A DNA stretch of 64,000 nucleotides from Treponema sp. CETP13 (GTDB lineage Bacteria; Spirochaetota; Spirochaetia; Treponematales; Treponemataceae): contig MLPZ01000017.1 of NCBI GenBank assembly GCA_001885315.1, forward strand, positions 1-64,000. Direction: 5' to 3'. Position 1 is the stretch's first letter. The number at the start of each line of letters is the position of its first letter. The notes under the pieces are model-generated. The model did not search any database and was not told the origin of the DNA. It saw only the letters and a program-made list of their open reading frames with translations. This document shows positions 1 through 64,000 of this stretch, one piece after another. A program made the translations under genes and the position numbers.

Positions 1-58
1 CTTGCCAAATACGATACTCTATTTTATAATCTATTTTAATGTGGGGTTAAATTGACGC

Positions 59-206
59 TTACTTTGCAGATACTTGAACCTGATTATATGAATCAAAAGT
101 ACGGTTTTGAATCAATACCGTCAGCCAGGTCAAAACAGGATATGGAACTTTATTAAGATTAAGAAATTTCAAATTTTCTGTATTTAATGTATATTCATTC
201 GCATAA
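59..206 (-). pseudogene. DUF3990 gene, 3' part (interrupted)
   Basis: Read leftward from about 206, an open frame encodes Y-A-N-E-Y-T-L-N-T, then a stretch ending L-T-W-L-T-V-L-I-Q-N-R-T-F, and stops at 59-61. This matches the middle of DUF3990 proteins (ADP-ribosyltransferase-like fold, found with toxin-antitoxin-like genes) as I remember the family. The 5' part of the same gene is at 5239-5400. If the DNA between about 207 and 5242 is removed, the reading frame joins as E-D-T-D-G-Y-A-N-E-Y with no base lost or gained. Beyond the stop, degenerate matches (Y-K-I-E-Y-R) suggest the copy had also decayed at its 3' end. The family call is from memory; the exact rejoining is seen in the sequence. 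Confidence 0.7.
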
Positions 207-300
207 CGTTCCTGCGTATGCGATGTTTTGCGGAGTGAAACGGAGCAAAATATGGGAGAGCGAAGTGCAACGAGCGAACCGCATATACTGTGTTAGGCGA
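199..300 (-). other. attC-like recombination site at the cassette 3' end
   Basis: Outer arms GCCTAAC (298-292) and GTTATGC (207-201, the hybrid site after insertion) enclose partly matching inner arms: ATATGCG/CGCATAC and ATATTTTGC/GCAAAACAT. The total is about 100 bp, within the usual attC size range, and the R''/R' core sequences fit RYYYAAC and GTTRRRY apart from one base in the hybrid arm. The stem is imperfect, as in true attC sites, which are recognised as folded single strands. Confidence 0.55.
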
Positions 301-344
301 GCCGAACGGAGCGATAGCGGTGTGAGAGTGCAACGTGCCTTGCG

Positions 345-429
345 TATTTCCAAGTCTCTTTTTCTTTAAAATTTCGAGTGAAAAATTTTTCGTGAGCGAC
401 AGCGAACACCTTATTAAAAAAAGGGGGGG
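345..429 (+). repeat. Left arm of imperfect inverted repeat flanking mod-res
   Basis: The arm starts ATTTCCAAGTCTCTTTTT, contains GAGTGAAAAATTTTT and an AGCGA-rich part, and ends in a run of A then G. The reverse complement of 5140-5231 has the same blocks. The arms lie just outside res and mod and inside the proposed cassette ends. Similarity is blockwise with indels. Confidence 0.65.
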
Positions 430-455
430 ATTGCCCGATAGGGCAATAATTAAAT

Positions 456-3029
456 TCATTCTTCTAATAAGTTTTCTAACTCACATCTAAATTTATCTTG
501 CCCTTCAAGTAATGTTCCATTTTTTAAATACTCAAAAAAAGTTGTATAACCATTTGGGCTTAAAAAATGAAAAATATACTTTTGTTTTATTTCTTGTTCT
601 TCTAATTTTTTATTCAATCTTTCAAAATGCTCTTTTGCATATTTATATTTTGCTTTGTTTTCATCAGAATCATCTTTATCGGATTTGTTCTCTACAACTA
701 TAAAATATTCAAAATCATCTTTTAATACTTTTATAATAAAATCAGGGTTAAAATTACCTATTTTTTGATGATTTGCTTTTCTCCAAGAAAATTCAATTTG
801 ATAAAAACCTCTATCTCTTGATTTTATCCAACACTCAATTTTTTCTGCAATTTCTTTTTTACATAAATAATCTACAAAATCTCTTTCTGGCTTCGCATTT
901 GTAAAAACAATATTTACTGGAGTTTTAAATAAAAATTCATTTAGTTCTTTTATCGCTTGTCTTGGTAAAGTTTCATCTTCAATAACTTGTTCAAATATTT
1001 TTTGCTGATCTTCGTTTAAAATTTCATTTTTCCAATTATTCGTAAAAAATACTGAATAATCTCTTCTTAAATTACCTATAGCCAAACTTTCATTTACTAA
1101 ATCTTTTGTAGATATTGTTGTTAAATCATTTATTTTCTTTTCAATTACAACTGTTTTTGAAGCTTTTCTCAAAAGTGTTCCAAATGATTGGAGTATTTTT
1201 GTTCTATTTTTTTGTATAAGCCCATCTTCTTTTTTGATTCCGACTTTTTCCATTGATTTCAGTATCAACTTTTCAATAACTTCTCTCTTTGGTAAGTTAT
1301 TTTTTGAATATTGCTCTACATCAATATTTAAAATTTTTCCTTCATCAAATCTTACTTGCAATTCATCATAAATTTTATCAATTATTTCATCTACAGAAAA
1401 AGTTTCGTTTTCAATAACATATTCTTTATTTCTATTTTTTGAATCAGAAATATTTTCAAATTCCGTATCTTTCTTAATAATTACTGATTGTGATTCTAAT
1501 GGAATTAAATTTTCCATTAATGAATCAAATGTCATTTCATCTTTTTGAGTATGAGGAACTTCTTTTTGTTCTTTTGTATAATCAATATTATAAACTTCAA
1601 AATTATATTTTGATCTTTCTCCACTTAATAAAACTTGTGAACTTATTCTTGTTTCTATTTCCAAAACTTCCTCAACAAGACCTTTTATGTTTTTACTCCA
1701 AGAATCATGATTAAATACAATAACTTTAGGTTGTGGATTTTGATATGCTTCAGGTACTCTTAAACCTCTTCCCAAGACTTGTGCAATTAATAATTTTGAG
1801 TTAAAAGCTCTATCTTCCCAAGGCACAATTTGAAAAACATTTTTTACATCCCAGCCCTCTGTAAGCATAGAAACGGAAATAATCCATTTTGTAGGATCAT
1901 TTTTATCATCAACATTTTTTAGTTTTGGTAAATTGGCTTTATGATCTTTGTGAGAAGTGACTATTAAAACTTGTTTTTCTATATCATCTTTTGATAATTT
2001 TTCTTTTTTAATTAAAAAATCAACTAAGTCATCTTTTAGATTTTTTGCTTTTGAAATATCTTTTGTTATTAAAATTGATAACGGTTTTATTTTGTCGTAA
2101 TTTCTAATATTGCCTTGATGATTTTGATAAATTTTCTGGAATTTTTCGTTTATTCCTGAGCTATCATCCTTTTGAACATATTCAATGTTTTTAACAATTT
2201 TATTTTCAACTGCTTCTCTTAAAGAATATCTATAAATTACATCATTAAAATATTCATTATCTTTATAAGCAGTTCCAGTAAAACCTAAAATATACTTGAA
2301 ATCATAATCAGGATTTAATAAAAATTCTCTCCATTTTTTGAGGTCTTTATCTTTAGATTGATTGAATATATGATGTGATTCATCGTTTAAAACAAGTGTT
2401 TTTGAACCTTGATTTTTAAAACTATCTTGAATAGATGAACCTGTCGTAGAATAAACTGCATGAATATTTTCAACACAAATATCTCCTTTTTTTACTGTGA
2501 CATTTGCATTTACAATACTAGGATTTTTGCATACTGCATTTTGTGGAATTGTGTTTTTCAATTCTGCATTTCCACTTAAATTTTCAAATTTTTCTGTAAG
2601 TCCCGATTCAATAGTAAGAGAAGGACATAAAACAAGCACTTTATCTACAAAACCAAGACCAAGCATTATTTGGGCTATACCATAAATGACATAAGATTTT
2701 CCTGATCCTGTTGCAAGATCAATATTTGCAAAAAGTTTATTAGGAAGTTGTAAGTTTCTTTTATATTCTTCAAGAGAGTTAAATTTTGCTTGTAGTTCGT
2801 TATTGTTTTGATAGTTTTCTTCAACTAAATTTTCAATTTTTTCATACCTACCACTTGCAAGATAAATAATAGCATTTTTTATTGCCTCTTTCTGAAATTC
2901 TCTATCTCCGCAAAGCTTATCAAGAAAAAAATCCCATGAATCTAAATCAAGTTTTCTTGGATCATAGTTTTTATTTACTTTCAAAAGTAAATCTTTCTGT
3001 TTAAATATTTTAATATCTTTCATTTTCAT
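456..3029 (-). CDS. res: Type III restriction enzyme, Res subunit
   Basis: This is the helicase-nuclease subunit that acts with Mod to cut DNA after ATP-driven movement between two unmethylated sites. Over 857 residues it shows an SF2 helicase Walker A (GSGKS near 110), a DESH motif near 215 in place of DEAD/H, a C-terminal helicase part with QVLGRGLR, and a C-terminal nuclease of the PD-(D/E)XK type (N-P-D-F near 760 and V-V-E-N-K near 780). The length fits intact Res proteins. It starts six bases after the mod stop, so the two are co-transcribed and probably translationally linked. ATG at 3029 was used; ATG at 3023 is an alternative. It appears intact, so the system may be active. Confidence 0.93.
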   Translation of the reverse strand: MKMKDIKIFKQKDLLLKVNKNYDPRKLDLDSWDFFLDKLCGDREFQKEAIKNAIIYLASGRYEKIENLVEENYQNNNELQAKFNSLEEYKRNLQLPNKLFANIDLATGSGKSYVIYGIAQIMLGLGFVDKVLVLCPSLTIESGLTEKFENLSGNAELKNTIPQNAVCKNPSIVNANVTVKKGDICVENIHAVYSTTGSSIQDSFKNQGSKTLVLNDESHHIFNQSKDKDLKKWREFLLNPDYDFKYILGFTGTAYKDNEYFNDVIYRYSLREAVENKIVKNIEYVQKDDSSGINEKFQKIYQNHQGNIRNYDKIKPLSILITKDISKAKNLKDDLVDFLIKKEKLSKDDIEKQVLIVTSHKDHKANLPKLKNVDDKNDPTKWIISVSMLTEGWDVKNVFQIVPWEDRAFNSKLLIAQVLGRGLRVPEAYQNPQPKVIVFNHDSWSKNIKGLVEEVLEIETRISSQVLLSGERSKYNFEVYNIDYTKEQKEVPHTQKDEMTFDSLMENLIPLESQSVIIKKDTEFENISDSKNRNKEYVIENETFSVDEIIDKIYDELQVRFDEGKILNIDVEQYSKNNLPKREVIEKLILKSMEKVGIKKEDGLIQKNRTKILQSFGTLLRKASKTVVIEKKINDLTTISTKDLVNESLAIGNLRRDYSVFFTNNWKNEILNEDQQKIFEQVIEDETLPRQAIKELNEFLFKTPVNIVFTNAKPERDFVDYLCKKEIAEKIECWIKSRDRGFYQIEFSWRKANHQKIGNFNPDFIIKVLKDDFEYFIVVENKSDKDDSDENKAKYKYAKEHFERLNKKLEEQEIKQKYIFHFLSPNGYTTFFEYLKNGTLLEGQDKFRCELENLLEE

Positions 3030-3035
3030 ATCCCA

Positions 3036-5033
3036 TTAAATTTTAAAAGTTTGAGTAAAGTCATTTCCATAAATATCAGTAAAGACAACCATTATTTGAT
3101 TTTTCACTTCACTTGCTTTTAAAGAAATTTCTATACCAGTTTTTGACAGTTGTTTTAAATCATCAATGATATTTTCACCTATTTCGTTATTTGCTTCATC
3201 TTCTATTTGAGATTTTTTCTTTGATTTCTTCTTTGGAAGTAAATCATCAGCGAAAAACGCTTCATCCATTTCAAAAGATTTACCATTGTAATTTTTATCT
3301 ATGAAAATAGCCGATAATGTTTCAAAATTTTCAAACGATTTTTCATCTTTTGCTTTATCCGATTGCAATTCATTCGTTTTAAAGCTTTTAATTATAAGCT
3401 TTATTTCATCTTTTGATTTTTTAATTTCTGCTTTTACCTCTGGTGGTCTTTTAAAATGAAAACCAACTGCTTCTTCAATGTCATTTACTCTTTTTTTACT
3501 TTGAGGTTGTCTAACCTTTACAAAAGGTTTTTTATGAAGTTCATTGATGATATGATAAGGAATTTTTAAAAAATAATATCTTACATCATCAATTTCTACG
3601 AAATCATCTACAAAATCAACAAAATTAATAGGTGCAACAATATAAACCCTTGATCCTACTTTTTTTCCAATATTTCTATGTAAATCTTGTAAATAATTTT
3701 CGTCAATAGACGAATCTTTATATTTATTGTAATCGTACATAATTACTGGATAATTGTCTTTTTTTCCTTCAAAATTAAACCCTGAAATTTTATATTCTTT
3801 GAGATTTACTTCAAAAAGTCCTGAAACAAATTCTAAATACTTTTTTCTTTCAAGTTCAAAAGTTTTTTCTAAATCATAACTTCCAAGACTTGCTGTAAGA
3901 AAACTTTTTGCTTTTTTGCCATATTTCTTTTTTGGATCTTCTAAATCTTTACTATTTTGAATCTGTAAAATTCTTTTTTGCATAGTAAAATATGCAAGTT
4001 TTCCAAGATCGCAAGTAATCCATTTTCTACCAAGTTTTTCTGCAACTGCCATAGTAGAGCCAGAACCACCAAAAAAATCTAAAACAATATCTCCCTTATT
4101 TGAACTTGCTTTAATAATTCTTTCAATGAGAGACTCAGGCTTTTGAGTTGGATAATCCAGCCTTTCATTTGCACTTTGAATAATAGATAAATCTGTCCAA
4201 TAATCTACTCTTGGCATTATCTCTTCTTCATTGAAATACTTTTTATAAACTTTACCATCTTTATGTTTATATTGTTTAAAATATCCAAGCTCATCTTTTC
4301 CTGTATATTTTTTCCTTTGTTTTTCTCCTATTAACTCCCCAACATCTATCCAATTAAAAATATTAATATTGCTTTTTGAATAAAATAAGATATTATCATG
4401 TTTCCTTTTGAATTGTGTTTTAGATTGTCCCGCACCCTGATAACACCACACTATTTCATTTTTAAAAAATTGTTTTCCAAATACTTCATCCATGACTATT
4501 TTTAAATAATGCCCCATTTTTTGATCAAGATGAACATAAATACTTCCATCGTCAGCTAAAATTTCTCTTGCTACAATCAACCTTTTTCTTAAAAATTCAA
4601 CAAATTCGGCTCCTTTTTTCTTATCATTATATGCCTTTGCTCCTTCTTTATTTTGAAATTCATCCGTTGTTGCAAAAGGTGGATCTATATAAATCAGTTT
4701 CACTTTCCCTTTTACTTTATCTTTAATATGAGGATCTTTGTTTTCATAAATAGTTTTAAGAAATTGTAAATTATCTCCAAAAACAATCATATTTTTCCAA
4801 TCATCATCAAAAGCTTCATATTCATTTCCATTAAAAACTTTTTCTACCTGTAAAGGTACGGGGAAAACACCGTCTTCATTTGCAAGAATATCTTCTTTTC
4901 TCATTTTTCCAGCATAAGCAAGTTCATATTCTTTTTGCTTTGTAGGAAAAAGTTGATACTTAAAATCTTCAGGTAATTCTTTACCTTCTTGAAGAAGTTT
5001 TATAATATAATCTTTTTGGTCTTTTGTAATCAT
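3036..5033 (-). CDS. mod: Type III DNA methyltransferase, Mod subunit
   Basis: Site-specific adenine (N6) methyltransferase that also supplies target recognition to the Res partner. Its 665 residues have the beta-class motif order: the catalytic DPPF near 117 comes first, and the SAM-binding F-F-G-G-S-G-S comes near 325. The stretch between motifs IV and I, and the long region after motif I, would hold the target recognition domain. The target sequence cannot be read from the gene. ATG at 5033 follows AAGGTAGG at good distance. It is the first gene of the mod-res pair. No repeat tract of the phase-variable kind was noticed inside it. Gene and partner lie inside the proposed cassette. Confidence 0.93.
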   Translation of the reverse strand: MITKDQKDYIIKLLQEGKELPEDFKYQLFPTKQKEYELAYAGKMRKEDILANEDGVFPVPLQVEKVFNGNEYEAFDDDWKNMIVFGDNLQFLKTIYENKDPHIKDKVKGKVKLIYIDPPFATTDEFQNKEGAKAYNDKKKGAEFVEFLRKRLIVAREILADDGSIYVHLDQKMGHYLKIVMDEVFGKQFFKNEIVWCYQGAGQSKTQFKRKHDNILFYSKSNINIFNWIDVGELIGEKQRKKYTGKDELGYFKQYKHKDGKVYKKYFNEEEIMPRVDYWTDLSIIQSANERLDYPTQKPESLIERIIKASSNKGDIVLDFFGGSGSTMAVAEKLGRKWITCDLGKLAYFTMQKRILQIQNSKDLEDPKKKYGKKAKSFLTASLGSYDLEKTFELERKKYLEFVSGLFEVNLKEYKISGFNFEGKKDNYPVIMYDYNKYKDSSIDENYLQDLHRNIGKKVGSRVYIVAPINFVDFVDDFVEIDDVRYYFLKIPYHIINELHKKPFVKVRQPQSKKRVNDIEEAVGFHFKRPPEVKAEIKKSKDEIKLIIKSFKTNELQSDKAKDEKSFENFETLSAIFIDKNYNGKSFEMDEAFFADDLLPKKKSKKKSQIEDEANNEIGENIIDDLKQLSKTGIEISLKASEVKNQIMVVFTDIYGNDFTQTFKI

Positions 5034-5139
5034 ATTGCCTACCTTAATTAATGTAAAAGCATTGTATATTTAAAAGTTTATTCATTCAATCTTAATATAT
5101 TTAATTATTTCAAAAATCCTATGGATTTTTACCTTTTTA

Positions 5140-5231
5140 CCCCCCCCCTTTTTTTGCGAAGCGATAGCGAAGCATTTTTTTAAAGAAAAATTTTTCACTC
5201 GTTCCTTATTTTTAAAAAGAGACTTGGAAAT
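5140..5231 (-). repeat. Right arm of imperfect inverted repeat flanking mod-res
   Basis: Read on the minus strand this matches 345-429: ATTTCCAAGTCTCTTTTT first, then GAGTGAAAAATTTTT, an AGCGA-rich block (here GCTTCGCTATCGCTTCGC), and an A run followed by nine G. The arm sits directly inside the GTTAGGC junction at 5237-5243. Confidence 0.65.
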
Positions 5232-5238
5232 ATGTCGC

Positions 5239-5400
5239 CTAACCGTCAGTATCTTCTGTGACAGCCCATTCACATGCAAGACTTTTACTTTTTGTACAAT
5301 AGAAAGCAAGCCCATAATCATTGTAAGGCTTTCCAAAACCAAATTGAGGCTTTTCTATAACATGGTCAGTTCCGTGATATAAAGTTATTACACTACTCAT
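5239..5400 (-). pseudogene. DUF3990 gene, 5' part (interrupted)
   Basis: ATG at 5400 opens a 53-codon frame: it begins M-S-S-V-I-T-L-Y-H-G-T-D-H, continues through K-P-Y-N-D-Y-G-L-A-F-Y-C-T-K and C-E-W-A-V-T-E-D-T-D-G, and stops at TAG inside GTTAGGC. These motifs are those of the N-terminal half of DUF3990 proteins (YHGS/T, DYGLGFY, EWA), a family with an ADP-ribosyltransferase-like fold. The 3' half continues at 206-59. It lies 28 bp downstream of the CtkA-like kinase at 5428-6432, so the three genes 6690 to 5239 probably formed one operon. The stop created by the insertion should yield only a truncated, inactive peptide. Confidence 0.75.
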
Positions 5401-5427
5401 AATTATATTCTACCACAAAATTATTTT

Positions 5428-6432
5428 TCAATATCCTCTTTCATAATCATCGAATTTTGATTTTATTTTTTTTGTATTTACATTTTTTTCTTTGGATATA
5501 AGTTTGGAAAACTCAGGTAAAAGAAGTTCATCTAAGCGTACTTGCATTTCTTTTTGATAAAGCTGTTTTCTTTCTTTAGAAACAACGGAAAATTCACCAA
5601 CTTTTTCAGGAATCGAGTTTATCATATTACATATATCCACCATTTTATTCTGAATGAGAGGAACAACTCTCTTAATTGCATTTTTCAAATTGTCATTATC
5701 AAGTTTCAGCAAATCAACAAATTTAGAACTCGATTTACCGTCTAAACTGTAAGAAGTTACCGAGTCATAAATACCTTTTTCAAGAGATTCTAAATTATTG
5801 AGTTTATTAATAATTCTTTTTTCTGGAACATTTGGAGAAAAAGCTGCTCCATTATCATATATTGGAGAAAGAACATCTCCAGATTTATTTCGCAAAATAC
5901 CCCAGTTTCCATTATTGCGATCATTATTATTAATAAAACCATCAATAACCACACAATCCCAAAAACGTTCTTTTATTCCAGGAATATTATTAATTGAGGG
6001 ATTATATTCAAGATGTATTAAAACCTCATTTAATAAAACAAAATGTTCACTGCCTGTTGGAGACATACTTAAATCAAGTTTTTCATTTAGAACTTTGTTA
6101 TAAGTGTTTTTGAGCTGACGAAATTCTATGAGGCGTGTATCATTTATACATAAGTCTTTACAGGCAACTACAACATGATTATTTCTAATCCCAAGTAATG
6201 TTTTATGAACGGGATAACCTAAGATTTCATATACATGACTTCCAATATATTCTGACTCAGGTGTTGTGGAATAAAGCAGATCAGACACATTAGTAAGACG
6301 AGAACCCTTTTTAGGATATTTTATAATCCAAGGTTCATTCTCAATAAGTATACCCTCTTTATCACCAGAATTACCACCATAAGTACCATTTCTATCACTA
6401 AATAGACATGAAGAAAAATCAAATATACGCAT
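5428..6432 (-). CDS. HipA/CtkA-like protein kinase (copy 1)
   Basis: A 334-residue protein of the HipA C-terminal / CtkA group, Ser/Thr kinases that are toxins or effectors. Visible are an ATP-lysine region (W-I-I-K-Y-P-K), S-E-Y-I-G-S-H near 65-70, the catalytic loop N-N-N-D-R-N-N-G-N-W near 170, and the metal-binding Y-D-N-G-A-A-F near 190. The second half is helical. It follows the small gene at 6439 by six bases, like copy 2, which has its own small partner, so the small protein may be an antitoxin. The DUF3990 remnant follows it. Target unknown. Both catalytic motifs look complete. Confidence 0.75.
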   Translation of the reverse strand: MRIFDFSSCLFSDRNGTYGGNSGDKEGILIENEPWIIKYPKKGSRLTNVSDLLYSTTPESEYIGSHVYEILGYPVHKTLLGIRNNHVVVACKDLCINDTRLIEFRQLKNTYNKVLNEKLDLSMSPTGSEHFVLLNEVLIHLEYNPSINNIPGIKERFWDCVVIDGFINNNDRNNGNWGILRNKSGDVLSPIYDNGAAFSPNVPEKRIINKLNNLESLEKGIYDSVTSYSLDGKSSSKFVDLLKLDNDNLKNAIKRVVPLIQNKMVDICNMINSIPEKVGEFSVVSKERKQLYQKEMQVRLDELLLPEFSKLISKEKNVNTKKIKSKFDDYERGY

Positions 6433-6438
6433 ATTATT

Positions 6439-6690
6439 CTACTCCATATATAAGGCCATTTCAGCTCCGTACCAGAACCTTTTCTCTATAGTTTCCCAAT
6501 CTTTTTTGGAAAGCACACCTGCCACCATTGCATTTTTAGCAAGGATAATCAAATCATCCCACCGGTCATAATAACAGACAGAATCTCCTTCATTATTGTA
6601 ATGCTCTAATTTACCAAGCTGCTCCAGAATATTTGAAGGTATTTTATCAGGAAGAGAAATATTATAATCAATAAAATTGAGTTGATTCAT
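6439..6690 (-). CDS. Small partner of the CtkA-like kinase, possible antitoxin
   Basis: A protein of 83 residues from ATG 6690; a GTG start at 6708 is possible and would give 89, but no strong ribosome site separates them. It carries C-Y-Y-D-R-W-D-D-L near the middle and a basic/aromatic end. The small gene before kinase copy 2 (29106-29393) has C-Y-Y-D-E-L at a similar place and L-T-S-D-Q-A-W where this one has L-S-K-K-D-W, so the two are probably diverged members of one family. Its position before a HipA/CtkA-type kinase suggests an antitoxin or immunity role, by inference only. No DNA-binding motif is obvious. Confidence 0.6.
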   Translation of the reverse strand: MNQLNFIDYNISLPDKIPSNILEQLGKLEHYNNEGDSVCYYDRWDDLIILAKNAMVAGVLSKKDWETIEKRFWYGAEMALYME

Positions 6691-6722
6691 AAAGCTTATT
6701 TTCCTCACACATATTCTACCAC

Positions 6723-6757
6723 AAAAAAGCCCTGCTCGCTAGATACGGACAGGGCTT
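6723..6757 (-). terminator. Rho-independent terminator of the 6782-7597 lipoprotein gene
   Basis: The 8-bp stem AAGCCCTG (6727-6734) / CAGGGCTT (6750-6757) is followed on the minus strand by a T run. It lies about 25 bp after the lipoprotein stop codon and separates it from the kinase operon. Confidence 0.8.
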
Positions 6758-6781
6758 CTCACTTCATATATACAAATACAT

Positions 6782-7597
6782 CTATTCAGAATAACTAAAA
6801 GTCAGAGAATACTTACCGTCAGACTGTGCTGTACTGTTAAAGAAAGTACTGAAGAATACGACTTCGCTGGAACTTAATGTAACAGAAGAACCGCTCTTAC
6901 TTACAGTTACCGTTGTACTTACAGAATAGTCGTTTGCGGTCCAGCTGAAAGTAATGTCTGATCCGCTTACAGTATAAGTTCCGTTGGAAGGAGCATTAGT
7001 TTTTGAGCCAGAGTAAGTCCAGTTTCCGTCTGATAAAGTAATAGAACCTTCTTTTTGTGTACCTGTTGCATTATTAAAAGAATATGTACCGTTTACGGAA
7101 GAAGAGTCTTCTCCGCCGCCCTGATTTGAAGAAGAAACAAACTTATAATCCTGGTGAACAGTAGTATTATTTTCAAAATCTTTCCAAAGAGTAATAGTAC
7201 AATCTTTATAATCAGCATAAAGAGGATTTGTTACAGATGAATAAAGGTGTAATGCCCATGTAATATTATTCAACTTTAAAGTCATACCTTGGGTAGAATC
7301 TGTAGAATATTCGTAGAAGCAGAATTCATTTTTATTGATAGAAAACTGAACATTATCCATTGTAATAGAATCATCTGCAAAGATAACTACATCAGGATAG
7401 CCAGACTTTTTAGTACCTTCATACACTTCTACTTCCCATCTTGTTCCTACAAGCTTGTTGTAAAGAGCAACGGCTGCAAGGTCCTGCGTATTTTCATTGC
7501 TGTTATTATTATTTCCAGAATCCGAAGCATTATTCGGCATCTGACATCCTGCAAATAAAACGACAAAAAACAGTAATCCCACAATAATCTTTTTCAT
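6782..7597 (-). CDS. Lipoprotein of unknown function
   Basis: ATG at 7597 gives 271 residues: a signal peptide M-K-K-I-I-V-G-L-L-F-F-V-V, lipobox L-F-A-G-C-Q, then an Asn/Ser-rich linker that would space the protein from the membrane. The rest is rich in beta-strand patterns; near the end N-G-T-Y-S-F and N-G-T-Y-T-V introduce two similar segments, as in many treponemal lipoproteins. A longer frame to 7747 was rejected because it runs through the promoter at 7716-7744 and lacks the signal sequence; AGGAG lies before 7597. The gene has its own promoter and terminator. It may be part of the surface set with the two giant lipoproteins, but this is only positional. Confidence 0.75.
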   Translation of the reverse strand: MKKIIVGLLFFVVLFAGCQMPNNASDSGNNNNSNENTQDLAAVALYNKLVGTRWEVEVYEGTKKSGYPDVVIFADDSITMDNVQFSINKNEFCFYEYSTDSTQGMTLKLNNITWALHLYSSVTNPLYADYKDCTITLWKDFENNTTVHQDYKFVSSSNQGGGEDSSSVNGTYSFNNATGTQKEGSITLSDGNWTYSGSKTNAPSNGTYTVSGSDITFSWTANDYSVSTTVTVSKSGSSVTLSSSEVVFFSTFFNSTAQSDGKYSLTFSYSE

Positions 7598-7715
7598 ATA
7601 AAATCTCCTGTAATAAATGATATTGATTTTCAACTTAATGAAAAAAAGGAAAGAAGAAGACGCAGCTTCTAAAGAAGAACCGTGTGCAAACGGAACAAAA
7701 AAACTTTTTACCATT

Positions 7716-7744
7716 AATATATAAGTATTAAAGGAAGATGTCAA
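7716..7744 (-). promoter_or_regulatory. Sigma-70-type promoter of the lipoprotein gene
   Basis: TTGACA (7744-7739) and TATATT (7721-7716) are 17 bp apart on the minus strand. They lie about 120 bp before the ATG at 7597, leaving a leader of about 110 nt. Confidence 0.7.
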
Positions 7745-7785
7745 CAAGAAGTTTGTAAAACACTTATAAACAACTTCCCAAATAC

Positions 7786-10700
7786 TTATTCAGTTATATT
7801 AAGATAATAACTTGAAGGAACTTCATAACCGTAAGAGCCGTTGCTGTTACAAGGACTGTCTGTTACCTTGACTGCAACAAGAATTTCCTGAGTATAATCA
7901 GAATCTGTCTGAATAACAAAACGTCCGATTACAGTTACAGGATAGACCTTGTTTTCCATCTTGACGGATGTCTTAATGTAATAATACGGCATAGTAAATG
8001 AAGTCTTTGCAACTCCGGCATTACCTGCAACGTAGGAAGCCTTATTTTCATTGAGTTTTCTCAATCGTGCATCACTAATGGCATTCAGTCTGTTTTCTTC
8101 TGTTTTTTCTTCATCTACAACAGTAATTTCAATAGTTTCACCATTAGCATTTACTTCTGGAACACTCTTGTATACAGTTTCGTAAGTTACGGAGCTTTCA
8201 TCAATTACTACATCCTTAAGAAGGAACTTTGTTTTGAAAAACTCATCAGTTACAGCATCTGACGGATTACGTGCATAATATCCGTAGTCCTTTGCATGGC
8301 GGACCGTGAAGCTATAGTTGCCGTCAGAACCATTTGCAGCGCAGTTTACAAGTTCTTTCTGAAGCTTTCCAGAAAGGTCTTTCTGAGAGTCCTGCATGAC
8401 AGTTGTTGCCTCCGTAAAGCTTTCGTAAGTAACACTTGTAATTTTTGTACTTGATGAAGTATCTGTATTTTTGAAAATACCAGATACAGTCTCACCATCC
8501 CCTACAATCAGCATACTTGCATTTTCATCAGAGTAACTATACTTAGCAGCTAAAACATTATTTGCTGTTGCAACCTTACTGCTTATTTTTGCCACATAGA
8601 AATCCTCTTTTTTAATTTCAAAGTTAACTTCTTTTGTTTCAGAAGAAGAAATTACTTCTACAGTTCCTGAATATGCTCCATTAACTGCAAAATACAATGT
8701 ACCAGAACCTTCACCTTTACTTATTTTTTCATGCTGCCTTATTATATATTCTGTATAACCGTCTTTCTGAGTAACAGAAGAATAGCCTTTAGATAGTGAA
8801 AGTCCTGTATACTGTGAAGTTGGGATGCGGACAGTAATGCTTTCACTTGAAGGATAAACTTCATAAGGTACATAAATGACAGAAGGATTAGAAGCGATTT
8901 CTGCTGTAGTGCCGTCAATAATAAAGCTATTAACATTAAGATAAGGAGCTGTAGGAGCTTCACCAGGATTAACAAAGTCAGCCATTTTATAATGAGTATA
9001 ACCACCTGCTGTTTCTGTCACCCAGCTACCGTTAGTATAAGCCTCACAGTCTCTTCTTTCGACAGTAACAGTAATTACTGTACTGTGTGCTTTGCCCCTT
9101 CCATCCTTATAATTGATTGTAAGAGAACCGTTTCCAACAATAGTTTTTGTAGTGTCTTTGCTTACAGTAGGTGTAAGATAAGCATGATTAAGTTTTGAAA
9201 ACTTTGTACCTGAGTCAGACTCTTCACCAAACCAAGAACGGAACAAAAATCCAGAACCTTTGTGGTAAGGAATAGATGAAACAGAATTAGGACGAACCAG
9301 AACACTGTTATTCAAAAGTTCCTGAGTAGAAATCGTATAAGGCGTACAAATATCGTAACGTACTCCATTAATATGGCTAAGGTTCTTTCTCGTGTTTTCT
9401 CCATCATTTCTGTAATTATATACTTCTGTACCATTAAACTTAAGCGACATTCGTCCACGGCTTCTAAACACATGACAACAACACCACTGCCACCAGTCAT
9501 CATTTTCCATCCATGCGCTCCAGGAAGCTGTAATAGTCGGAACTGACGGATTATGAGCAATGGCATGATATGTATTTCTCCATATATACTCACGTGTTAC
9601 AAGCCAGTTATCGACACCCAAGCTTCTAAGAGTAGTTATAAAACTGTTTTTATATAAATGTGCATTTTTATAACTTTCCCATGCACCATTACCCTGGATT
9701 TCCTTCGGCAAATCCTTGTAATAATCCCAAAGATGACAGAGGTGGTAAACAGTCTCCGTAGAAGAAGAGTTTGCTCTATCTGGATAAAAATAAATCATAC
9801 CGTCATTTGGAGTCATAGATGTATTTTTTTGAATATTATTTCCATTGTAGGATTCAAAAAATTGAGTAAATTTCTTTGTTCTATCTTTTTTTAGAATCGT
9901 GTTTCCTAAACTACAGTACACTGCATCTTTTCTTCCAGTTGGATCTGGAGTCCAATCCTTATTCTTCAGTTCTTCAATGAAACCTACAGCATTTTCATTC
10001 TTGATTTTCAAAGAGAAAACCATTTCCTCTCCGTCACCAAGGGTAATGCTTGTAAGCTTGCCCTTTGCATCATAGCCGGGCTTTGTCCACGCTCCGGCCT
10101 TGGTCAGGTCAATAAGCTCAATATCATAATTCTCATAAAAAGCAGAGTAGTAGAAGCTTTTCTTTGTAGCGTATGTACCGTTTGTATCATTAGGAAGCGT
10201 TGCCCTGACAGTAAGGTCAAAGTTACACTCAGTATGCGGTATAATTCCAACAGTCAGAAAGACTTTTTCAAGTCCGTCTTTTTTATCAACCTTAATTTCC
10301 CTTGTAACATTTCCAACAGAAATTTCAGATACATTGTCTGGAGTACAGTGTCCTGTATTACCTTCAGAAGGAATACAAGCAACTACACTGCTTCCTTTCA
10401 GAATATCAATTTCAAGGTCAGAAGGATAATAAGCAACCTGGAAATACTTTACATTAGCAGTATCAGGATTATCGTTTGAAAGAAGAGTCAAAAGATTACC
10501 TGACATATCATAAAGACTTAATTCGACATTGTACTCAACATAAACCTTAAGGGAAGGAAGGTTTGCAGAACTTGCACCAACCATAGAGGCTGTTACTGTA
10601 CCTGCAACGCCGCCCGGATAATCAACCTTTCCTGTAATACGAAGCTGTTTTTTTGCAGTATCATCTTCAACAGTAAAGTAGTTTGTAATGTTTCCAGTAA

Positions 10701-13700
10701 GACCTGAAGAACCTGTTGTCATCTGAGTAATCCAGTTTATAGTTGCGTTTTCTGGATTAGTTCTGTAGTTTACGACTTCAGTATAACCAGGAATAACATG
10801 AATGCTTCCCGTATCAAAAGAAATTTCTGCATTTGCCTTTACGATTACAGTACACATTGCAGTCTTTCCGTTAGGGAGCTTTGCAATTACCTGAGTCTGG
10901 CCAACAGACTTAGGAGTTACAGTACATGTTGCACCCTTTGCCTTGCTTACGGCTACAATGTTCTGTCCTCCAACCTTTACAGCTGACCAAGAAATTGTCT
11001 TATAATCAGCATCAGTACCATTTGTAAGCTCTGCTGTAAGAGTAAATGAACCGTCATCTTTATATACAGTTTCAAGAGATGTATTAAGATTGATTAAAAC
11101 TTCTCCATGTTCTTCTACTATTATATAAAGCTGCTGAACTACACCAGTCTTTTCATGTTCGCATACAAGAACATATTCTCCTCCATGATTAAACGTTACG
11201 TATACATCAGGACCGTAAGCAGTTTTATCCGGGCTTTCATCAAGCAGAGAAAGTCCGGCATCCTTATTTGCTACACTCCACTTAAGGTTGAACCGTTCAG
11301 TAGCATCAAGACCTTCACCGCTTATTACGGCTGAGAAAGTTTTACTTGTTCCGGCTTCTACCGTAATAATTGAGTTACCAAGAGAAATAGTTGGAACATT
11401 TGGATCTGGTACAGTAACTGCAACAAGCATTTCTGTAGTAGCAAGAACAGTACCGTCAGAAGTAACCATAGAAGCTGTAAGCGAGGCAGTTCCATAGCTT
11501 AAACCACAAACCCATGCTACAGCATTAGACCCCTGGATTATACATACGTTTTCATTAGATGAAGAGTATTTGATTTCAAAAGACTCTTCTACAGAAGGAA
11601 CCTGCAGCGGGAAGAAATAAAGTTTTTCAGAACTGATGTTTGCAGAAGTCTTTTCAAAAGCAAAGGTGTCATAATTGCTTATCATAACAAGAATGTCTGC
11701 CTGTTTTGAAGCTTTTGCATGTTTTACATGAATCTTTGTAGTTCCGGTTCTTCCTGTAGGCATTACAGAACATTGTTCTGCAACAGAAGTAAGTCCTATA
11801 AGGTTATAGTCATCTGCCCACCAGATAAAATCCTTACCGTCAGTAGGTTCTCCGTTCACTAAAGTTGCAGTAATTGTAGAAAGAGTATTCTGAGTTGGCT
11901 TCAATTTCAAAACATTGTTTGAAATTGAAATATAAACACCGTCTTCGATTTTATCTTCAATAATTACAAGTACAGTTTTAGAATAACTCTCGCTGAAGCG
12001 TGTATTGTAAACTGTGATATAACCGATTCCGGTATTAAGACCTTTTATATACGCAGCCCCAGAAACGGAGCTTACAAGCATTAATGACGGATTACTTCCC
12101 TGAAACTTAAAGTAGTTATTATCACTGTCACCGTTACCGCCAATCATAGAAGCAGTAAGAGTGGTACTCATTCCCTTCTTAAGGGTAATAATGTTTGTAT
12201 TTGTAGAAATATAAGGCTTATTTGTAATAACTCCAGAATCAAGAACTGTAACAATAAGCTTGAGTGCATAAGGACACTTTTTATGAGTTACCTTAACTTC
12301 ACAGGTTCCTGGAGAATTGGCACTGAGTAAAGCAGAGGTACCGTTATTTGCAACTACATCTACAATCCTTGTATCAAGAGATGACCAGGACCAGTCAAAA
12401 TTATCTATTGAATCACTGTTTACAAGAGAAACTGTAGCCGTAACATAGTTACCCTGAATTGCAGTAATTACATTATTGGAAGTAGTAATATAAGGAATTG
12501 TAGAAGCATCAGGACTCTGATTTACAATAACAACTACTTCTTTTTCAAAATCTGCATCTGGATGACGGATAAAGATTTTGGTAGTTCCGTTCTTTACCGA
12601 CTTAATGTAACAGGTATTAGAAAAGTTTACATAAGAGACAGTTGCAATAGAAGTGTCTTCACTTTCAAAGGTAAAACCTTTTGGAACAGAAGCAGAATCA
12701 GACTGCTCTGTGTGATTTACGGTTGCGACAAGAGAAACTTCTTCCTGCCCTGCATAAAGTTCAAACACCTCCTGGTTTACTGAAATATAGCAGGAGTCTT
12801 CATTTATAAACTCATACTGATTACCTGTCTGAAGATTAATGACAAGTACATTCTGTGAAAGAGGATGACTGATTGTAAGTGTAGCCTTTGAAGAAGCAGA
12901 AAGCGAAGTTACCGTAAAATAATTGTTGTTTGCAGAAACTTCATAATCATCGTTTGAGAGTTTATAGGTTAGTTTACTGTAAGCATTTTCATTAATGTTG
13001 AAAAGTTCAACACTGAAAGAAAGAGAGCGGTTTATGTCTTCAAAATAAAGAACGTTCTGAGAAGTAGAAATATAACAGTCTTTTGCTTCATCAATTATAC
13101 CCTCTTCTGTTACATTAACTGTAAAGAAGACGTCATCGCAACCGGAAGCACCAGCTTTTATAACAGCGGTTCCCACCTTAAGTCCTTCGACAATGCAGGT
13201 TCTGTTAGAATTTTCAGTCGAAATAGAAACAAAAGATGGTCCCTGAGTTACGGTCCATGAAATATCAGAACCAGAATCAAAGCCTATAGTTTCAAGATAC
13301 AGGTTTACTTTTTGAGATGTTTTAATGGTTTCATTAGTTTTATATGTATAAATGCTCTTTACCATGTATTCATTAAATTCTTCTTCAGTATCATAAGAAA
13401 CAACAGTAAACTTAACAGGATATTTACAGTACGGATGAGTTGCTGTAACAGTACTTCTTGAGCCACCAGAACCGGAAGCAGGAGCTGTTATGACACATTC
13501 AGTTTCATTCCCGCTTATTGTTGCATTGCCTTCACAAGACCATACAATGTCAGAAGAATTACCGCTACCTGAGAATGAAATATTTACTGTTCTGTTTTCA
13601 CCATTTTTAAGAGTGACAACAGATGCACTTGAAAGATTAAGATAAGAAACGGGTTCTTCAGCAGCCTTCTCTGGAGAAACAACAACAGTAATTCTTGTTG

Positions 13701-15249
13701 AATAAGTTGCTTTTGGATGACTTATATCAATATAGGCAGTACCAACAGTAACAGGTTCAATTATTGCATAAGCAGTCGTACTTTCAGCTACGACAGAACG
13801 TGCAAAAAGGCTCTTAGATGTTCCATTACCGCTTTTCCAGTTAATGACCTTTGAAGAAGAGCCGTCTGCTGCATCATTTGTAATAGTCCACTTAAGGTTC
13901 TTAATATCATTTTCAGAAGCATTTCTTAAGACAATATTTATCTGCTGCGGAGAATCAGAAGGAGACATCCTTATATAATTCTGGCTTGTTGTAATATAAC
14001 AAGTAGCACCCGAAGCTTCTGAAGTAACATTACGGACTAAAACCACAAAGCTTCTTGAAGGAACGCCAGGATAAGATACAGTAACCTTTACACTACCTGT
14101 TTTCTTACCCTTAATGTTGATCTTGTCTCCGGACAGTTCAGAACTGCCGTTATATATGGTATATTCAATATATTCGTCTGCATCATCAGAAAAGCTCCAA
14201 GAGTAAAGTGCAGGATTAACATCAGCCGCATAATTTAAAAGACTAAGAGAAACACTTTCATAAGAAGTATCAGAAACAGTTACAAGGTTCTGAGACGGTT
14301 CAATATAAGCTGTTTCAGCCTGAGCTATTACACGAACAAGAATATCAAGGTCGTAGTAACTTTGAGGATGATGACATCTTACATAACACTCGCCTTCTTC
14401 ATAAGCTTTTAGAGAAACATTAAGGTTTCCGCTTCCGGTAACTACAACCGGACGGGATGAAATTTCGTTACCTAAAGAATCAACAACTGAATATTCAAAA
14501 CCGCTTGCATAATCTGTAACAAGAGGATTAACAAGGTCTACTGCAAATTCTGCCGTATCAGACTCAGAAAGATTAATTGTAATTACATTTTCAGAAGTCG
14601 TAATATAGCACTGGCTTGTACCGTCAGAAGAACAGTCTACAAGCATTGAATAGCCATAGGCAGCCTTACCATGCTTTACGGTTACTTTGGCAATACCTTC
14701 ATTCTTTCCTGTAATCCAGCAGTAATTACCTTCTTTCTGCAGAGATGCTACAGAAGATTTATCAATAGTCCAGTCAAATCCGTTTATATCAGATGCCGTA
14801 CCGCCAAAAAGAGCTGCACTTACCCTTACAGTTTCATTAGGCTTTACGCTTACATAATCATTGGAAGCATAAACATAAGGATTAGTAACATTAACTGTGT
14901 AACTATCATCAGAAACAGTAATAAGGCACGAAACAGAATTTGAGCCGGAAGATGCTGTCAGCGTTGTACTTCCAGGCTTCAAACCTGTAATTATGCAGGA
15001 ATAGTTATCTGCCTTTGCAAAAATAACAGAACTGTCGTAAGACCAGGAAATACTTGCCGTATTCTGGTTCTTTGAGGCTTTAAGGTTCACAATTTCCATT
15101 GCCCCGATGCTTACAGACGTTTTATTCTTGTCAAAAGAAAGTGTTATATCGTCACTGTAATCTTCTGAAAAAGAATAAATAAAATGACAGCCTGCAAAAA
15201 CAAAAGTAAAAATTAAGCTAAAAAGCAAATACAGCTTATACTTTTTCAT
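7786..15249 (-). CDS. Giant Ig-like (Big2) repeat lipoprotein, 2,487 aa
   Basis: The N-terminus is a lipoprotein signal (M-K-K-Y-K-L-Y-L-L-F, lipobox V-F-A-G-C). From about residue 30 to 1480 there are roughly 14 units of ~90 residues, each opening with a pattern like C-Y-I-T-T-S-x-N-V-I and closing with G-x-x-x-I-x-V-x-H-P/K, as in bacterial Ig-like group 2 domains. Residues ~1690-2010 hold a non-repeat segment with a Trp-rich, W-Q-W-C-C-C patch that the paralogue lacks. The C-terminal 480 residues resemble the end of the 15267-21119 protein. It starts 17 bp after that gene and is probably co-transcribed with trbF-trbG-trbI. Likely a surface adhesin or stalk; a role in donor-recipient contact is inferred. 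Confidence 0.85.
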   Translation of the reverse strand: MKKYKLYLLFSLIFTFVFAGCHFIYSFSEDYSDDITLSFDKNKTSVSIGAMEIVNLKASKNQNTASISWSYDSSVIFAKADNYSCIITGLKPGSTTLTASSGSNSVSCLITVSDDSYTVNVTNPYVYASNDYVSVKPNETVRVSAALFGGTASDINGFDWTIDKSSVASLQKEGNYCWITGKNEGIAKVTVKHGKAAYGYSMLVDCSSDGTSQCYITTSENVITINLSESDTAEFAVDLVNPLVTDYASGFEYSVVDSLGNEISSRPVVVTGSGNLNVSLKAYEEGECYVRCHHPQSYYDLDILVRVIAQAETAYIEPSQNLVTVSDTSYESVSLSLLNYAADVNPALYSWSFSDDADEYIEYTIYNGSSELSGDKINIKGKKTGSVKVTVSYPGVPSRSFVVLVRNVTSEASGATCYITTSQNYIRMSPSDSPQQINIVLRNASENDIKNLKWTITNDAADGSSSKVINWKSGNGTSKSLFARSVVAESTTAYAIIEPVTVGTAYIDISHPKATYSTRITVVVSPEKAAEEPVSYLNLSSASVVTLKNGENRTVNISFSGSGNSSDIVWSCEGNATISGNETECVITAPASGSGGSRSTVTATHPYCKYPVKFTVVSYDTEEEFNEYMVKSIYTYKTNETIKTSQKVNLYLETIGFDSGSDISWTVTQGPSFVSISTENSNRTCIVEGLKVGTAVIKAGASGCDDVFFTVNVTEEGIIDEAKDCYISTSQNVLYFEDINRSLSFSVELFNINENAYSKLTYKLSNDDYEVSANNNYFTVTSLSASSKATLTISHPLSQNVLVINLQTGNQYEFINEDSCYISVNQEVFELYAGQEEVSLVATVNHTEQSDSASVPKGFTFESEDTSIATVSYVNFSNTCYIKSVKNGTTKIFIRHPDADFEKEVVVIVNQSPDASTIPYITTSNNVITAIQGNYVTATVSLVNSDSIDNFDWSWSSLDTRIVDVVANNGTSALLSANSPGTCEVKVTHKKCPYALKLIVTVLDSGVITNKPYISTNTNIITLKKGMSTTLTASMIGGNGDSDNNYFKFQGSNPSLMLVSSVSGAAYIKGLNTGIGYITVYNTRFSESYSKTVLVIIEDKIEDGVYISISNNVLKLKPTQNTLSTITATLVNGEPTDGKDFIWWADDYNLIGLTSVAEQCSVMPTGRTGTTKIHVKHAKASKQADILVMISNYDTFAFEKTSANISSEKLYFFPLQVPSVEESFEIKYSSSNENVCIIQGSNAVAWVCGLSYGTASLTASMVTSDGTVLATTEMLVAVTVPDPNVPTISLGNSIITVEAGTSKTFSAVISGEGLDATERFNLKWSVANKDAGLSLLDESPDKTAYGPDVYVTFNHGGEYVLVCEHEKTGVVQQLYIIVEEHGEVLINLNTSLETVYKDDGSFTLTAELTNGTDADYKTISWSAVKVGGQNIVAVSKAKGATCTVTPKSVGQTQVIAKLPNGKTAMCTVIVKANAEISFDTGSIHVIPGYTEVVNYRTNPENATINWITQMTTGSSGLTGNITNYFTVEDDTAKKQLRITGKVDYPGGVAGTVTASMVGASSANLPSLKVYVEYNVELSLYDMSGNLLTLLSNDNPDTANVKYFQVAYYPSDLEIDILKGSSVVACIPSEGNTGHCTPDNVSEISVGNVTREIKVDKKDGLEKVFLTVGIIPHTECNFDLTVRATLPNDTNGTYATKKSFYYSAFYENYDIELIDLTKAGAWTKPGYDAKGKLTSITLGDGEEMVFSLKIKNENAVGFIEELKNKDWTPDPTGRKDAVYCSLGNTILKKDRTKKFTQFFESYNGNNIQKNTSMTPNDGMIYFYPDRANSSSTETVYHLCHLWDYYKDLPKEIQGNGAWESYKNAHLYKNSFITTLRSLGVDNWLVTREYIWRNTYHAIAHNPSVPTITASWSAWMENDDWWQWCCCHVFRSRGRMSLKFNGTEVYNYRNDGENTRKNLSHINGVRYDICTPYTISTQELLNNSVLVRPNSVSSIPYHKGSGFLFRSWFGEESDSGTKFSKLNHAYLTPTVSKDTTKTIVGNGSLTINYKDGRGKAHSTVITVTVERRDCEAYTNGSWVTETAGGYTHYKMADFVNPGEAPTAPYLNVNSFIIDGTTAEIASNPSVIYVPYEVYPSSESITVRIPTSQYTGLSLSKGYSSVTQKDGYTEYIIRQHEKISKGEGSGTLYFAVNGAYSGTVEVISSSETKEVNFEIKKEDFYVAKISSKVATANNVLAAKYSYSDENASMLIVGDGETVSGIFKNTDTSSSTKITSVTYESFTEATTVMQDSQKDLSGKLQKELVNCAANGSDGNYSFTVRHAKDYGYYARNPSDAVTDEFFKTKFLLKDVVIDESSVTYETVYKSVPEVNANGETIEITVVDEEKTEENRLNAISDARLRKLNENKASYVAGNAGVAKTSFTMPYYYIKTSVKMENKVYPVTVIGRFVIQTDSDYTQEILVAVKVTDSPCNSNGSYGYEVPSSYYLNITE

Positions 15250-15266
15250 AGTTTATCCTCCTTTTA

Positions 15267-18200
15267 TTAATTACCAATGTATGCCTTAAAGTATTCAGTT
15301 TCATCTGCACAAGGACAGTTTCTAACCTGAACATAAACAGGGATTTTGTATTTTGCATAACCGTTTCCTGCAGCATAGTTTGCATATTCTACTACAAGGT
15401 TTCCTACAAAAGAGGTCTCTTTAATGGTTTCATTACGGACTTCGATGAACTTATCATCATCAATAATCAGACGGTACATATTGTTAATACCGTTTGTCTC
15501 CCAAGACCACGAACCAGAATTTGAAGTTCTATATCCGTATACAGAGTATTCATGATTATGATACAGAATAAAATCATGAGTGTTATACGAACTTCCACTG
15601 CTTGCACCGTCAACCTTATCACTTTGAACTGCACCTGCCCCTATTCCATCTTCAAGGTTTGATGTTACACGTTCAAAAGTAACGCTTTTAATATAAACAT
15701 CAGAATAAGGTTCATTTGCTGCATTTACTTCAACCTGTCCTGTAAGATATTCTCCGTCTCCCAAGAAAATCGTATTAGAAGAAGGAGAATAATAAGAATA
15801 CTTTGAATAGAGGGTATTCAAAACCGGAACATTAACATTTGCAAGCTTAAACGGCACCTGTCTTGTTATTATAGGTTTGAAAGTATGAGAAGGATAATAA
15901 ACCTTAAACTTGATGTTCTGTGTACCAAATTCCTGAGCAGCAGTACTTCCTGCTCCAGAAGAAACAACATTCTCATTTACAGCTTTTATCTGAATATTGC
16001 AGTTTGCTTCTCCCTGAACTTCAAATTCAAGAGTGCCGGAAACTATACCAGTTGAGTTTGTGTCAACATTGTTTACATGTTCAGTTATTTCCCATTCATT
16101 ATCAGAAATCTTCTTACCGTTTTTAAGTACAAGTTTTTCTCCAACTGGACCTGTTGTTGTATTGGTAACAATAATTTTTGCACAGGCAGGACGAAGTTCA
16201 TAGTTTACATACATCAGTTCAGGCTTGTTATGAACATCCTTTGGAGTAGAAGAAACTATAGTCTTATCAACAGTAAAATGATAGTTATAAGAGTTGAAGA
16301 CAGAAACAGAGTCTGTCTGTAAAGAAGCATCCGTAACCTGCAGAATAGAATTACCCTCTGTTGTTTTTCCGGTTACAGCAATTGTTCCTACACCATCAGG
16401 ATAATAATAAATATCTTTAGTTACAGGGTCAGTCCAGCTTGAAAGATATCCCGCTCCTTCAGTGTTCATATCAAAATAGCTTGAGTCACCTCTATACCAT
16501 TTTGTAATTTTATCCTTCGTCGGAACTGTTTCCCAATGCAAAGGTTTTGTTTCACCTGGGAAAAGCTGCAAAGATGTAAGATAGTATTTTTCTCTGTTAT
16601 CTACCAGAACACCATTATTGTATGTAAAATTTGTTTCATCATCATAAACAAAGAATTCAATCCGAGGAGCTTCGCTAATCTTTACTTTACAGCTTGCAGT
16701 AGAACCGTTAGAAGGAATCGTACAATAAACCGTAGCAGAACCCGGTTTCAAAGCAGAAACGGATGCTTTATTTCCCTTTGAAACAAAGCTGAAGAAATCC
16801 TGTTCTACAGAAGGGTCTTCATCATTTACGACCTTCCATTCAAGTTCTTCACCAGTATCATTTTTTACGGTAGCAATGATTGTCTGAGTATCTTCACCTA
16901 TAAGAACAGGAAGTTCCTGGTAATTCAGTGTAACAGTCGGTTCTGAAACTCCTGTTACTACAACATAAATTGTAAGAGGATTGATTGCATTTCCGTTTTC
17001 AGGAGCATGAGTTACAGTCATTGTTGTTTTTCCGGCATTAAGTGCCTGGATCTGAACATCACTTCCTGTTTTTTTTGTTGAAGTAAACTTTACATAATTG
17101 CCGGAGCTTTCATTTATTGTCCAGCCTAAACCTGCTGAATTAACATCAACAGTAGTACCATAAAGCTTTGCAGAAATATTTCTTACTTCGTCTTTATTTA
17201 AAGTAACAATAGTTGAGGAAGTATCAGGATATAAACCGATATAAGGTTTTGTTTCATCTTTCTTTGTAACGCTTACAAGAAGCTGAGCTTCAGCCTGCTT
17301 AATACCGCCTTTCGTCTGCAGTGTAGCAGTAATTGTACATGATTTTGATGTAACACCAACAGGGAGTGTTCCCGGATGCAGTGTACAGACCATATTGTTT
17401 CCAAATACGGTACACAAAGAGTTATCAGAAGATTTATAAGAAATATCACAGTCTACACCGGTAGCCGGAACTTCCATATTAATGAAAGTATCAGAACCTG
17501 TAGTAATATCAACATAACTTGAAGCAAAAGCAAAGTCTGTATAATTGCTGATGTAAAGAACAATATCTTTTGTAGAAGCGGCTTTAGGATGTGAACAGTG
17601 AATAGTTACTGTTCCTGCACTGATAGGTTCAATCACGCATGATTCACCAGTATAATTCATGGTAATCTTGTCATAGCTGTCAGCCCACCATTTAAAGTCG
17701 TAAACATCTTCTGCACTTCCGTTTACCAAAGTAGCAGTAATTGTTTTTGCATCATCAGAAGGTTTCATTTTGATAATGCTTTCAGTCATTGAGATATAGC
17801 AGTTTGAGACAACTTTAGGTTCACAGATTACAAGAATAGAACGTGTTACAGACGCTTTTGGATGTGATACTACAACCTGAGTAACACCTTCCTTAAGGGC
17901 TGTAATCTGAGCTGAATCATTGCTTGCATAAAGACGTGCAACAGAAGAATCAGCTACTTTCCAGTCAAAACCGGTCGTATCATTTGCAGTACCACCGATA
18001 AGCTCTGCCGCTACAGTCTGACTGTCACCACCAACGGTACAAGTTACTATATTGTTACAGCTGATGTACGGATCGAGAGTTGCTGCAACAGGGTCAATTA
18101 CATTGACAATAATTTCAAGAGGATATGAACAGTATTCATAGTTTTCTACGATAATCTTAGTAGAACCTATTCTCTTTCCATAAATGACCGCAACATTTCC

Positions 18201-21119
18201 GGAACCTACAACAGAAGCAACAGAAGAATCAGAACTTTTCCAGCTGTAACCAGTAATTACATTTGAATCAGAATTCTTTACGTCAACGCTTACAGATACA
18301 TTACTCTGTTCGCCAACAGTAACTACATTCTGAGTTGTCGTAAGATATTTAAAGCCTTTAAGTTCATCTTCTGTATTTGCAACATTTACAAGGATTTCCT
18401 TTGTTATTTCTCCAGCCAGAGTATTTGAAACAGTTATAATAGCCTGACCTGGATTCAAACCTTTAATGTTACAAGTACCGGAAGTAAGGCCAGTAATTTC
18501 AATGTTTTCACTTCCTTCTGTTATATTCCAGGAAAAAGCACCACTCTGAGTTGTATTTACAAGCGAGCAGCCTATAGTTGTACTCTGTCCGTTTAAAAGG
18601 TTTACTACATCATTTTCCGCAGTAATATACACTACATAGTTGTCATTCCATTCATAAAGCTCACCACATTTAGCATTGATGCTTAATGAATTAGCAGACA
18701 TTTTATTTGTAACACGGATAGTGCTTTTACCAGGTTTATTTGCTGTAAGAGTTACCGTACTTCCAGGATTACCTGCAAGGTCAAAAACACTCTCGCCCGG
18801 AACAGCATCAACATCAGTCATAGACCAGTTTGTATGAAGCTGCATATCAGAAGCACTGATGTTTACACCGCTAACAGTCAGAGATGTACTGTCACCAGCG
18901 TTTTCTACTACAACGGCATTGTTATTTGTAGTAAGATAACCTGCATTTTCATCATATATCTCAGAGCTTTCACCGGCTTTTAAAATCGTTACGTTAAACT
19001 CAACAGGTTCAGAAGTTCCTACCCTTGCAGTAATTGTACAACTACCTTCATTAAAAGCTTCAACATTTGCCTGAGCTGAATACGTAACGGAAGAATCAGC
19101 GTTTACAATACATTTATTTGGGTCAGAAGAACTCCAGGAAACTTTGTCAGACGGAGCAAATCCGAATGTTTCAACGTTAAGTTTTTTTGTTTCTCCGCAG
19201 GCAATTCTTAGATATGTAGAATCAGCAAAGATACCTTTCATGCTCTGAAGTTCTTCTTCAGTATCAGCAGCAAGAACAAGAATTTTCTTATCGCTTAAAG
19301 CTCCGTCAAGATGAGCAGTAACATAAGTCTGACTTGAACCTGTACCACAGGCAGAAACAACAGTAGTACGGCCGTTAGTCGGGCTTACAGATACCTTAGT
19401 AGAATCTGCACTGCTCCACTGTACATTGTTTTCATCTCCGGCTTCATGATTACGAAGCTGGGCAGTAATTTGTTTTGACGAACCATTTAAAAGCCTGATA
19501 AGACTGTCTTCTGTATTGATTGTTTTTGGATTTACAAAAGCAGATTCAGAAAAGACTTTTACAGTAATTTCTGTATCATAAAGACAGCGGGGATGAGTTA
19601 CAACAATTACTACCTCACCTTCTTTAAGAGGTTTAATTACAAGCTGAGCCGGACAGGAATTTCCTGAAGTTACGGCAGAACGTGCGTTTAAGTCTTTTAC
19701 ATAACCCGTAACATTCTGAACTTCAACAATACCATTATTTCTTCCATTTTTAATAAACCATGTAAAATTCTGGTTTTCATCTCCAATGTTGTCTTCTCCA
19801 TCAATACCACCGATTAAACGGACATTTACAGTAGTAGGGTCTTTTCCAATCTGAGTTTGAATATAACTCTGGTCTGTTGTAATATACATCGAAGAATCGA
19901 TTGCAGAACCAATCTGATTCTGTAGAATTACAAGGATATTTCTTGAATATTCTGCATAAGGATGTTTTACGTTGATTTTAAACGTTCCGTTTTTCTTTCC
20001 CTGAATACGGATCGAGTTACCACTTGCAGTACAGTCTGCAAGTTTTAATGAATCTTCTGGAATTGTCCATTCAAAATCCTCATTGTTTACAATCTTTGTA
20101 ACATTTTCTACTGTTGCATTAACCGTTACCGGAGTCTCACTTCCATTTACGATAACAGTTGTGCTTGATAAACCGATATAAGCATTTTCAACAATTGTGC
20201 TAACACGTACAATAATATTAAGGTCATAATTAGAACTGTCATGACTTACAACAATATTTGCGACACCGTTTGCAAGAGGAATGATTTCAGCAGTATCAAG
20301 GTTTGCATGTAAATCAATTATAGACTTTGACTTTTCATCTGCATAATTCCAGTGGAAGCCGTTTGCATAAGCTGCATTAACAGGATTTACAAGGTCAACC
20401 TTTACATACTTTGAACTTGTCTCATTTTTATTTATAGAGAACACATTATATTCAGTTGTGATGTAAGTTTCTGTAAGCTTATCTGTATAAACATAAACAA
20501 CGAATGTATAATCATATTCTGCCTTCTCATGCTTTGCTACAAGCTGAGTAGAACCTGTTTTCTTTGCTGTAACAACACAGTTGTTTCTGGTCCAGCTGAT
20601 AGAGGCTACAGAGTCATCTTTAATTTCCCAGATAAAATCTTCCATATCGGCAATTGAACCGCCGTATAAAGATGCTGTTACTATAGTAGAATCTTCCGGT
20701 TTAAGCTGAATTACAGAGTAATTGGAATATATATAAGGATTATCATAAGTATCATCACCGTTTGCAATTACGGTAATAAGACAGGTAGCACTTATACCGT
20801 TACATTTTGCACGGATATATGCAGAACCTGCTTTTACACCTGTAATGACAGCACCGGAATTATCAGTTCTAGCTTCAATAAATTCTTTGTCATATTCCCA
20901 AGAAACAGAACATTTCCCCTGATTGGCAGAAGGATTAAGTGTAAGTTTAATGTATTCACTATCCCTTACATTAACATTAAGGGTAGACACATTAAAGCTC
21001 ACTCCTTTAATATCTGCATTATAATCATGCGGCGAAATAGAATCTTCTATTGAATTAAAAAATTTGCATCCGACAAAAAGCGAGCAAAACAAAAATAAAG
21101 GCAGAAACTTATTTTTCAT
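15267..21119 (-). CDS. Giant Ig-like (Big2) repeat lipoprotein, 1,951 aa
   Basis: Signal peptide M-K-N-K-F-L-P-L-F-L-F with lipobox L-F-V-G-C-K. About 15 Ig-like units of ~90 residues follow up to residue ~1480, then a non-repeat C-terminal part. Unit by unit the first four and the one with F-x-W-W-A-D near the end match the larger paralogue in the same order, so the pair arose by duplication of the whole array. ATG at 21119 was chosen because AAGGGG lies five bases before it; the in-frame GTG at 21125 overlaps that site. It follows trbI and a 46-codon membrane gene on the same strand. The sequence AAAGTGTAAATTAC upstream (about 21180-21167) resembles the element's shared motif. Predicted to be anchored by lipid and surface exposed. 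Confidence 0.85.
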   Translation of the reverse strand: MKNKFLPLFLFCSLFVGCKFFNSIEDSISPHDYNADIKGVSFNVSTLNVNVRDSEYIKLTLNPSANQGKCSVSWEYDKEFIEARTDNSGAVITGVKAGSAYIRAKCNGISATCLITVIANGDDTYDNPYIYSNYSVIQLKPEDSTIVTASLYGGSIADMEDFIWEIKDDSVASISWTRNNCVVTAKKTGSTQLVAKHEKAEYDYTFVVYVYTDKLTETYITTEYNVFSINKNETSSKYVKVDLVNPVNAAYANGFHWNYADEKSKSIIDLHANLDTAEIIPLANGVANIVVSHDSSNYDLNIIVRVSTIVENAYIGLSSTTVIVNGSETPVTVNATVENVTKIVNNEDFEWTIPEDSLKLADCTASGNSIRIQGKKNGTFKINVKHPYAEYSRNILVILQNQIGSAIDSSMYITTDQSYIQTQIGKDPTTVNVRLIGGIDGEDNIGDENQNFTWFIKNGRNNGIVEVQNVTGYVKDLNARSAVTSGNSCPAQLVIKPLKEGEVVIVVTHPRCLYDTEITVKVFSESAFVNPKTINTEDSLIRLLNGSSKQITAQLRNHEAGDENNVQWSSADSTKVSVSPTNGRTTVVSACGTGSSQTYVTAHLDGALSDKKILVLAADTEEELQSMKGIFADSTYLRIACGETKKLNVETFGFAPSDKVSWSSSDPNKCIVNADSSVTYSAQANVEAFNEGSCTITARVGTSEPVEFNVTILKAGESSEIYDENAGYLTTNNNAVVVENAGDSTSLTVSGVNISASDMQLHTNWSMTDVDAVPGESVFDLAGNPGSTVTLTANKPGKSTIRVTNKMSANSLSINAKCGELYEWNDNYVVYITAENDVVNLLNGQSTTIGCSLVNTTQSGAFSWNITEGSENIEITGLTSGTCNIKGLNPGQAIITVSNTLAGEITKEILVNVANTEDELKGFKYLTTTQNVVTVGEQSNVSVSVDVKNSDSNVITGYSWKSSDSSVASVVGSGNVAVIYGKRIGSTKIIVENYEYCSYPLEIIVNVIDPVAATLDPYISCNNIVTCTVGGDSQTVAAELIGGTANDTTGFDWKVADSSVARLYASNDSAQITALKEGVTQVVVSHPKASVTRSILVICEPKVVSNCYISMTESIIKMKPSDDAKTITATLVNGSAEDVYDFKWWADSYDKITMNYTGESCVIEPISAGTVTIHCSHPKAASTKDIVLYISNYTDFAFASSYVDITTGSDTFINMEVPATGVDCDISYKSSDNSLCTVFGNNMVCTLHPGTLPVGVTSKSCTITATLQTKGGIKQAEAQLLVSVTKKDETKPYIGLYPDTSSTIVTLNKDEVRNISAKLYGTTVDVNSAGLGWTINESSGNYVKFTSTKKTGSDVQIQALNAGKTTMTVTHAPENGNAINPLTIYVVVTGVSEPTVTLNYQELPVLIGEDTQTIIATVKNDTGEELEWKVVNDEDPSVEQDFFSFVSKGNKASVSALKPGSATVYCTIPSNGSTASCKVKISEAPRIEFFVYDDETNFTYNNGVLVDNREKYYLTSLQLFPGETKPLHWETVPTKDKITKWYRGDSSYFDMNTEGAGYLSSWTDPVTKDIYYYPDGVGTIAVTGKTTEGNSILQVTDASLQTDSVSVFNSYNYHFTVDKTIVSSTPKDVHNKPELMYVNYELRPACAKIIVTNTTTGPVGEKLVLKNGKKISDNEWEITEHVNNVDTNSTGIVSGTLEFEVQGEANCNIQIKAVNENVVSSGAGSTAAQEFGTQNIKFKVYYPSHTFKPIITRQVPFKLANVNVPVLNTLYSKYSYYSPSSNTIFLGDGEYLTGQVEVNAANEPYSDVYIKSVTFERVTSNLEDGIGAGAVQSDKVDGASSGSSYNTHDFILYHNHEYSVYGYRTSNSGSWSWETNGINNMYRLIIDDDKFIEVRNETIKETSFVGNLVVEYANYAAGNGYAKYKIPVYVQVRNCPCADETEYFKAYIGN

Positions 21120-21176
21120 ATACACCCCTTGCTTTCATATATTAATTTATTGATTATTTATATGGTAATTTACACT

Positions 21177-21317
21177 TTATAAAAAGAAAAGAACACAAGA
21201 AAAGCAGAACAAGATGGCACTCGCTATAAGAATGCTTATGTTTATTTTATAAACGCCTTCATCATTGTAGCTTTCTTTCTTAAAACATTTCTTGATATTT
21301 TCAACCAATTTATTCAT
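21177..21317 (-). CDS. Small single-span membrane protein (46 aa)
   Basis: ATG at 21317 follows GGAGTTGAT and opens 46 codons: a charged start M-N-K-L-V-E-N-I-K-K with K-K-E-S, then a hydrophobic span from about residue 26 to the end (I-N-I-S-I-L-I-A-S-A-I-L). It lies 21 bp behind trbI and before the first giant lipoprotein, the place where proteobacterial Trb operons often have a small extra gene. A role in the mating channel or in export of the giant lipoproteins is possible but not shown. No family recognised. Confidence 0.6.
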   Translation of the reverse strand: MNKLVENIKKCFKKESYNDEGVYKINISILIASAILFCFSCVLFFL

Positions 21318-21338
21318 ATCAACTCCTTGTATAAAAGT

Positions 21339-23219
21339 TTATTTTGTCCTGTGATAAGGCTGCGTAACTTCAATATTTTCAACAGGCGGCAAAGAAAGAT
21401 TCTGATTTACCACAATATTGATTTTAGTTCCTGCCTTGATTTTAATTGTCGGCTGGACGTTCATCGCACGGTCAATAAGCTTATCTGCAAGTTCATTAGT
21501 AACCTGCTGCGTATTTGCAATAATATTCTGAACGTACTGATTTTGTGTTTCTCCCATTGTAGAAGAAAACTCGCTGTTTACGATTGAAAATACGCTCATA
21601 AGACCTATAGCCTTAAGGTAAGCCATAGGATGGTCCTTAACAAAACCTTTAAGACCGGAAGCACCTTTTGCATCAGTTCCGTTCATATTACCAAGCTGGA
21701 TCTGATAACCATCCGGTCGGATTAAAGTATGCCAGGCTACCTGTACACGGCTTTGTGAATATGAGATGCTTGAATTATATGTTCCGTAAAGAACAGAGTT
21801 CTGAGGAATCAAAAGATAACGGCCGTCCTGAGAAGAATAGATATTCTTTGAAATACGAGCTGTAATTTCACCAGGTAAGTCTGTATTAAGTTCAGATGTA
21901 AGAACAGCTTCAAAAATAGAACCCTGCCAGAGAGTATTAAGATTCAGCCATTCACCCTGCCCTACATTATTCCCGTTCCTTCCGTTATTAAAGAAAGAGT
22001 TTTTTCCAGCCTGGTCATTCTGCATATTATAGGCATTATTCCCTGCAGCTGCATTTCCATAAGCCTGACTGTAAGCAGAAAGTACATTGTTCATATACTC
22101 ATCTTTGGAAGGAGGAGAGTAACTTGAAGTGGCAGATGTAGAAGATGTATTTTTAGCTATCGTCTGCTGATAGTCAGTTGAATAGCTTTGCTGTGTTGAA
22201 GAAAGACCTTTTATGCCCGAAATACGCTTTGACTGTAAAGAGTCATTTCTTGTATCTGGAATTTCAACAGAAGAAGAAGAGCCTACACCATTTCCGGTAT
22301 TTTTGTTTACATACTGTGGTTCATACGGTTTTTTTTCTGTTTCAACAATAACAGGTGGTATTTCATCATCTTCTTTTTTATTTTCAGAAACATTTTCGTA
22401 ATGACCGGAATCTTCTGCATCATATTCATCAGGGAGAGGATGTTTTGTTGCCATTGAAGCATAATCTTTTGACTGATGAGTTTCTGCAACAGGTTTTTCA
22501 TTCTTACCCTTTTTCTTACTGCCAGCAGGCATTAAGAATGTAATAAGAAAAATACCACCTACAACGATAATAATTACAGTAAGTAGAAACTTCTTGTTCA
22601 ATACACGAGGTTTACCACCAGGATGCTTGTCTGCTTCTGAAGCAGAAACCTTTGGAACAAATCTTTTATCTTCTTCTGCATCCAGAGTATCTGCAGTAAA
22701 TTTATTTTTATTTTCTTCTGAAAAATTATTTTCTATTTGGTTTTCAATATTCCGTTCTTCCACATCTGCTTTAACCATATCAAGAGTTTCCATTTCTGGA
22801 TTATTTGAATATGGTGTACCATTATCGTTTTCTAACGGAGTTGCATTTTCAGAAAAAGAATCATTTGTGTCTTTATTATTAAAATTAGGTTCATCTTTAA
22901 TGGAAGGATTTTCTTCAATTGTTTTCTGAAAATCATTTACATCGGCAGCAGTACGCAGAAAATCAGGAAGCTCTATGTCTTCCTCTGTTGTAATGTGTTC
23001 TTCCACATCTGATTTTACCACATTTGGATTTTCCATATCTGGATTATTTGAACGTGGTACACCGTTACCGGGGTCAGACGGAGTTCCATTTTCCAAATCA
23101 GACTTGGCATCCTCATCTAAATCATTAAGAAACTCAGAATAAGGATTATACTCCTTTGCAGCTTCTTCGTTTTCAGCGTCAGGAGAAAATTCATTGATTT
23201 CATCATCTTCATTAATCAT
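21339..23219 (-). CDS. trbI: Conjugal transfer protein TrbI/VirB10
   Basis: Channel protein that spans inner membrane and periplasm and links to the outer membrane ring. It has a long acidic cytoplasmic part (~1-205), one membrane span F-L-L-T-V-I-I-I-V-V-G-G-I-F-L near 215, a Ser/Asn-rich periplasmic linker, and the VirB10 C-terminal beta-barrel (about 420-615) with I-P-Q-N-S-V-L-Y-G-T-Y and A-G-T-K-I-N-I-V-V. The acidic N-terminal part contains a duplicated segment (S-N-N-P-D-M-E-N near 55 and S-N-N-P-E-M-E-T near 140, each followed by V-K-x-D-V-E-E). Its start overlaps the preceding gene by 8 bp. At 626 residues it is longer than typical TrbI because of the N-terminal part. Confidence 0.9.
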   Translation of the reverse strand: MINEDDEINEFSPDAENEEAAKEYNPYSEFLNDLDEDAKSDLENGTPSDPGNGVPRSNNPDMENPNVVKSDVEEHITTEEDIELPDFLRTAADVNDFQKTIEENPSIKDEPNFNNKDTNDSFSENATPLENDNGTPYSNNPEMETLDMVKADVEERNIENQIENNFSEENKNKFTADTLDAEEDKRFVPKVSASEADKHPGGKPRVLNKKFLLTVIIIVVGGIFLITFLMPAGSKKKGKNEKPVAETHQSKDYASMATKHPLPDEYDAEDSGHYENVSENKKEDDEIPPVIVETEKKPYEPQYVNKNTGNGVGSSSSVEIPDTRNDSLQSKRISGIKGLSSTQQSYSTDYQQTIAKNTSSTSATSSYSPPSKDEYMNNVLSAYSQAYGNAAAGNNAYNMQNDQAGKNSFFNNGRNGNNVGQGEWLNLNTLWQGSIFEAVLTSELNTDLPGEITARISKNIYSSQDGRYLLIPQNSVLYGTYNSSISYSQSRVQVAWHTLIRPDGYQIQLGNMNGTDAKGASGLKGFVKDHPMAYLKAIGLMSVFSIVNSEFSSTMGETQNQYVQNIIANTQQVTNELADKLIDRAMNVQPTIKIKAGTKINIVVNQNLSLPPVENIEVTQPYHRTK

Positions 23220-23841
23220 TAAGGTTTCTCCTGTAATTTTCGTACTCTTCTTTCAATTCATTTTTTGTTTCAAAGCCGTTGTCTTTTAAAAATCTTGTAT
23301 ATTCAAGATTATCAAAATCAGATTTAGATAATTCTTTACGTTCATTCAGAATGTCCTTAATTTCATCGGCTTCACTTTTTTCATAAAAAATGTCTACATT
23401 TTCTTTACCTCTGTTTTTCATGTCAAAACCGAACATTGTACCAAGCTGAATATACATAAAAAGCATACACCCAAGAGCAATGACGGGCATCATAAAACAG
23501 TTAGGATATTTTACAAACTTCGGTTTAACGAAAAAGAGGATAAGGCTCAATAAAGAAATACAGGCTTCGCAAAGCAATACATAAAGCTCTCTGTTTGTCT
23601 TAAAACCCCAGAATAAGGCCGCCAAATAAACAAAGATAAATACTGTCACAATAATTTTAAAAAGTTTAACCTGCTCTTTTTTTTCAGGCGGTGTTGTACG
23701 TTCCCACTCTTCTTTCATGCGTTTTCTTTTTTCAAGGCTTTCCTTATATTTTTCAACAAAGGTTTTACCTTCTTCAGTATCTTCCCATTTGGTTTTCTGT
23801 CCAGAAGGTTTGTTTCTGTTGAGCCAGTTTATAATTCCCAT
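23212..23841 (-). CDS. Membrane protein of unknown function within the trb operon
   Basis: A protein of 209 residues with a basic, probably coiled N-terminal part (~1-60), three hydrophobic stretches between about 62 and 140 (L-F-K-I-I-V-T-V-F-I-F-V-Y-L; L-L-C-E-A-C-I-S-L-L-S-L-I-L; M-M-P-V-I-A-L-G-C-M-L-F), and an acidic helical tail. It starts directly after the trbG stop and overlaps trbI, so it is an integral part of the operon. Proteobacterial Trb operons go from trbG to trbI without such a gene, so this is a lineage-specific addition. Possibly an inner-membrane partner of TrbI. No family recognised. Confidence 0.7.
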   Translation of the reverse strand: MGIINWLNRNKPSGQKTKWEDTEEGKTFVEKYKESLEKRKRMKEEWERTTPPEKKEQVKLFKIIVTVFIFVYLAALFWGFKTNRELYVLLCEACISLLSLILFFVKPKFVKYPNCFMMPVIALGCMLFMYIQLGTMFGFDMKNRGKENVDIFYEKSEADEIKDILNERKELSKSDFDNLEYTRFLKDNGFETKNELKEEYENYRRNLND

Positions 23842-25053
23842 TTATTTTTCCTCCTGGTTTTCTTCAACTTCATCAATTTTATATTCAAGAATAATATTGT
23901 CAGAATGCAGAGTCGTTTCTTTCTGAAGCTTTGAATTATAGGTACTCATAAAAGAGTTATTTTTGTTTGGAGGCGGAAGAACGGCATTCTTATCTTCAAG
24001 AGTAACCTCTTCTTCAGTTTCTTCAACCTTTACAGCTTTTGGCTCTTTGTAATACTTTTTCTTAATGGTAACTTTTTCTTTACCTACCCTCATTGTAACT
24101 TTTTCAATAAGTTCATTTATAACAATAAGATTTTTGTTTACAGAATAATTAATTCGTTCGTTCTTATGATTAAAAAGTACCGGGCTTGTCATGTGAAGGA
24201 CAGTTTCATTCATTACGATATAAGTATGCTTTCCGTCATCATAAACACGAGTTGGAAGCCAGTACGGTTTTTTGAATACGGAATAACTCATCTTATAATC
24301 AAAAGAAAGATATGCCGGATCTACTCCGGTAGTTTCTTTAGACATCTTGTTGATTTCATTCATTGCATCAGTCTTAATGTTGAAAGGCATTGTGTTAGGG
24401 TACTTCCATTTTACCTGAGTCATGTAAACATCTTTAAATGATTTCAAAAGAAGATGATAAACACGTTTGTCTGTAATAATGATGAAAGAAGTAATGAGAC
24501 CGGAATAAGCAGGTTTTAAGAAAAAATGCTGAGTATCAATGTTGCCGCTTCTTGATACACCCGCTCCGATTTCCCATACCTTTTCTTCAGAAAGGAAAGG
24601 CATTTCTATTACCTGCTCTCCAGGCTCAAGAATCAAATCCGTAACTCGATACGGCTGACAGTATATTTCATAAGTAAAATCAGAATCAAAGTCATAATAC
24701 ATTGTACCTGCAGTCCATTTATCAGGTGTCTGTAAAGCTTCTTCCGCAGAGGCTTTTGCAGCGTCTTTACCGGTTTTATCAGGTCTATCAGATTTTGCAC
24801 TTTCTCCAACCGGATAATAAACAGGCTTTTCTACATAAACAACAGTTTTCGGTACATCAACTTCCTTAAGCTGTTCCTGAATAAGATACTCCTGCATTTC
24901 GTTATAATTTGCAGACTGTTCCTTATCTACGGTTGAATAGACCTTTTCTTCCTTTTCTCTTTCAGTACCGAGCTTTTCAAAATCGACAGATTGACAACTA
25001 CTAATGAGCATTACACCAACTAAACTGATTACTATTTCCAATAACTTTTTCAT
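23842..25053 (-). CDS. trbG: Conjugal transfer protein TrbG/VirB9, lipoprotein form
   Basis: Outer-membrane-associated component of the type IV secretion core that pairs with VirB7 and VirB10. It begins with a lipoprotein signal (M-K-K-L-L-E-I-V, lipobox L-I-S-S-C-Q), so it may carry its own lipid anchor, which would explain the absence of a separate VirB7-like gene. The centre (about 125-320) shows VirB9/CagX features: G-E-Q-V-I-E-M-P-F, then F-I-I-I-T-D-K-R-V-Y-H-L and P-Y-W-L-P-T-R-V-Y-D-D-G-K-H-T-Y-I. A charged tail of ~80 residues extends past the usual end. It lies 15 bp after trbF. Confidence 0.87.
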   Translation of the reverse strand: MKKLLEIVISLVGVMLISSCQSVDFEKLGTEREKEEKVYSTVDKEQSANYNEMQEYLIQEQLKEVDVPKTVVYVEKPVYYPVGESAKSDRPDKTGKDAAKASAEEALQTPDKWTAGTMYYDFDSDFTYEIYCQPYRVTDLILEPGEQVIEMPFLSEEKVWEIGAGVSRSGNIDTQHFFLKPAYSGLITSFIIITDKRVYHLLLKSFKDVYMTQVKWKYPNTMPFNIKTDAMNEINKMSKETTGVDPAYLSFDYKMSYSVFKKPYWLPTRVYDDGKHTYIVMNETVLHMTSPVLFNHKNERINYSVNKNLIVINELIEKVTMRVGKEKVTIKKKYYKEPKAVKVEETEEEVTLEDKNAVLPPPNKNNSFMSTYNSKLQKETTLHSDNIILEYKIDEVEENQEEK

Positions 25054-25068
25054 AGAATTTATACTCCT

Positions 25069-25806
25069 TTAATTTGTAACTGGCTGAATGTCAAAAGATG
25101 TGATGTATACACCAAGCGGGTTCAATGTTTTTGTTTCTTCAGTAACTTCATAATAACCAAGAGTAACAAGAGCCGAGAAACGTCTTGTCTGCATAAGACG
25201 GCCTTGCTGATAAGTCAAGACATCGTAATAAACTACATAAGTATTTGATGTCTGTTTAAGCGGAGCGTCAATCTTAACTGACTGTGTTCTAACTCCGGTC
25301 CACTCATAAGGATTATTTTCAATAAAGAATGTATCAAGCTGATTAACAGCTACTCCCTGACAGATATTCTCACACTCTCTCTGAAATATTTTCTGAGCAT
25401 TATAATCAGATGACCAGGTATACATATTTGTAATAAGCTTTAAGACCTGCGAAGTTTTGTGATGTTCAGGAATATTGGATTTTCCCCAGTAAGAAGAATC
25501 AACTTTACCGACATAAGAGGCATTTCCATTGTTGTCTACAGTAACAATTACAGGAACAGTTTTTGGAAGTGTAACCGCATAAAAACAGATACCAAGAGAA
25601 ATAAAAAATGAAGAAAGGGAAACAAGAGCTATAATCTGCCACATACGGGCGTTCTTTTGAGAAAGCCCCTGAATAGTATCAGCAGCAGCTATCATCTCTT
25701 CATTATAGCCGGGCTTACCTTTTCCTTGTTTTTTTTCAAATGAGTTGAACGGAGTCGGTGAAGCATCACCGTCAGAAAAAAATATTTTTGTATTAGAATT
25801 AGACAT
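25069..25806 (-). CDS. trbF: Conjugal transfer protein TrbF/VirB8
   Basis: Inner-membrane protein with a short cytoplasmic head, one membrane span near residue 60-80 (I-I-A-L-V-S-L-S-S-F-F-I-S-L-G) and a periplasmic NTF2-like domain, including Y-V-V-Y-Y-D-V-L-T-Y and the late R-F-S-A-L-V-T-L-G-Y-Y-E. Length (245) and topology fit TrbF. It is the first gene of the second trb transcript, which runs trbF-trbG-unknown-trbI and on to the giant lipoproteins. It is cut off from trbL by 4 kb of inserted kinase and AbiE-like genes, and a promoter lies directly upstream. Confidence 0.9.
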   Translation of the reverse strand: MSNSNTKIFFSDGDASPTPFNSFEKKQGKGKPGYNEEMIAAADTIQGLSQKNARMWQIIALVSLSSFFISLGICFYAVTLPKTVPVIVTVDNNGNASYVGKVDSSYWGKSNIPEHHKTSQVLKLITNMYTWSSDYNAQKIFQRECENICQGVAVNQLDTFFIENNPYEWTGVRTQSVKIDAPLKQTSNTYVVYYDVLTYQQGRLMQTRRFSALVTLGYYEVTEETKTLNPLGVYITSFDIQPVTN

Positions 25807-25811
25807 ATACC

Positions 25812-25900
25812 ACCTTTAAAGTGTAATTAAAGATAGTGTAAAATAAAATAGTAATATTGTCAAGATTATAGTAATATGATAGAATTGTCAGTGAAAAAAC
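25812..25900. promoter_or_regulatory. Divergent promoter region with shared AAAGTGTAAT motif
   Basis: Minus strand: TTGACA (25863-25858) and TACACT 17 bp downstream serve trbF. Plus strand: TTGTCA (25858-25863) and TAGAAT after 17 bp could serve the HipA-like gene. AAAGTGTAATTAAAG starts at 25818 and a second GTGTAAAATAAAATAGTAAT follows. The overlap of both promoters with the motif suggests joint control of trb transcription and the kinase gene. Confidence 0.5.
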
Positions 25901-25946
25901 AGGAATAATGTGATATACTGAAAAATATTAATGCAGAGGTGCTTTT

Positions 25947-27395
25947 ATGAAATACACAATGTACCATAAAAACTTGCCAACAGTAACCTTTAATTTAACT
26001 GAAAAAGGTTATATTGATAATATACTTTCTATTGAAAACGTAAACCACATTCATCCATTTTTATTAACAAATGGAAAACTCGATTCATCAGATAATTATT
26101 ATCCTCTGTATGATAAAATATTAAGATGGATGAAGGAAAGAAACATTCCTGCAAGCAGAAAAAATCTGTCATCAGCTTTATCAACGTTAGGTGTAAAATC
26201 TACGGATGAACTTGCATTATATTCTTTTTATTTAAGTCTTTCAGACCAGTATTGGATTGCTCCCACAGAATTGCATTTAAACTGGGAAAAGATTAACTTT
26301 TACAAAAACGATTTTTCAGAAGATGTTGGAAAAGCTTTATTTGGTGAAATAAACCAGAAAGAGATAAAATATAATCTTCACTCTCCCGATCCGAGTACAA
26401 ACGGGCAGCTTGTAAAAAAATGGGTAATTGAAAATGGAGAACGAATCCTGGTTAAAGGTGGCAGCGGAACAGAACAGCTTGAACCGTTTAATGAAGTGCT
26501 GGCTTCTGAAATCTGTAAAAGACTTGGCTTAGAACATGTTGAATATTCATTACATATAGAAAACCGTAAACATTTTTGTAAATGTAATAATTTTACTACG
26601 GAAGATACAGAATATATCACGGTAGCAGATATATGTGATGATATTGCGGACTGGAAAAACGGCTTTGTAAGTTATGAACATTTTAAGGACAGATGTAATT
26701 TACTTGGTATAAAACTTGACGAAAAAGAACTAGGAAAGATGTTTGTTGTAGATTACCTTATCGCAAACGAAGACAGACATCTTAATAATTTTGGTTTTAT
26801 CCGCAATTCAAATGATTTAAGTTGGAAAGGTCTCTGCCCTATTTATGATTCCGGTTCATCAATGTTTTATAACTTGTCAGACTTTGAATTAGACAGCAAA
26901 TTAGGTCTTGAAAATAACAAGATTCAATGCAAGCCTTTTTCTGAAAATTATATAAAGCAGCTCCTTCTCTTCCCCTTAAAAGATTGTATTAATGAATTAC
27001 ACTTAGACAATTTAAATGATATTGGTACTTTCTATAAAGAATTACTGCAAAAAAACCAGCGTAATATTTCAAAAGAAAAAATAGATAAACTTTCTTCATG
27101 CCTGCAGAATAGAGTTACATTACTACAAGAAATACAGAAGGCAAGAACTATAAAAAACTTACCTATTGTAGCTTCTTTTAACAGCAGTTTAAAATCATAC
27201 GACAACAAATCAGATTTTACAGAATTTCTTAAGGAAAAATATCAAGAAGCTATTGATAATAACAGTTTTAAGAAAGAACTTTTGAGCTTTTACCTTTTTG
27301 GTTTGAATTCAAAAGATGAAAAAGATTTTGAAAAGAAAATCAAAAACATACTAATTCATAAACATGGAATAGAAAACTTAGGCTATGAAAGATAA
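25947..27395 (+). CDS. HipA-like kinase (copy 3), solitary
   Basis: A 482-residue protein with a HipA-like C-terminal kinase core: a probable ATP-binding part near 165 (I-L-V-K-G-G-S-G-T-E-Q) with F-N-E-V-L-A-S-E-I after it, catalytic loop A-N-E-D-R-H-L-N-N-F near 273, and metal-binding Y-D-S-G-S-S near 300. The N-terminal ~150 residues are not recognised and are unlike the short HipA N-terminal domain. No small partner gene precedes it, unlike copies 1 and 2. It is transcribed divergently from trbF. Could be a toxin, a phosphorylation-based regulator of transfer, or a defence effector. Confidence 0.7.
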   Translation: MKYTMYHKNLPTVTFNLTEKGYIDNILSIENVNHIHPFLLTNGKLDSSDNYYPLYDKILRWMKERNIPASRKNLSSALSTLGVKSTDELALYSFYLSLSDQYWIAPTELHLNWEKINFYKNDFSEDVGKALFGEINQKEIKYNLHSPDPSTNGQLVKKWVIENGERILVKGGSGTEQLEPFNEVLASEICKRLGLEHVEYSLHIENRKHFCKCNNFTTEDTEYITVADICDDIADWKNGFVSYEHFKDRCNLLGIKLDEKELGKMFVVDYLIANEDRHLNNFGFIRNSNDLSWKGLCPIYDSGSSMFYNLSDFELDSKLGLENNKIQCKPFSENYIKQLLLFPLKDCINELHLDNLNDIGTFYKELLQKNQRNISKEKIDKLSSCLQNRVTLLQEIQKARTIKNLPIVASFNSSLKSYDNKSDFTEFLKEKYQEAIDNNSFKKELLSFYLFGLNSKDEKDFEKKIKNILIHKHGIENLGYER

Positions 27396-27458
27396 TTAAG
27401 AATAAGACAGAAAAGAGAAATAGAAAATACAAAAGGAAAATAATCTAAAATTGAACCT

Positions 27459-27514
27459 TTGACAAATTTATCAATTTATCATATAATCTAAAGTGTAATT
27501 ACAAATAGTAATTG
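27459..27514 (+). promoter_or_regulatory. Promoter and operator-like motif before the AbiE-type pair
   Basis: TTGACA (27459-27464) and TATAAT (27482-27487) are 17 bp apart, a consensus promoter. AAGTGTAATTACAAATAGTA and ATT follow at 27491-27513, where a bound repressor would block transcription. The start codon at 27531 follows AAAGGAAG. Confidence 0.75.
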
Positions 27515-27530
27515 CAAAGGAAGCGCTAAT

Positions 27531-27911
27531 ATGATTACTGAAAATATTTCAAATCTACTCAGTAAAATTAATTGGGATTACAATTACTCAGAAAAAGAGC
27601 TTCTTTCTCTTATCAACAAAAAAAACGATTTTTCAAATCAAAGACTTTCACTTTATATCAAAAGTTTAGAAACTTTTACATGGCAGGAACTAGTTTCTTT
27701 GTGGGGCCTGGAAGAATGCAACAATCTTTATACAGATAAAATCAGAAAAGGATTGTTTTCAAATAAAATAAGGGAACAGTATGATGGAATATTCAACTTA
27801 TTACGAAACAAAACTTTATCCTACACAAAACGAAGTCCTGAAGACCTTGAAAAGTTTAAATCTACCCTTTTATTTAACAGGCGGAACCGCACTAAGCAGA
27901 GGGTATTTTAA
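27531..27911 (+). CDS. Probable partner (antitoxin side) of an AbiEii-like protein
   Basis: A 126-codon frame that begins M-I-T-E-N-I-S-N-L-L and contains F-T-W-Q-E-L-V-S-L-W-G-L-E near 53, typical of small proteins encoded just before AbiEii-type nucleotidyltransferases. The last ~42 codons overlap the downstream frame by about 130 bp and may be out of the original coding use or result from the rearrangement at 27.9 kb. The strong promoter suggests it is still expressed. Antitoxin function is inferred from its position and remembered gene pairs. Confidence 0.55.
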   Translation: MITENISNLLSKINWDYNYSEKELLSLINKKNDFSNQRLSLYIKSLETFTWQELVSLWGLEECNNLYTDKIRKGLFSNKIREQYDGIFNLLRNKTLSYTKRSPEDLEKFKSTLLFNRRNRTKQRVF

Positions 27912-27972
27912 TCCCTCAGTCTATCAGGTTCAACTCTGTTTTGATTTTTTTGTGGAATTCGTTTATCAATAG
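27784..27972 (+). pseudogene. AbiEii-like nucleotidyltransferase toxin, 5' fragment
   Basis: The frame M-E-Y-S-T-Y-Y-E-T-K-L-Y-P-T-Q-N-E-V ... F-Y-L-T-G-G-T-A-L-S-R-G-Y-F-N matches the start of AbiEii/AbiGii-type nucleotidyltransferases, where G-G-T-A-L precedes the catalytic Asp pair (usually within D-D-L-D-F-F). Here the match ends at F-N (about 27,911) and the frame runs into sequence antisense to the kinase gene 27908-29113, stopping after 63 codons. The catalytic Asp residues are therefore missing and the toxin cannot be active. The break coincides with the 3' end of the kinase gene, so insertion of the kinase module probably removed the rest. Confidence 0.7.
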
Positions 27973-29113
27973 ATTTTTGCCTGTTATTTTTAACATATTC
28001 AGAAAAATCAGTGTTATTGTTAATTCCAAGAGAATTTAAATATTTATTAAGCATTTTCTGCTTAACCTCTTTTTCAAAGGGATTTATATTGACAAGTTCA
28101 TCATGTGCTTTCTTTGCAGCTTCTTTTATGCTCATTTGATTTGCATATTCATAAACTTTATTTAAGTATTCTTTTCCAAAAGATTCGTAAGTCAGATTAT
28201 TATCAACATCAATGTTTTGGTTCCTTTGTAAAAGTTTGTTATATGAATATTCTAAAATCAACTCTTTTCTTGTGCTCACAATTTTTTTAAAGAAATCCTT
28301 TTGAATTTCAGAAATAAATGGCGTATTGTCGATTATATGATTTATTTTCTCAATATTAATTCTAGGATAAATTCTTTTAAGGGCGTTATTGCAGTCCTCA
28401 TTTTCCAGTGATGAAATGAACTTGAAATAATTTATTTTATTACCGTTCAATTTCAGTGCAGAAGTTGGTATTTCATATACACGAAAAAGAAGCTGCTCCC
28501 TATCAGAAAGGACAGATTTCATTGTTTCTATATCAGCAGACGGGTACATAGAACTTCCACAATCATAAATAGGTGCAAGTCGCACAGTATCTGTTTTAGA
28601 ATCATATAAACTGGCCCAGTTTCCATTATGTCTATCCCAATTCCCAATCAAGGCATCTCCAATAAACAAATCCCAGAAATAGTTTTTTAAATAAACAGGT
28701 TCAAATGAATCTTGCCTGTCTATTGCGTCAAGAACTTCTGATAATTCTGTTCCCGTGCCATTATGTCCTGAATCAATAATTGTATTTTTTAGGGATGAAA
28801 ACGGTTGAATCGCATATTTATTATTTTCTGTAAAATCTTTACAAGCAACAACAATCTTCTTCTTCTCATCGTTATTGTATATGCCAAGAATAGTTTTCTG
28901 AGTTTCAAATCCAAGAGACTCAAGAATATGACAACCAATGTATTCAGAAACAGTTCCATTTGTATAACTTAATTCTTTATTCCGAGTCGAGGCAGGAGGA
29001 AATTTCAACATATAAAGTTCGCCATTATATTTTATGCAGATTTTACTCCCATTTGCACCTTCATAATTTTTTTTTGTTTTTTCGCAATTTGAAAAATCTA
29101 TTAAATCAGACAT
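27908..29113 (-). CDS. HipA/CtkA-like protein kinase (copy 2)
   Basis: A 401-residue kinase related to copy 1: Y-M-L-K-F-P-P near 33 (ATP lysine), V-S-E-Y-I-G-C-H near 55, N-W-D-R-H-N-G-N-W near 157 (catalytic loop) and Y-D-C-G-S-S near 183 (metal binding). The C-terminal ~100 residues are extra relative to copy 1; they are helical and end V-E-P-D-R-L-R-D. It overlaps its small partner gene by 8 bp, as expected for a toxin-antitoxin pair. The last codons overlap the broken AbiEii frame on the other strand. Its closing P-D-R-L resembles the end of trbD (I-E-P-D-R-L-E-G), which may reflect recombination at short homology. Confidence 0.75.
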   Translation of the reverse strand: MSDLIDFSNCEKTKKNYEGANGSKICIKYNGELYMLKFPPASTRNKELSYTNGTVSEYIGCHILESLGFETQKTILGIYNNDEKKKIVVACKDFTENNKYAIQPFSSLKNTIIDSGHNGTGTELSEVLDAIDRQDSFEPVYLKNYFWDLFIGDALIGNWDRHNGNWASLYDSKTDTVRLAPIYDCGSSMYPSADIETMKSVLSDREQLLFRVYEIPTSALKLNGNKINYFKFISSLENEDCNNALKRIYPRINIEKINHIIDNTPFISEIQKDFFKKIVSTRKELILEYSYNKLLQRNQNIDVDNNLTYESFGKEYLNKVYEYANQMSIKEAAKKAHDELVNINPFEKEVKQKMLNKYLNSLGINNNTDFSEYVKNNRQKSIDKRIPQKNQNRVEPDRLRD

Positions 29114-29393
29114 TTATGTTTCCTTCTCTTACCCTACCCAAATACTTTTCCCTCAGATACCACGCCTGATCCGAAGTAAGGTCTCCGTCTACTTCCATTA
29201 CATTTATATCGCTGTTAAGCTCATCATAATAACAGTCCAATTTATAATCAGGGGTTCCAGCTTCAAACAATGCAAGGCTAGCCTCATATTTCTGAATTGT
29301 ACGCAACATTGATTCCGGTAACAGCATCTCTGTTCGCCGCAAAGAATTCTGTTCTAATTGAGGTTCATCAATAAACTGTCCAATGTCAAACAT
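29106..29393 (-). CDS. Small partner of CtkA-like kinase copy 2, possible antitoxin
   Basis: ATG at 29393 (95 residues) follows AAGGAAGG at four bases; the in-frame upstream ATG at 29408 lacks such a site. The protein contains L-P-E-S-M-L-R-T-I near 30, C-Y-Y-D-E-L near 60 and D-L-T-S-D-Q-A-W-Y-L-R-E-K-Y-L near 78. The C-Y-Y-D motif and the following L-[ST]-x-[DK]-x-[AW]-W pattern are shared with the 6439-6690 protein, which also precedes a CtkA-like kinase. The 8-bp overlap with the kinase fits translational coupling. Antitoxin role inferred. Confidence 0.65.
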   Translation of the reverse strand: MFDIGQFIDEPQLEQNSLRRTEMLLPESMLRTIQKYEASLALFEAGTPDYKLDCYYDELNSDINVMEVDGDLTSDQAWYLREKYLGRVREGNINV

Positions 29394-29486
29394 AAAGCCT
29401 TCCTTCAATTACAATATAACTGATGTTTTCTAAAAAAACAATCTTGAAAACAAATAAAAGTGTAAAAAAAAAATAGCTATAAATAA

Positions 29487-29550
29487 ACAGCAGTCTTTAC
29501 AAATCCCCAAACATGCTTTATATTAAAAGTGTAATTACAAATAGTAATTA
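29487..29550 (+). promoter_or_regulatory. Promoter and operator-like motif before the 29569 gene
   Basis: TTTACA and TATATT, 17 bp apart, precede AAAGTGTAATTACAAATAGT-AATTAC (29526-29551). The motif is the same, base for base over 20 positions, as at 27491, and again sits between -10 and the ribosome site. A looser copy (AAAGTGTAAAAAAAAAATAG) lies at about 29457-29478. Confidence 0.6.
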
Positions 29551-29568
29551 CAAAGGAAGAGCTAAAAT

Positions 29569-29928
29569 ATGTTTGGAAAGAAAGTTTCAGAAGCCGAGTA
29601 TAACGAGCTGGAGCAGAAGTATCTTACTTTTGAGTGTGCATATAACAATGAACACGCAAAATGCAGCGACTTGGAAAAAAAGGTTTTGGAACTGACCGAA
29701 AAACTACAATCAATTAGCGGAGGAAACAGAATGGACAATAACAATCAGGTAACTCAGTGGGAATATAGATGGGAAAAACAAGGAAATGAAACATTAAATG
29801 AACTTGGAGCGCATGGATGGGAAGCTTGTGGAGTATCTTCAAATAATAGTGGAAGTAATGTATTATTAAAACGCCCAAAACAACAAACAAAGAGACAGAC
29901 AGAACCAGAATATGGTTATACCAGATAA
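29569..29928 (+). CDS. Small protein, DUF4177-like C-terminal half
   Basis: A 119-residue protein. Residues 1-50 form a probable coiled coil (heptad-like L/V spacing in E-Q-K-Y-L-T-F and D-L-E-K-K-V-L-E-L-T). Residues ~60-105 read W-E-Y-R-W-E-K then L-N-E-L-G-A-H-G-W-E-A-C-G-V, the pattern of small DUF4177-type proteins. A second ATG at 29731 could make the C-terminal part alone. It lies between the kinase module and trbL, convergent to trbL, with its own promoter and shared motif. Function unknown; possibly a regulator or lock-like partner of neighbouring genes. Confidence 0.6.
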   Translation: MFGKKVSEAEYNELEQKYLTFECAYNNEHAKCSDLEKKVLELTEKLQSISGGNRMDNNNQVTQWEYRWEKQGNETLNELGAHGWEACGVSSNNSGSNVLLKRPKQQTKRQTEPEYGYTR

Positions 29929-29968
29929 CAGTAAAGGCCACCAAAAACGGTGGCCTTTACTGTTATCT
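29923..29968. terminator. Bidirectional terminator, perfect 20-bp stem
   Basis: Arms 29923-29942 and 29949-29968 are perfect reverse complements around the loop AAAAAC. The stem contains AGATAA on both strands, and so supplies the stop codons of the converging 29569 gene and trbL. A U run on either side is short, but the stem is very strong and the convergent arrangement supports termination. Confidence 0.75.
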
Positions 29969-32170
29969 ACCTACCTCCGGTTCATCAAGAGGAGTACCAA
30001 GACTGTTAAGTTTTACTGACTCCTCGAGTTTAGGGTTATTGTTACTTTTGGCTGCGTTTCTTCCGAAAGCACCGCCTCCATTCTTACCTGCATTTTGAAC
30101 ATCATCCCAATTAGCAGCATGCCAATTGCCGTCTTTATCTCTTACTTGTTGTCCAAGCCTTACAATTGAATTCTGGTCAGCATAAGCATCCATACCAGTA
30201 AGAGCATTATACATACGGTCATGAGCAAACTGTTTTCTAGCCTGCTTAGCATAATCCCTTGCAACCTTATCTGCTCTTGCAGCAATTCTATCATCTGTTA
30301 AATCCATAGCTTGTTCTCCCTGTACCATTCTTGCCTTTTCTTTATCACTTAGAGATTGCGGAGCAGATTTCCATCTGCTCTGTAAATCAGATAGTTCTGC
30401 CCTACCTGCGTCAGAGTTCCAATGGCCAAAATTAACACCACTTCTCTGTGCCTGTAATTCAGCAGCATGAGAACGTCCTGCAACTTCTTGACCGTCTAAA
30501 ACAGATTGATTGGCAGTAGAACTGATTGCACCTTCATGAGCTGCTTTCTTACCAGCTGTTCCAGCTTTTTGTATATCACGTCCAAGACCTTCTATAGCAC
30601 GACTTCCAAAGTGCATTGCATGGCTCATGCCTCTCATCTGATGAGCGATGTCACCAAGCCCCATAGAAGGATTTCCGCTGATAACGGCAGAAGCAACCTT
30701 TCCAGAAGATTTTGCTAAAATTAAGCCTAATGCCAAAATAAATACATAATAGAGTACAGAACCTATATCAGATAAGACTCTTGTGTACATTGATTCTGCC
30801 ATTCTTAAATACATACCCATCACAAAGAATATCATCATAATTGTAACCATAAGTTTAACAAAATATGTGAGAATCATTCTTATTAAATTAGAAACAAACT
30901 GTTTTGTTGCATCAATAAAATACAACGGAATTAATAAAGTTGAAATCGAACCAACTAATAAAAACTCTATTAAAGTAATAGAATATTCAAGCATTAAGAA
31001 TATAGTACATATTACCATACCAAGTTTATAAACAATAGACTGAGCTATACCACCTATTACCTTCATAATTACTGGTAATGATTGATGTGATATTTGTTCT
31101 GCAAAGACTTTATTTTTTCCATCTTCGTCAAGGCTTGTATAATCCTGATAAGGCGCTAAACAACCATCACTTAAAGCCTTTGTTAAAATTATAGAAGTTT
31201 TTAACATCGTAGAAATAGAAATACGATTATCTGTTCCTTGAACATAAGGATTATAAAAAACAGAATTCAAACTTGTTTCACTCATAGACAACACTTTTGA
31301 AATATCAACGTTACCTAAAGAATTTTCTGGAATACCTGTTAATATTTCTGAAAGTGAACGCAAAACGGCTATATTCTGTTGAAGATATTTTTGTTTACTG
31401 ATACCATCAACATAAATCGGATTTCCATATTCGTCATATTGTATAATAGTATTATCATTCTTAAAACTTTTATTTGCTTTTTTTTCTGCTTTTTTTTGTG
31501 CATTTGAAAAAATCCACCAGCCAGAAGGCTTAGCATCAGTTGATACAACAACACCATTCTCCTGTAACCAACTTTTAGCTTCATCTTCTGTCATTCCTGC
31601 ACTGGTAAACGCTTCTAATGCTTCGTCAGAAATCTTGTATGTTTCATCATCTCCCTTTAATCCACCTTCTTTTAAAGCATTTATATAATCTGCCGTTCCT
31701 TCTGCTACAATTTTTGTAGTATGATCAGCCAACGAAGCAAAAGATTGTGTTAATAGATTAGAACCACCAGCTGCTTCAATTCCAATATGTGTAGCAAATG
31801 AATAAGTTTTATTTATAACTGTTGGCCAAATTATAACAAGTAAAGTTACCATCGTACATTTATACACCATATCAACGAATGCTTTTTTTACTTCGATTGT
31901 TCCAGTCCAAAGTTTAAAGGCTGTAAAAATAACACAAAAAAACGCACCCAATATTATAAAAAATTGTGCATAATCGACAAAACGGGATAATACCAAAATA
32001 CATTGTGCAAGTATATCTGATATGGGCTGGTCAAAGTTCTTATATTGACCCATATTGGAAATAGACAAACCTTGCCGTATTGCATTGTAAGCTGATACTC
32101 CGGCTGTTACTTTTAAGCCAACACCAAGTAATGTTGTTACAAACCCTGTTATAACTATTGCTGTAAGCAT
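29963..32170 (-). CDS. trbL: Conjugal transfer protein TrbL/VirB6
   Basis: Polytopic inner-membrane channel component. The 735 residues begin with a hydrophobic segment (A-I-V-I-T-G-F-V-T-T-L-L-G-V), then spans near 55-75 and 95-115, a long soluble loop (~130-375), a cluster of five or so spans from ~375 to 500, and a long hydrophilic, Ala/Gln-rich cytoplasmic tail (~505-735) typical of TrbL. The gene starts 15 bp after trbJ. The tail is the most variable part of the family. It ends in the strong bidirectional terminator, so the first trb transcript stops here. Confidence 0.88.
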   Translation of the reverse strand: MLTAIVITGFVTTLLGVGLKVTAGVSAYNAIRQGLSISNMGQYKNFDQPISDILAQCILVLSRFVDYAQFFIILGAFFCVIFTAFKLWTGTIEVKKAFVDMVYKCTMVTLLVIIWPTVINKTYSFATHIGIEAAGGSNLLTQSFASLADHTTKIVAEGTADYINALKEGGLKGDDETYKISDEALEAFTSAGMTEDEAKSWLQENGVVVSTDAKPSGWWIFSNAQKKAEKKANKSFKNDNTIIQYDEYGNPIYVDGISKQKYLQQNIAVLRSLSEILTGIPENSLGNVDISKVLSMSETSLNSVFYNPYVQGTDNRISISTMLKTSIILTKALSDGCLAPYQDYTSLDEDGKNKVFAEQISHQSLPVIMKVIGGIAQSIVYKLGMVICTIFLMLEYSITLIEFLLVGSISTLLIPLYFIDATKQFVSNLIRMILTYFVKLMVTIMMIFFVMGMYLRMAESMYTRVLSDIGSVLYYVFILALGLILAKSSGKVASAVISGNPSMGLGDIAHQMRGMSHAMHFGSRAIEGLGRDIQKAGTAGKKAAHEGAISSTANQSVLDGQEVAGRSHAAELQAQRSGVNFGHWNSDAGRAELSDLQSRWKSAPQSLSDKEKARMVQGEQAMDLTDDRIAARADKVARDYAKQARKQFAHDRMYNALTGMDAYADQNSIVRLGQQVRDKDGNWHAANWDDVQNAGKNGGGAFGRNAAKSNNNPKLEESVKLNSLGTPLDEPEVGR

Positions 32171-32185
32171 TAGTGTCTCCTTATA

Positions 32186-33154
32186 TTAATCATCATCCAT
32201 TGTTGAAATTGCTGAACCTGTTGAATTAATTTCTGTTTCCGTTTTATTTTCATATTCAACCTGCTGTTGCATAGCTTCTTTAGTCTTCTGACTAGAAAAA
32301 TACTGGCTTATAGTTCCAAAGCCGCTTGCAAGACTCTGTTCAAGTTTTCCAAGGGAACGGATTGTAGTTGCAATTCCTGAATTAGCAAGCTGAGTTGCAG
32401 CAAAGATAGAACCGTCCGGCATTTTACGGGCAAGCTTCTGAATAGCATTAGCATCGTTTTCTGCTTCAGTTAAGATCTGCGTCTGATATTCAATTGTACC
32501 TTTCAGGTTAGAAGACTTCATAAGTTCAGAAAGTTCATGGTTTGCAAGTTCCAGCGTTGCGTAATTTTTGGGAGACATTCCATACTTACGCATAATTGCC
32601 TGTTTCTGCCTGTAAGAAAGTTTTCCAGTATATGCCTTTACAGCATCAGAAAAAGCTCCGTCTTCAGTGTCAGCTGTATAATCCCAAGCGTTTTTCACAA
32701 ACCCAAAAATGTTGTCTCCAGGGTTTCCGGCACCGCAAAGGTCAGCCATAGAAACCTGCTGCCCGCCAAACGAAATAGACTTTTTGGTAAGAGAATCCTG
32801 AAAGTCATTTATTTTGTTCATGTTTTTGTTTACCGCTTTCGTAATATCCTGGGCAGAGTTACGTACACCTGTAATAACTTCAAAAGGATTATCACCCATT
32901 CCAGAAAAGTTATCACCAAGATTTTTAAGGTCATCCCAGTTCATGGATGCCATTTGCTGGGTAGCCTGTTCAATCTGTTTATAGGAGTTCTGTACCTGTT
33001 CAATAGTTTGCTGAATCTGCTGATAATACTGATAAACAGATTCAATTGACTGCATCAGGTTTGCAACGTCAATTACAGGATACCCCTGTGCAAATACCGA
33101 TGTTCCTACACATCCAATTGTTAAAGCCAGAATAATTGCTTTAAGTTTTCTCAT
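32186..33154 (-). CDS. trbJ: Conjugal transfer protein TrbJ/VirB5-like
   Basis: Periplasmic or pilus-tip protein. It has a signal peptide (M-R-K-L-K-A-I-I-L-A-L-T-I ... S-V-F-A, cleavage near 22), followed by a Gln-rich coiled coil (Y-Q-Y-Y-Q-Q-I-Q-Q-T-I-E-Q-V near 40-70), a central region, and a second helical region to the end (322 residues). The Q-I-x-Q-x-I and W-D-D-L patterns are those of TrbJ. No separate TrbK-like lipoprotein follows. It lies 12 bp after the nuclease gene and before trbL, the usual order. Confidence 0.82.
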   Translation of the reverse strand: MRKLKAIILALTIGCVGTSVFAQGYPVIDVANLMQSIESVYQYYQQIQQTIEQVQNSYKQIEQATQQMASMNWDDLKNLGDNFSGMGDNPFEVITGVRNSAQDITKAVNKNMNKINDFQDSLTKKSISFGGQQVSMADLCGAGNPGDNIFGFVKNAWDYTADTEDGAFSDAVKAYTGKLSYRQKQAIMRKYGMSPKNYATLELANHELSELMKSSNLKGTIEYQTQILTEAENDANAIQKLARKMPDGSIFAATQLANSGIATTIRSLGKLEQSLASGFGTISQYFSSQKTKEAMQQQVEYENKTETEINSTGSAISTMDDD

Positions 33155-33166
33155 TTTTCTTTCCTC

Positions 33167-33944
33167 CTATTTTGTTCGGCCATAGCCGTAATCTTTCTTA
33201 TTTTTCTTAGTCTTTTTCGCACTTGACTTTTTAGCCGAGTGTGTTATATTTTTGTTGTAAACAGCAGAAGTTGAATTGATAGACGTATCTTTACATGGTT
33301 CACTTTTGCGTAGGTTGTTCGGAAGACGTTCTGGGCGACCTGCCAGTCTGGACTGTTCTTCATGAGCAGTCCTTATTTTTTTCATATCGATTAATTGCAA
33401 TCGCCCTGTATCTTCATGGAAAAATAAAGCAAAGCCATTTTTACCAGAAGAAGTTTTTCCTTCCATCTTGTTTTTTACAAATTGGTTTGAAAAATTATGC
33501 AAAAAGAAAGCAACACCTTGAACATACTGTTTTCTCATTGCATTCTGATACTGTCCGCCAAGTGTATTTTTCCCGACTTCATTCTCAGAAAAAGCCTTAA
33601 TTTCCTTAAAATCCATAACAATACCGTTTACGATAGCATCGGGCTTCTTTCCTGGAAGAGAATTGTTCTCTTCAATCAAAATAACATCAAAACCAAGAGA
33701 AGCAAGGACTGTTGCAAGCTTAGCTTCTTTTTCGTATGCAGTTTTATTGTATTTTCTTTTTACATCTTCTTTAAAAGTTCCAGTGTATTCCCTACCCTGT
33801 AACACATAGGTTTTTGTAACGATTTCATAGGTCTTTAAAAGCTGTGAAGATACAAAATCATTGTGTTCTTTCGGTAGATTCTGTCTGAAAGTACTAAAAG
33901 CTTTGAGTATTTTAGAAAGCTCTAAAAGTTCATCTTTTACTCAC
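33167..33944 (-). CDS. PD-(D/E)XK nuclease-like protein in the trb operon (apparent 5' frameshift)
   Basis: The clear frame runs from GTG 33805 (212 residues) but is open upstream for a further 44 codons without a start. A well-placed GTG at 33944 directly after the trbE stop, behind AGGGGG, reads into that frame only if one A of the AAAA at 33938-33935 is skipped. The full product would be about 258 residues. It contains L-P-G-K-K-P-D-A-I-V-N-G-I-V-M-D-F-K-E near 95, a P-D...D-F-K nuclease core as in CdiA-type toxin and phage MuF-linked C-terminal domains, and a Lys-rich tail ending D-Y-G-Y-G-R-T-K. Either a pseudogene, a sequencing slip or slippage control. A secreted effector role is possible but inferred. 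Confidence 0.65.
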
Positions 33945-36428
33945 CTACCCCCTGAAATCCTTAAGATAAATACCAGGATTAAAACCCTGAGCAAGAAGAA
34001 TCTGTGCTGCAAGTTCCTTTCCGCTGTTGCGGCCATACTGTCTTTCCATTTCATCAAGAACTGATTTTGGCGGTGCAATAAGAGCAAGCTGGAAATCATC
34101 AAGTTCAAGCTGGAAAAGACGCGCACCGTTCGGAGACTTATAAAAATAGTCTCTTTTCATTCTTGCAGAAGCAAGGGCTGCTATTTCTGAATCTGTAAGA
34201 CCAAATGTTCTGTAATACTGAGAAAGCATATCACTTGCAGCATTCGGATCTGCAAGATAAAAACGTGTCTGACACTGAGAAAGAATTGTTGTAGAAATAG
34301 ATGACTTTGCTACAGAAGGAACATCTTGCGTTGCAAAAACTACAGCAACATGTTTCTTTCGTAGAGTACGAAGCCAGTCATCAATGCGTTTCGCAAAATA
34401 CGGATTATCAAGGAATACCCATGCTTCATCCATAACAAGTAATGTTGGATGCCCTTTATCATCGTTTTCCTTTGCAAAACGAGACTCAATGAATTTAAAA
34501 AGAAACATCAGTGCAGGTGTAATACATGCAGAACCCATACGCATAAGGATTCCCATTTCAATCATAATAAAGTTGGACATATCAAGATGCGTATCATGTG
34601 CATCAAAAATAGAACCGTACTGTCCATCCAAGGTATAAGGCTGGATTCCTATTTTAATTTCATCATCAAGTACATACTGCTGAAAAGAAGTAATATCACG
34701 GCGTTCTGGAACTTTAGTATCACGCAGCTGAATCAAGGATGCCCTTATCGCTTCACTTTTTTCTGCATTGCAGACAATGTGCTGTTCCGTAAGACAAAGT
34801 TCTATAAATTCACATGCCCAGGTCAAATCAGATTCTGTCTCAAGGTCTTTTAAAGGCTGGAATGCAAAAGCATCTGCTCCCGGTTCTACATAGCTGCCAC
34901 CGGAAGCAATGCAGACACCACGGGCGGTTTTATCTTTATCAAGAACAATTACCTGGGCATTTGGATATTTAAGCCACTGACTTTCCAAAAGACAAAGGAA
35001 TGTAGATTTTCCGGCTCCTGAAGGACCAAAAATAAAGGCATGAAAAAGGTCTCCCACATTCATGTTCAAGAAGAACGGGCAGCGTGAAGATGAACCGACA
35101 AGAAGCGGAACAGAACACCCAAGATGTTCGCTTGTCCAACGATTAAATACATCACCGGTCCAAAGCGAAGACAAAGGAATGATATGTGAGATGTTAGAAG
35201 AAGAAAGGATTGTCTTATGAACATCAGAATAGTTATTTCCAGGAAGCATACCAAGCCATGCCTGAAAGCTGTTTGAAGTTTCAACTTTAGCTCCAAAGCC
35301 GACAGAGTTTATAAGACCTGCAATATAAGTTGCCTTATCCATAGCAGCATCATAATTTTTATCCCATACTTCTACGCATGAAGTATAGTAACCGAATGAA
35401 ACAATATCTTTAGAAAGATTTACTTTTGCTTCATTTGTATCTTCCTCAAACGCAATTGCAGCAGGGTCTACACGGTCTGTAGATACGTTTCCGGCAGCTT
35501 CTACAAAAGCCTGCCCCCAACTTTTACGGCTGTTATTGAAACGCTTCTGATATTTTTCAATGAGCTTTGAGGCTCTGACTTTATTCATGCCAATCCATCT
35601 GGTAGTCCACCGATAATCTACATCTGCTTTATTCAGAAGGTCAAAGATTGCAGGATATGTTTCTGATGGAAAATCACGTACAGCAATAATCGGACAGTAG
35701 TAATTTCCGACTTTCATACAGGTTCCGGTTTCAATGTCTTCACTTGTAATAAATGAATCGAAAAATACTGGAGTTGTAGGAGCAATGCGTTTCTTCCAGG
35801 AAGTACTTAAGGAAGTTGCTATATAAGAAACTACTCCGTTATTATCCAAAGGAAAAATATCAATTCTTGATTTAATGTATGAAATGATTTCTTCAGTTCT
35901 GTCACGGAAATACTGAATTTCTTTTCCTACATTCATTTTGTTGTAATAATCCTGTCCTTCAGAATTATCAGCTTTATATAAAAGGCTAGAACCTTTAGAA
36001 GTAAGATCACTTTTTACCTGATATGTCAGAGTTAAAAAATAATAGTTTTTGTAATGAGTATTCTTGTTCTGGAACAAATCTTTACGTCTTGAATCAATCA
36101 GAAAGCCAAGCTGATTATTCCAGGATGTTCCAGGGTATTGTGTTGTTTTCTGTCTTCTTGATTCAAAATGACAGCTCCAGCCATCTCCAAGTCTTTTTAT
36201 GGCAGAGTTAAAATAATTAGAAATAGCATTAATGCTTTCTGCGCTGGAGCTTCCAAGGTCAGGACAAGTAAACTGATAAGTTCTCATTAAAGCTCCAGGC
36301 TTTAAATATACAATGCCCTCTTCTTTCTCACCAATTAAAAAGTTGTAAGGAAGATAATAGCAGAGTTTATCCATTTTATGCTTATAAGAAAGTTTAAATT
36401 TACTTCCTAGAAAATCTACGCCAAGCAT
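33945..36428 (-). CDS. trbE: Conjugal transfer ATPase TrbE/VirB4
   Basis: Large ATPase energising pilus assembly and substrate transfer (827 residues, normal length). Walker A F-G-P-S-G-A-G-K-S-T lies near 473 and Walker B L-L-V-M-D-E-A-W near 667, followed by F-A-T-Q-D-V near 705. The N-terminal half is the CagE/TrbE-type domain. Its ATG directly follows the trbD stop, and its stop codon directly precedes the GTG of the nuclease gene. No defect seen. Confidence 0.93.
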   Translation of the reverse strand: MLGVDFLGSKFKLSYKHKMDKLCYYLPYNFLIGEKEEGIVYLKPGALMRTYQFTCPDLGSSSAESINAISNYFNSAIKRLGDGWSCHFESRRQKTTQYPGTSWNNQLGFLIDSRRKDLFQNKNTHYKNYYFLTLTYQVKSDLTSKGSSLLYKADNSEGQDYYNKMNVGKEIQYFRDRTEEIISYIKSRIDIFPLDNNGVVSYIATSLSTSWKKRIAPTTPVFFDSFITSEDIETGTCMKVGNYYCPIIAVRDFPSETYPAIFDLLNKADVDYRWTTRWIGMNKVRASKLIEKYQKRFNNSRKSWGQAFVEAAGNVSTDRVDPAAIAFEEDTNEAKVNLSKDIVSFGYYTSCVEVWDKNYDAAMDKATYIAGLINSVGFGAKVETSNSFQAWLGMLPGNNYSDVHKTILSSSNISHIIPLSSLWTGDVFNRWTSEHLGCSVPLLVGSSSRCPFFLNMNVGDLFHAFIFGPSGAGKSTFLCLLESQWLKYPNAQVIVLDKDKTARGVCIASGGSYVEPGADAFAFQPLKDLETESDLTWACEFIELCLTEQHIVCNAEKSEAIRASLIQLRDTKVPERRDITSFQQYVLDDEIKIGIQPYTLDGQYGSIFDAHDTHLDMSNFIMIEMGILMRMGSACITPALMFLFKFIESRFAKENDDKGHPTLLVMDEAWVFLDNPYFAKRIDDWLRTLRKKHVAVVFATQDVPSVAKSSISTTILSQCQTRFYLADPNAASDMLSQYYRTFGLTDSEIAALASARMKRDYFYKSPNGARLFQLELDDFQLALIAPPKSVLDEMERQYGRNSGKELAAQILLAQGFNPGIYLKDFRG

Positions 36429-36683
36429 TTAGCCCTCCAGTCTGTCAGGTTCAATTAAAGAATTAAGAGCCACAGTAAGCATGTGCGGATCATGCTTAGT
36501 CAGAATAAAACATGGAATATAAAATAAAACCGTAACAATCAGACCAAGTACGATTCCAAAAAGATATGAAACAAGAACCAGAATCATAAAAAGAATGAGG
36601 AAAATTGTTTTTGGAACACCAAGCAAAAGGTCAGCCTGCTGAAAACTTTTATGAACAGGCATGGAAAAATCTGTAAGACTCAT
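36429..36683 (-). CDS. trbD: Conjugal transfer protein TrbD/VirB3
   Basis: An 84-residue membrane protein with V-H-K-S-F-Q-Q-A-D-L-L-L-G-V-P near 10-25, the TrbD signature region, then two close membrane spans (about 26-43 and 45-60), and a short cytoplasmic tail with H-D-P-H-M-L. Length and pattern fit the family. It is fused end to end with trbE (stop and start codons adjacent). Confidence 0.88.
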   Translation of the reverse strand: MSLTDFSMPVHKSFQQADLLLGVPKTIFLILFMILVLVSYLFGIVLGLIVTVLFYIPCFILTKHDPHMLTVALNSLIEPDRLEG

Positions 36684-36754
36684 AATTACCTCTTAAACTT
36701 CTCCGGTCTGATAAAACAAGGCTATTAGAAATACAGACCGGAGAAAAATACTTT

Positions 36755-37180
36755 TTATGAAAGCTTAAATTCAACATTCCCAAAGGTATTAACATCTGTT
36801 TTATCTTTATTAATATCTTCTGGAAGAAGCAGACTTGTCTTAGAAAGGTCTTCAGAGAACTGTGAATCACCAAAGTCTCCGAATACAAGGGTGATGATTT
36901 TACCGGCACACATGAAAAGAACTGTACCGATGATAAACGGAAGAAACTTCTTGAAAATCTGCGGATTCTGCCCACCTGCAAAAAGAAGTCCAAGACATTC
37001 TCCAATAAGCATGATGCAGGCAATTCCCTTTACCCATCCACTTGAAAAGAAGTCTACAATTCTGTTTACTGATGAACTCATATCACCCGCAGCATCTGCG
37101 AATGTAAACGAACACATAACACAAGCAAAAAAAGCCATCAAAAAAAATTTTTTGTGGTTATTTATAAGTTTAAATACCAT
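36755..37180 (-). CDS. trbC: Conjugal transfer pilin TrbC/VirB2
   Basis: Major pilus subunit precursor. It has a long signal sequence (about 1-31, F-F-L-M-A-F-F-A-C-V ... A-D-A-A), then two hydrophobic spans: residues ~48-68 (W-V-K-G-I-A-C-I-M-L-I-G-E-C-L-G) and ~78-98 (F-L-P-F-I-I-G-T-V-L-F-M). An unusual hydrophilic tail of about 40 residues follows, which most VirB2 pilins lack, so the mature pilin may be processed or extended. ATG follows AAGGAG. A motif-bearing regulatory region lies upstream. Confidence 0.82.
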   Translation of the reverse strand: MVFKLINNHKKFFLMAFFACVMCSFTFADAAGDMSSSVNRIVDFFSSGWVKGIACIMLIGECLGLLFAGGQNPQIFKKFLPFIIGTVLFMCAGKIITLVFGDFGDSQFSEDLSKTSLLLPEDINKDKTDVNTFGNVEFKLS

Positions 37181-37213
37181 AAAAGGTCTCCTTATTTATT
37201 ATTACTTTATATA

Positions 37214-37236
37214 AATAACTATTGTTATTTACACCT
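37214..37236 (-). promoter_or_regulatory. Shared motif upstream of trbC
   Basis: Minus-strand AGGTGTAAATAACAATAGTT (37237-37218) matches the AAAGTGTAAT...TAGTAATT motif seen at other element promoters. It lies in the 71-bp gap between trbB and trbC, the only substantial gap in the first trb transcript, and may mark an internal promoter for the pilin and channel genes. Confidence 0.45.
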
Positions 37237-37251
37237 TTACCTAAAAATAAA

Positions 37252-38235
37252 TCATGCCAGATTGTTATCCCGAAGCATATTGATAAAACTCTTTGTTCCG
37301 GCTTTAATAGGCATGACCTCATCAACAATAGGGCTTTTCCCAGGTCTTTTTTTCAGATGAACACAAAGATGTATAACCTGTGTCAAATCCGGCAAAACAC
37401 CTGTAATAACTTCTGCAAGAATATCCTGCATTCTGATAAGCATACTGCTTGCCGTATCTGCATGGATAGTAGTCACATTACCAGTATGACCGGTATTCCA
37501 TGACTTAATTAATTCATCTGCAACCTCCCCATAACGCACTTCGCCAAAGATGATTCTGTTAGGTGACCATCTTAAGGCTGTTCTTACGGCTTCTGCAGCA
37601 CATTTTCTGTTTACGGCAATAAAAGTCGTATCATGTGCTGGACACTGAAGCTCTGGAACATCCTCTACGATGTAGAAAGCATCATTTGGCGTATATTCCG
37701 TCATTTTTCTTAAGACAGCATTTGTAAAAGTAGTCTTCCCGCTTCCTGTACTTCCTCCTACTAATATGTTTTTTCTTTCTTTTATGTACTGACAGATAAG
37801 GTCATATTCATCTTTTTGAAGCTGACCGTTTGCCACATACTCTTCAAGTGTAAAAATCTTTGCCGCTGGCCGCCTCATGGCAATTTCCGCATTAGGTACA
37901 GCCGGTGGCAAGATTCCTGTAAAACGCAGGTTATATGGTTTTGGTAGAACACATTCAAGCTTCGTAAGCCCTGTAGAAAAATCAATTTTTTGTTCAAGAA
38001 GGTCAGAAGCTGAAATAATAATTCCCTTAACTTGTGCCGGAGTTAAAAACTCACCTGTAAATATTTTACCTACAATAAATTTTTCAACTATTATTTCTCC
38101 TGTTCCAATAATCTTTATGTCAGTTATACTTGGGTCTTCAAAATACTTTTTTACAATACCCAAGTCTTCAAGGAAGTTTGCATAAACACGTCTTGCCTTT
38201 TCTTCCCTTGCATTAATTGCCTGTTGCTCGTTCAT
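37252..38235 (-). CDS. trbB: Conjugal transfer ATPase TrbB/VirB11
   Basis: Hexameric traffic ATPase of the secretion system (327 residues). Walker A G-G-S-T-G-S-G-K-T-T lies near 163; an acidic Asp box (Y-I-V-E-D-V-P-E) near 190; Walker B-like I-I-F-G-E-V-R near 230; H-T-G-N-V-T-T-I-H-A-D near 255. All elements expected for VirB11 are present. The start overlaps the preceding gene by 23 bp. Confidence 0.93.
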   Translation of the reverse strand: MNEQQAINAREEKARRVYANFLEDLGIVKKYFEDPSITDIKIIGTGEIIVEKFIVGKIFTGEFLTPAQVKGIIISASDLLEQKIDFSTGLTKLECVLPKPYNLRFTGILPPAVPNAEIAMRRPAAKIFTLEEYVANGQLQKDEYDLICQYIKERKNILVGGSTGSGKTTFTNAVLRKMTEYTPNDAFYIVEDVPELQCPAHDTTFIAVNRKCAAEAVRTALRWSPNRIIFGEVRYGEVADELIKSWNTGHTGNVTTIHADTASSMLIRMQDILAEVITGVLPDLTQVIHLCVHLKKRPGKSPIVDEVMPIKAGTKSFINMLRDNNLA

Positions 38236-38707
38236 ACAATCCTTCGCTTGCAGCGTTAATATTTGTCATATCAAGATTTTCCTGCATATCGGCCCAAACA
38301 TTCTGCATAAAAGAAATCTTGTGAGTTTTCATCTGAACTCTGTAGTTTTTAAGAATCTTAGTAAAAATATCATTACCTCTATCAATAGCAGGACTATATT
38401 TTCTTCCATTTTTGTCTACTTCAGTCTTTGGAAGTTCTGGAATACATCCAAAAATAACAGGCATAACTAAATAAAAGACTCCTGCAAAAGTCTCAAGCTT
38501 TCTGTCAATTGCGGTAAGCTGATTTTCCATCTGGGTTATACGGCCTAAAACTATGTGTTCAGGAAGAATCTCTTTTGAGTAATAAAGGTTCAAGGCATTT
38601 TCAACAATCTGTGTTTCAGAGCAGTTTTCTTCCTCTGAAAGTTCTCTTAAATGCTCAACAACAAGTTTTTTAATCCTCATATTTTTCTGTATACAGTCTT
38701 CTTTCAA
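38213..38707 (-). CDS. Ribbon-helix-helix-like protein between traG and trbB
   Basis: A TTG start at 38707 follows AAGGAG. Of 164 residues, the first ~45 (M-R-I-K-K-L-V-V-E-H-L-R-E-L-S-E with E-T-Q-I-V-E-N-A-L) have the strand-helix-helix pattern of CopG/Arc-type DNA-binding proteins; the remainder holds a hydrophobic segment near 85-97 (F-Y-L-V-M-P-V-I-F-G) and a helical tail. In proteobacterial Trb elements a CopG-type gene stands at this very place. Likely an accessory relaxosome or operon regulator; the hydrophobic segment is unusual. Confidence 0.6.
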   Translation of the reverse strand: MKEDCIQKNMRIKKLVVEHLRELSEEENCSETQIVENALNLYYSKEILPEHIVLGRITQMENQLTAIDRKLETFAGVFYLVMPVIFGCIPELPKTEVDKNGRKYSPAIDRGNDIFTKILKNYRVQMKTHKISFMQNVWADMQENLDMTNINAASEGLYERATGN

Positions 38708-38744
38708 AATAAACTCCTTATCATCAAGTATTTTTATTTAAACT

Positions 38745-40994
38745 TTATGAATAAATTACATCACTTTCATTGTCAAAATCATCAAGATTGTATTCTGCTG
38801 GTTTTGGAGGCGGTTCACCGTCATCAAGTTCAATATTGAAAGGTGCATCCCACTCTTCAACTTCCCCATTTTCATCAGCATGATAATTTTCAAGAAAATC
38901 AATAGGATTAAATCCTTCGTTCTCATTCTGAATCTTTTCATTTTCAACATATACAGCTTCTTTCTTTTCTTCATCAACGACCGACTCACGCTTTTTAACT
39001 TGAGAAGGAAGCATATAAACTTCATCATCAATTTCTTTCTGAGTATAAGGAGCTACAAAACCGGTTTCAACTTTTCCTGTGTCAACATTTTCGTTGAAAA
39101 CTTTCCAGCTGAATCTTTCATCAGCATAGAAAATGTTTTTCTTACCCATGTAAGGCGGCATGTTATGACCTAAAATAATGCAGTCTTCATAAGGCATTTT
39201 CATTAGCTCATCTGGATTTATAAGGTCAACAGCAATTTCCTGACTTGACGTATTAAGATTATTAAGTGCAACAGCATAGCGGCTACCAGAAACAGAAAGG
39301 TTTTCTTTTGAAACAGATTTTTTACCAATCATTTTTGAAAACTTTTCTGCATCCTGCGGATTATTCGGAGCATAAATAAGAATGTAACGGCAGTTGTCAA
39401 TAAAAGTATTTTCCTGTCCGTAAATCTTAACAAGCTGCTGGTATGCCTGAACTACAAGATAGAACCGAAGGCCGTAACCCGCCAATATTCCTAACGAGGT
39501 AGCCAAAAATTTCATATTTCCGAGGACAGGGAATTCGTCAATCATGAAAAGAATAGGATGCTTTAATACCTTTTCTTTTTCACCTGCCCTAAGTTCTCCA
39601 GAAGAGAAGCGGCGTACAATAAAGTCAATAATAAGCTGGAAAACAGACATGATACGGTCAACATCGCCAAACGGAAGTGTAAGGTATAATGAAATTGGTT
39701 CTTTTGACTCATAGAAGTCTGAAAGTTTGAAGTCTGAATGACTTGTAACATGACGGATAAACGGGTCACGGAAAAGGTTAAGCTTTGACTGAACCGTCTG
39801 CATGATATCAGACCGGACTTTTTCATGCTGCTGTTTTGCAGACATTGCTACATCCAGAACAATACCGTGAATATAATCCGAAACCTCACCGTTTTTATCG
39901 ATGTGTTTAGAATTAATCATTTCATCAAGCAGTGCTTCACCTGCAGGAAGTGGATTTCCCTCTTCATCTGTTCCAGAAGCAGCTCTTGCAAAAATGCGAA
40001 GAACACCTGCAATACACTGGTCTTTTTTTTTATACAAAGGCCGTCCGCTTTCATTTACTGCAGAAAGAACATGGAAGATAACACCTGTTAAAAGGTCACG
40101 TGCGTTATTATCAAAGAAGTCTGAGTTTGAATCTCCACCCTTTTCACCTTTTTGGAAGATGTTTGTAAGAATTGTACCGATATCACGGAAAGCATTTTCA
40201 TCAAGTTCAATTTCTTCCAAAGGATTAAAACATGCAGTTTCCATCTGAACTGGAGAAAACTTAATTACACGACTGAACTTTTGTCTGTAACCTGCTGTCA
40301 TGTTGTAAAGTTCGCCTTTTGGATCAAATACGATTACACTTTCGGTATAAGAACAAAGTGTCGGAACAACTGTACCTACACCTTTTCCTGAACGTGTTGG
40401 AGCAATTACCAAAGTATGGCTGGTTCCTGCATGACAAATAAGCATTGATTGTTTAATCATCTTTAAGCCGAAATTACCTTTTTTATTGATAATTGCTTCA
40501 GTCTGTGCGTCATACTGCTGAGCAAGAACTACACCGTGGTTTTCACACAGACCAAATTTTTTAAGCTCTTTCTTAGTACCCCAGCGGGCAGTTCCATAAA
40601 GATGTTCATTTTTATTAAATCCACGGCTTCTGATAATTGAAATTGTAAGCCAGGTAAATACAGCAATTACTGCACATATTGTTCCAGGAATAGCAGCCTT
40701 TCCTATTGCATCCTGAACAAGATGTTCAAAAGGATTCGTAAACATTGTAATAAGAATTACAATCGGATTAAAAATAGGATAACCTGCAGGATATTTTCCA
40801 ATGTTATGTTTTAAAATATAGATAGGGGTTTCACAGTAGCGTGGATTATACCCAATCATTTCTGCAAACTTTTGTGTAGAAAGAAAAATACCGATGATAA
40901 GAATGAGAACCGGAATAATTAAGTTTGTGAGGTCATAAATAAGTTTTCTGGAAGATTTTTTCGGGTCTTCCCTTAAAAATTCATTTTTAGCCAT
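38745..40994 (-). CDS. traG: Type IV coupling protein TraG/VirD4
   Basis: ATPase that brings the relaxase-DNA complex to the channel. Two N-terminal membrane regions (about 22-42 and 75-130) precede the ATPase domain: Walker A I-A-P-T-R-S-G-K-G near 200, Walker B I-L-F-M-I-D-E-F-P near 485, and the later Gln-rich V-V-Q-A-Y-Q-Q motif. An acidic tail of about 100 residues ends in D-F-D-N-E-S-D-V, as in many coupling proteins that bind relaxosome proteins. Normal family length. The start follows AAAGGCGCTTA. Confidence 0.93.
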   Translation of the reverse strand: MAKNEFLREDPKKSSRKLIYDLTNLIIPVLILIIGIFLSTQKFAEMIGYNPRYCETPIYILKHNIGKYPAGYPIFNPIVILITMFTNPFEHLVQDAIGKAAIPGTICAVIAVFTWLTISIIRSRGFNKNEHLYGTARWGTKKELKKFGLCENHGVVLAQQYDAQTEAIINKKGNFGLKMIKQSMLICHAGTSHTLVIAPTRSGKGVGTVVPTLCSYTESVIVFDPKGELYNMTAGYRQKFSRVIKFSPVQMETACFNPLEEIELDENAFRDIGTILTNIFQKGEKGGDSNSDFFDNNARDLLTGVIFHVLSAVNESGRPLYKKKDQCIAGVLRIFARAASGTDEEGNPLPAGEALLDEMINSKHIDKNGEVSDYIHGIVLDVAMSAKQQHEKVRSDIMQTVQSKLNLFRDPFIRHVTSHSDFKLSDFYESKEPISLYLTLPFGDVDRIMSVFQLIIDFIVRRFSSGELRAGEKEKVLKHPILFMIDEFPVLGNMKFLATSLGILAGYGLRFYLVVQAYQQLVKIYGQENTFIDNCRYILIYAPNNPQDAEKFSKMIGKKSVSKENLSVSGSRYAVALNNLNTSSQEIAVDLINPDELMKMPYEDCIILGHNMPPYMGKKNIFYADERFSWKVFNENVDTGKVETGFVAPYTQKEIDDEVYMLPSQVKKRESVVDEEKKEAVYVENEKIQNENEGFNPIDFLENYHADENGEVEEWDAPFNIELDDGEPPPKPAEYNLDDFDNESDVIYS

Positions 40995-41045
40995 TAAGCG
41001 CCTTTAATAAAAAATAATAGTTTTTTATATTTAGCGCTTATGATT

Positions 41046-41097
41046 ATTATATTATAAGTTTAAGTGTTATGTCAATTACTATTATATATTACACTTT
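41046..41097 (-). promoter_or_regulatory. Promoter and shared motif upstream of traG
   Basis: TTGACA (41075-41070) and TATAAT (41051-41046) are 18 bp apart on the minus strand and precede traG by about 50 bp. AAAGTGTAATATATAATAGT (41097-41078) abuts the -35 box. The relaxase gene ends immediately upstream, so traG and the trb genes form a separate transcript. Confidence 0.75.
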
Positions 41098-41103
41098 CAA
41101 AAG

Positions 41104-42366
41104 CTAAGAATGTATAGTTATAAGAGGACGTAGCTTACCTTTCTGTTTTTTCTCAGCTCTTACAGAAATAAACTTACCAATATCCTCATCTTTAAGTTTA
41201 ATTCTTGTTGGAATATACCAGGCCTTGTTTTCTTTTCTGTTTTCAATGACTACAGCATTGTTCCAGACATCTTCATCATTCATGTTGTATATTTTAGTAA
41301 CTATACCATTTATTTCACCAGTTTCACCTGAATATAATTCCAGATTATAAGGTGAAACAAGCTTAAGTTTGCTTCTTGCATCAAGATATGTATTGTATCT
41401 TCCTATTGCCTTAAGTTTATCTTTCCATCCTTTTTCAAGATAATAAAGAGGCGGTCGCTCTTTTGAATAACAGATAGCAAGCCCCATCTGTACAAGAGTA
41501 TTGAGCCTAAGAATTTCAGTATTATCTACAGTCTGCTTAGATGCAGAATATTCTGCATCTCCGACAATCTTTGGAACCGGGAACAGAGTATATCCATAAT
41601 AATTTTCAATATGTTCATCAATCTTTGTCCACCTTTTAAGATATGGAAGATTTTTTCTCGAAGCTTCAATTGCTTCTCGGCTCCTCTGCCCTACAAGATT
41701 TGTACAGATATCCATTGCAAGCCCTCTGGCAACATTTTTCACAATTGCCCTGTCAAAGAGGAACTTTTCTTTATTTCTCTTATCAATTCCATTAATAAGT
41801 AAATGAGAATGGATATGGTCAGTATCTGTATGTGTTACAGCCATCCAGGAAAACTTGTGTCCTGTAACAGTTTCAAGATTTTTAACGAACTGTCTTACAA
41901 GGACTTTCATATCTACATTCTGGTTCTCAGGACTGATTATAAATTTAAATCCTCGGTCATCAGCCTCACTTTCATATTTTAAGATTTCACTTTCAGGAAC
42001 AACATCATACTTATCATTAAAAAGATCCGGCTTTTCTACAACAGCCTTTTTATTTTTCTGAGGCATGTAATTACGAAGAAATTCAATATGCTTTGCTTTA
42101 GTTTCTGTATAAAACATCTTCACTGTACACGGCTGCTTCTGGGCAGCATGACCACGAAAAAAAGATGTAGTAGAATTATCGGTAATTTTTTTAGAAGGAT
42201 AATAAAACCTGTCAAGCTCACGGAAAAAAGCCGCAATCTCTTTTCCAGCATCTGTCATTCTGAGTTTTTTCGGAGGATAGAGTTTCTTTCCAAGAAAGTC
42301 ATAGTCAATGACTTCTTCACCAGTTATAGAATCCTTGTGCATACTAATACGACCTTTAATAATCAT
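41104..42366 (-). CDS. Relaxase, VirD2/DUF3363 type
   Basis: The enzyme expected to nick the transfer origin and lead the strand into the recipient. In 420 residues it shows F-R-G-H-A-A-Q near 50, F-K-F-I-I-S-P-E-N near 140 and the metal-binding H-T-D-T-D-H-I-H-S-H near 180, in the order and spacing of DUF3363-type relaxases of Trb-type elements. The region after ~270 (L-V-Q-M-G-L-A, then short beta segments) fits a shortened DUF3363 domain; proteobacterial members are often longer. The catalytic tyrosine was not assigned. ATG 42366 was preferred to the in-frame TTG before it. A hairpin-rich region lies directly upstream. Confidence 0.82.
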   Translation of the reverse strand: MIIKGRISMHKDSITGEEVIDYDFLGKKLYPPKKLRMTDAGKEIAAFFRELDRFYYPSKKITDNSTTSFFRGHAAQKQPCTVKMFYTETKAKHIEFLRNYMPQKNKKAVVEKPDLFNDKYDVVPESEILKYESEADDRGFKFIISPENQNVDMKVLVRQFVKNLETVTGHKFSWMAVTHTDTDHIHSHLLINGIDKRNKEKFLFDRAIVKNVARGLAMDICTNLVGQRSREAIEASRKNLPYLKRWTKIDEHIENYYGYTLFPVPKIVGDAEYSASKQTVDNTEILRLNTLVQMGLAICYSKERPPLYYLEKGWKDKLKAIGRYNTYLDARSKLKLVSPYNLELYSGETGEINGIVTKIYNMNDEDVWNNAVVIENRKENKAWYIPTRIKLKDEDIGKFISVRAEKKQKGKLRPLITIHS

Positions 42367-42369
42367 CAA

Positions 42370-42612
42370 TCTTTATATCTTTTGCAAAAAACAAAAACTG
42401 TAAAACATAATAAACAAGAACCACATTATTTCAAGCCGCTGGTAATGTGTGGCCCAACCAGCAATTTGACGTTAATTTAATCAGCAGAAAACCTTCATCA
42501 GTTAATCGTCAGCTCACTCCTGCGACTCCGTTTTTATGGTGTTTATACTCAAACGGAAGCGAAACCTGTGAGTACTTATTTTGTTATCTGTTCTCCCTTC
42601 CTTAAGCAGTAA
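42370..42612. other. Non-coding region upstream of the relaxase, candidate oriT
   Basis: No gene seen. Two overlapping inverted repeats exclude each other: CACATTA (42422-42428) with TAATGTG (42443-42449), and GCTGGT (42438-42443) with ACCAGC (42457-42462). GACGTTAA and TTAATCGTC follow as a further imperfect pair. Nested repeats beside a relaxase gene are typical of transfer origins, but no nick site was recognised. Confidence 0.4.
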
Positions 42613-42861
42613 CTAGAAATTGTAATTCGCATTGTCATATATTTCACCATAATAACCGCCGTGATAATTAGATGAGAAACTTTCTATAGATAAATGAACA
42701 TTGACTTTCTTTATATATTCTGAAAGTTCATCATATAAAGTAAGAAACTTATTGAATGTATAAGTATAGTCATCCTTGCTGAAAAAAGACAATTCATTCT
42801 TTGTCGTAACTGAATCCTTATACCACCGTGAGTTTAATGTTATTTCAGTAAGTATAAAGAG
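42613..42861 (-). pseudogene. 3' remnant of an unknown gene
   Basis: An open frame of about 80 codons without a start ends at TAG 42613-42615. It reads ...N-S-R-W-Y-K-D-S-V-T-T-K-N-E-L and ends Y-Y-G-E-I-Y-D-N-A-N-Y-N-F, with codon use that looks genuine. The upstream part is missing where IS21-like sequence begins (about 42,860). The family is not recognised. It is probably the 3' end of a gene cut by the insertion sequence, itself now degraded. Confidence 0.45.
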
Positions 42862-43310
42862 TCAAGTAGAAATGCTCAAAAATGGCTAAATAAAAATGTA
42901 CACTATTCCTTATTAAAAAGGCAGTCTTTAAGTCTGTAAGACTTGCCTGTAATAGTTATAATATGAGCATGGTGCAAAATTCTATCAAGAATAGCATTAG
43001 CCACAACTGCATCAAAAAAGATTTTATCCCATTGTTCAAACGTTATGTTGGTTGTAAAAATGGTGCTTTTGGTTTCGTAGCGCATATCAATTAATTGAAA
43101 AAATAAATTTGAATCTTCTTGATTTATCGGGAGATATCCAATTTCATCTATTATTAACAACTTATACTTAGCGTAGTTCTTTAGTCTTGCTTCAAGGCGA
43201 TTTTCTAGTTTAGCTCTTTTAAGCTGCATAAAGAGGTCATTGCATTTTATAAAATATGTACTGAATCTTTGTTTTGCAGAAGCAATACCTATCTTGACAC
43301 AGAGGGTGCA
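42862..43310 (-). mobile_element. IS21-family insertion sequence remnant (istB fragment)
   Basis: The frame ending at 42903 matches the C-terminal part of the IstB transposition helper ATPase: Y-F-I-K-C-N-D-L near its start, then Walker B L-L-I-I-D-E-I-G-Y-L-P and the closing S-Y-R-L-K-D. Matching codons continue upstream to about 43,305, beyond the first ATG at 43229, but the Walker A region and all of istA are missing. The A/T-rich sequence 42862-42902 would be the IS end. Confidence 0.75.
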
Positions 43311-43387
43311 GCTTCTGATGGTAATCCAAGTTTTTCCGGCTTTCTTTTATCTTCATTTCTTGAAAAATCTTCTCACAAACATTCTAA

Positions 43388-43407
43388 TTAGCACCAATTG
43401 GCGCTAA
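43388..43407. repeat. 20-bp palindrome, copy a
   Basis: TTAGCACCAATTGGCGCTAA, one mismatch from the perfect palindrome. It lies just after the helicase stop codon and before the IS21 remnant. Confidence 0.85.
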
Positions 43408-43413
43408 TTGCAT

Positions 43414-45048
43414 TTACCATACTTTAGGTCGATACGACCAATGTGTTTTCCAATAATCCATTCCTCTATTAAATTGAACATGGTCAATAAGAAAAGGAAG
43501 ATTAATTTCCAGCTTTAAAAGCTTATTCATTGTCATTAAATGTTCTTCTTCAGACTTTTTTTCATCTGATAAATTTTTCCAGGCTGTACAATCGTGCATT
43601 CGTTCATAAATTTCATTTCTAATAAAACAATAATTTTTACGCACAAATTCAAAAGTTTTTTCACTGTCAATAAAACGCTTATTCTTTTTCGACTCCAGTT
43701 CATTCTGAAGCTTTTCTTTTTCACTGTTTATATTTTCAAGGTTAGTCCTCATTTCTTTGTTCTGCTCAAAAAGGTTGTCATTCAAAGCCTTTAATCTTTG
43801 TAAAACCTTAATCATTCTTTCCCAGGTATCTTCCGGTTTTACTTCAACCATTTGACAAGGGAGCGGATCTAAATCTTGCAAAATCTTTAATGAATCTCTT
43901 TCTTTTTTCTGAGCCTTTTTTCTACGCTGTCTTTCTTCTTTCGTTTCACCGTTTACCTTCCAGACAATACAAGGGTCAAGAATAGGAAGTGAACAGGTTG
44001 GTTCTTCAAATTCAGAAACAGAATCTCCGTGGTCTACAAAAATCGCATCAGTTTTGCCTTCACAGTTTCTTAAGATTCGTCCTACAATCTGAAACCAGAG
44101 CGGCCGGCTTTTAATATGCCTGCAGGAAAAAGCGTAGCTTACAGAAGGACAGTCAAATCCATAGGTAAGTAAAGCTGCATTTATAAGACCGTCAATTCCC
44201 CTGTTTTTAAGCTGACTGATTAAAGACTTTCTTTCCTTAATGCTCATTTCACCTGTAATGATTTTAAAGTTATATCCGGCATCATTAAAAATCTGACAGA
44301 CTTTCTCCCCCATAGCAATTGTATTCGTAAACCCCAGAGCAGGTCTTTTTATACCGTTTTCAATACCATAAGTTTCATAGGATTTTACCAGGTCTCCCCA
44401 GATCTGATTTGTATCAAAAATATCTGTCATCTGCACATCAGATATTTCCTGTCCATTTGCTTTGTCAGGTTTAATATCAACAATACCGTCAATTGGTTTT
44501 GTATAATATTTCAAAGGACAAAGATAACCTTTTTTTATTAATGAACTTACAGTTTCTTCTTGCAAAAGCTCATCAAACACACCAAACTTATGAAGAGAAT
44601 CAAAACCTTTTAAAAGAGCTTTTCCATCCATCCGTTCTGGTGTTGCAGTAAGACCTAAAACTCGCAGAGGCTTAATAAGCTGGACAAGGTTAAAAGTCTG
44701 TTCCAAAGAAATATGTGCCTCATCAAAAATTAGAACAGAACATTCAGGAACAGATTTATATTGAGTCCTCAAAGAATCTTTTGATGCAACAACACATTTC
44801 TTTCCAGTAAGGCTTGTTTTATCACTCCAGATTACATCTACATCTCCAAACTCATTTACAGTTTGCTCTATTAATTCAAGCCGTGGAACAACAAAAACAA
44901 CAGTCCTACCCTTTGCATTAAGTGCCTGAATAACAGCCCTTGCAATAAACGTTTTTCCACTTCCAGTTGGAAGACAGATGATTAAATCTTTTTCTGACTG
45001 AATAACTTTATCTACAACCTGTTTCTGATATTCTCTAAGTTCTTTCAA
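43414..45048 (-). CDS. SF2 (DEAD/DEAH) helicase
   Basis: A 544-residue helicase: Walker A L-P-T-G-S-G-K-T near 30, D-E-A-H near 112, L-T-A-T-P near 140 and the C-terminal motif Q-I-V-G-R-I-L-R near 340, all intact. Residues ~400-455 form a coiled coil (N-L-F-E-Q-N-K-E-M-R-T-N-L-E), and a short extra domain follows. It is of the ResIII-type SF2 family used in restriction, defence and plasmid systems; no nuclease motif is seen. The start is a TTG at 45048 behind GAGGT. It lies in an operon with the methyltransferase fragment, separated by a 20-bp palindrome. Role unknown; could serve element replication or defence. Confidence 0.8.
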   Translation of the reverse strand: MKELREYQKQVVDKVIQSEKDLIICLPTGSGKTFIARAVIQALNAKGRTVVFVVPRLELIEQTVNEFGDVDVIWSDKTSLTGKKCVVASKDSLRTQYKSVPECSVLIFDEAHISLEQTFNLVQLIKPLRVLGLTATPERMDGKALLKGFDSLHKFGVFDELLQEETVSSLIKKGYLCPLKYYTKPIDGIVDIKPDKANGQEISDVQMTDIFDTNQIWGDLVKSYETYGIENGIKRPALGFTNTIAMGEKVCQIFNDAGYNFKIITGEMSIKERKSLISQLKNRGIDGLINAALLTYGFDCPSVSYAFSCRHIKSRPLWFQIVGRILRNCEGKTDAIFVDHGDSVSEFEEPTCSLPILDPCIVWKVNGETKEERQRRKKAQKKERDSLKILQDLDPLPCQMVEVKPEDTWERMIKVLQRLKALNDNLFEQNKEMRTNLENINSEKEKLQNELESKKNKRFIDSEKTFEFVRKNYCFIRNEIYERMHDCTAWKNLSDEKKSEEEHLMTMNKLLKLEINLPFLIDHVQFNRGMDYWKTHWSYRPKVW

Positions 45049-45066
45049 AACTACCTCGCATTCTAA

Positions 45067-45086
45067 TTAGCGCTATTTGGCGCTAA
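45067..45086. repeat. 20-bp palindrome, copy b
   Basis: TTAGCGCTATTTGGCGCTAA, between the methyltransferase fragment and the helicase, about 19 bp before the helicase start. Confidence 0.85.
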
Positions 45087-45111
45087 TTAGATTTATTAAA
45101 ACACTATGCCG

Positions 45112-45291
45112 TCATCTCCTTAAGAAATGTTCTGCAAAAGGATAATTTTTAGAATGAGTTTCAATCGCTCTTTCCCAGTGATTGATTGCACTCATATTAA
45201 TGTCAAAATTATAATCATGTGCAGCTTCAATAAGTCCCGTTGATTCTCCACCACCACCACAAAACATGTCTACAATATTCAGTTTACTCAT
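45112..45291 (-). pseudogene. C5-cytosine DNA methyltransferase, N-terminal fragment
   Basis: ATG 45291 follows AAAGGCAATGGT. The 59 residues contain I-V-D-M-F-C-G-G-G-G-E-S-T-G (SAM-binding motif I) and A-I-N-H-W-E-R-A-I-E-T-H, exactly the start of phage/plasmid-type C5 methyltransferases. The catalytic P-C motif and target recognition part are missing; the frame stops after F-L-R-R. The deletion end coincides with the helicase upstream region carrying palindrome b. Non-functional as a methyltransferase. Confidence 0.75.
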
Positions 45292-45314
45292 ACCATTGCC
45301 TTTCAATTTTCTTT

Positions 45315-45334
45315 TAAGCGCCAAATGGCGCTAA
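45315..45334. repeat. 20-bp palindrome, copy c
   Basis: TAAGCGCCAAATGGCGCTAA, about 24 bp before the methyltransferase fragment start. Confidence 0.85.
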
Positions 45335-45388
45335 TTACATTTTGCTTAGTTATATTTTTATTTACTCTTTTAGAATAAAAAAATACTT

Positions 45389-45763
45389 TTACTCAAAGAA
45401 AACTCCGTTACCATCAAACATGACATAAACACATTTTTCCGATTCAACATTTTTATAAATGTTATATCCGGTTGTTAATTCATAACAAAAACCGAAAGCA
45501 TCAGTAATAACAACTTTTACAGAATACTTTCCTTCTTCAATTTTTATAAATTCACTGCAACCAGAACAAAGATTTCCTGTCCAGATACGCTCATATCCAG
45601 ACCGCTCTTTTTCCATAACATAAACTTCACTGATACGAAGATAGTTATTATCACAATCATTTCGTACACATAGACTTCCGCTGTTAATTTCATAATTTAA
45701 AGTACAGGAAAAAAACAGCATAAAAACCAAAACACTCATTATTATAAAATTATTTTTTTTCAT
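45389..45763 (-). CDS. Small lipoprotein of unknown function
   Basis: A 124-residue protein with signal M-K-K-N-N-F-I-I-M-S-V-L-V-F and lipobox L-F-F-S-C-T. The mature part has paired Cys (C-V-R-N-D-C; C-S-G-C) and beta-rich pattern with E-G-K-Y-S-V-K-V near 85. Strong ribosome site TAGGAGG precedes it, right behind palindrome d. Small lipoproteins of conjugative elements can serve entry exclusion, which is a possible role here; no direct evidence. Confidence 0.65.
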   Translation of the reverse strand: MKKNNFIIMSVLVFMLFFSCTLNYEINSGSLCVRNDCDNNYLRISEVYVMEKERSGYERIWTGNLCSGCSEFIKIEEGKYSVKVVITDAFGFCYELTTGYNIYKNVESEKCVYVMFDGNGVFFE

Positions 45764-45779
45764 CTGCTCAGCCTCCTAA

Positions 45780-45799
45780 TTAGCGCCAAATGGCGCTAA
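45780..45799. repeat. 20-bp palindrome, copy d
   Basis: TTAGCGCCAAATGGCGCTAA. It supplies the stop codon of the 45796-45987 gene and lies 17 bp before the lipoprotein start. Confidence 0.9.
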
Positions 45800-45987
45800 T
45801 TAAAATTTCCATTAATTTTATCAAACCAATGAGACAGCTTTAGTAAAGCTTTTTCCATTACAGATAATTTCTTTCCACAAGGACAATCCTTTTCTATTCC
45901 AGAAATATATCTGTCAGTTTCCTTACAATAGCCTGTGAAGTGATTAAAGTTTTCAGTATAAAAAAGTTTGCATTTTTTACAGTTCAT
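45796..45987 (-). CDS. Small Cys-rich, probably zinc-binding protein
   Basis: 63 residues with M-N-C-K-K-C-K at the start, Y-C-K-E near 20 and C-P-C-G near 36: five to six Cys that could bind zinc. The second half is helical (V-M-E-K-A-L-L-K-L-S-H-W-F). It is the first gene of the leftward transcript from the promoter at 46017-46045. The stop codon lies inside palindrome d. No function known. Confidence 0.6.
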   Translation of the reverse strand: MNCKKCKLFYTENFNHFTGYCKETDRYISGIEKDCPCGKKLSVMEKALLKLSHWFDKINGNFN

Positions 45988-46016
45988 CTTATCACCCCTG
46001 CTTTTTGATTAGTTGT

Positions 46017-46068
46017 ATTCTAATTTACAAGTTAAAGAATGTCAATAACTAATTTGTTTTACACTCTA
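46017..46068 (-). promoter_or_regulatory. Promoter and shared motif for the leftward operon
   Basis: TTGACA (46045-46040) and TAGAAT (46022-46017) are 17 bp apart on the minus strand. AGAGTGTAAAACAAATTAGT (46068-46049) abuts the -35 box as at traG. It serves the genes 45987 down to 43414. Confidence 0.7.
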
Positions 46069-46096
46069 AAAGAATATATTTTTGGTATCTAAAACA

Positions 46097-46239
46097 GTGC
46101 TACATTAGGTGCTACAAAAGTGCTTAAAAGTGCTACCTAAAAAACAACCATGTAGCACCGCTATAATAGGTAGAAAATAAAAATGTAGCACTTCCTTTAT
46201 CTTGCCTATCGGATATTCGTGCTACATTCTATGTAGCAC
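46097..46239. repeat. Iteron-like GTGCTACA array
   Basis: Direct copies at 46097, 46109, 46120 (GTGCTTA, partial), 46130 (GTGCTACC) and 46219; inverted copies TGTAGCAC at 46151, 46184 and 46232. The first four are spaced 10-12 bp, about one helix turn. The last two form a perfect 9-bp inverted repeat around 3 nt. The array lies between divergent promoters and beside topB, so it could be a replication origin, a partition site or an operator. The stretch 46240-46490 otherwise holds only palindromes e and f. Confidence 0.75.
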
Positions 46240-46306
46240 TCTTATAATGTCATCCATGTACTTAAAATCAAGTTTTATAGCAAAAAGGATTTTCATATTC
46301 CGCTAT

Positions 46307-46326
46307 TTAGCGCCATTTGGCGCTTA
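46307..46326. repeat. 20-bp palindrome, copy e
   Basis: TTAGCGCCATTTGGCGCTTA, in the non-coding region between the iteron-like array and the 46492 gene. Confidence 0.85.
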
Positions 46327-46370
46327 TTTAGATGCCCTTATATAAAATTTAAAAACTAACTAATCAGCAA

Positions 46371-46390
46371 TTAGCGCCATTTGGCGCTAA
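46371..46390. repeat. 20-bp palindrome, copy f
   Basis: TTAGCGCCATTTGGCGCTAA, 64 bp after copy e and about 100 bp before the 46492 gene. Confidence 0.9.
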
Positions 46391-46491
46391 TTAAAAAAGA
46401 GTAGCTAACAAAAAAGATTAAAGTGCTGCTTTAATTACAAAAGAAAATTCAGCATTTATAATTCAATCATCAATGTCATGGAGGTATAAAA

Positions 46492-46635
46492 ATGACTAAC
46501 AACAACAAAGAAAAAATCCTGAGCCTGCTCGCACAGGCTCACATCGCCAATTCATGTTTTGAAAGAAAATATGGATTCAAAGTTAATGTCGGAGAAGTGA
46601 CTGAAGAAAATCTGGAAGAAAAAAACAAACAATAA
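46492..46635 (+). CDS. Small protein of unknown function (47 aa)
   Basis: ATG 46492 follows GGAGGT at six bases. It encodes 47 hydrophilic residues: M-T-N-N-N-K-E-K-I-L-S-L-L-A-Q-A-H, then F-E-R-K-Y-G-F-K-V, and an acidic end. It is probably helical. It stands before topB, separated by a promoter. The strong ribosome site makes it likely to be real, but no family is recognised. Confidence 0.6.
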   Translation: MTNNNKEKILSLLAQAHIANSCFERKYGFKVNVGEVTEENLEEKNKQ

Positions 46636-46683
46636 GTGTAAAATTGACTATTTATTGACAAATTAACATGAATAAAATATTAT
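46633..46683 (+). promoter_or_regulatory. Promoter and shared motif for topB
   Basis: TTGACA (46655-46660) and TATTAT (46678-46683) are 17 bp apart. AAGTGTAAAATTGACTATTT (46634-46653) abuts the -35 box, a looser match to the shared motif. A half palindrome AGCGCTAA lies at 46691 in the short leader. Confidence 0.65.
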
Positions 46684-46709
46684 AAAGATAAGCGCTAAAA
46701 GGAATCAAA

Positions 46710-48815
46710 TTGCTTATACTTACAGAAAAACCTTCTGTTGCACAATCTTTTAGCGTTGCTCTTTCAATCCCTTTTGACAAAGCTCAGGGATTCTATACAG
46801 ACGGTAAAACCGAAATTACCAACTGCGTAGGACATCTTTATGAACTTGCAAAACCAGAAGATTATGACCAATCTTATAAATACTGGGCTTTTGAACTTCT
46901 TCCAATAATTCCAGAAACTTATCTTTACAATAAGATAGAAGAAACAGCAAGGCAAGTTAAAAAAGTCAGCTACCTTTTAAAAAAACATCAGTCTGACAAA
47001 ATCGTAATTGCAACAGATGCAGATCGTGAGGGTGAAGTTATTGCCCGCATTGTATACAAAGAAGCCGGCCTTTCTGATATTTCATCTTGCTATCGTTTCT
47101 GGGTATCTGAAGCTCTAACTCCAGAAGTAATTCAAAAAGGAATGAAAAACCTTAAGCCCTGGAGTGAATACAACGAACTTGCACAAAAAGGCTTTGCCCG
47201 TCAGCACGCAGACTGGCTTGTCGGGATGAACCTTACTCCGTATGAAACTCTCCTTGCAGGTCATAAAGTAACACTACCTGTCGGCAGGGTTCAGACTGCA
47301 ATTCTTGCTGCTATTGCACAAAGAAATAATGAAGTAAAAAACTTTGTTCCACAGCCTTATTATCAGTGTATTGCACACATAAGAGATAATAATGGAAACA
47401 AAGCAGAGGCTACGCTTTATAATCCTGAAAATAAAAAATACTTTTTTCAACAGATAAACGGCTATATAAATCAGGCTCATACATTCAGTGAAACTTCAAA
47501 AACAATAACAACAGAATGTGAAACTAAAAGAAAGACTCTTAATCCGCCAAAGCTTTTAAGCCTTACAGAACTTCAAAAAATTGCCGCAAAAGAGTTTGAT
47601 TATTCATCAAGTAAAACACTCGAACTTGCACAGAGTTTATATGAAAAACATAAATGTCTTTCATATCCAAGAACACCATCATCTGTTTTAGGTGATGATG
47701 ATGTAGAACTGTTTAGAGAAAAGTTTGAACTTCTTAAATCAAAATATTCACTTTCAAAACTCTGTAATGAAAAATTAATTTCAGTTGAAAATAAGCACAT
47801 TTTTAATTCAAAAAAGCTAGATTCGCACCATGCTTTAATTCCACTAGATTTCATTCCAGAATCAGCTACGGCTGCAGAAAAGAATATTTATGAAATCGTA
47901 ATCAGACATTTCTTTATGAGCTGTATGGATATCTGTGTTTATGATGAAAAAACAATCTGGATTATAAACGGAGAATACAGATATAAAACCACCTTAAAAA
48001 CAATAGTGAAAGAAGGCTGGAAAAAAGCTGAAAAACAATTAGCGCCAATTGGCGCTAAAAATGAAAAAGAAGAAGACGAACTTCAAATGTTCGATGAAAA
48101 AACATGTATTTTAAAAAATACAGAGATTGTAAAAAAACTTACAACTCCAAAAAAAGAATTTACTGAAACATCCCTTCTTGCCTTTATGGAAAATCCTACA
48201 ATGGAAGATTCAGATGATAAACTTGTAGGCCTTGGAACTCCGGCAACAAGAGGAAATATACTTTCAAAGCTTGAAAAATACAAATATGTTACAAAGCTGA
48301 GTAAAAAATATTATGCAACTGAAAAGGCCTACTTTCTCTTGAAACTTCTTTTTAAGAATCCTTTGACGGCAAAAATTGCCAGCATAAATCAGACAACCCA
48401 ATGGGAAAAAGAACTGGAATATTCTCCAAAAGATTTTGAAACAAAGATTATTCAATACATCAGAGAATGCGTTAAAACGCATCCAGAAATAGAAAATTAT
48501 GAAAAACAGGGAATAGGAAAATGTCCTATCTGCGGTTCTAAAATCCTGGAAGGTACAAAAAGTTACTTCTGTGAAAAGATAAATAAAGAACCTAAATGCA
48601 GCTTCATAATTTATAAAACAGCTTTTAATGCAAACATAACAACTAATGATGCAATGCTTCTTCTTGAAGGAAAACATACCGGGATTAAAAACTGTAAGGG
48701 AAAGTCTGGGAAATCATATAAAGCAAAGTTTTCATTAAATAAAAACACAATGAAAATTGAACAGATTTTTATAAATACATATAAAAAGAAATCAGCGCCA
48801 AATAGCGCTAAATAA
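46710..48815 (+). CDS. topB: DNA topoisomerase III
   Basis: Type IA topoisomerase that decatenates single-stranded loops; common on conjugative elements. TOPRIM elements are intact: T-E-K-P-S-V-A at the N-terminus and A-T-D-A-D-R-E-G-E at 101-109. The catalytic Tyr lies in L-S-Y-P-R-T near 317. A C-terminal Cys cluster (C-P-I-C-G near 608, C-E near 622, C-S) is a zinc ribbon. The start is TTG at 46710 behind AAAGG. A complete 20-bp palindrome is read in frame as L-A-P-I-G-A-K at ~443-449, and a second overlaps the last codons (S-A-P-N-S-A-K). At 701 residues it is of normal length. Confidence 0.92.
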   Translation: MLILTEKPSVAQSFSVALSIPFDKAQGFYTDGKTEITNCVGHLYELAKPEDYDQSYKYWAFELLPIIPETYLYNKIEETARQVKKVSYLLKKHQSDKIVIATDADREGEVIARIVYKEAGLSDISSCYRFWVSEALTPEVIQKGMKNLKPWSEYNELAQKGFARQHADWLVGMNLTPYETLLAGHKVTLPVGRVQTAILAAIAQRNNEVKNFVPQPYYQCIAHIRDNNGNKAEATLYNPENKKYFFQQINGYINQAHTFSETSKTITTECETKRKTLNPPKLLSLTELQKIAAKEFDYSSSKTLELAQSLYEKHKCLSYPRTPSSVLGDDDVELFREKFELLKSKYSLSKLCNEKLISVENKHIFNSKKLDSHHALIPLDFIPESATAAEKNIYEIVIRHFFMSCMDICVYDEKTIWIINGEYRYKTTLKTIVKEGWKKAEKQLAPIGAKNEKEEDELQMFDEKTCILKNTEIVKKLTTPKKEFTETSLLAFMENPTMEDSDDKLVGLGTPATRGNILSKLEKYKYVTKLSKKYYATEKAYFLLKLLFKNPLTAKIASINQTTQWEKELEYSPKDFETKIIQYIRECVKTHPEIENYEKQGIGKCPICGSKILEGTKSYFCEKINKEPKCSFIIYKTAFNANITTNDAMLLLEGKHTGIKNCKGKSGKSYKAKFSLNKNTMKIEQIFINTYKKKSAPNSAK
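48039..48058. repeat. 20-bp palindrome, copy g, inside topB
   Basis: TTAGCGCCAATTGGCGCTAA, a perfect palindrome, within the topB reading frame. It is read in the one frame that has no stop codon. Confidence 0.9.
48792..48811. repeat. 20-bp palindrome, copy h
   Basis: TCAGCGCCAAATAGCGCTAA, a weaker copy at the very end of topB and directly before the ribosome site of the 48827 gene. Confidence 0.75.
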
Positions 48816-48826
48816 GGAGCAGATTT

Positions 48827-48991
48827 ATGTTTCAGATAATAGGTTTTTTTGTAATTACGTTCATAACAATATTTGTGCTACTTTTAGGAATTGGCGGATT
48901 TATTTGTACATCCAATTTATCGAACAGCAGACATACAAAATACAAAGAATTAAAAACAAGGAAAGAATTAAATGAATGTACTGCAGGTTGA
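48827..48991 (+). CDS. Small membrane protein (54 aa)
   Basis: ATG 48827 follows AAGGAG. The 54 residues start with a long hydrophobic span (I-I-G-F-F-V-I-T-F-I-T-I-F-V-L-L-L) and end in a basic tail (K-Y-K-E-L-K-T-R-K). Its 3' end overlaps the next gene by 20 bp. It could be a small inner-membrane protein or a leaderless lipoprotein-like peptide (a Cys lies after the span). No family recognised. Confidence 0.6.
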   Translation: MFQIIGFFVITFITIFVLLLGIGGFICTSNLSNSRHTKYKELKTRKELNECTAG

Positions 48992-49208
48992 AAACGTAAA
49001 CGTTTTAAAAAGAGAGTACTGGACAACATTATGTACTGTAAAACCCGGAGAGCAGAAGCATAAAGAAAAAACTGAATCAATCGGAAACGCAACGGCTCTC
49101 ATCATTACAGCGTTAAATGAAACCTTCCCAGAACTGAAGAACTGTTCAGAAAAACAGTTTATGAATTTCCAGGATAAAGTTACACAGATTATCAAGAGAC
49201 TTAATTAG
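48972..49208 (+). CDS. Small protein of unknown function (78 aa)
   Basis: A hydrophilic protein of 78 residues. M-N-V-L-Q-V-E-N-V-N-V-L opens, then K-R-E-Y-W-T-T-L-C-T-V, and a helical second half (A-T-A-L-I-I-T-A-L-N-E-T-F). It overlaps the preceding small gene, and its stop codon TAG is provided by palindrome i. It may act with topB or be single-strand-DNA related, but nothing shows this. Confidence 0.6.
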   Translation: MNVLQVENVNVLKREYWTTLCTVKPGEQKHKEKTESIGNATALIITALNETFPELKNCSEKQFMNFQDKVTQIIKRLN

Positions 49209-49224
49209 CGCCAATTGGCGCTAA
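49205..49224. repeat. 20-bp palindrome, copy i
   Basis: TTAGCGCCAATTGGCGCTAA, a perfect palindrome; it supplies the stop codon of the 48972 gene and precedes the 49250 gene by 25 bp. Confidence 0.9.
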
Positions 49225-49249
49225 TTAGCAATAAAAGGAAAGCAAAAAT

Positions 49250-49561
49250 ATGAGTTATTGTAGATATTGCGGCAGAGAAATTATGTATACAAGGACTGCC
49301 AATGAAAAGTGGCTTCCTTATGATGTTACAGGTGAACCTCATTTTTGTAACAAAGAAGGAAAATCTACTAAAAAAACATCAGGTCTTGAAGTCTGTAAAA
49401 GCTGTGGGAAACCGATTTTTAAAATGAAAGGAAAAAACGTTGATTATACAACACTTGAAATACATCAGTGTAAAAAAGCAGACATTACAAGGTATGCAAA
49501 ATATCAGAATATGCAGAAAAAGAAATCAGCGCCAATTGGCACTAAAAGGAAAAATAAGTGA
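49250..49561 (+). CDS. Zinc-ribbon-like small protein
   Basis: 103 residues with M-S-Y-C-R-Y-C-G-R-E at the start, H-F-C near 31, C-K-S-C-G-K near 49 and H-Q-C near 73: two CxxC pairs plus His/Cys that could form zinc ribbons. A Lys-rich tail contains the palindrome-encoded S-A-P-I-G-T-K. It overlaps the next gene by 4 bp (GTGA). Its function may be DNA or RNA binding; the exact role is unknown. Confidence 0.65.
   Translation: MSYCRYCGREIMYTRTANEKWLPYDVTGEPHFCNKEGKSTKKTSGLEVCKSCGKPIFKMKGKNVDYTTLEIHQCKKADITRYAKYQNMQKKKSAPIGTKRKNK
49526..49545. repeat. 20-bp palindrome, copy j
   Basis: TCAGCGCCAATTGGCACTAA, two mismatches, in the last codons of the 49250 gene and just before the 49558 start. 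Confidence 0.75.
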
Positions 49562-50106
49562 GTTTTGAAAGTTTCAAATATTTCTGGATGTTTTTTCTTA
49601 TGCTGTTATTTATTCTGATGTTTTTCAAGAGTAAAAACAAAGCAAAGCATTTTAAGACTTTTAAATCTGCTAAAAGAGTTTATAAAAGAATTAATCTTAT
49701 CAAAAACCAGAATACAGGCTGGCTGTTTTCGTATTTAAGAAAAATAGACCCGTTTGTATTTGAAGAGTTAATTCTTCTTTCATTTAAGAAAAAAGGGTTC
49801 AGAGTAAGAAGAAATAAAAGATATACACATGCCGGAGGTATAGACGGACGTTGCATCAGAAACAAAGAAACTTTTTTGATTCAAGCGAAAAGATATTCAG
49901 AATACATAAAAGAAGAGCATGTAAGACAATTCATTTATACATGTTATTTACAGAATAAACGAGGATATTTTATACACACAGGAAAAACAGGAATTGAAAC
50001 AAAAAAAATTATAAACCAAAATCCGCAGATCAAGCTGATTAGCGGAGATAAGTTATATAAGTTTTTTCTTGAAAACAATGAAAACAGTGATTTTTTATAT
50101 TTCTAA
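49558..50106 (+). CDS. Membrane-anchored Mrr-like nuclease
   Basis: A 182-residue protein starting at GTG 49558 in overlap with the previous stop. An N-terminal span (Y-F-W-M-F-F-L-M-L-L-F-I-L-M) is followed by a basic linker and a PD-(D/E)XK domain of Mrr/restriction-endonuclease-like type: F-E-E-L-I near 65, G-G-I-D-G-R near 99 (catalytic Asp), and I-Q-A-K-R-Y near 113 (Q-x-K). Such proteins occur on conjugative elements as anti-phage or transfer-linked nucleases. The membrane anchor suggests action at incoming DNA. The role is inferred. Confidence 0.7.
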   Translation: MSFESFKYFWMFFLMLLFILMFFKSKNKAKHFKTFKSAKRVYKRINLIKNQNTGWLFSYLRKIDPFVFEELILLSFKKKGFRVRRNKRYTHAGGIDGRCIRNKETFLIQAKRYSEYIKEEHVRQFIYTCYLQNKRGYFIHTGKTGIETKKIINQNPQIKLISGDKLYKFFLENNENSDFLYF

Positions 50107-50115
50107 GGAGAAGGC

Positions 50116-50694
50116 ATGACAGACGAGATAACTGAAAACAGAATAATAGAATTGTACATGAACAATAAGACATATAAAGATATCTCAGAAATATTAAATA
50201 TTGGAAAAGAAAATATACATAAAATTATTCAAAAGAATAAATTGTCAAAAAAAAGAAAAGAAAAAAATATTCAAATAATTAAAGAAGGGTTAAAGAACAA
50301 ATATTCAAGAGCCCAGATTGCGGCAGCTCTTGGAGTAACACCTAGTAAAGTCTCCAATTTAGCCGGAGCATATAAAATACCAACAAGCTTCAGGCAGTTT
50401 TCAGTTCAAAATAAAGAAAGCATTATTTTGAAATTATATGAAAAGAAGCATCTTAGTATAGGAAAAATGGCTGTTGAAACAGGATTTCAGTATTCTTTCT
50501 GTAAAAGAGTTTATAAGAAATATGATTTAGAAAATAAAATAGTATTTACAAAAAAATACAAAAAACTTTCCAAAGAAGAAACTTTGCAAATCATAAAGGA
50601 AATAAAGAAAGGAGAAAAAAATCTTTCCGAAATAGGTAGAGAACATAAAGTATCAAGACAATGGGTTGCTCATTTAAAGAAGTTTAATACATAG
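50116..50694 (+). CDS. Protein of repeated helix-turn-helix units
   Basis: 192 residues containing at least three, probably four, HTH-like units: near 15 (Y-K-D-I-S-E-I-L-N-I), near 68 (R-A-Q-I-A-A-A-L-G-V-T-P-S-K-V), near 110 (I-G-K-M-A-V-E-T-G-F) and near 170 (S-E-I-G-R-E-H-K-V-S-R-Q-W-V). Each resembles the recognition-helix pattern of resolvase- or transposase-type HTHs, but no catalytic domain is present. It ends the rightward operon from topB. A tandem-HTH protein could bind the palindromes or the GTGCTACA array; this is a guess from position. Confidence 0.65.
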   Translation: MTDEITENRIIELYMNNKTYKDISEILNIGKENIHKIIQKNKLSKKRKEKNIQIIKEGLKNKYSRAQIAAALGVTPSKVSNLAGAYKIPTSFRQFSVQNKESIILKLYEKKHLSIGKMAVETGFQYSFCKRVYKKYDLENKIVFTKKYKKLSKEETLQIIKEIKKGEKNLSEIGREHKVSRQWVAHLKKFNT

Positions 50695-50796
50695 CTTCAA
50701 TTAACATGAATTATGTAAAGAACAACTTTATTGAAAAATAATCCGGTCTTAGTATTATATTTAAAGTATATAATAATTTTTAAGGACCGGAAAATT

Positions 50797-52098
50797 ATGA
50801 AAGTACAATTATCTCAACAGCAAGAGTTTAGAAAAAAGCTCCTGCTAAAAGTCATTAACAAAAAAATAACTACAAAGGAAGCTGCAATTGAAGCAGGCTT
50901 AACAAAAAGAGGCATCCAAAAGGCTGTAAAGAAATATCTTAAACATGGAGATGTTTCTTTGATTCATGGAAACCTTGGAAGAGTCAGAAATGACTTAAGA
51001 AGATTGGAAGATAGAAACAGAATTATTGACATCTTTCAAAACACTAGGGTAGAGGGTGTAAATCCTTTTGAAGACATTACATACACTTTCTTTACTGAAA
51101 TACTCAACGAAATATACAAAATCAATTGTTCTGTTTCCTGGGTAAAATCAATATTAAATTCTTTAGGATATAAATCACCGATTAAGCATAACTGCAGAAA
51201 TCAGCAGTATTTTCTCATGCGTGAAAGAAAAGAACATACAGGAGAACTGGTTCAGGCAGACGGAACTCCTTATGACTGGTTCAAGGACGGACACAACTAC
51301 TGTATACAGGGGTTTGTAGATGATGCTACGGGATATCCAGTCGGCCTTTATATGACAAAAAATGAATGTATGCTTGGTTATGTAGAAGCTTTCAGAAACA
51401 TGGCAGAAGAAGAAGGAATTCCTGAACAGCTTTACCCTGATAAAGCCGGAATCTTTTTTGTAAATCAGAAAACAGAAGACGGAGAAAAACATCTTACACA
51501 GTTTGGACTGATTATGGAAAATTTGGGTGTAGAAATGTTTCCAGCACATTCTCCACAGGCAAAAGGAAGAATTGAAAGATTCTGGCAGACAATTCAGCAC
51601 AGACTTCCCAATCTTTTCAGACTTCGTGGTATAAATACCGTTGACCAGGCAAATGATTTTCTTAAAAACGAGTTTCCAAAAATCTATAGAAAATGGTTTC
51701 CTGTAAAACCGAAATCAGAAGAAACAAGATTTGTAAAAACACAAATGAGCGAAGTTAATAAATATCTTAAGGCAACTTTTCCAGGTCGCTGTGACAGATC
51801 TGGTGTATTTGTATTAAAGGGGTATAGATTTTTCTGTCCTGATTTAACAGATAAAAAAATCCTTATCCACCTTAATGAACAGGAAGGACTTTGGGTAACT
51901 GATGCTGCAAATCAAGAAAAAAGGTACACTCCAAAATTAGTAGAAACAGATACTACCGGTTCAATGCCGGAAGTAATGAAAATATTGATTGACCGAACAT
52001 TCTTGAAAAATGCAAAACCAAAATTCAGAGAAGTATATTTTGACATTGACGATGTAGTTCTTTCTCAGGTCAAACCGAAATATAAAATAGCGGTATAA
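50797..52098 (+). CDS. ISNCY-like DDE transposase
   Basis: 433 residues from ATG 50797, behind AAGGACCGG. An N-terminal HTH (T-T-K-E-A-A-I-E-A-G-L near 30) is followed by the integrase core: first Asp in V-Q-A-D-G-T-P near 153, second in Y-P-D-K-A-G near 214, Glu in A-K-G-R-I-E-R-F near 261, so the catalytic triad looks complete. The D-G-T-x-x-D-W pattern is typical of ISNCY-type transposases. A start at 50731 was rejected since it lacks a ribosome site. No clear terminal inverted repeats or target duplication was recognised, so it may be immobile or part of a larger unit. Confidence 0.8.
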   Translation: MKVQLSQQQEFRKKLLLKVINKKITTKEAAIEAGLTKRGIQKAVKKYLKHGDVSLIHGNLGRVRNDLRRLEDRNRIIDIFQNTRVEGVNPFEDITYTFFTEILNEIYKINCSVSWVKSILNSLGYKSPIKHNCRNQQYFLMRERKEHTGELVQADGTPYDWFKDGHNYCIQGFVDDATGYPVGLYMTKNECMLGYVEAFRNMAEEEGIPEQLYPDKAGIFFVNQKTEDGEKHLTQFGLIMENLGVEMFPAHSPQAKGRIERFWQTIQHRLPNLFRLRGINTVDQANDFLKNEFPKIYRKWFPVKPKSEETRFVKTQMSEVNKYLKATFPGRCDRSGVFVLKGYRFFCPDLTDKKILIHLNEQEGLWVTDAANQEKRYTPKLVETDTTGSMPEVMKILIDRTFLKNAKPKFREVYFDIDDVVLSQVKPKYKIAV

Positions 52099-52131
52099 CC
52101 GAAAATTTTGAAACATAATCTACTCTTCAGG

Positions 52132-52152
52132 AGCCTCCATCATACGGAGGCT
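52132..52152. other. Hairpin behind the transposase gene
   Basis: AGCCTCC (52132-52138) and GGAGGCT (52146-52152) form a 7-bp stem with 7-nt loop. There is no U run, so it is not a standard terminator. It could stop transcription weakly or belong to the IS end. Confidence 0.5.
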
Positions 52153-52374
52153 TAAAGCATTGTTTAATATAGTTCAAAAAATATTTTTTCAGACTATAAA
52201 AAACACAAAAATACAGTAATCTAATTAATTATTTTATAATAATTAATTAAAACACCTTAAAAAAATAAAAAAAAACATGGGAACTAATAAAGAGTTGTTG
52301 ACAGTTTTAACATTCTTTTATTCAAAAGGTTCTTAAAGTCTTGCAACATGCAAATTTAGGATTTATTATAAACT

Positions 52375-53355
52375 ATGTTAAAAATATTTAATCCAGAACA
52401 ATTTCAAGGCCCTAAAACATTACAATCGTCAAAAGGGTATTTTGAAGGATGGTACTATAAAGCCGTTTCTTCTGACGGTAATGCAATTGCAATAATAGTT
52501 GGGATAGCGCTTAATAGTGAAAAACAGCATGCTTTTATCCAAACAATAAACAGCCCTGACGGAACAACTACCTATAGTTCTTTTGATATATCTGAGTTTT
52601 CAACGACACAAAACCCATTCTCAGTTTCAATTGGCAAAAATTTCTTTAGTAAAGACAAAATTATTGTTGGCGATAGAACCGAAATCAGTGGTAAAGTTGA
52701 AATATTAGACATGCTCCCTCTTCCGGTCAATATTTTTAGACCCGGAATAATGGGATGGTTTAGTTATTTACCTAAAATGGAATGCTATCACGGGGTTGTT
52801 AGTCTAAGACATACCGTAAACGGATGCTTTTCATTGACTAACAAGAAAATTAATTTTGTTAACAGCAATGGCTATATAGAAAAAGACTGGGGAACATCTT
52901 TCCCCGAATCGTATGTTTGGATGCAAAGTAACAATTTTTCTACTCCAGAAAATTCCTTTATGTTATCTATCGCAAAGATTCCTTGGCTCAATAAGTATTT
53001 TAGAGGATTCCTAGGTTTTTTAAATATAAAAGACAGAATATTAATTTTTTCAACCTATACTTCGTCAGTATTACAAATTCTTGAAATCGATGAAAATCGC
53101 GTAAAAATTGTAATCACCGGCAAAGGGCTTGGACTAAATAAAAGTCTTAAACGCGGAGAAATTATAAGCATCGACGCCAGCAGAAAAGTTGTTAGCAATT
53201 TGGTAGGCCCTGTTACAGGAGATATGGATAGACGGATTGGTGAAAGTATTGATGCTAAAATTTCAGTAAAATATTTTAAAAACAAACAATGTATGTTCGA
53301 CGATACCGGCACTAATAGCGGTCTAGAGATAGTTGGCGATACCTCTATACTGTAA
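52375..53355 (+). CDS. Tocopherol-cyclase-like protein
   Basis: A 326-residue protein with features of the tocopherol cyclase family (lipocalin-like repeat of two beta domains): F-E-G-W-Y-Y-K near 22, Y-H-G-V-V-S-L near 140, and Y-I-E-K-D-W-G near 163 followed by W-M-Q-S-N. Plants and cyanobacteria use this fold to make tocopherol; bacterial homologues outside that pathway are of unknown function and may bind or modify lipids. No signal peptide is obvious. It is the first gene with a non-mobile character right of the element. The region 52,156-52,374 contains TTGACA near 52,299 but no clear promoter. Confidence 0.75.
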   Translation: MLKIFNPEQFQGPKTLQSSKGYFEGWYYKAVSSDGNAIAIIVGIALNSEKQHAFIQTINSPDGTTTYSSFDISEFSTTQNPFSVSIGKNFFSKDKIIVGDRTEISGKVEILDMLPLPVNIFRPGIMGWFSYLPKMECYHGVVSLRHTVNGCFSLTNKKINFVNSNGYIEKDWGTSFPESYVWMQSNNFSTPENSFMLSIAKIPWLNKYFRGFLGFLNIKDRILIFSTYTSSVLQILEIDENRVKIVITGKGLGLNKSLKRGEIISIDASRKVVSNLVGPVTGDMDRRIGESIDAKISVKYFKNKQCMFDDTGTNSGLEIVGDTSIL

Positions 53356-53705
53356 TCGGATTCGCTTTTTGTGGTCAGAGAACAACTTATTACCTCTCTT
53401 TTTTTTCGTACTTTTTACTAATTAAATTATATGTAAGAATACATTTAAAATCACCCCCTCAAAAAAAGCATTTTTGATAACCTTCTATAGATTAATTTTA
53501 ACTTATGTTATTATTCAATCATAATAGTAACGTTTATCAAAAGGTTTTGTGTAATTCTCACAACTCAAATACTCACAAAACTACCAACTAACATAACAAT
53601 AACAAAAAAGATTGCCTTTACAGCCAATAGAACTATAATTTTAGGTGTTACAAAAAACGTATAATTAAAATTGCTTTAAATAAAATATGCTTTATACTAG
53701 TATGT
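53356..53705. promoter_or_regulatory. Intergenic region with promoter for the YhhN-family gene
   Basis: TTGCTT (53671-53676) and TATACT (53693-53698) with a 16-bp spacer precede the ATG at 53706, giving a very short leader. The rest of the interval is AT-rich and shows no gene, repeat or RNA that I can support. Confidence 0.4.
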
Positions 53706-54431
53706 ATGAATATTTCAAATTTTTTTATATATTCGATTCCATTTTTTATTGTTGTTATTATTCATCTCTACACATGTGATACCGATAGAGAGATTCTGCG
53801 GAACAGAACAAAACTGCTCCTTATGCCATTACTTATGTTGACTGTCATTCTCTGTGCTGTTGTTGAATTCCACTCTTTTTATTTTAGATTGATTCTTCTT
53901 TTAAGTGCTCTTTTTTTTGGATGGATAGGAGATATTTTTCTTTTAGGAAGTAATCCTTCTAAAACGAATTTTGTAAAAGGGGTTGTTTTTTTTCTCATTG
54001 GACATATTTTATATTTAATAATCATTTTTCACATGTATGATTTTTCTTATGTAACAATTACTCCAACTATTATTATTTGTTTGCTTTATCTTGTTGGCAT
54101 TTTTCTAGTTTTATCAAAGGCAAACTTACCAAAAGGAATATTAGGAAAACTTATTGCTATATATGCTGTAATACTTTGTATTAGTAGTTGTGTTTCGCTT
54201 GTTACACTTACTAGTTACTTTGCAATAAGCCCTCAAATACAATTACACATAGAATCTTTTATTATTATTAAGATTGTGATACTTTTTTTTGGTGGATTAT
54301 TATTTGCAATTTCAGATTCTGTTCTTTGTTTTATAACTTTTAACAAGCGATTTAAACATTCTGATACAATTGTCATGCTTACCTATATTCTAGCACAGTT
54401 TTTGCTTGCATTAGGGATTTGTATCTGGTAA
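53706..54431 (+). CDS. YhhN-family membrane protein (lysoplasmalogenase-like)
   Basis: 241 residues, with about eight hydrophobic spans. Near 75-85 the pattern F-G-W-I-G-D-I-F-L-L-G and later I-G-H-I-L-Y and F-A-I-S-D-S-V-L correspond to the conserved Asp/Gly and I-S-D motifs of YhhN proteins, some of which (TMEM86) hydrolyse the vinyl ether bond of lysoplasmalogens. Treponemes are known to contain plasmalogen-type lipids, so such an activity would make sense. It stands alone with its own promoter. Confidence 0.8.
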   Translation: MNISNFFIYSIPFFIVVIIHLYTCDTDREILRNRTKLLLMPLLMLTVILCAVVEFHSFYFRLILLLSALFFGWIGDIFLLGSNPSKTNFVKGVVFFLIGHILYLIIIFHMYDFSYVTITPTIIICLLYLVGIFLVLSKANLPKGILGKLIAIYAVILCISSCVSLVTLTSYFAISPQIQLHIESFIIIKIVILFFGGLLFAISDSVLCFITFNKRFKHSDTIVMLTYILAQFLLALGICIW

Positions 54432-54559
54432 TTATGTTCCATTCTGTCTACTTTTCATACTTGACTCCTTTTGTTATAATTACTTAATTTTATTGTAATT
54501 TTAATGCAAAATGTAAATTACCTACTAATCCCTTTTAGCAGATAACAGGAGTTATAAAC

Positions 54560-56326
54560 ATGGAAAAAAACGAAATTCTTTCACGGGCTAAGGCCTATAT
54601 CAAAGAAGAAAAAGATTCTACTTTTCGTACAGAAGTAGAAGACCTTATAAAAAAAGAAGATTACACAGAACTCGAAGACCGTTTTTACCAGAGCCTTGAG
54701 TTTGGAACAGGTGGACTTAGAGGTGTTATCGGTGGTGGCACAAACAGAATGAACACCTATATGATTAACCGTGCTACTCAAGGATTGGCAACATATATTG
54801 CAAAAGCAAATCCAGATAAAGCAAAAAATGGCTCTTTAAAAGCAGTTATAGCCTGCGATTCACGTAACTTTTCAGATGTTTTTGCAGAAGCTACTGCTCT
54901 TATTTTTGCCGCTAATGGATTTAAAACCTATTTATTTTCTAGTCTGCGACCTACCCCAGAACTTTCTTATGCAATAACAAAACTGGGCTGCCAAACGGGT
55001 GTTGTTGTTACTGCTTCTCATAATCCTTCCATATATAATGGATATAAAGCTTATTGGTCAGACGGAGCTCAGGTCATTCCTCCTCACGACACCGGAATTA
55101 TTGATGAAGTAAATGCTGTAAAAGATGTAAAAACAATAACTCGTGTAGAAGCTATTGCAACCGGTAAATTAGAAATTATTGATAAAATAGTAGACGAACC
55201 TTTTTGGTCTATGTGTAAATCACAATTATTCCGCCCAGAGCTTATAAAAGCTACTGCAAAAGGGGCAAAAGTTGTGTATACCCCTCTTCATGGAACTGGA
55301 GCAATGCATGTAGAAAAAGTTCTTAGCGATTTAGGTTTGTCTGTAATTACCGTTCCAGAACAACGTGAACCAAATGGCAACTTTCCTACTGTTGCAAAAC
55401 CAAATCCAGAAGAAGCTCCTGCGCTAAAAATGGCTGTCGAACTTGCAAAAAAAGAAAAAGCTGATATCGTTATGGCAACAGATCCTGATGCAGACCGATT
55501 TGGAACTGCAGTTCCTGCAAAAGACGGCTCTTATACTCTACTTACTGGAAATCAAATGGGAGTTCTTTTAGCTGACTACATTATGCTTAGTCGCGAAGAA
55601 CTGGGAAAAATGCCTAAAAACCCTGCAATTGTTCGTACTATTGTCACTTCTAGTATGATAGATGCTATTGCAGCAAAAAAAGGCATTTACATGGAAGAAG
55701 TTTTAACAGGTTTTAAATGGATTGCAGATGCTATTGCACGTTTTAATAAAACTGGAGATCATGAATATATTTTTGGTTTAGAGGAAAGTTATGGCTATCT
55801 TGTAGAAACAGAAGTTCATGATAAAGATGGTATTTCAGCTGCTGCAATGTGTGCAGAAATGACCTTATATTGGAAAAGTAAAAACAAATCTCTTTTAGAT
55901 CGTCTCGAAGAACTTTGGACAGAATATGGCTATTATGAAGATCGCGCAATAGCAAAAATGTTTCCAGGAGAAAGTGGTAGCAAAACAATGGGTAAACTCA
56001 TGTCAGATTTACGTACGACTCCTCCTAAGACTCTTGGTGGTAAAACAGTTGTTGAAGTTCGCGATATCTTAAACTTAGTTTCTTTTGCCCCTGCAAACAC
56101 TGATAATAAAAAACCGATAAACCTTCCTTCTAGCAATGTTTTACAGTTTGTCCTAGACGGAGGAACAGTAGTAAGCGCTCGCCCTAGTGGAACAGAACCA
56201 AAAATTAAATTTTATATTAATAGTTCAGTCCCAGCTTCTGGAAATCTTGTTGCAGATAAAAAAGCAGGTGATATATTGTGTGATGCAATTACTACCGATA
56301 TTAATACTATTTTGGACAACGCTTAA
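54560..56326 (+). CDS. Phosphohexomutase (phosphoglucomutase/phosphomannomutase)
   Basis: Interconverts hexose 1- and 6-phosphates. The 588 residues show G-T-G-G-L-R-G near 48, the catalytic phosphoserine loop T-A-S-H-N-P near 152, metal site D-P-D-A-D-R-F near 309, sugar-binding G-L-E-E-S-Y-G-Y near 412, and C-terminal R-P-S-G-T-E-P-K near 540. This is the longer phosphoglucomutase form of the alpha-D-phosphohexomutase family (PgcA/PGM2-like). Substrate preference cannot be fixed from sequence alone. Its stop overlaps the next start by one base. Confidence 0.9.
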   Translation: MEKNEILSRAKAYIKEEKDSTFRTEVEDLIKKEDYTELEDRFYQSLEFGTGGLRGVIGGGTNRMNTYMINRATQGLATYIAKANPDKAKNGSLKAVIACDSRNFSDVFAEATALIFAANGFKTYLFSSLRPTPELSYAITKLGCQTGVVVTASHNPSIYNGYKAYWSDGAQVIPPHDTGIIDEVNAVKDVKTITRVEAIATGKLEIIDKIVDEPFWSMCKSQLFRPELIKATAKGAKVVYTPLHGTGAMHVEKVLSDLGLSVITVPEQREPNGNFPTVAKPNPEEAPALKMAVELAKKEKADIVMATDPDADRFGTAVPAKDGSYTLLTGNQMGVLLADYIMLSREELGKMPKNPAIVRTIVTSSMIDAIAAKKGIYMEEVLTGFKWIADAIARFNKTGDHEYIFGLEESYGYLVETEVHDKDGISAAAMCAEMTLYWKSKNKSLLDRLEELWTEYGYYEDRAIAKMFPGESGSKTMGKLMSDLRTTPPKTLGGKTVVEVRDILNLVSFAPANTDNKKPINLPSSNVLQFVLDGGTVVSARPSGTEPKIKFYINSSVPASGNLVADKKAGDILCDAITTDINTILDNA

Positions 56327-56922
56327 TGAATCAACTCGAAAAATTATTTCGTGCATACGAAAGTGGTAACACGTTTACCGCTTTCGATACAGAAACAACA
56401 GGCTTACAACCACAGTCTTGTAATGTTATAGAAATTGGAGCTGTAAAGTTTAATAAAAACGGCATAATTGATACGTATGGAACATTAATAAATCCTAATA
56501 CGCCAATACCATATCAAATTACAAAAATTACACATATTACAGATGAAATGGTTTCTAATAGCCCTCGTTTTTCTGCTATCGCACCTGAATTTAATGCTTT
56601 TATTGCAGAAACGACGCTTATTGCTCACAATGCAGAGTTTGACGTATCCTTTATGAATGCAGAATTTGAGCGTAATAATATGAAAAAATTACACTCACCT
56701 GCGGTGCCAGCAATTGACACAGTTCCATTAGCCAGAAAAGCATTTCCTCAGTGTGAGAACCATAAACTTCAGTATTTGGCTACCTATTTTAATATTGAAA
56801 GCGGAAATGCACATAGAGCAACTGACGATGCTCGAGTATGTATGGAAGTGTTTTTACAATGTATTGAATCATTTAGGAAAGCTAACCCACAAATTACAGT
56901 TGCTCAACCAAGTTTATTTTAA
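56326..56922 (+). CDS. DnaQ-type 3'-5' exonuclease
   Basis: 198 residues with the DEDDh exonuclease motifs: F-D-T-E-T-T-G near 21 (Exo I), I-A-H-N-A-E-F-D near 104 (Exo II), and H-R-A-T-D-D-A near 166 (Exo III). It is similar to the proofreading epsilon subunit of DNA polymerase III or to related stand-alone exonucleases; lacking a tail, either remains possible. Start and stop overlap with the mutase gene (TAATG), so they are co-transcribed. It ends convergently, overlapping the stop of the LysM gene. Confidence 0.88.
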   Translation: MNQLEKLFRAYESGNTFTAFDTETTGLQPQSCNVIEIGAVKFNKNGIIDTYGTLINPNTPIPYQITKITHITDEMVSNSPRFSAIAPEFNAFIAETTLIAHNAEFDVSFMNAEFERNNMKKLHSPAVPAIDTVPLARKAFPQCENHKLQYLATYFNIESGNAHRATDDARVCMEVFLQCIESFRKANPQITVAQPSLF

Positions 56923-57995
56923 CCTCTTGGCACCTCTGCCGGATCACATGGATTATCGTTTTTATACACCATAAGATTTATGACAGGGTTGCCACTATAG
57001 GCATCTGTTCCTGCTTTTCCAATTTCTGTTCTATATTTTACATTTTCGCCCTTTTCTACAGAGAGAGATGACAAGCCACTATACATGTATATGTAGTTAT
57101 CTGTGCTTTTAATAAAAACAACATCGCCATACCCACGGTAATTACCGCTGTACATAACTACGCCTTCTCGTATAGAAGTTACAGGTTCTGCAGGCTCACT
57201 TCCAGTGATAGCTACACCACTAATTTTACCAGTTACATAAGCTATAGCTTTAGCTTTTACAGGCCAAATAAGAGAAATATCACCTTTTTTCTTTTCATAC
57301 TTTCTAGGATCTGCTACTTCTGATAATGTTGAAGTAGGCAAAGTCGAACTAACAATCAATGTTTGGCCAACTTTTAAAACTGAATCTTTTGTAAGCTTAT
57401 TAAGAGACCGTAAAGTGGCAACTTTTGTATTATTCACTTTAGCTATGCTATATAAAGTATCTCCACTTTTAACAACGTATTTTTTTATTTTTTTTGTCGG
57501 GGTTTCTTTTAAACTTTCGATAGAGGTTGCTTTATCAGCATTTGCTATAGAAAATTCAGTATCTGTAGGTATTTTTAATATTTGTCCAACATATATCGCT
57601 GAATCTTCGTCTAATTTATTTAATTCACGTAGATCAGAAACATTCGTTTCGTACTGTATCGAGATGGCAAATAATGTATCTCCCTTTTGAACAGTATATA
57701 GTTGAGGTGTTACTGATTTCTTTGTACTTTCTTTGTCATTAGATTGAGCTTCTTTCTTTGTTGCCGATTCATCTTCTTTTACAGAAATTAGAATATTCTG
57801 CCCTGCATAAATAGAGGAATTAGACCCCATGTTATTAATATTTAAAATATCATTAACACTCACATCATATTTGCGGGCAATAGAATACAATGTATCCCCT
57901 TTTTTTACTGTATAGACAGTAGAGTTTGCAATAATCGGCATAACGCAAAAAATAAGCGCAACAAGACCTATCGTCAATTTTTTTAAGTGTTTCAT
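56919..57995 (-). CDS. Triple-LysM protein with degenerate M23 (LytM) domain
   Basis: 358 residues with signal peptide (K-K-L-T-I-G-L-V-A-L-I-F, cleavage near 24). Three LysM domains start at about 27, 97 and 170, each with a copy of V-[KQ]-[KS]-G-D-T-L-[YF]. The C-terminal domain (~235-355) has the M23 fold pattern (G-V-V-M-Y-S-G-N-Y-R-G-Y-G-D-V-V near 280), but the zinc-binding His residues of active endopeptidases are absent: the site after I-Y-M-Y reads S-G-L and the H-x-H place reads N-L-M. This makes it likely to be a non-enzymatic activator of cell wall amidases, like NlpD/EnvC. Periplasmic. Confidence 0.85.
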   Translation of the reverse strand: MKHLKKLTIGLVALIFCVMPIIANSTVYTVKKGDTLYSIARKYDVSVNDILNINNMGSNSSIYAGQNILISVKEDESATKKEAQSNDKESTKKSVTPQLYTVQKGDTLFAISIQYETNVSDLRELNKLDEDSAIYVGQILKIPTDTEFSIANADKATSIESLKETPTKKIKKYVVKSGDTLYSIAKVNNTKVATLRSLNKLTKDSVLKVGQTLIVSSTLPTSTLSEVADPRKYEKKKGDISLIWPVKAKAIAYVTGKISGVAITGSEPAEPVTSIREGVVMYSGNYRGYGDVVFIKSTDNYIYMYSGLSSLSVEKGENVKYRTEIGKAGTDAYSGNPVINLMVYKNDNPCDPAEVPRG

Positions 57996-58040
57996 CTAAT
58001 ATAAAAATCGGCAGGAACACCTAAATAATTGAGCAAAAGC

Positions 58041-59264
58041 TTAATTGAATTCTTCAAAAAACTTTCCTAGATCAAAGCCATTTATAACGACACCTACTGG
58101 ATACATCTGTATAATATTTTCACGACCACTTTTTAAATGGAAAGACGTAATACCATGTTTTATAGACGAATCTGTCTCTAAAAAAGCCGAAATATGATCT
58201 GCACACCGTACAAGCTTACCATCTACAGGAGAAAATTTATCTGTATTATACTTTGAATTTAAATCGGCAAAACTCAACCCTTTTACAGGCATAAATCCAT
58301 CAGCACTTTCTAAGAGTATGCGATTATCAAATTCATCGTTTGTAAAATAATTTAATTCATCGGCAAAAAATGACTCCATTAGAGGTTCTAGTTCTGACGA
58401 AACTATTTCATCTTCTATTTTTTTTACAATAGATGGGAAACCATTTGTAGCTTGTTTTACAGGTGAAATAATATCACGCGTTACAGCCTCGGGTAAATCA
58501 TGAAAAAGAGCACAGAAAAAGTTGTTAAACCGACGTTTTGGACACATTTTCAAATCATCTTGCCTGCCTAAAAGCATAGTAAGAACTGCAACATAGTAAG
58601 AATGTCCTAAAACTGTTGTCCCAGGAACTCGTGGAGTTTGATTCCAACGAGTTTGAAAACGTAGCTGTTCGAGCATAAGAACAAATTCATACGGTCGCTG
58701 TTTTGTAATGAGTAGTTGCAGCCCTTCTAAATCAAGATATTGCTGTAAATCTGCATTCAATTGTTTTTGAACAACTTGTAACCTATCAGGTTCATTTACA
58801 ATAGAAAGCATCATAAACTCACGATACGCTGAGTATTTATGAGCCGCTTGTAACACATGTTCCGTTAATGTTTGATTTTCGACAGCAGGAACTTTTCGAA
58901 CTACATATTCTGAAAATTGAGCATATAGCTCTTCATCAGAAAAATAGTCTTTATATTTTTCTATAACCCATTGGTTGAGTCTTTCATATTCCTCAGGATA
59001 TTCCGACCGAATCATCCGTTGAACAGGTGATTTTATATCACATAAGGCAATTTTTCGACATAAATCAAAGAGTGATGAAGAAATCATCCAATCCCAATCA
59101 ATCTTATTTCCTTTATTCTCTTCGAATTTACCTATAATATATGCAACCGCCATTTTTTCTGCAGCTTTATCCATTTCAATAAATTCGACAGGACGAGCAA
59201 GATCCGTCCATCTTTCAATCGAAAAAGCTTCAAAAAGTTTTAATGCAAATTTTGCAGTTAACAT
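58041..59264 (-). CDS. HD-domain protein
   Basis: 407 residues. The central part contains H-S-Y-Y-V-A-V-L near 222 and F-H-D-L-P-E-A-V-T-R-D near 250, the metal-binding His and His-Asp of HD phosphohydrolases, followed by a late Asp (C-A-D-H-I-S-A-F near 358). This is the YfbR/HDDC2-like pattern, which suggests a nucleotide or nucleotide-like substrate. The N-terminal 190 residues are an unrecognised helical region. The gene lies 29 bp behind the ABC permease gene and may be co-transcribed with the transporter, which would fit nucleoside metabolism. Confidence 0.75.
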   Translation of the reverse strand: MLTAKFALKLFEAFSIERWTDLARPVEFIEMDKAAEKMAVAYIIGKFEENKGNKIDWDWMISSSLFDLCRKIALCDIKSPVQRMIRSEYPEEYERLNQWVIEKYKDYFSDEELYAQFSEYVVRKVPAVENQTLTEHVLQAAHKYSAYREFMMLSIVNEPDRLQVVQKQLNADLQQYLDLEGLQLLITKQRPYEFVLMLEQLRFQTRWNQTPRVPGTTVLGHSYYVAVLTMLLGRQDDLKMCPKRRFNNFFCALFHDLPEAVTRDIISPVKQATNGFPSIVKKIEDEIVSSELEPLMESFFADELNYFTNDEFDNRILLESADGFMPVKGLSFADLNSKYNTDKFSPVDGKLVRCADHISAFLETDSSIKHGITSFHLKSGRENIIQMYPVGVVINGFDLGKFFEEFN

Positions 59265-59293
59265 AGATAACTCTCCAAATATAAAATTTTAAT

Positions 59294-60202
59294 TTAACTT
59301 GCCCCTTGTGTATATGGAGTCCCCTCGGCTTTTGGTGCATAATTTTTGCCACTAAAGACAACCAAAGCAAGTAAGGTAATTACATATGGTAATAAACTAA
59401 AAAACTCAGAAGGTAATGCATTCTTTAGCGACGGAATATTTACAACATAAACACTAAATGCTACAGCGAAACCAAATAAAGCAGATGATCCTGTAATTCC
59501 AGCAGGTCTCCATCGCCCAAAGGAAAGTGCTGCTAAAGCTATAAAACCAGTACCATTTATAGTTGTTGACGTAAATTGTATCGTCTGTGTTAGAACCAAA
59601 CAACCACCTGCTAACCCAGCTAAAAAGCCAGAAGCAAGAACTCCTACATAACGGATTAAACGCACATTAATACCTACAGAGGCCGCTGCATATGGATTCT
59701 CACCACAAGCACGTAAATGCATTCCAAAAGGGGTTTTATACATAAAAAACCAAACAACAAAAATAACAACTATTGCTATCCAAGCAGTAGGATAAATACC
59801 CCAAATTCCAGGAAGCATTCCCATTCTATAAGGTTCAGTCCGATCCATACTAAACATAATTTGAGCAAAAAAGATTGTTAACCCATTAACCAAAAGATTA
59901 ACGCCTGTTCCTGAAATTATTTGATCTGCATTAAGAGAAATAGAAGCATATGCATGAATTAATGCCAAAACAACTCCAGCCAAAGATCCTATCAGTAAGG
60001 CTACCCAAACAGAAGCTCCTCCAAGAGTTGTTTCCATCATAACATGAGCAGCTGCTGCCGAAAAAGCTCCTATGCCCATTAATCCTTCAAGAGCTATATT
60101 TACAATACCAGAACGTTCCGAAATCATTCCACCAGCTGCTGTAATAAGTATTGGTGCTACAATCATAAGAATAGAAGGTATCATTCCTAACAAAATATCC
60201 AT
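59294..60202 (-). CDS. ABC transporter permease (Bmp-type, second permease)
   Basis: 302 residues, eight to nine membrane spans, with G-G-M-I-S-E-R-S-G-I-V-N-I-A-L-E-G near 25, a hallmark of the permeases that work with BmpA/PnrA-type receptors (nucleosides; in T. pallidum also riboflavin, RfuD). It begins within the stop of the first permease (TAATG), so the two are translationally coupled. Substrate undetermined. Confidence 0.88.
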   Translation of the reverse strand: MDILLGMIPSILMIVAPILITAAGGMISERSGIVNIALEGLMGIGAFSAAAAHVMMETTLGGASVWVALLIGSLAGVVLALIHAYASISLNADQIISGTGVNLLVNGLTIFFAQIMFSMDRTEPYRMGMLPGIWGIYPTAWIAIVVIFVVWFFMYKTPFGMHLRACGENPYAAASVGINVRLIRYVGVLASGFLAGLAGGCLVLTQTIQFTSTTINGTGFIALAALSFGRWRPAGITGSSALFGFAVAFSVYVVNIPSLKNALPSEFFSLLPYVITLLALVVFSGKNYAPKAEGTPYTQGAS

Positions 60203-61377
60203 TATTTGCCCTCCGTATTGTTAATTTTTAAAGCAACTTTTTCAGTTTTTGAAATCGCTCGTTCCTGTGTTTTTTTTGCTTGCCACCGCAAATAAATCTT
60301 TAAGCCTTCACGCAAAGCAATAAAAACAACTATTAATCCCTGTATAATTAACGTAATTTCTTTTGGAAGTCCTTTAGATTGCATTATAGGCTGTGATGTT
60401 TGTAACATACCAAATAATAAACCGGCAAGCAAATTACCAACAGCAGTATTGTTACCAACAAGAGCTACAGCAATTCCGGTAAACCCATAATTATCCATAC
60501 CAGATATTACACGCCCATATCGAAAAGATCCTAAGGCAACACAACCACCAGCAAGCCCCGCAAAAGCTCCAGAAATTGCCATAGCTAAAACAAGAGATAC
60601 TACTACCGGCATACCAGAACTTTTAGCTGCATTACGATTAAAACCTGTAGCCCGTAAACCAAACCCTAAGTTTGTCTTGTTCATAATAAACCAATACAAA
60701 AAAACAGCAATAAGTGCCATAAAAAAGCCCAAATTTAACATAGATCCATTTGTTATTTTAGATAACCAGCCAACACGAATAGAAGCTGTTACAGGAAAAT
60801 CAACAGTTTTATAAGTATTTGTTCCTGGAATTGCCATTATAACTATGCGCGATAAATACAGGGCAACATAGTTAAGCATAATTGTAGCTACAACTTCTGA
60901 TACTTCGAATTTTGCTTTTAAGAAGCCTACTATACCACCCCAAACAGCACCACAAATAATTGCACAAACAATTGCTAAAACCCAATGGAAGACAGATACC
61001 TGTGGTCCTAGAAGTGCTATAACCTGTGCAACTGTCATACCGACAATATACTGACCTTCACCACCAATATTAAACAAACCGGCTCGAGCAGCAAATGCCA
61101 TACATAATCCACAAAGAATAAAAGGAACAGATGTATTTAACCATTCACCAACATATCTAATATTCCAATTCCAACTACCATTGCGCTTTTGGGAAATACC
61201 AGTTACTGCTTGCAAAAATGATTTATACATATTTCCAGGATTTTTCCCTACCAGTAAAACAATGAGAGTTCCTACCAGAAAGCCTAATAATACAACAATC
61301 ACAGAAATTGCGGCGTTGCTAGATAAAAGGTATTCTGAAAAAGTTTGTTTTTTTAAGGAAGTATTATTTTTATGCAT
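60202..61377 (-). CDS. ABC transporter permease (Bmp-type, first permease)
   Basis: ATG 61377 gives 391 residues and follows AGGAG; an in-frame start at 61407 overlaps the ATPase more and lacks a ribosome site. It has about ten membrane spans; A-A-R-A-G-L-F-N-I-G-G-E-G-Q near 97 is the family signature (cf. RfuC/NupP). It overlaps the ATPase gene by eight bases and the second permease by one. Confidence 0.88.
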   Translation of the reverse strand: MHKNNTSLKKQTFSEYLLSSNAAISVIVVLLGFLVGTLIVLLVGKNPGNMYKSFLQAVTGISQKRNGSWNWNIRYVGEWLNTSVPFILCGLCMAFAARAGLFNIGGEGQYIVGMTVAQVIALLGPQVSVFHWVLAIVCAIICGAVWGGIVGFLKAKFEVSEVVATIMLNYVALYLSRIVIMAIPGTNTYKTVDFPVTASIRVGWLSKITNGSMLNLGFFMALIAVFLYWFIMNKTNLGFGLRATGFNRNAAKSSGMPVVVSLVLAMAISGAFAGLAGGCVALGSFRYGRVISGMDNYGFTGIAVALVGNNTAVGNLLAGLLFGMLQTSQPIMQSKGLPKEITLIIQGLIVVFIALREGLKIYLRWQAKKTQERAISKTEKVALKINNTEGK

Positions 61378-62950
61378 TATTAGCTCCTGTTTCTTTGACC
61401 GAATCAATAACGTCTTTATCTTTAGAACCAGCCATCATATAGCCGATTTCTCTTTCTGTAACTTCACCTTGATTAAAGATTCCAACTATAGTGCCTTTAG
61501 AAATAGTAGCAATACGATCACAAAGATTCATAATTTCATCCAGTTCAAAAGAAATAAGCAATATCGCTCGACCTTTATCCCGTTCATCTATAATGCGTTG
61601 TCTAATATATTCAATAGCCCCTACATCTAAGCCTCGGGTTGGCTGTGCAATAATAAGGACTTTAGGAGAAAGATCTATTTCTCTAGAAATAATTACTTTT
61701 TGCTGATTTCCACCAGACATACTCCCTGTAATAGTCATCGCGCCTTCACCCGCTCGAATGTCAAAATCTTTTATAAGTTGGCTGGCCTTTTTTTTCATTG
61801 CTTCAAAATGAAGTATCCCATGTTTAGAACTATATGGTTCTTTGTAATATGTTTTTAATGCAATGTTTTCAGCCAAATAAAACTCAGACACAAAGCCATG
61901 TTTTTGTCTATCTTCTGGAACATGCCCAAGCCCAGCTTCTATACGCCGCTTTATTGAATATTTTGATATATTTTCACCATCAAGCTCTATAGATCCTGCT
62001 TCAAGTGGCGACAAACCTGTAATACCATAAATAAGTTCTCTTTGCCCGTTTCCATCTACCCCTGCAATACCAACAATTTCGCTTGAACGAACATCTATAG
62101 AAAGATTATTAACCGCCAACTGTCCTCGAGGGTCTTTTACAGAAATATTTTTAACCGACAAAACAACCTTTCCAGCTTTTAGCGGTTTTTTGTCGACATC
62201 AAATTTAACAGCTCGCCCAACCATTTTTTCTGCAAGTTCTTGTTCAGATACATCAGAAACATTTACAGTTGTAACAACTTTTCCTCTTCGAAGAACTGTA
62301 CATCTCTCCCCAACAGCTTTAATTTCTTTTAGTTTGTGGGTAATAATGATAATAGATTTTCCTTCTTTTTTTAATAGATGAATGATTTGCATTAATTCAT
62401 CTATTTCTTGAGGTGTCAAAACTGCCGTTGGTTCATCAAAAATGATAATATTTGCTTCTCTATATAGTACTTTTAATATTTCTACACGTTGTTGCATGCC
62501 AACTGTGATATCTTCAATTTTTTCTTTTGGATTTACACTTAATCCATATTTTTCAGATATTTCTGAAACTTTTTTTTCGGCTTTTGCAATATCTACTATG
62601 CCAAACCGATTTGTAGGTTCTGTTCCTAAAACAATATTTTCAGCAACGGTAAAATTTTCTACCAATTTAAAATGCTGATGGACCATCCCGATTCCTAACC
62701 GAGTTGCATCATTAGGATCTTTGATTTCAACTTCCTTACCATGAATAAAAATTTTGCCTTTATCGGGTTCGTACGATCCAAAAAGAATCGACATGAGTGT
62801 TGATTTCCCAGCCCCATTTTCACCAAGCAATGCGTGGATTTCATTCTCTCGAACTGTAATGCTTACATTATCATTCGCAATGACGCCAGGAAATGTTTTC
62901 GTAATTCCTCGCATTTCTATTGCATTTTTTACCATATGGTTGTTCTCCAT
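61370..62950 (-). CDS. ABC transporter double ATPase (Bmp-type)
   Basis: 526 residues, two ABC domains in one chain. The first has intact Walker A L-G-E-N-G-A-G-K-S-T near 41 and Walker B I-I-F-D-E-P near 170. The second has a degenerate P-loop (V-D-G-N-G-Q-R-E near 296) but an ABC signature S-G-G-N-Q-Q-K near 407. This asymmetry is typical of sugar- and nucleoside-type (RbsA/NupO/RfuB) ATPases. It follows the receptor gene, with a terminator-like hairpin between. Confidence 0.92.
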   Translation of the reverse strand: MENNHMVKNAIEMRGITKTFPGVIANDNVSITVRENEIHALLGENGAGKSTLMSILFGSYEPDKGKIFIHGKEVEIKDPNDATRLGIGMVHQHFKLVENFTVAENIVLGTEPTNRFGIVDIAKAEKKVSEISEKYGLSVNPKEKIEDITVGMQQRVEILKVLYREANIIIFDEPTAVLTPQEIDELMQIIHLLKKEGKSIIIITHKLKEIKAVGERCTVLRRGKVVTTVNVSDVSEQELAEKMVGRAVKFDVDKKPLKAGKVVLSVKNISVKDPRGQLAVNNLSIDVRSSEIVGIAGVDGNGQRELIYGITGLSPLEAGSIELDGENISKYSIKRRIEAGLGHVPEDRQKHGFVSEFYLAENIALKTYYKEPYSSKHGILHFEAMKKKASQLIKDFDIRAGEGAMTITGSMSGGNQQKVIISREIDLSPKVLIIAQPTRGLDVGAIEYIRQRIIDERDKGRAILLISFELDEIMNLCDRIATISKGTIVGIFNQGEVTEREIGYMMAGSKDKDVIDSVKETGANNA

Positions 62951-62976
62951 TTTTTTGCATAAAAATCACTACATAC

Positions 62977-63016
62977 AAAAAAAAGCTGCCCTGCTCTTAA
63001 AGAACAGAACAGCTAC
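62977..63016 (-). terminator. Terminator-like hairpin between receptor and ATPase genes
   Basis: In the minus-strand RNA, AGCUGUUCUGUUCUU pairs with AAGAGCAGGGCAGCU through Watson-Crick and G-U pairs, followed by eight U. It lies just after the receptor stop codon. It would let most transcripts end after the receptor gene and so give more receptor than transporter. Confidence 0.7.
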
Positions 63017-63028
63017 TTTATAAAAGAC

Positions 63029-64000
63029 TTAATCGTCTATAGCCCCTAATCCAGCAGGTGCAATACCAGCTTCTAGACATGCAGCATATTTATCAACAAC
63101 AGTAATACTACCGTCAACAATTTTTTGTTTATACATATCAACAGATTTTTGTACTTCTGCACTTAATTCTGGATTAGCTTTTGAATAGTCAACACCATTT
63201 GCAGCCATATCAAGAGTAATAACACCACTAACAAAAGAATCATCTTCTACAGCATTTAAAGCATAAAGAGTAGCAGATTCAACTCTTTTTACCATCGATG
63301 TTAAAACAGCAGATTTTTTTCCTTCATAAATACCGTCTTCATATTGATCAGAATCAACACCTATAGCCCAAACGTTTTTACCTTGTGAACGGTATTCTTT
63401 TGCCATAGCAATTGTTCCACCACCAGTACCACCGGCAGCACTAAAAATTGCATAAACTCCAGAATCGAACCAGTTTTTTGATTGTGTTTTAGCAAGCTCA
63501 GGAGATCCCCATGAATTTGCATAATAATCTACAAATGAAGAATCTGGAAGATTAGGATATACAGCTTTTATACCTTGTAAGTATCCCATTTCAAATTTTG
63601 TAATTGTATATCCTGGAACACCACCTATAAATCCAAATTTAGGATTTGAGATGTTATCTGCTTGAGCCTGAAGAGCTGCTGTAACGCCAACAAGGAAAGA
63701 TCCCTGTTCTTCACGCATAACAAATTCCATAACATTAGGTTGATTAACCCAGCTTACATCTACAATAGCAAATTTCTGCTCTGGATACAAAGCTGCAACT
63801 TCACCAAGAGCATCTGCAAAAGTAAAACCAGTTGCTACAATAAGATCATACCCCTCATCTGCAGCTTGTTTTAAAGTAGGAATATACATATCTTGAGTTG
63901 CACAAGTTACAACATCATATACATCCCCTCGACCTTTTTGATCTTCCCAACTATCTCCATAATATTCAAGAATACCTTTCCATGCTGCTGCATTAAAAGA
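63029..64000 (-). CDS. Bmp/PnrA-family substrate-binding protein (5' end outside window)
   Basis: The frame is open to the window edge; 323 residues are visible and the signal peptide is missing. It shows V-A-T-G-F-T-F-A-D near 55, F-G-F-I-G-G-V-P-G near 115, A-A-G-G-T-G-G-G near 185 and A-I-G-V-D-S-D-Q-Y near 210, the motifs of Bmp/PnrA (TmpC) receptors that bind purine nucleosides, or riboflavin in the RfuA branch. It is the first gene of the transporter operon (receptor-ATPase-permease-permease). The C-terminus ends G-L-G-A-I-D-D. The substrate cannot be decided without modelling. Confidence 0.88.
   Translation of the reverse strand, partial: SFNAAAWKGILEYYGDSWEDQKGRGDVYDVVTCATQDMYIPTLKQAADEGYDLIVATGFTFADALGEVAALYPEQKFAIVDVSWVNQPNVMEFVMREEQGSFLVGVTAALQAQADNISNPKFGFIGGVPGYTITKFEMGYLQGIKAVYPNLPDSSFVDYYANSWGSPELAKTQSKNWFDSGVYAIFSAAGGTGGGTIAMAKEYRSQGKNVWAIGVDSDQYEDGIYEGKKSAVLTSMVKRVESATLYALNAVEDDSFVSGVITLDMAANGVDYSKANPELSAEVQKSVDMYKQKIVDGSITVVDKYAACLEAGIAPAGLGAIDD

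Follow-up and report, generated by a model that had tools for sequence, protein, structure and literature searches.

Short palindromes that recur at one gene junction after another raise the question of what reads them. Such an array lies in the window, the whole stretch of 64,000 nucleotides of Treponema sp. CETP13 that was analysed here. A first-pass annotation counted ten copies of a 20-bp palindrome, placed them between genes within 6.2 kb, and offered several readings: a mobile repeat, a set of operators, RNA-processing sites or recombination sites. All ten copies are present (Table 1), with 0-3 mismatches to TTAGCGCCAATTGGCGCTAA, and dinucleotide shuffling gave an expectation of 0.00 for the array, the largest shuffle having 0 copies. 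The AATT loop ascribed to the repeat is not fixed. When the copies are aligned, the word is best described as two conserved 9-bp arms around NN, TTAGCGCCA + NN + TGGCGCTAA, because its centre is a variable dinucleotide (AT, AA or TT in the window, and additionally TC, GA or AC in relatives). The confinement to 6.2 kb holds for nearly all copies, but a search of the window's own genome (2.54 Mb, 21 contigs) returned one more, at C4:178252, on a contig where ParA, ParB and further genes of this element are also encoded. Likewise, most sites do lie between genes, although site 7 reads in frame within topB (EKQLAPIGAKNEK) and sites 8 and 10 overlap ORF 3' ends, where they are translated as KKKSAPNSAK-stop and KKKSAPIGTKRKNK-stop, respectively. 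The 18-mer matched just seven scattered single sites with different flanks in viral contigs, which is uninformative.

Table 1. Sites and genes of the element in the window and on contig C4, and palindromes of related elements (G, genome; C, contig)
Feature	Position	Strand	Sequence and context
Site 1	43388..43407		TTAGCACCAATTGGCGCTAA; just past helicase stop; G120 orthologue at same 26-bp offset
Site 2	45067..45086		TTAGCGCTATTTGGCGCTAA; ~19 bp upstream of helicase start (minus strand); G120 orthologue at 8792
Site 3	45315..45334		TAAGCGCCAAATGGCGCTAA; upstream of methyltransferase 5' fragment; no copy in G120
Site 4	45780..45799		TTAGCGCCAAATGGCGCTAA; 17 bp upstream of lipoprotein-like gene; G120 orthologue at 9323
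Site 5	46307..46326		TTAGCGCCATTTGGCGCTTA; divergent intergenic region; 64 bp from site 6, orthologue likewise in G120
Site 6	46371..46390		TTAGCGCCATTTGGCGCTAA; divergent intergenic region; G120 orthologue at 9728
Site 7	48039..48058		TTAGCGCCAATTGGCGCTAA; in frame within topB; same topB region in other elements has a different palindrome
Site 8	48792..48811		TCAGCGCCAAATAGCGCTAA; final topB codons, 15 bp before next ATG; G120 orthologue at 12323
Site 9	49205..49224		TTAGCGCCAATTGGCGCTAA; stop codon of 78-aa ORF, upstream of zinc-finger gene; orthologue in G120
Site 10	49526..49545		TCAGCGCCAATTGGCACTAA; 3' end of zinc-finger gene, 12 bp before Mrr-like start; degenerate G120 orthologue
Relaxase (RlxS-like)	41104..42369	-	T4SS genes continue leftward
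DEAD/ResIII helicase-like gene	43414..45048	-	between sites 1 and 2
topB (topoisomerase III)	46710..48815	+	contains sites 7 and 8
ISNCY-type rve transposase	50731..52098	+	element right end; listed ORF TTG-started, true start may be an internal ATG
Right-end 16-bp direct repeat	52304..52319		GTTTTAACATTCTTTT; second copy at C4:161928, just outside parA
parA	C4:162382-163131		beside repeat on C4, directly upstream of ParB gene
ParB-like gene (354-aa product)	C4:163164-164228		ParB of the window element
G061 palindrome			TTAGCGCC-TTCG-GGCGCTAA
G062 palindrome			GCCGTAA-NN-TTACGGC; also in a G235 element (two copies)
G039 and G033 palindrome			AGCCTCA-NN-TGAGGCT
G102 and G094 palindrome			GAGCGCAA-CG-
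G169 palindrome			GAGCGCAG-NN-
G013 palindrome			GAGCGCGA-CG-
G006 and second G124 element palindrome			GAGCGAAA-CG-
G261 palindrome			TGTCGCAA-NN-
G245 palindrome			ACCGACA-CG-

The array sits in an integrative conjugative element (ICE) of about 77 kb, a length taken from the positions of the 16-bp repeat plus the end of contig C4. The window holds one arm of this element, with T4SS genes (VirB4, VirB11, VirD4 and others), a relaxase, a helicase, topB, an Mrr-like nuclease and an ISNCY/rve transposase at the right end. We infer the C4-C2 junction from gene content and from a complete homologue in G061 (703.8-774.9 kb). The element is bounded by its 16-bp repeat and that of G061 by a different repeat of about 18 bp (at 703810 and 774897); these direct repeats look like a target duplication, with termini near TGTCAACAA...TTGTTGACA adjoining the ISNCY-type transposase. 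Two genes between those of the T4SS encode very large repeat-rich proteins (7786-15249 and 15267-21125; 2487 and 1952 aa) that are 66-67% conserved in G061, and three further genes of the element appear HipA-like by eye (5428-6432, 25947-27395 and 27908-29113). A truncated IstB-like gene (42903-43229) stands beside site 1. The divergent region preceding topB (46095-46245) holds a cluster of the words GTGCTACA/TGTAGCAC, facing either way, possibly an oriT or operators of another protein.

Among the 274 family genomes searched apart from the window's own, clusters of the same palindrome were found in G120, G124 and G138, whose elements carry orthologous topB genes (85, 85 and 69% identity, respectively); in G248 the palindrome occurs once on each of three short contigs. 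For nine of the ten window sites, G120 has a copy at the corresponding position; one of these is the site inside topB, which G138 shares at the same codon. The exception is site 3, which together with site 2 brackets a methyltransferase 5' fragment absent there in G120. The proposal that the sites allow genes to be shuffled finds one case, helicase-P-methyltransferase fragment-P-lipoprotein in the window versus helicase-P-lipoprotein in G120 and G124 (P, palindrome), but the rest of the gene order is conserved with these two genomes. G120 has an additional site at 14200, where the colinear window sequence has none; this site was thus gained or lost by substitution, not insertion.

The match between the window and G120 ends a few tens of bases past site 1. 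The first 55 aa of the C5-methyltransferase fragment (45112-45324) are 91-98% identical in ICEs with topB about 40% identical; this gene is truncated in G245 too, further downstream, and seems to move among these ICEs. Finally, a contig filed as an alphaproteobacterial MAG from water deer rectum (L045) bears a Treponema-type topB and four copies of the window palindrome, which is misbinning or transfer.

About 15 related ICEs of the Treponemataceae each have their own dispersed palindrome, different in sequence and similar in geometry. Copies number 8-19 per element and zero elsewhere for the elements searched genome-wide, most genomes being draft assemblies and some elements having been read in part. 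Such confinement was found in G061, G245, G261 (19 copies in 70 kb, 0 elsewhere in 3.3 Mb) and G062 (8 copies). Arm position 5 is C in every palindrome, and position 6 is G except in the AGCCTCA pair. No recurrent palindrome was seen in the parts of the G225 and G163 elements that were read. One G013 locus (L094) shows a second palindrome, CGGRTGCGACGTCGCACCCG, beside GAGCGCGACGTCGCGCTC in a single element (8471, 10705 and 11001). At the G061 locus (L082), the non-symmetric TTCG-type core points one way in nearly all copies, with genes on both strands, and site 15206 is reversed.

Of 97 such sites in 13 elements, 66 fall at gene junctions (outside ORFs or at most 30 bp from an ORF end) versus 20.8 expected from circular shifts (maximum of 2000 shifts, 35), counts that are approximate because ORFs were called mechanically; 33 sites precede a start codon by 9-60 bp. 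This is the distribution of dispersed operators at the starts and promoters of element genes, as in KorB-type systems. In the window, the genes flanked by or containing sites are those for the helicase, TopB, the zinc-finger protein and the Mrr-like protein, together with the divergent promoter region that adjoins the relaxase/T4SS operon. Sites inside topB recur in two alignment regions, columns 268-269 (8 elements) and 507-516 (11 elements), and these fixed positions host several unlike palindromes, not all in one reading frame. Within genes, some copies (G102, G245 and G261) look like small in-frame insertions in the alignment, and others take the place of native codons with nothing inserted (for example SERDVALL in G013), so that no single origin fits all.

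The first-pass annotation named the HTH protein encoded at 50116 as a potential binder. A better candidate would be a ParB encoded by the ICE itself, on contig C4; the window has no ParB gene. A divergent ParB-type protein is encoded in each element whose other arm was readable. Moreover, when five ICE ParBs were combined into a profile, a homologue turned up in 22 of 22 genomes, on the ICE where contigs let this show, and these proteins are distinct from the chromosomal Spo0J. PF02195 was discarded as a search model, since it detects chromosomal ParB but gives a faint hit or none for most ICE ParBs. Profile searches with ICE ParB match ParB, Noc and Spo0J, PHROG comparison returns ParB-like families (2e-15), and an AlphaFold (AF2) model of the G248 protein, of moderate confidence (mean pLDDT 74), has ParB, Noc and KorB as its best PDB matches (prob 1.00). 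These matches point to a member of the ParB family with a predicted ParB/CTPase fold, composed of an N-terminal domain and an HTH. As for the NTP-binding motifs (GxxR and ENxQR in the reference), a conserved DG[Y/H/A]xR is present and the second reads LQxxRRNL, which is atypical. A ParA gene lies near that of ParB wherever the flank was examined, that is, in the window's own genome G000, G061 (with two small ORFs between), G245, G261, G248 and G255. In RK2, the ParA-type partner of KorB is IncC. ParB relatives exist in other Spirochaetota, and no recurrent palindromes were found within about 10 kb of them in most contexts. In G060, ParB is truncated, its HTH resembles that of the window element, and no site is present; this is perhaps a decayed element.

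If ParB reads the palindromes, its DNA-binding domain should follow them. Across 14 related elements, the distance between ParB HTHs correlates with that between palindromes (Spearman r = 0.62, permutation p = 2e-4), in a set whose points are partly dependent because the elements share ancestry and whose half-sites were assigned by hand or eye. In a sliding scan along ParB, the two top windows cover the HTH (0.72 and 0.66) and the median window reaches 0.33. Correlations with the palindrome are 0.43 for the rest of ParB, 0.32 for its N-domain and 0.24 for TopB, and the HTH-palindrome correlation is still 0.60 when TopB is partialled out. Held-out elements gave mixed outcomes. The second G124 element (G124b), with an HTH like that of G006, contains six copies of the G006 palindrome as predicted, and it joined the 14-element set only after this test. 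In G096, whose HTH resembles that of G013, there is one site with 1 mismatch. The prediction failed for G235 C23, where the expected palindrome is absent. Altogether, comparison of sequences strongly suggests that the palindromes are, in each element, the DNA sites of the ParB-type protein which that ICE itself encodes. Judging from confinement, junction placement, the topB positions and HTH covariation, operator or parS-like loading sites of ParB are the most likely identity, and the earlier idea of a set of operators is supported on the same grounds. Their reader could also be a different protein, one that coevolves with ParB.

The alternative that survives best is a multi-copy parS, in which the sites would serve mainly ParA-dependent partition of the excised or replicating ICE and have no regulatory role. 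The palindromes are parS-like in size and dyad, and ParA adjoins ParB as described above. A parS centromere is expected at or beside parAB, and G245 does have a palindrome between parA and parB. However, no site occurs at parAB of the window element (C4:150.0-168.5 kb, within 5 mismatches), and up to 19 copies with a preference for start regions are better explained by KorB-like control than by a compact centromere. We therefore regard pure partition as possible, though doubtful.

A mobile or RPE-like palindrome, spreading within the element and tolerated at junctions and in protein linkers, would account for the in-frame insertions and for the one palindrome-bounded segment gained or lost. 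This origin is unlikely, because site positions are orthologous while the sequence changes: they are kept in relatives at 69-85% topB identity, and the same topB positions bear different palindromes. Covariation with the ParB HTH and the exchange of native codons in G013 also argue against it, as does the strict confinement to the ICE; instead of the genome-wide insertion spread typical of RPE or REP, colinear site gain or loss was found at G120:14200. RNA hairpins acting in processing, stability or attenuation of a polycistronic transcript are slightly harder still to credit. Stems of 8-9 bp immediately upstream of ribosome-binding sites and the C(TTCG)G core of G061 are what such hairpins would look like, but sense-strand mismatches show no G-U bias (14 G-U vs 20 C-A), which disfavours RNA processing; complementarity extends into the centre up to NN, and the TTCG of G061 faces the same way on the DNA whichever strand the gene is on. 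The 50116 protein adjoins the sites and has three HTH-like stretches resembling KorA or resolvase HTHs, with a weak KORA match. Yet a homologue was found in 5 of 17 palindrome-bearing elements and not in the other 12, G261 and G245, read almost full length, being among those without it; that the sites are its operators is the least credible of these readings. Set aside (ALTERNATIVES) are thus the 50116 binder, RNA hairpins and the mobile palindrome, as well as recombination sites, given gene order otherwise constant with G120. Methylation or restriction sites (GCGC/HaeII-like) were dropped because the palindromes of other elements lack GCGC.

The ParB-site reading has its closest parallel in KorB of RK2, a ParB-family protein of a conjugative replicon whose 16 bp OB operators lie near and far upstream of transfer and replication gene promoters (PMC11790492), and which acts from OB sites 4 bp to more than 1 kb from promoters (PMC11790492). 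Unlike KorB-OB, the Treponema system belongs to a chromosomal ICE, its ParB is too divergent for the Pfam ParB_N model, and its palindrome varies among ICEs, with copies at fixed places in topB. As to a KorA-like clamp-locking partner, the search gave the weak KORA match of the 50116 protein, itself not found in most elements. ICEclc offers a second parallel: the ParB-like BisD is encoded near parA, in a parA-shi-bisDC region, as an ICE master regulator, and is required with BisC to activate late transfer-competence promoters (PMC7423338). BisD is described as a CTP clamp (PMC12704722), and no ICE-wide array of element-specific palindromes was seen for ICEclc in the literature searched. ParB/Noc and their parS/NBS sites follow the same HTH-palindrome logic, and their specificity shifts through few residues of the DNA-binding domain (PMC7383237). 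In the ParB and Noc families, however, parS/NBS specificity is conserved (PMC7383237), whereas one ICE family has at least eight palindromes here. Mycobacteriophage stoperators and start-associated sequences are also short repeated words at gene starts of mobile elements, but they are about 13 bp long and the start-associated ones are asymmetric (PMC3203893), while the Treponema ICE words are symmetric and covary with ParB. None of the papers searched describes this array in Treponema.

In the mechanism that we propose, a ParB dimer would load at each palindrome through its helix-turn-helix, close into an NTP-dependent clamp and slide to neighbouring DNA. By occupying many start regions simultaneously, ParB may control the ICE processing module in the way that KorB does from OB on RK2. 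Partition with ParA may also help to retain the excised element, a compatible second role. We infer all of this, from ParB binding and clamp closure to the sign of regulation and any partition role. A bolder and rather tentative extension is that the family consists of diversifying, mutually orthogonal ParB clamp-operator pairs. Each element would rewrite all its sites, including the fixed topB ones, in step with its ParB HTH, and the clamps would both silence and mark self DNA, so that co-resident elements neither cross-regulate nor exclude each other.

With the ParB-site reading, an odd repeat becomes a family-wide regulatory code, in which one ICE family would use at least eight palindromes, each with one coevolving ParB. 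The code offers a series of naturally evolved ParB-DNA pairs of differing specificity, to set next to the one path from ParB to Noc traced in the laboratory. It also raises the evolutionary question of how a dozen dispersed sites, some of them within coding sequence, change jointly. If the KorB-like function is true, the array would reveal how spirochaete ICEs silence their transfer genes.
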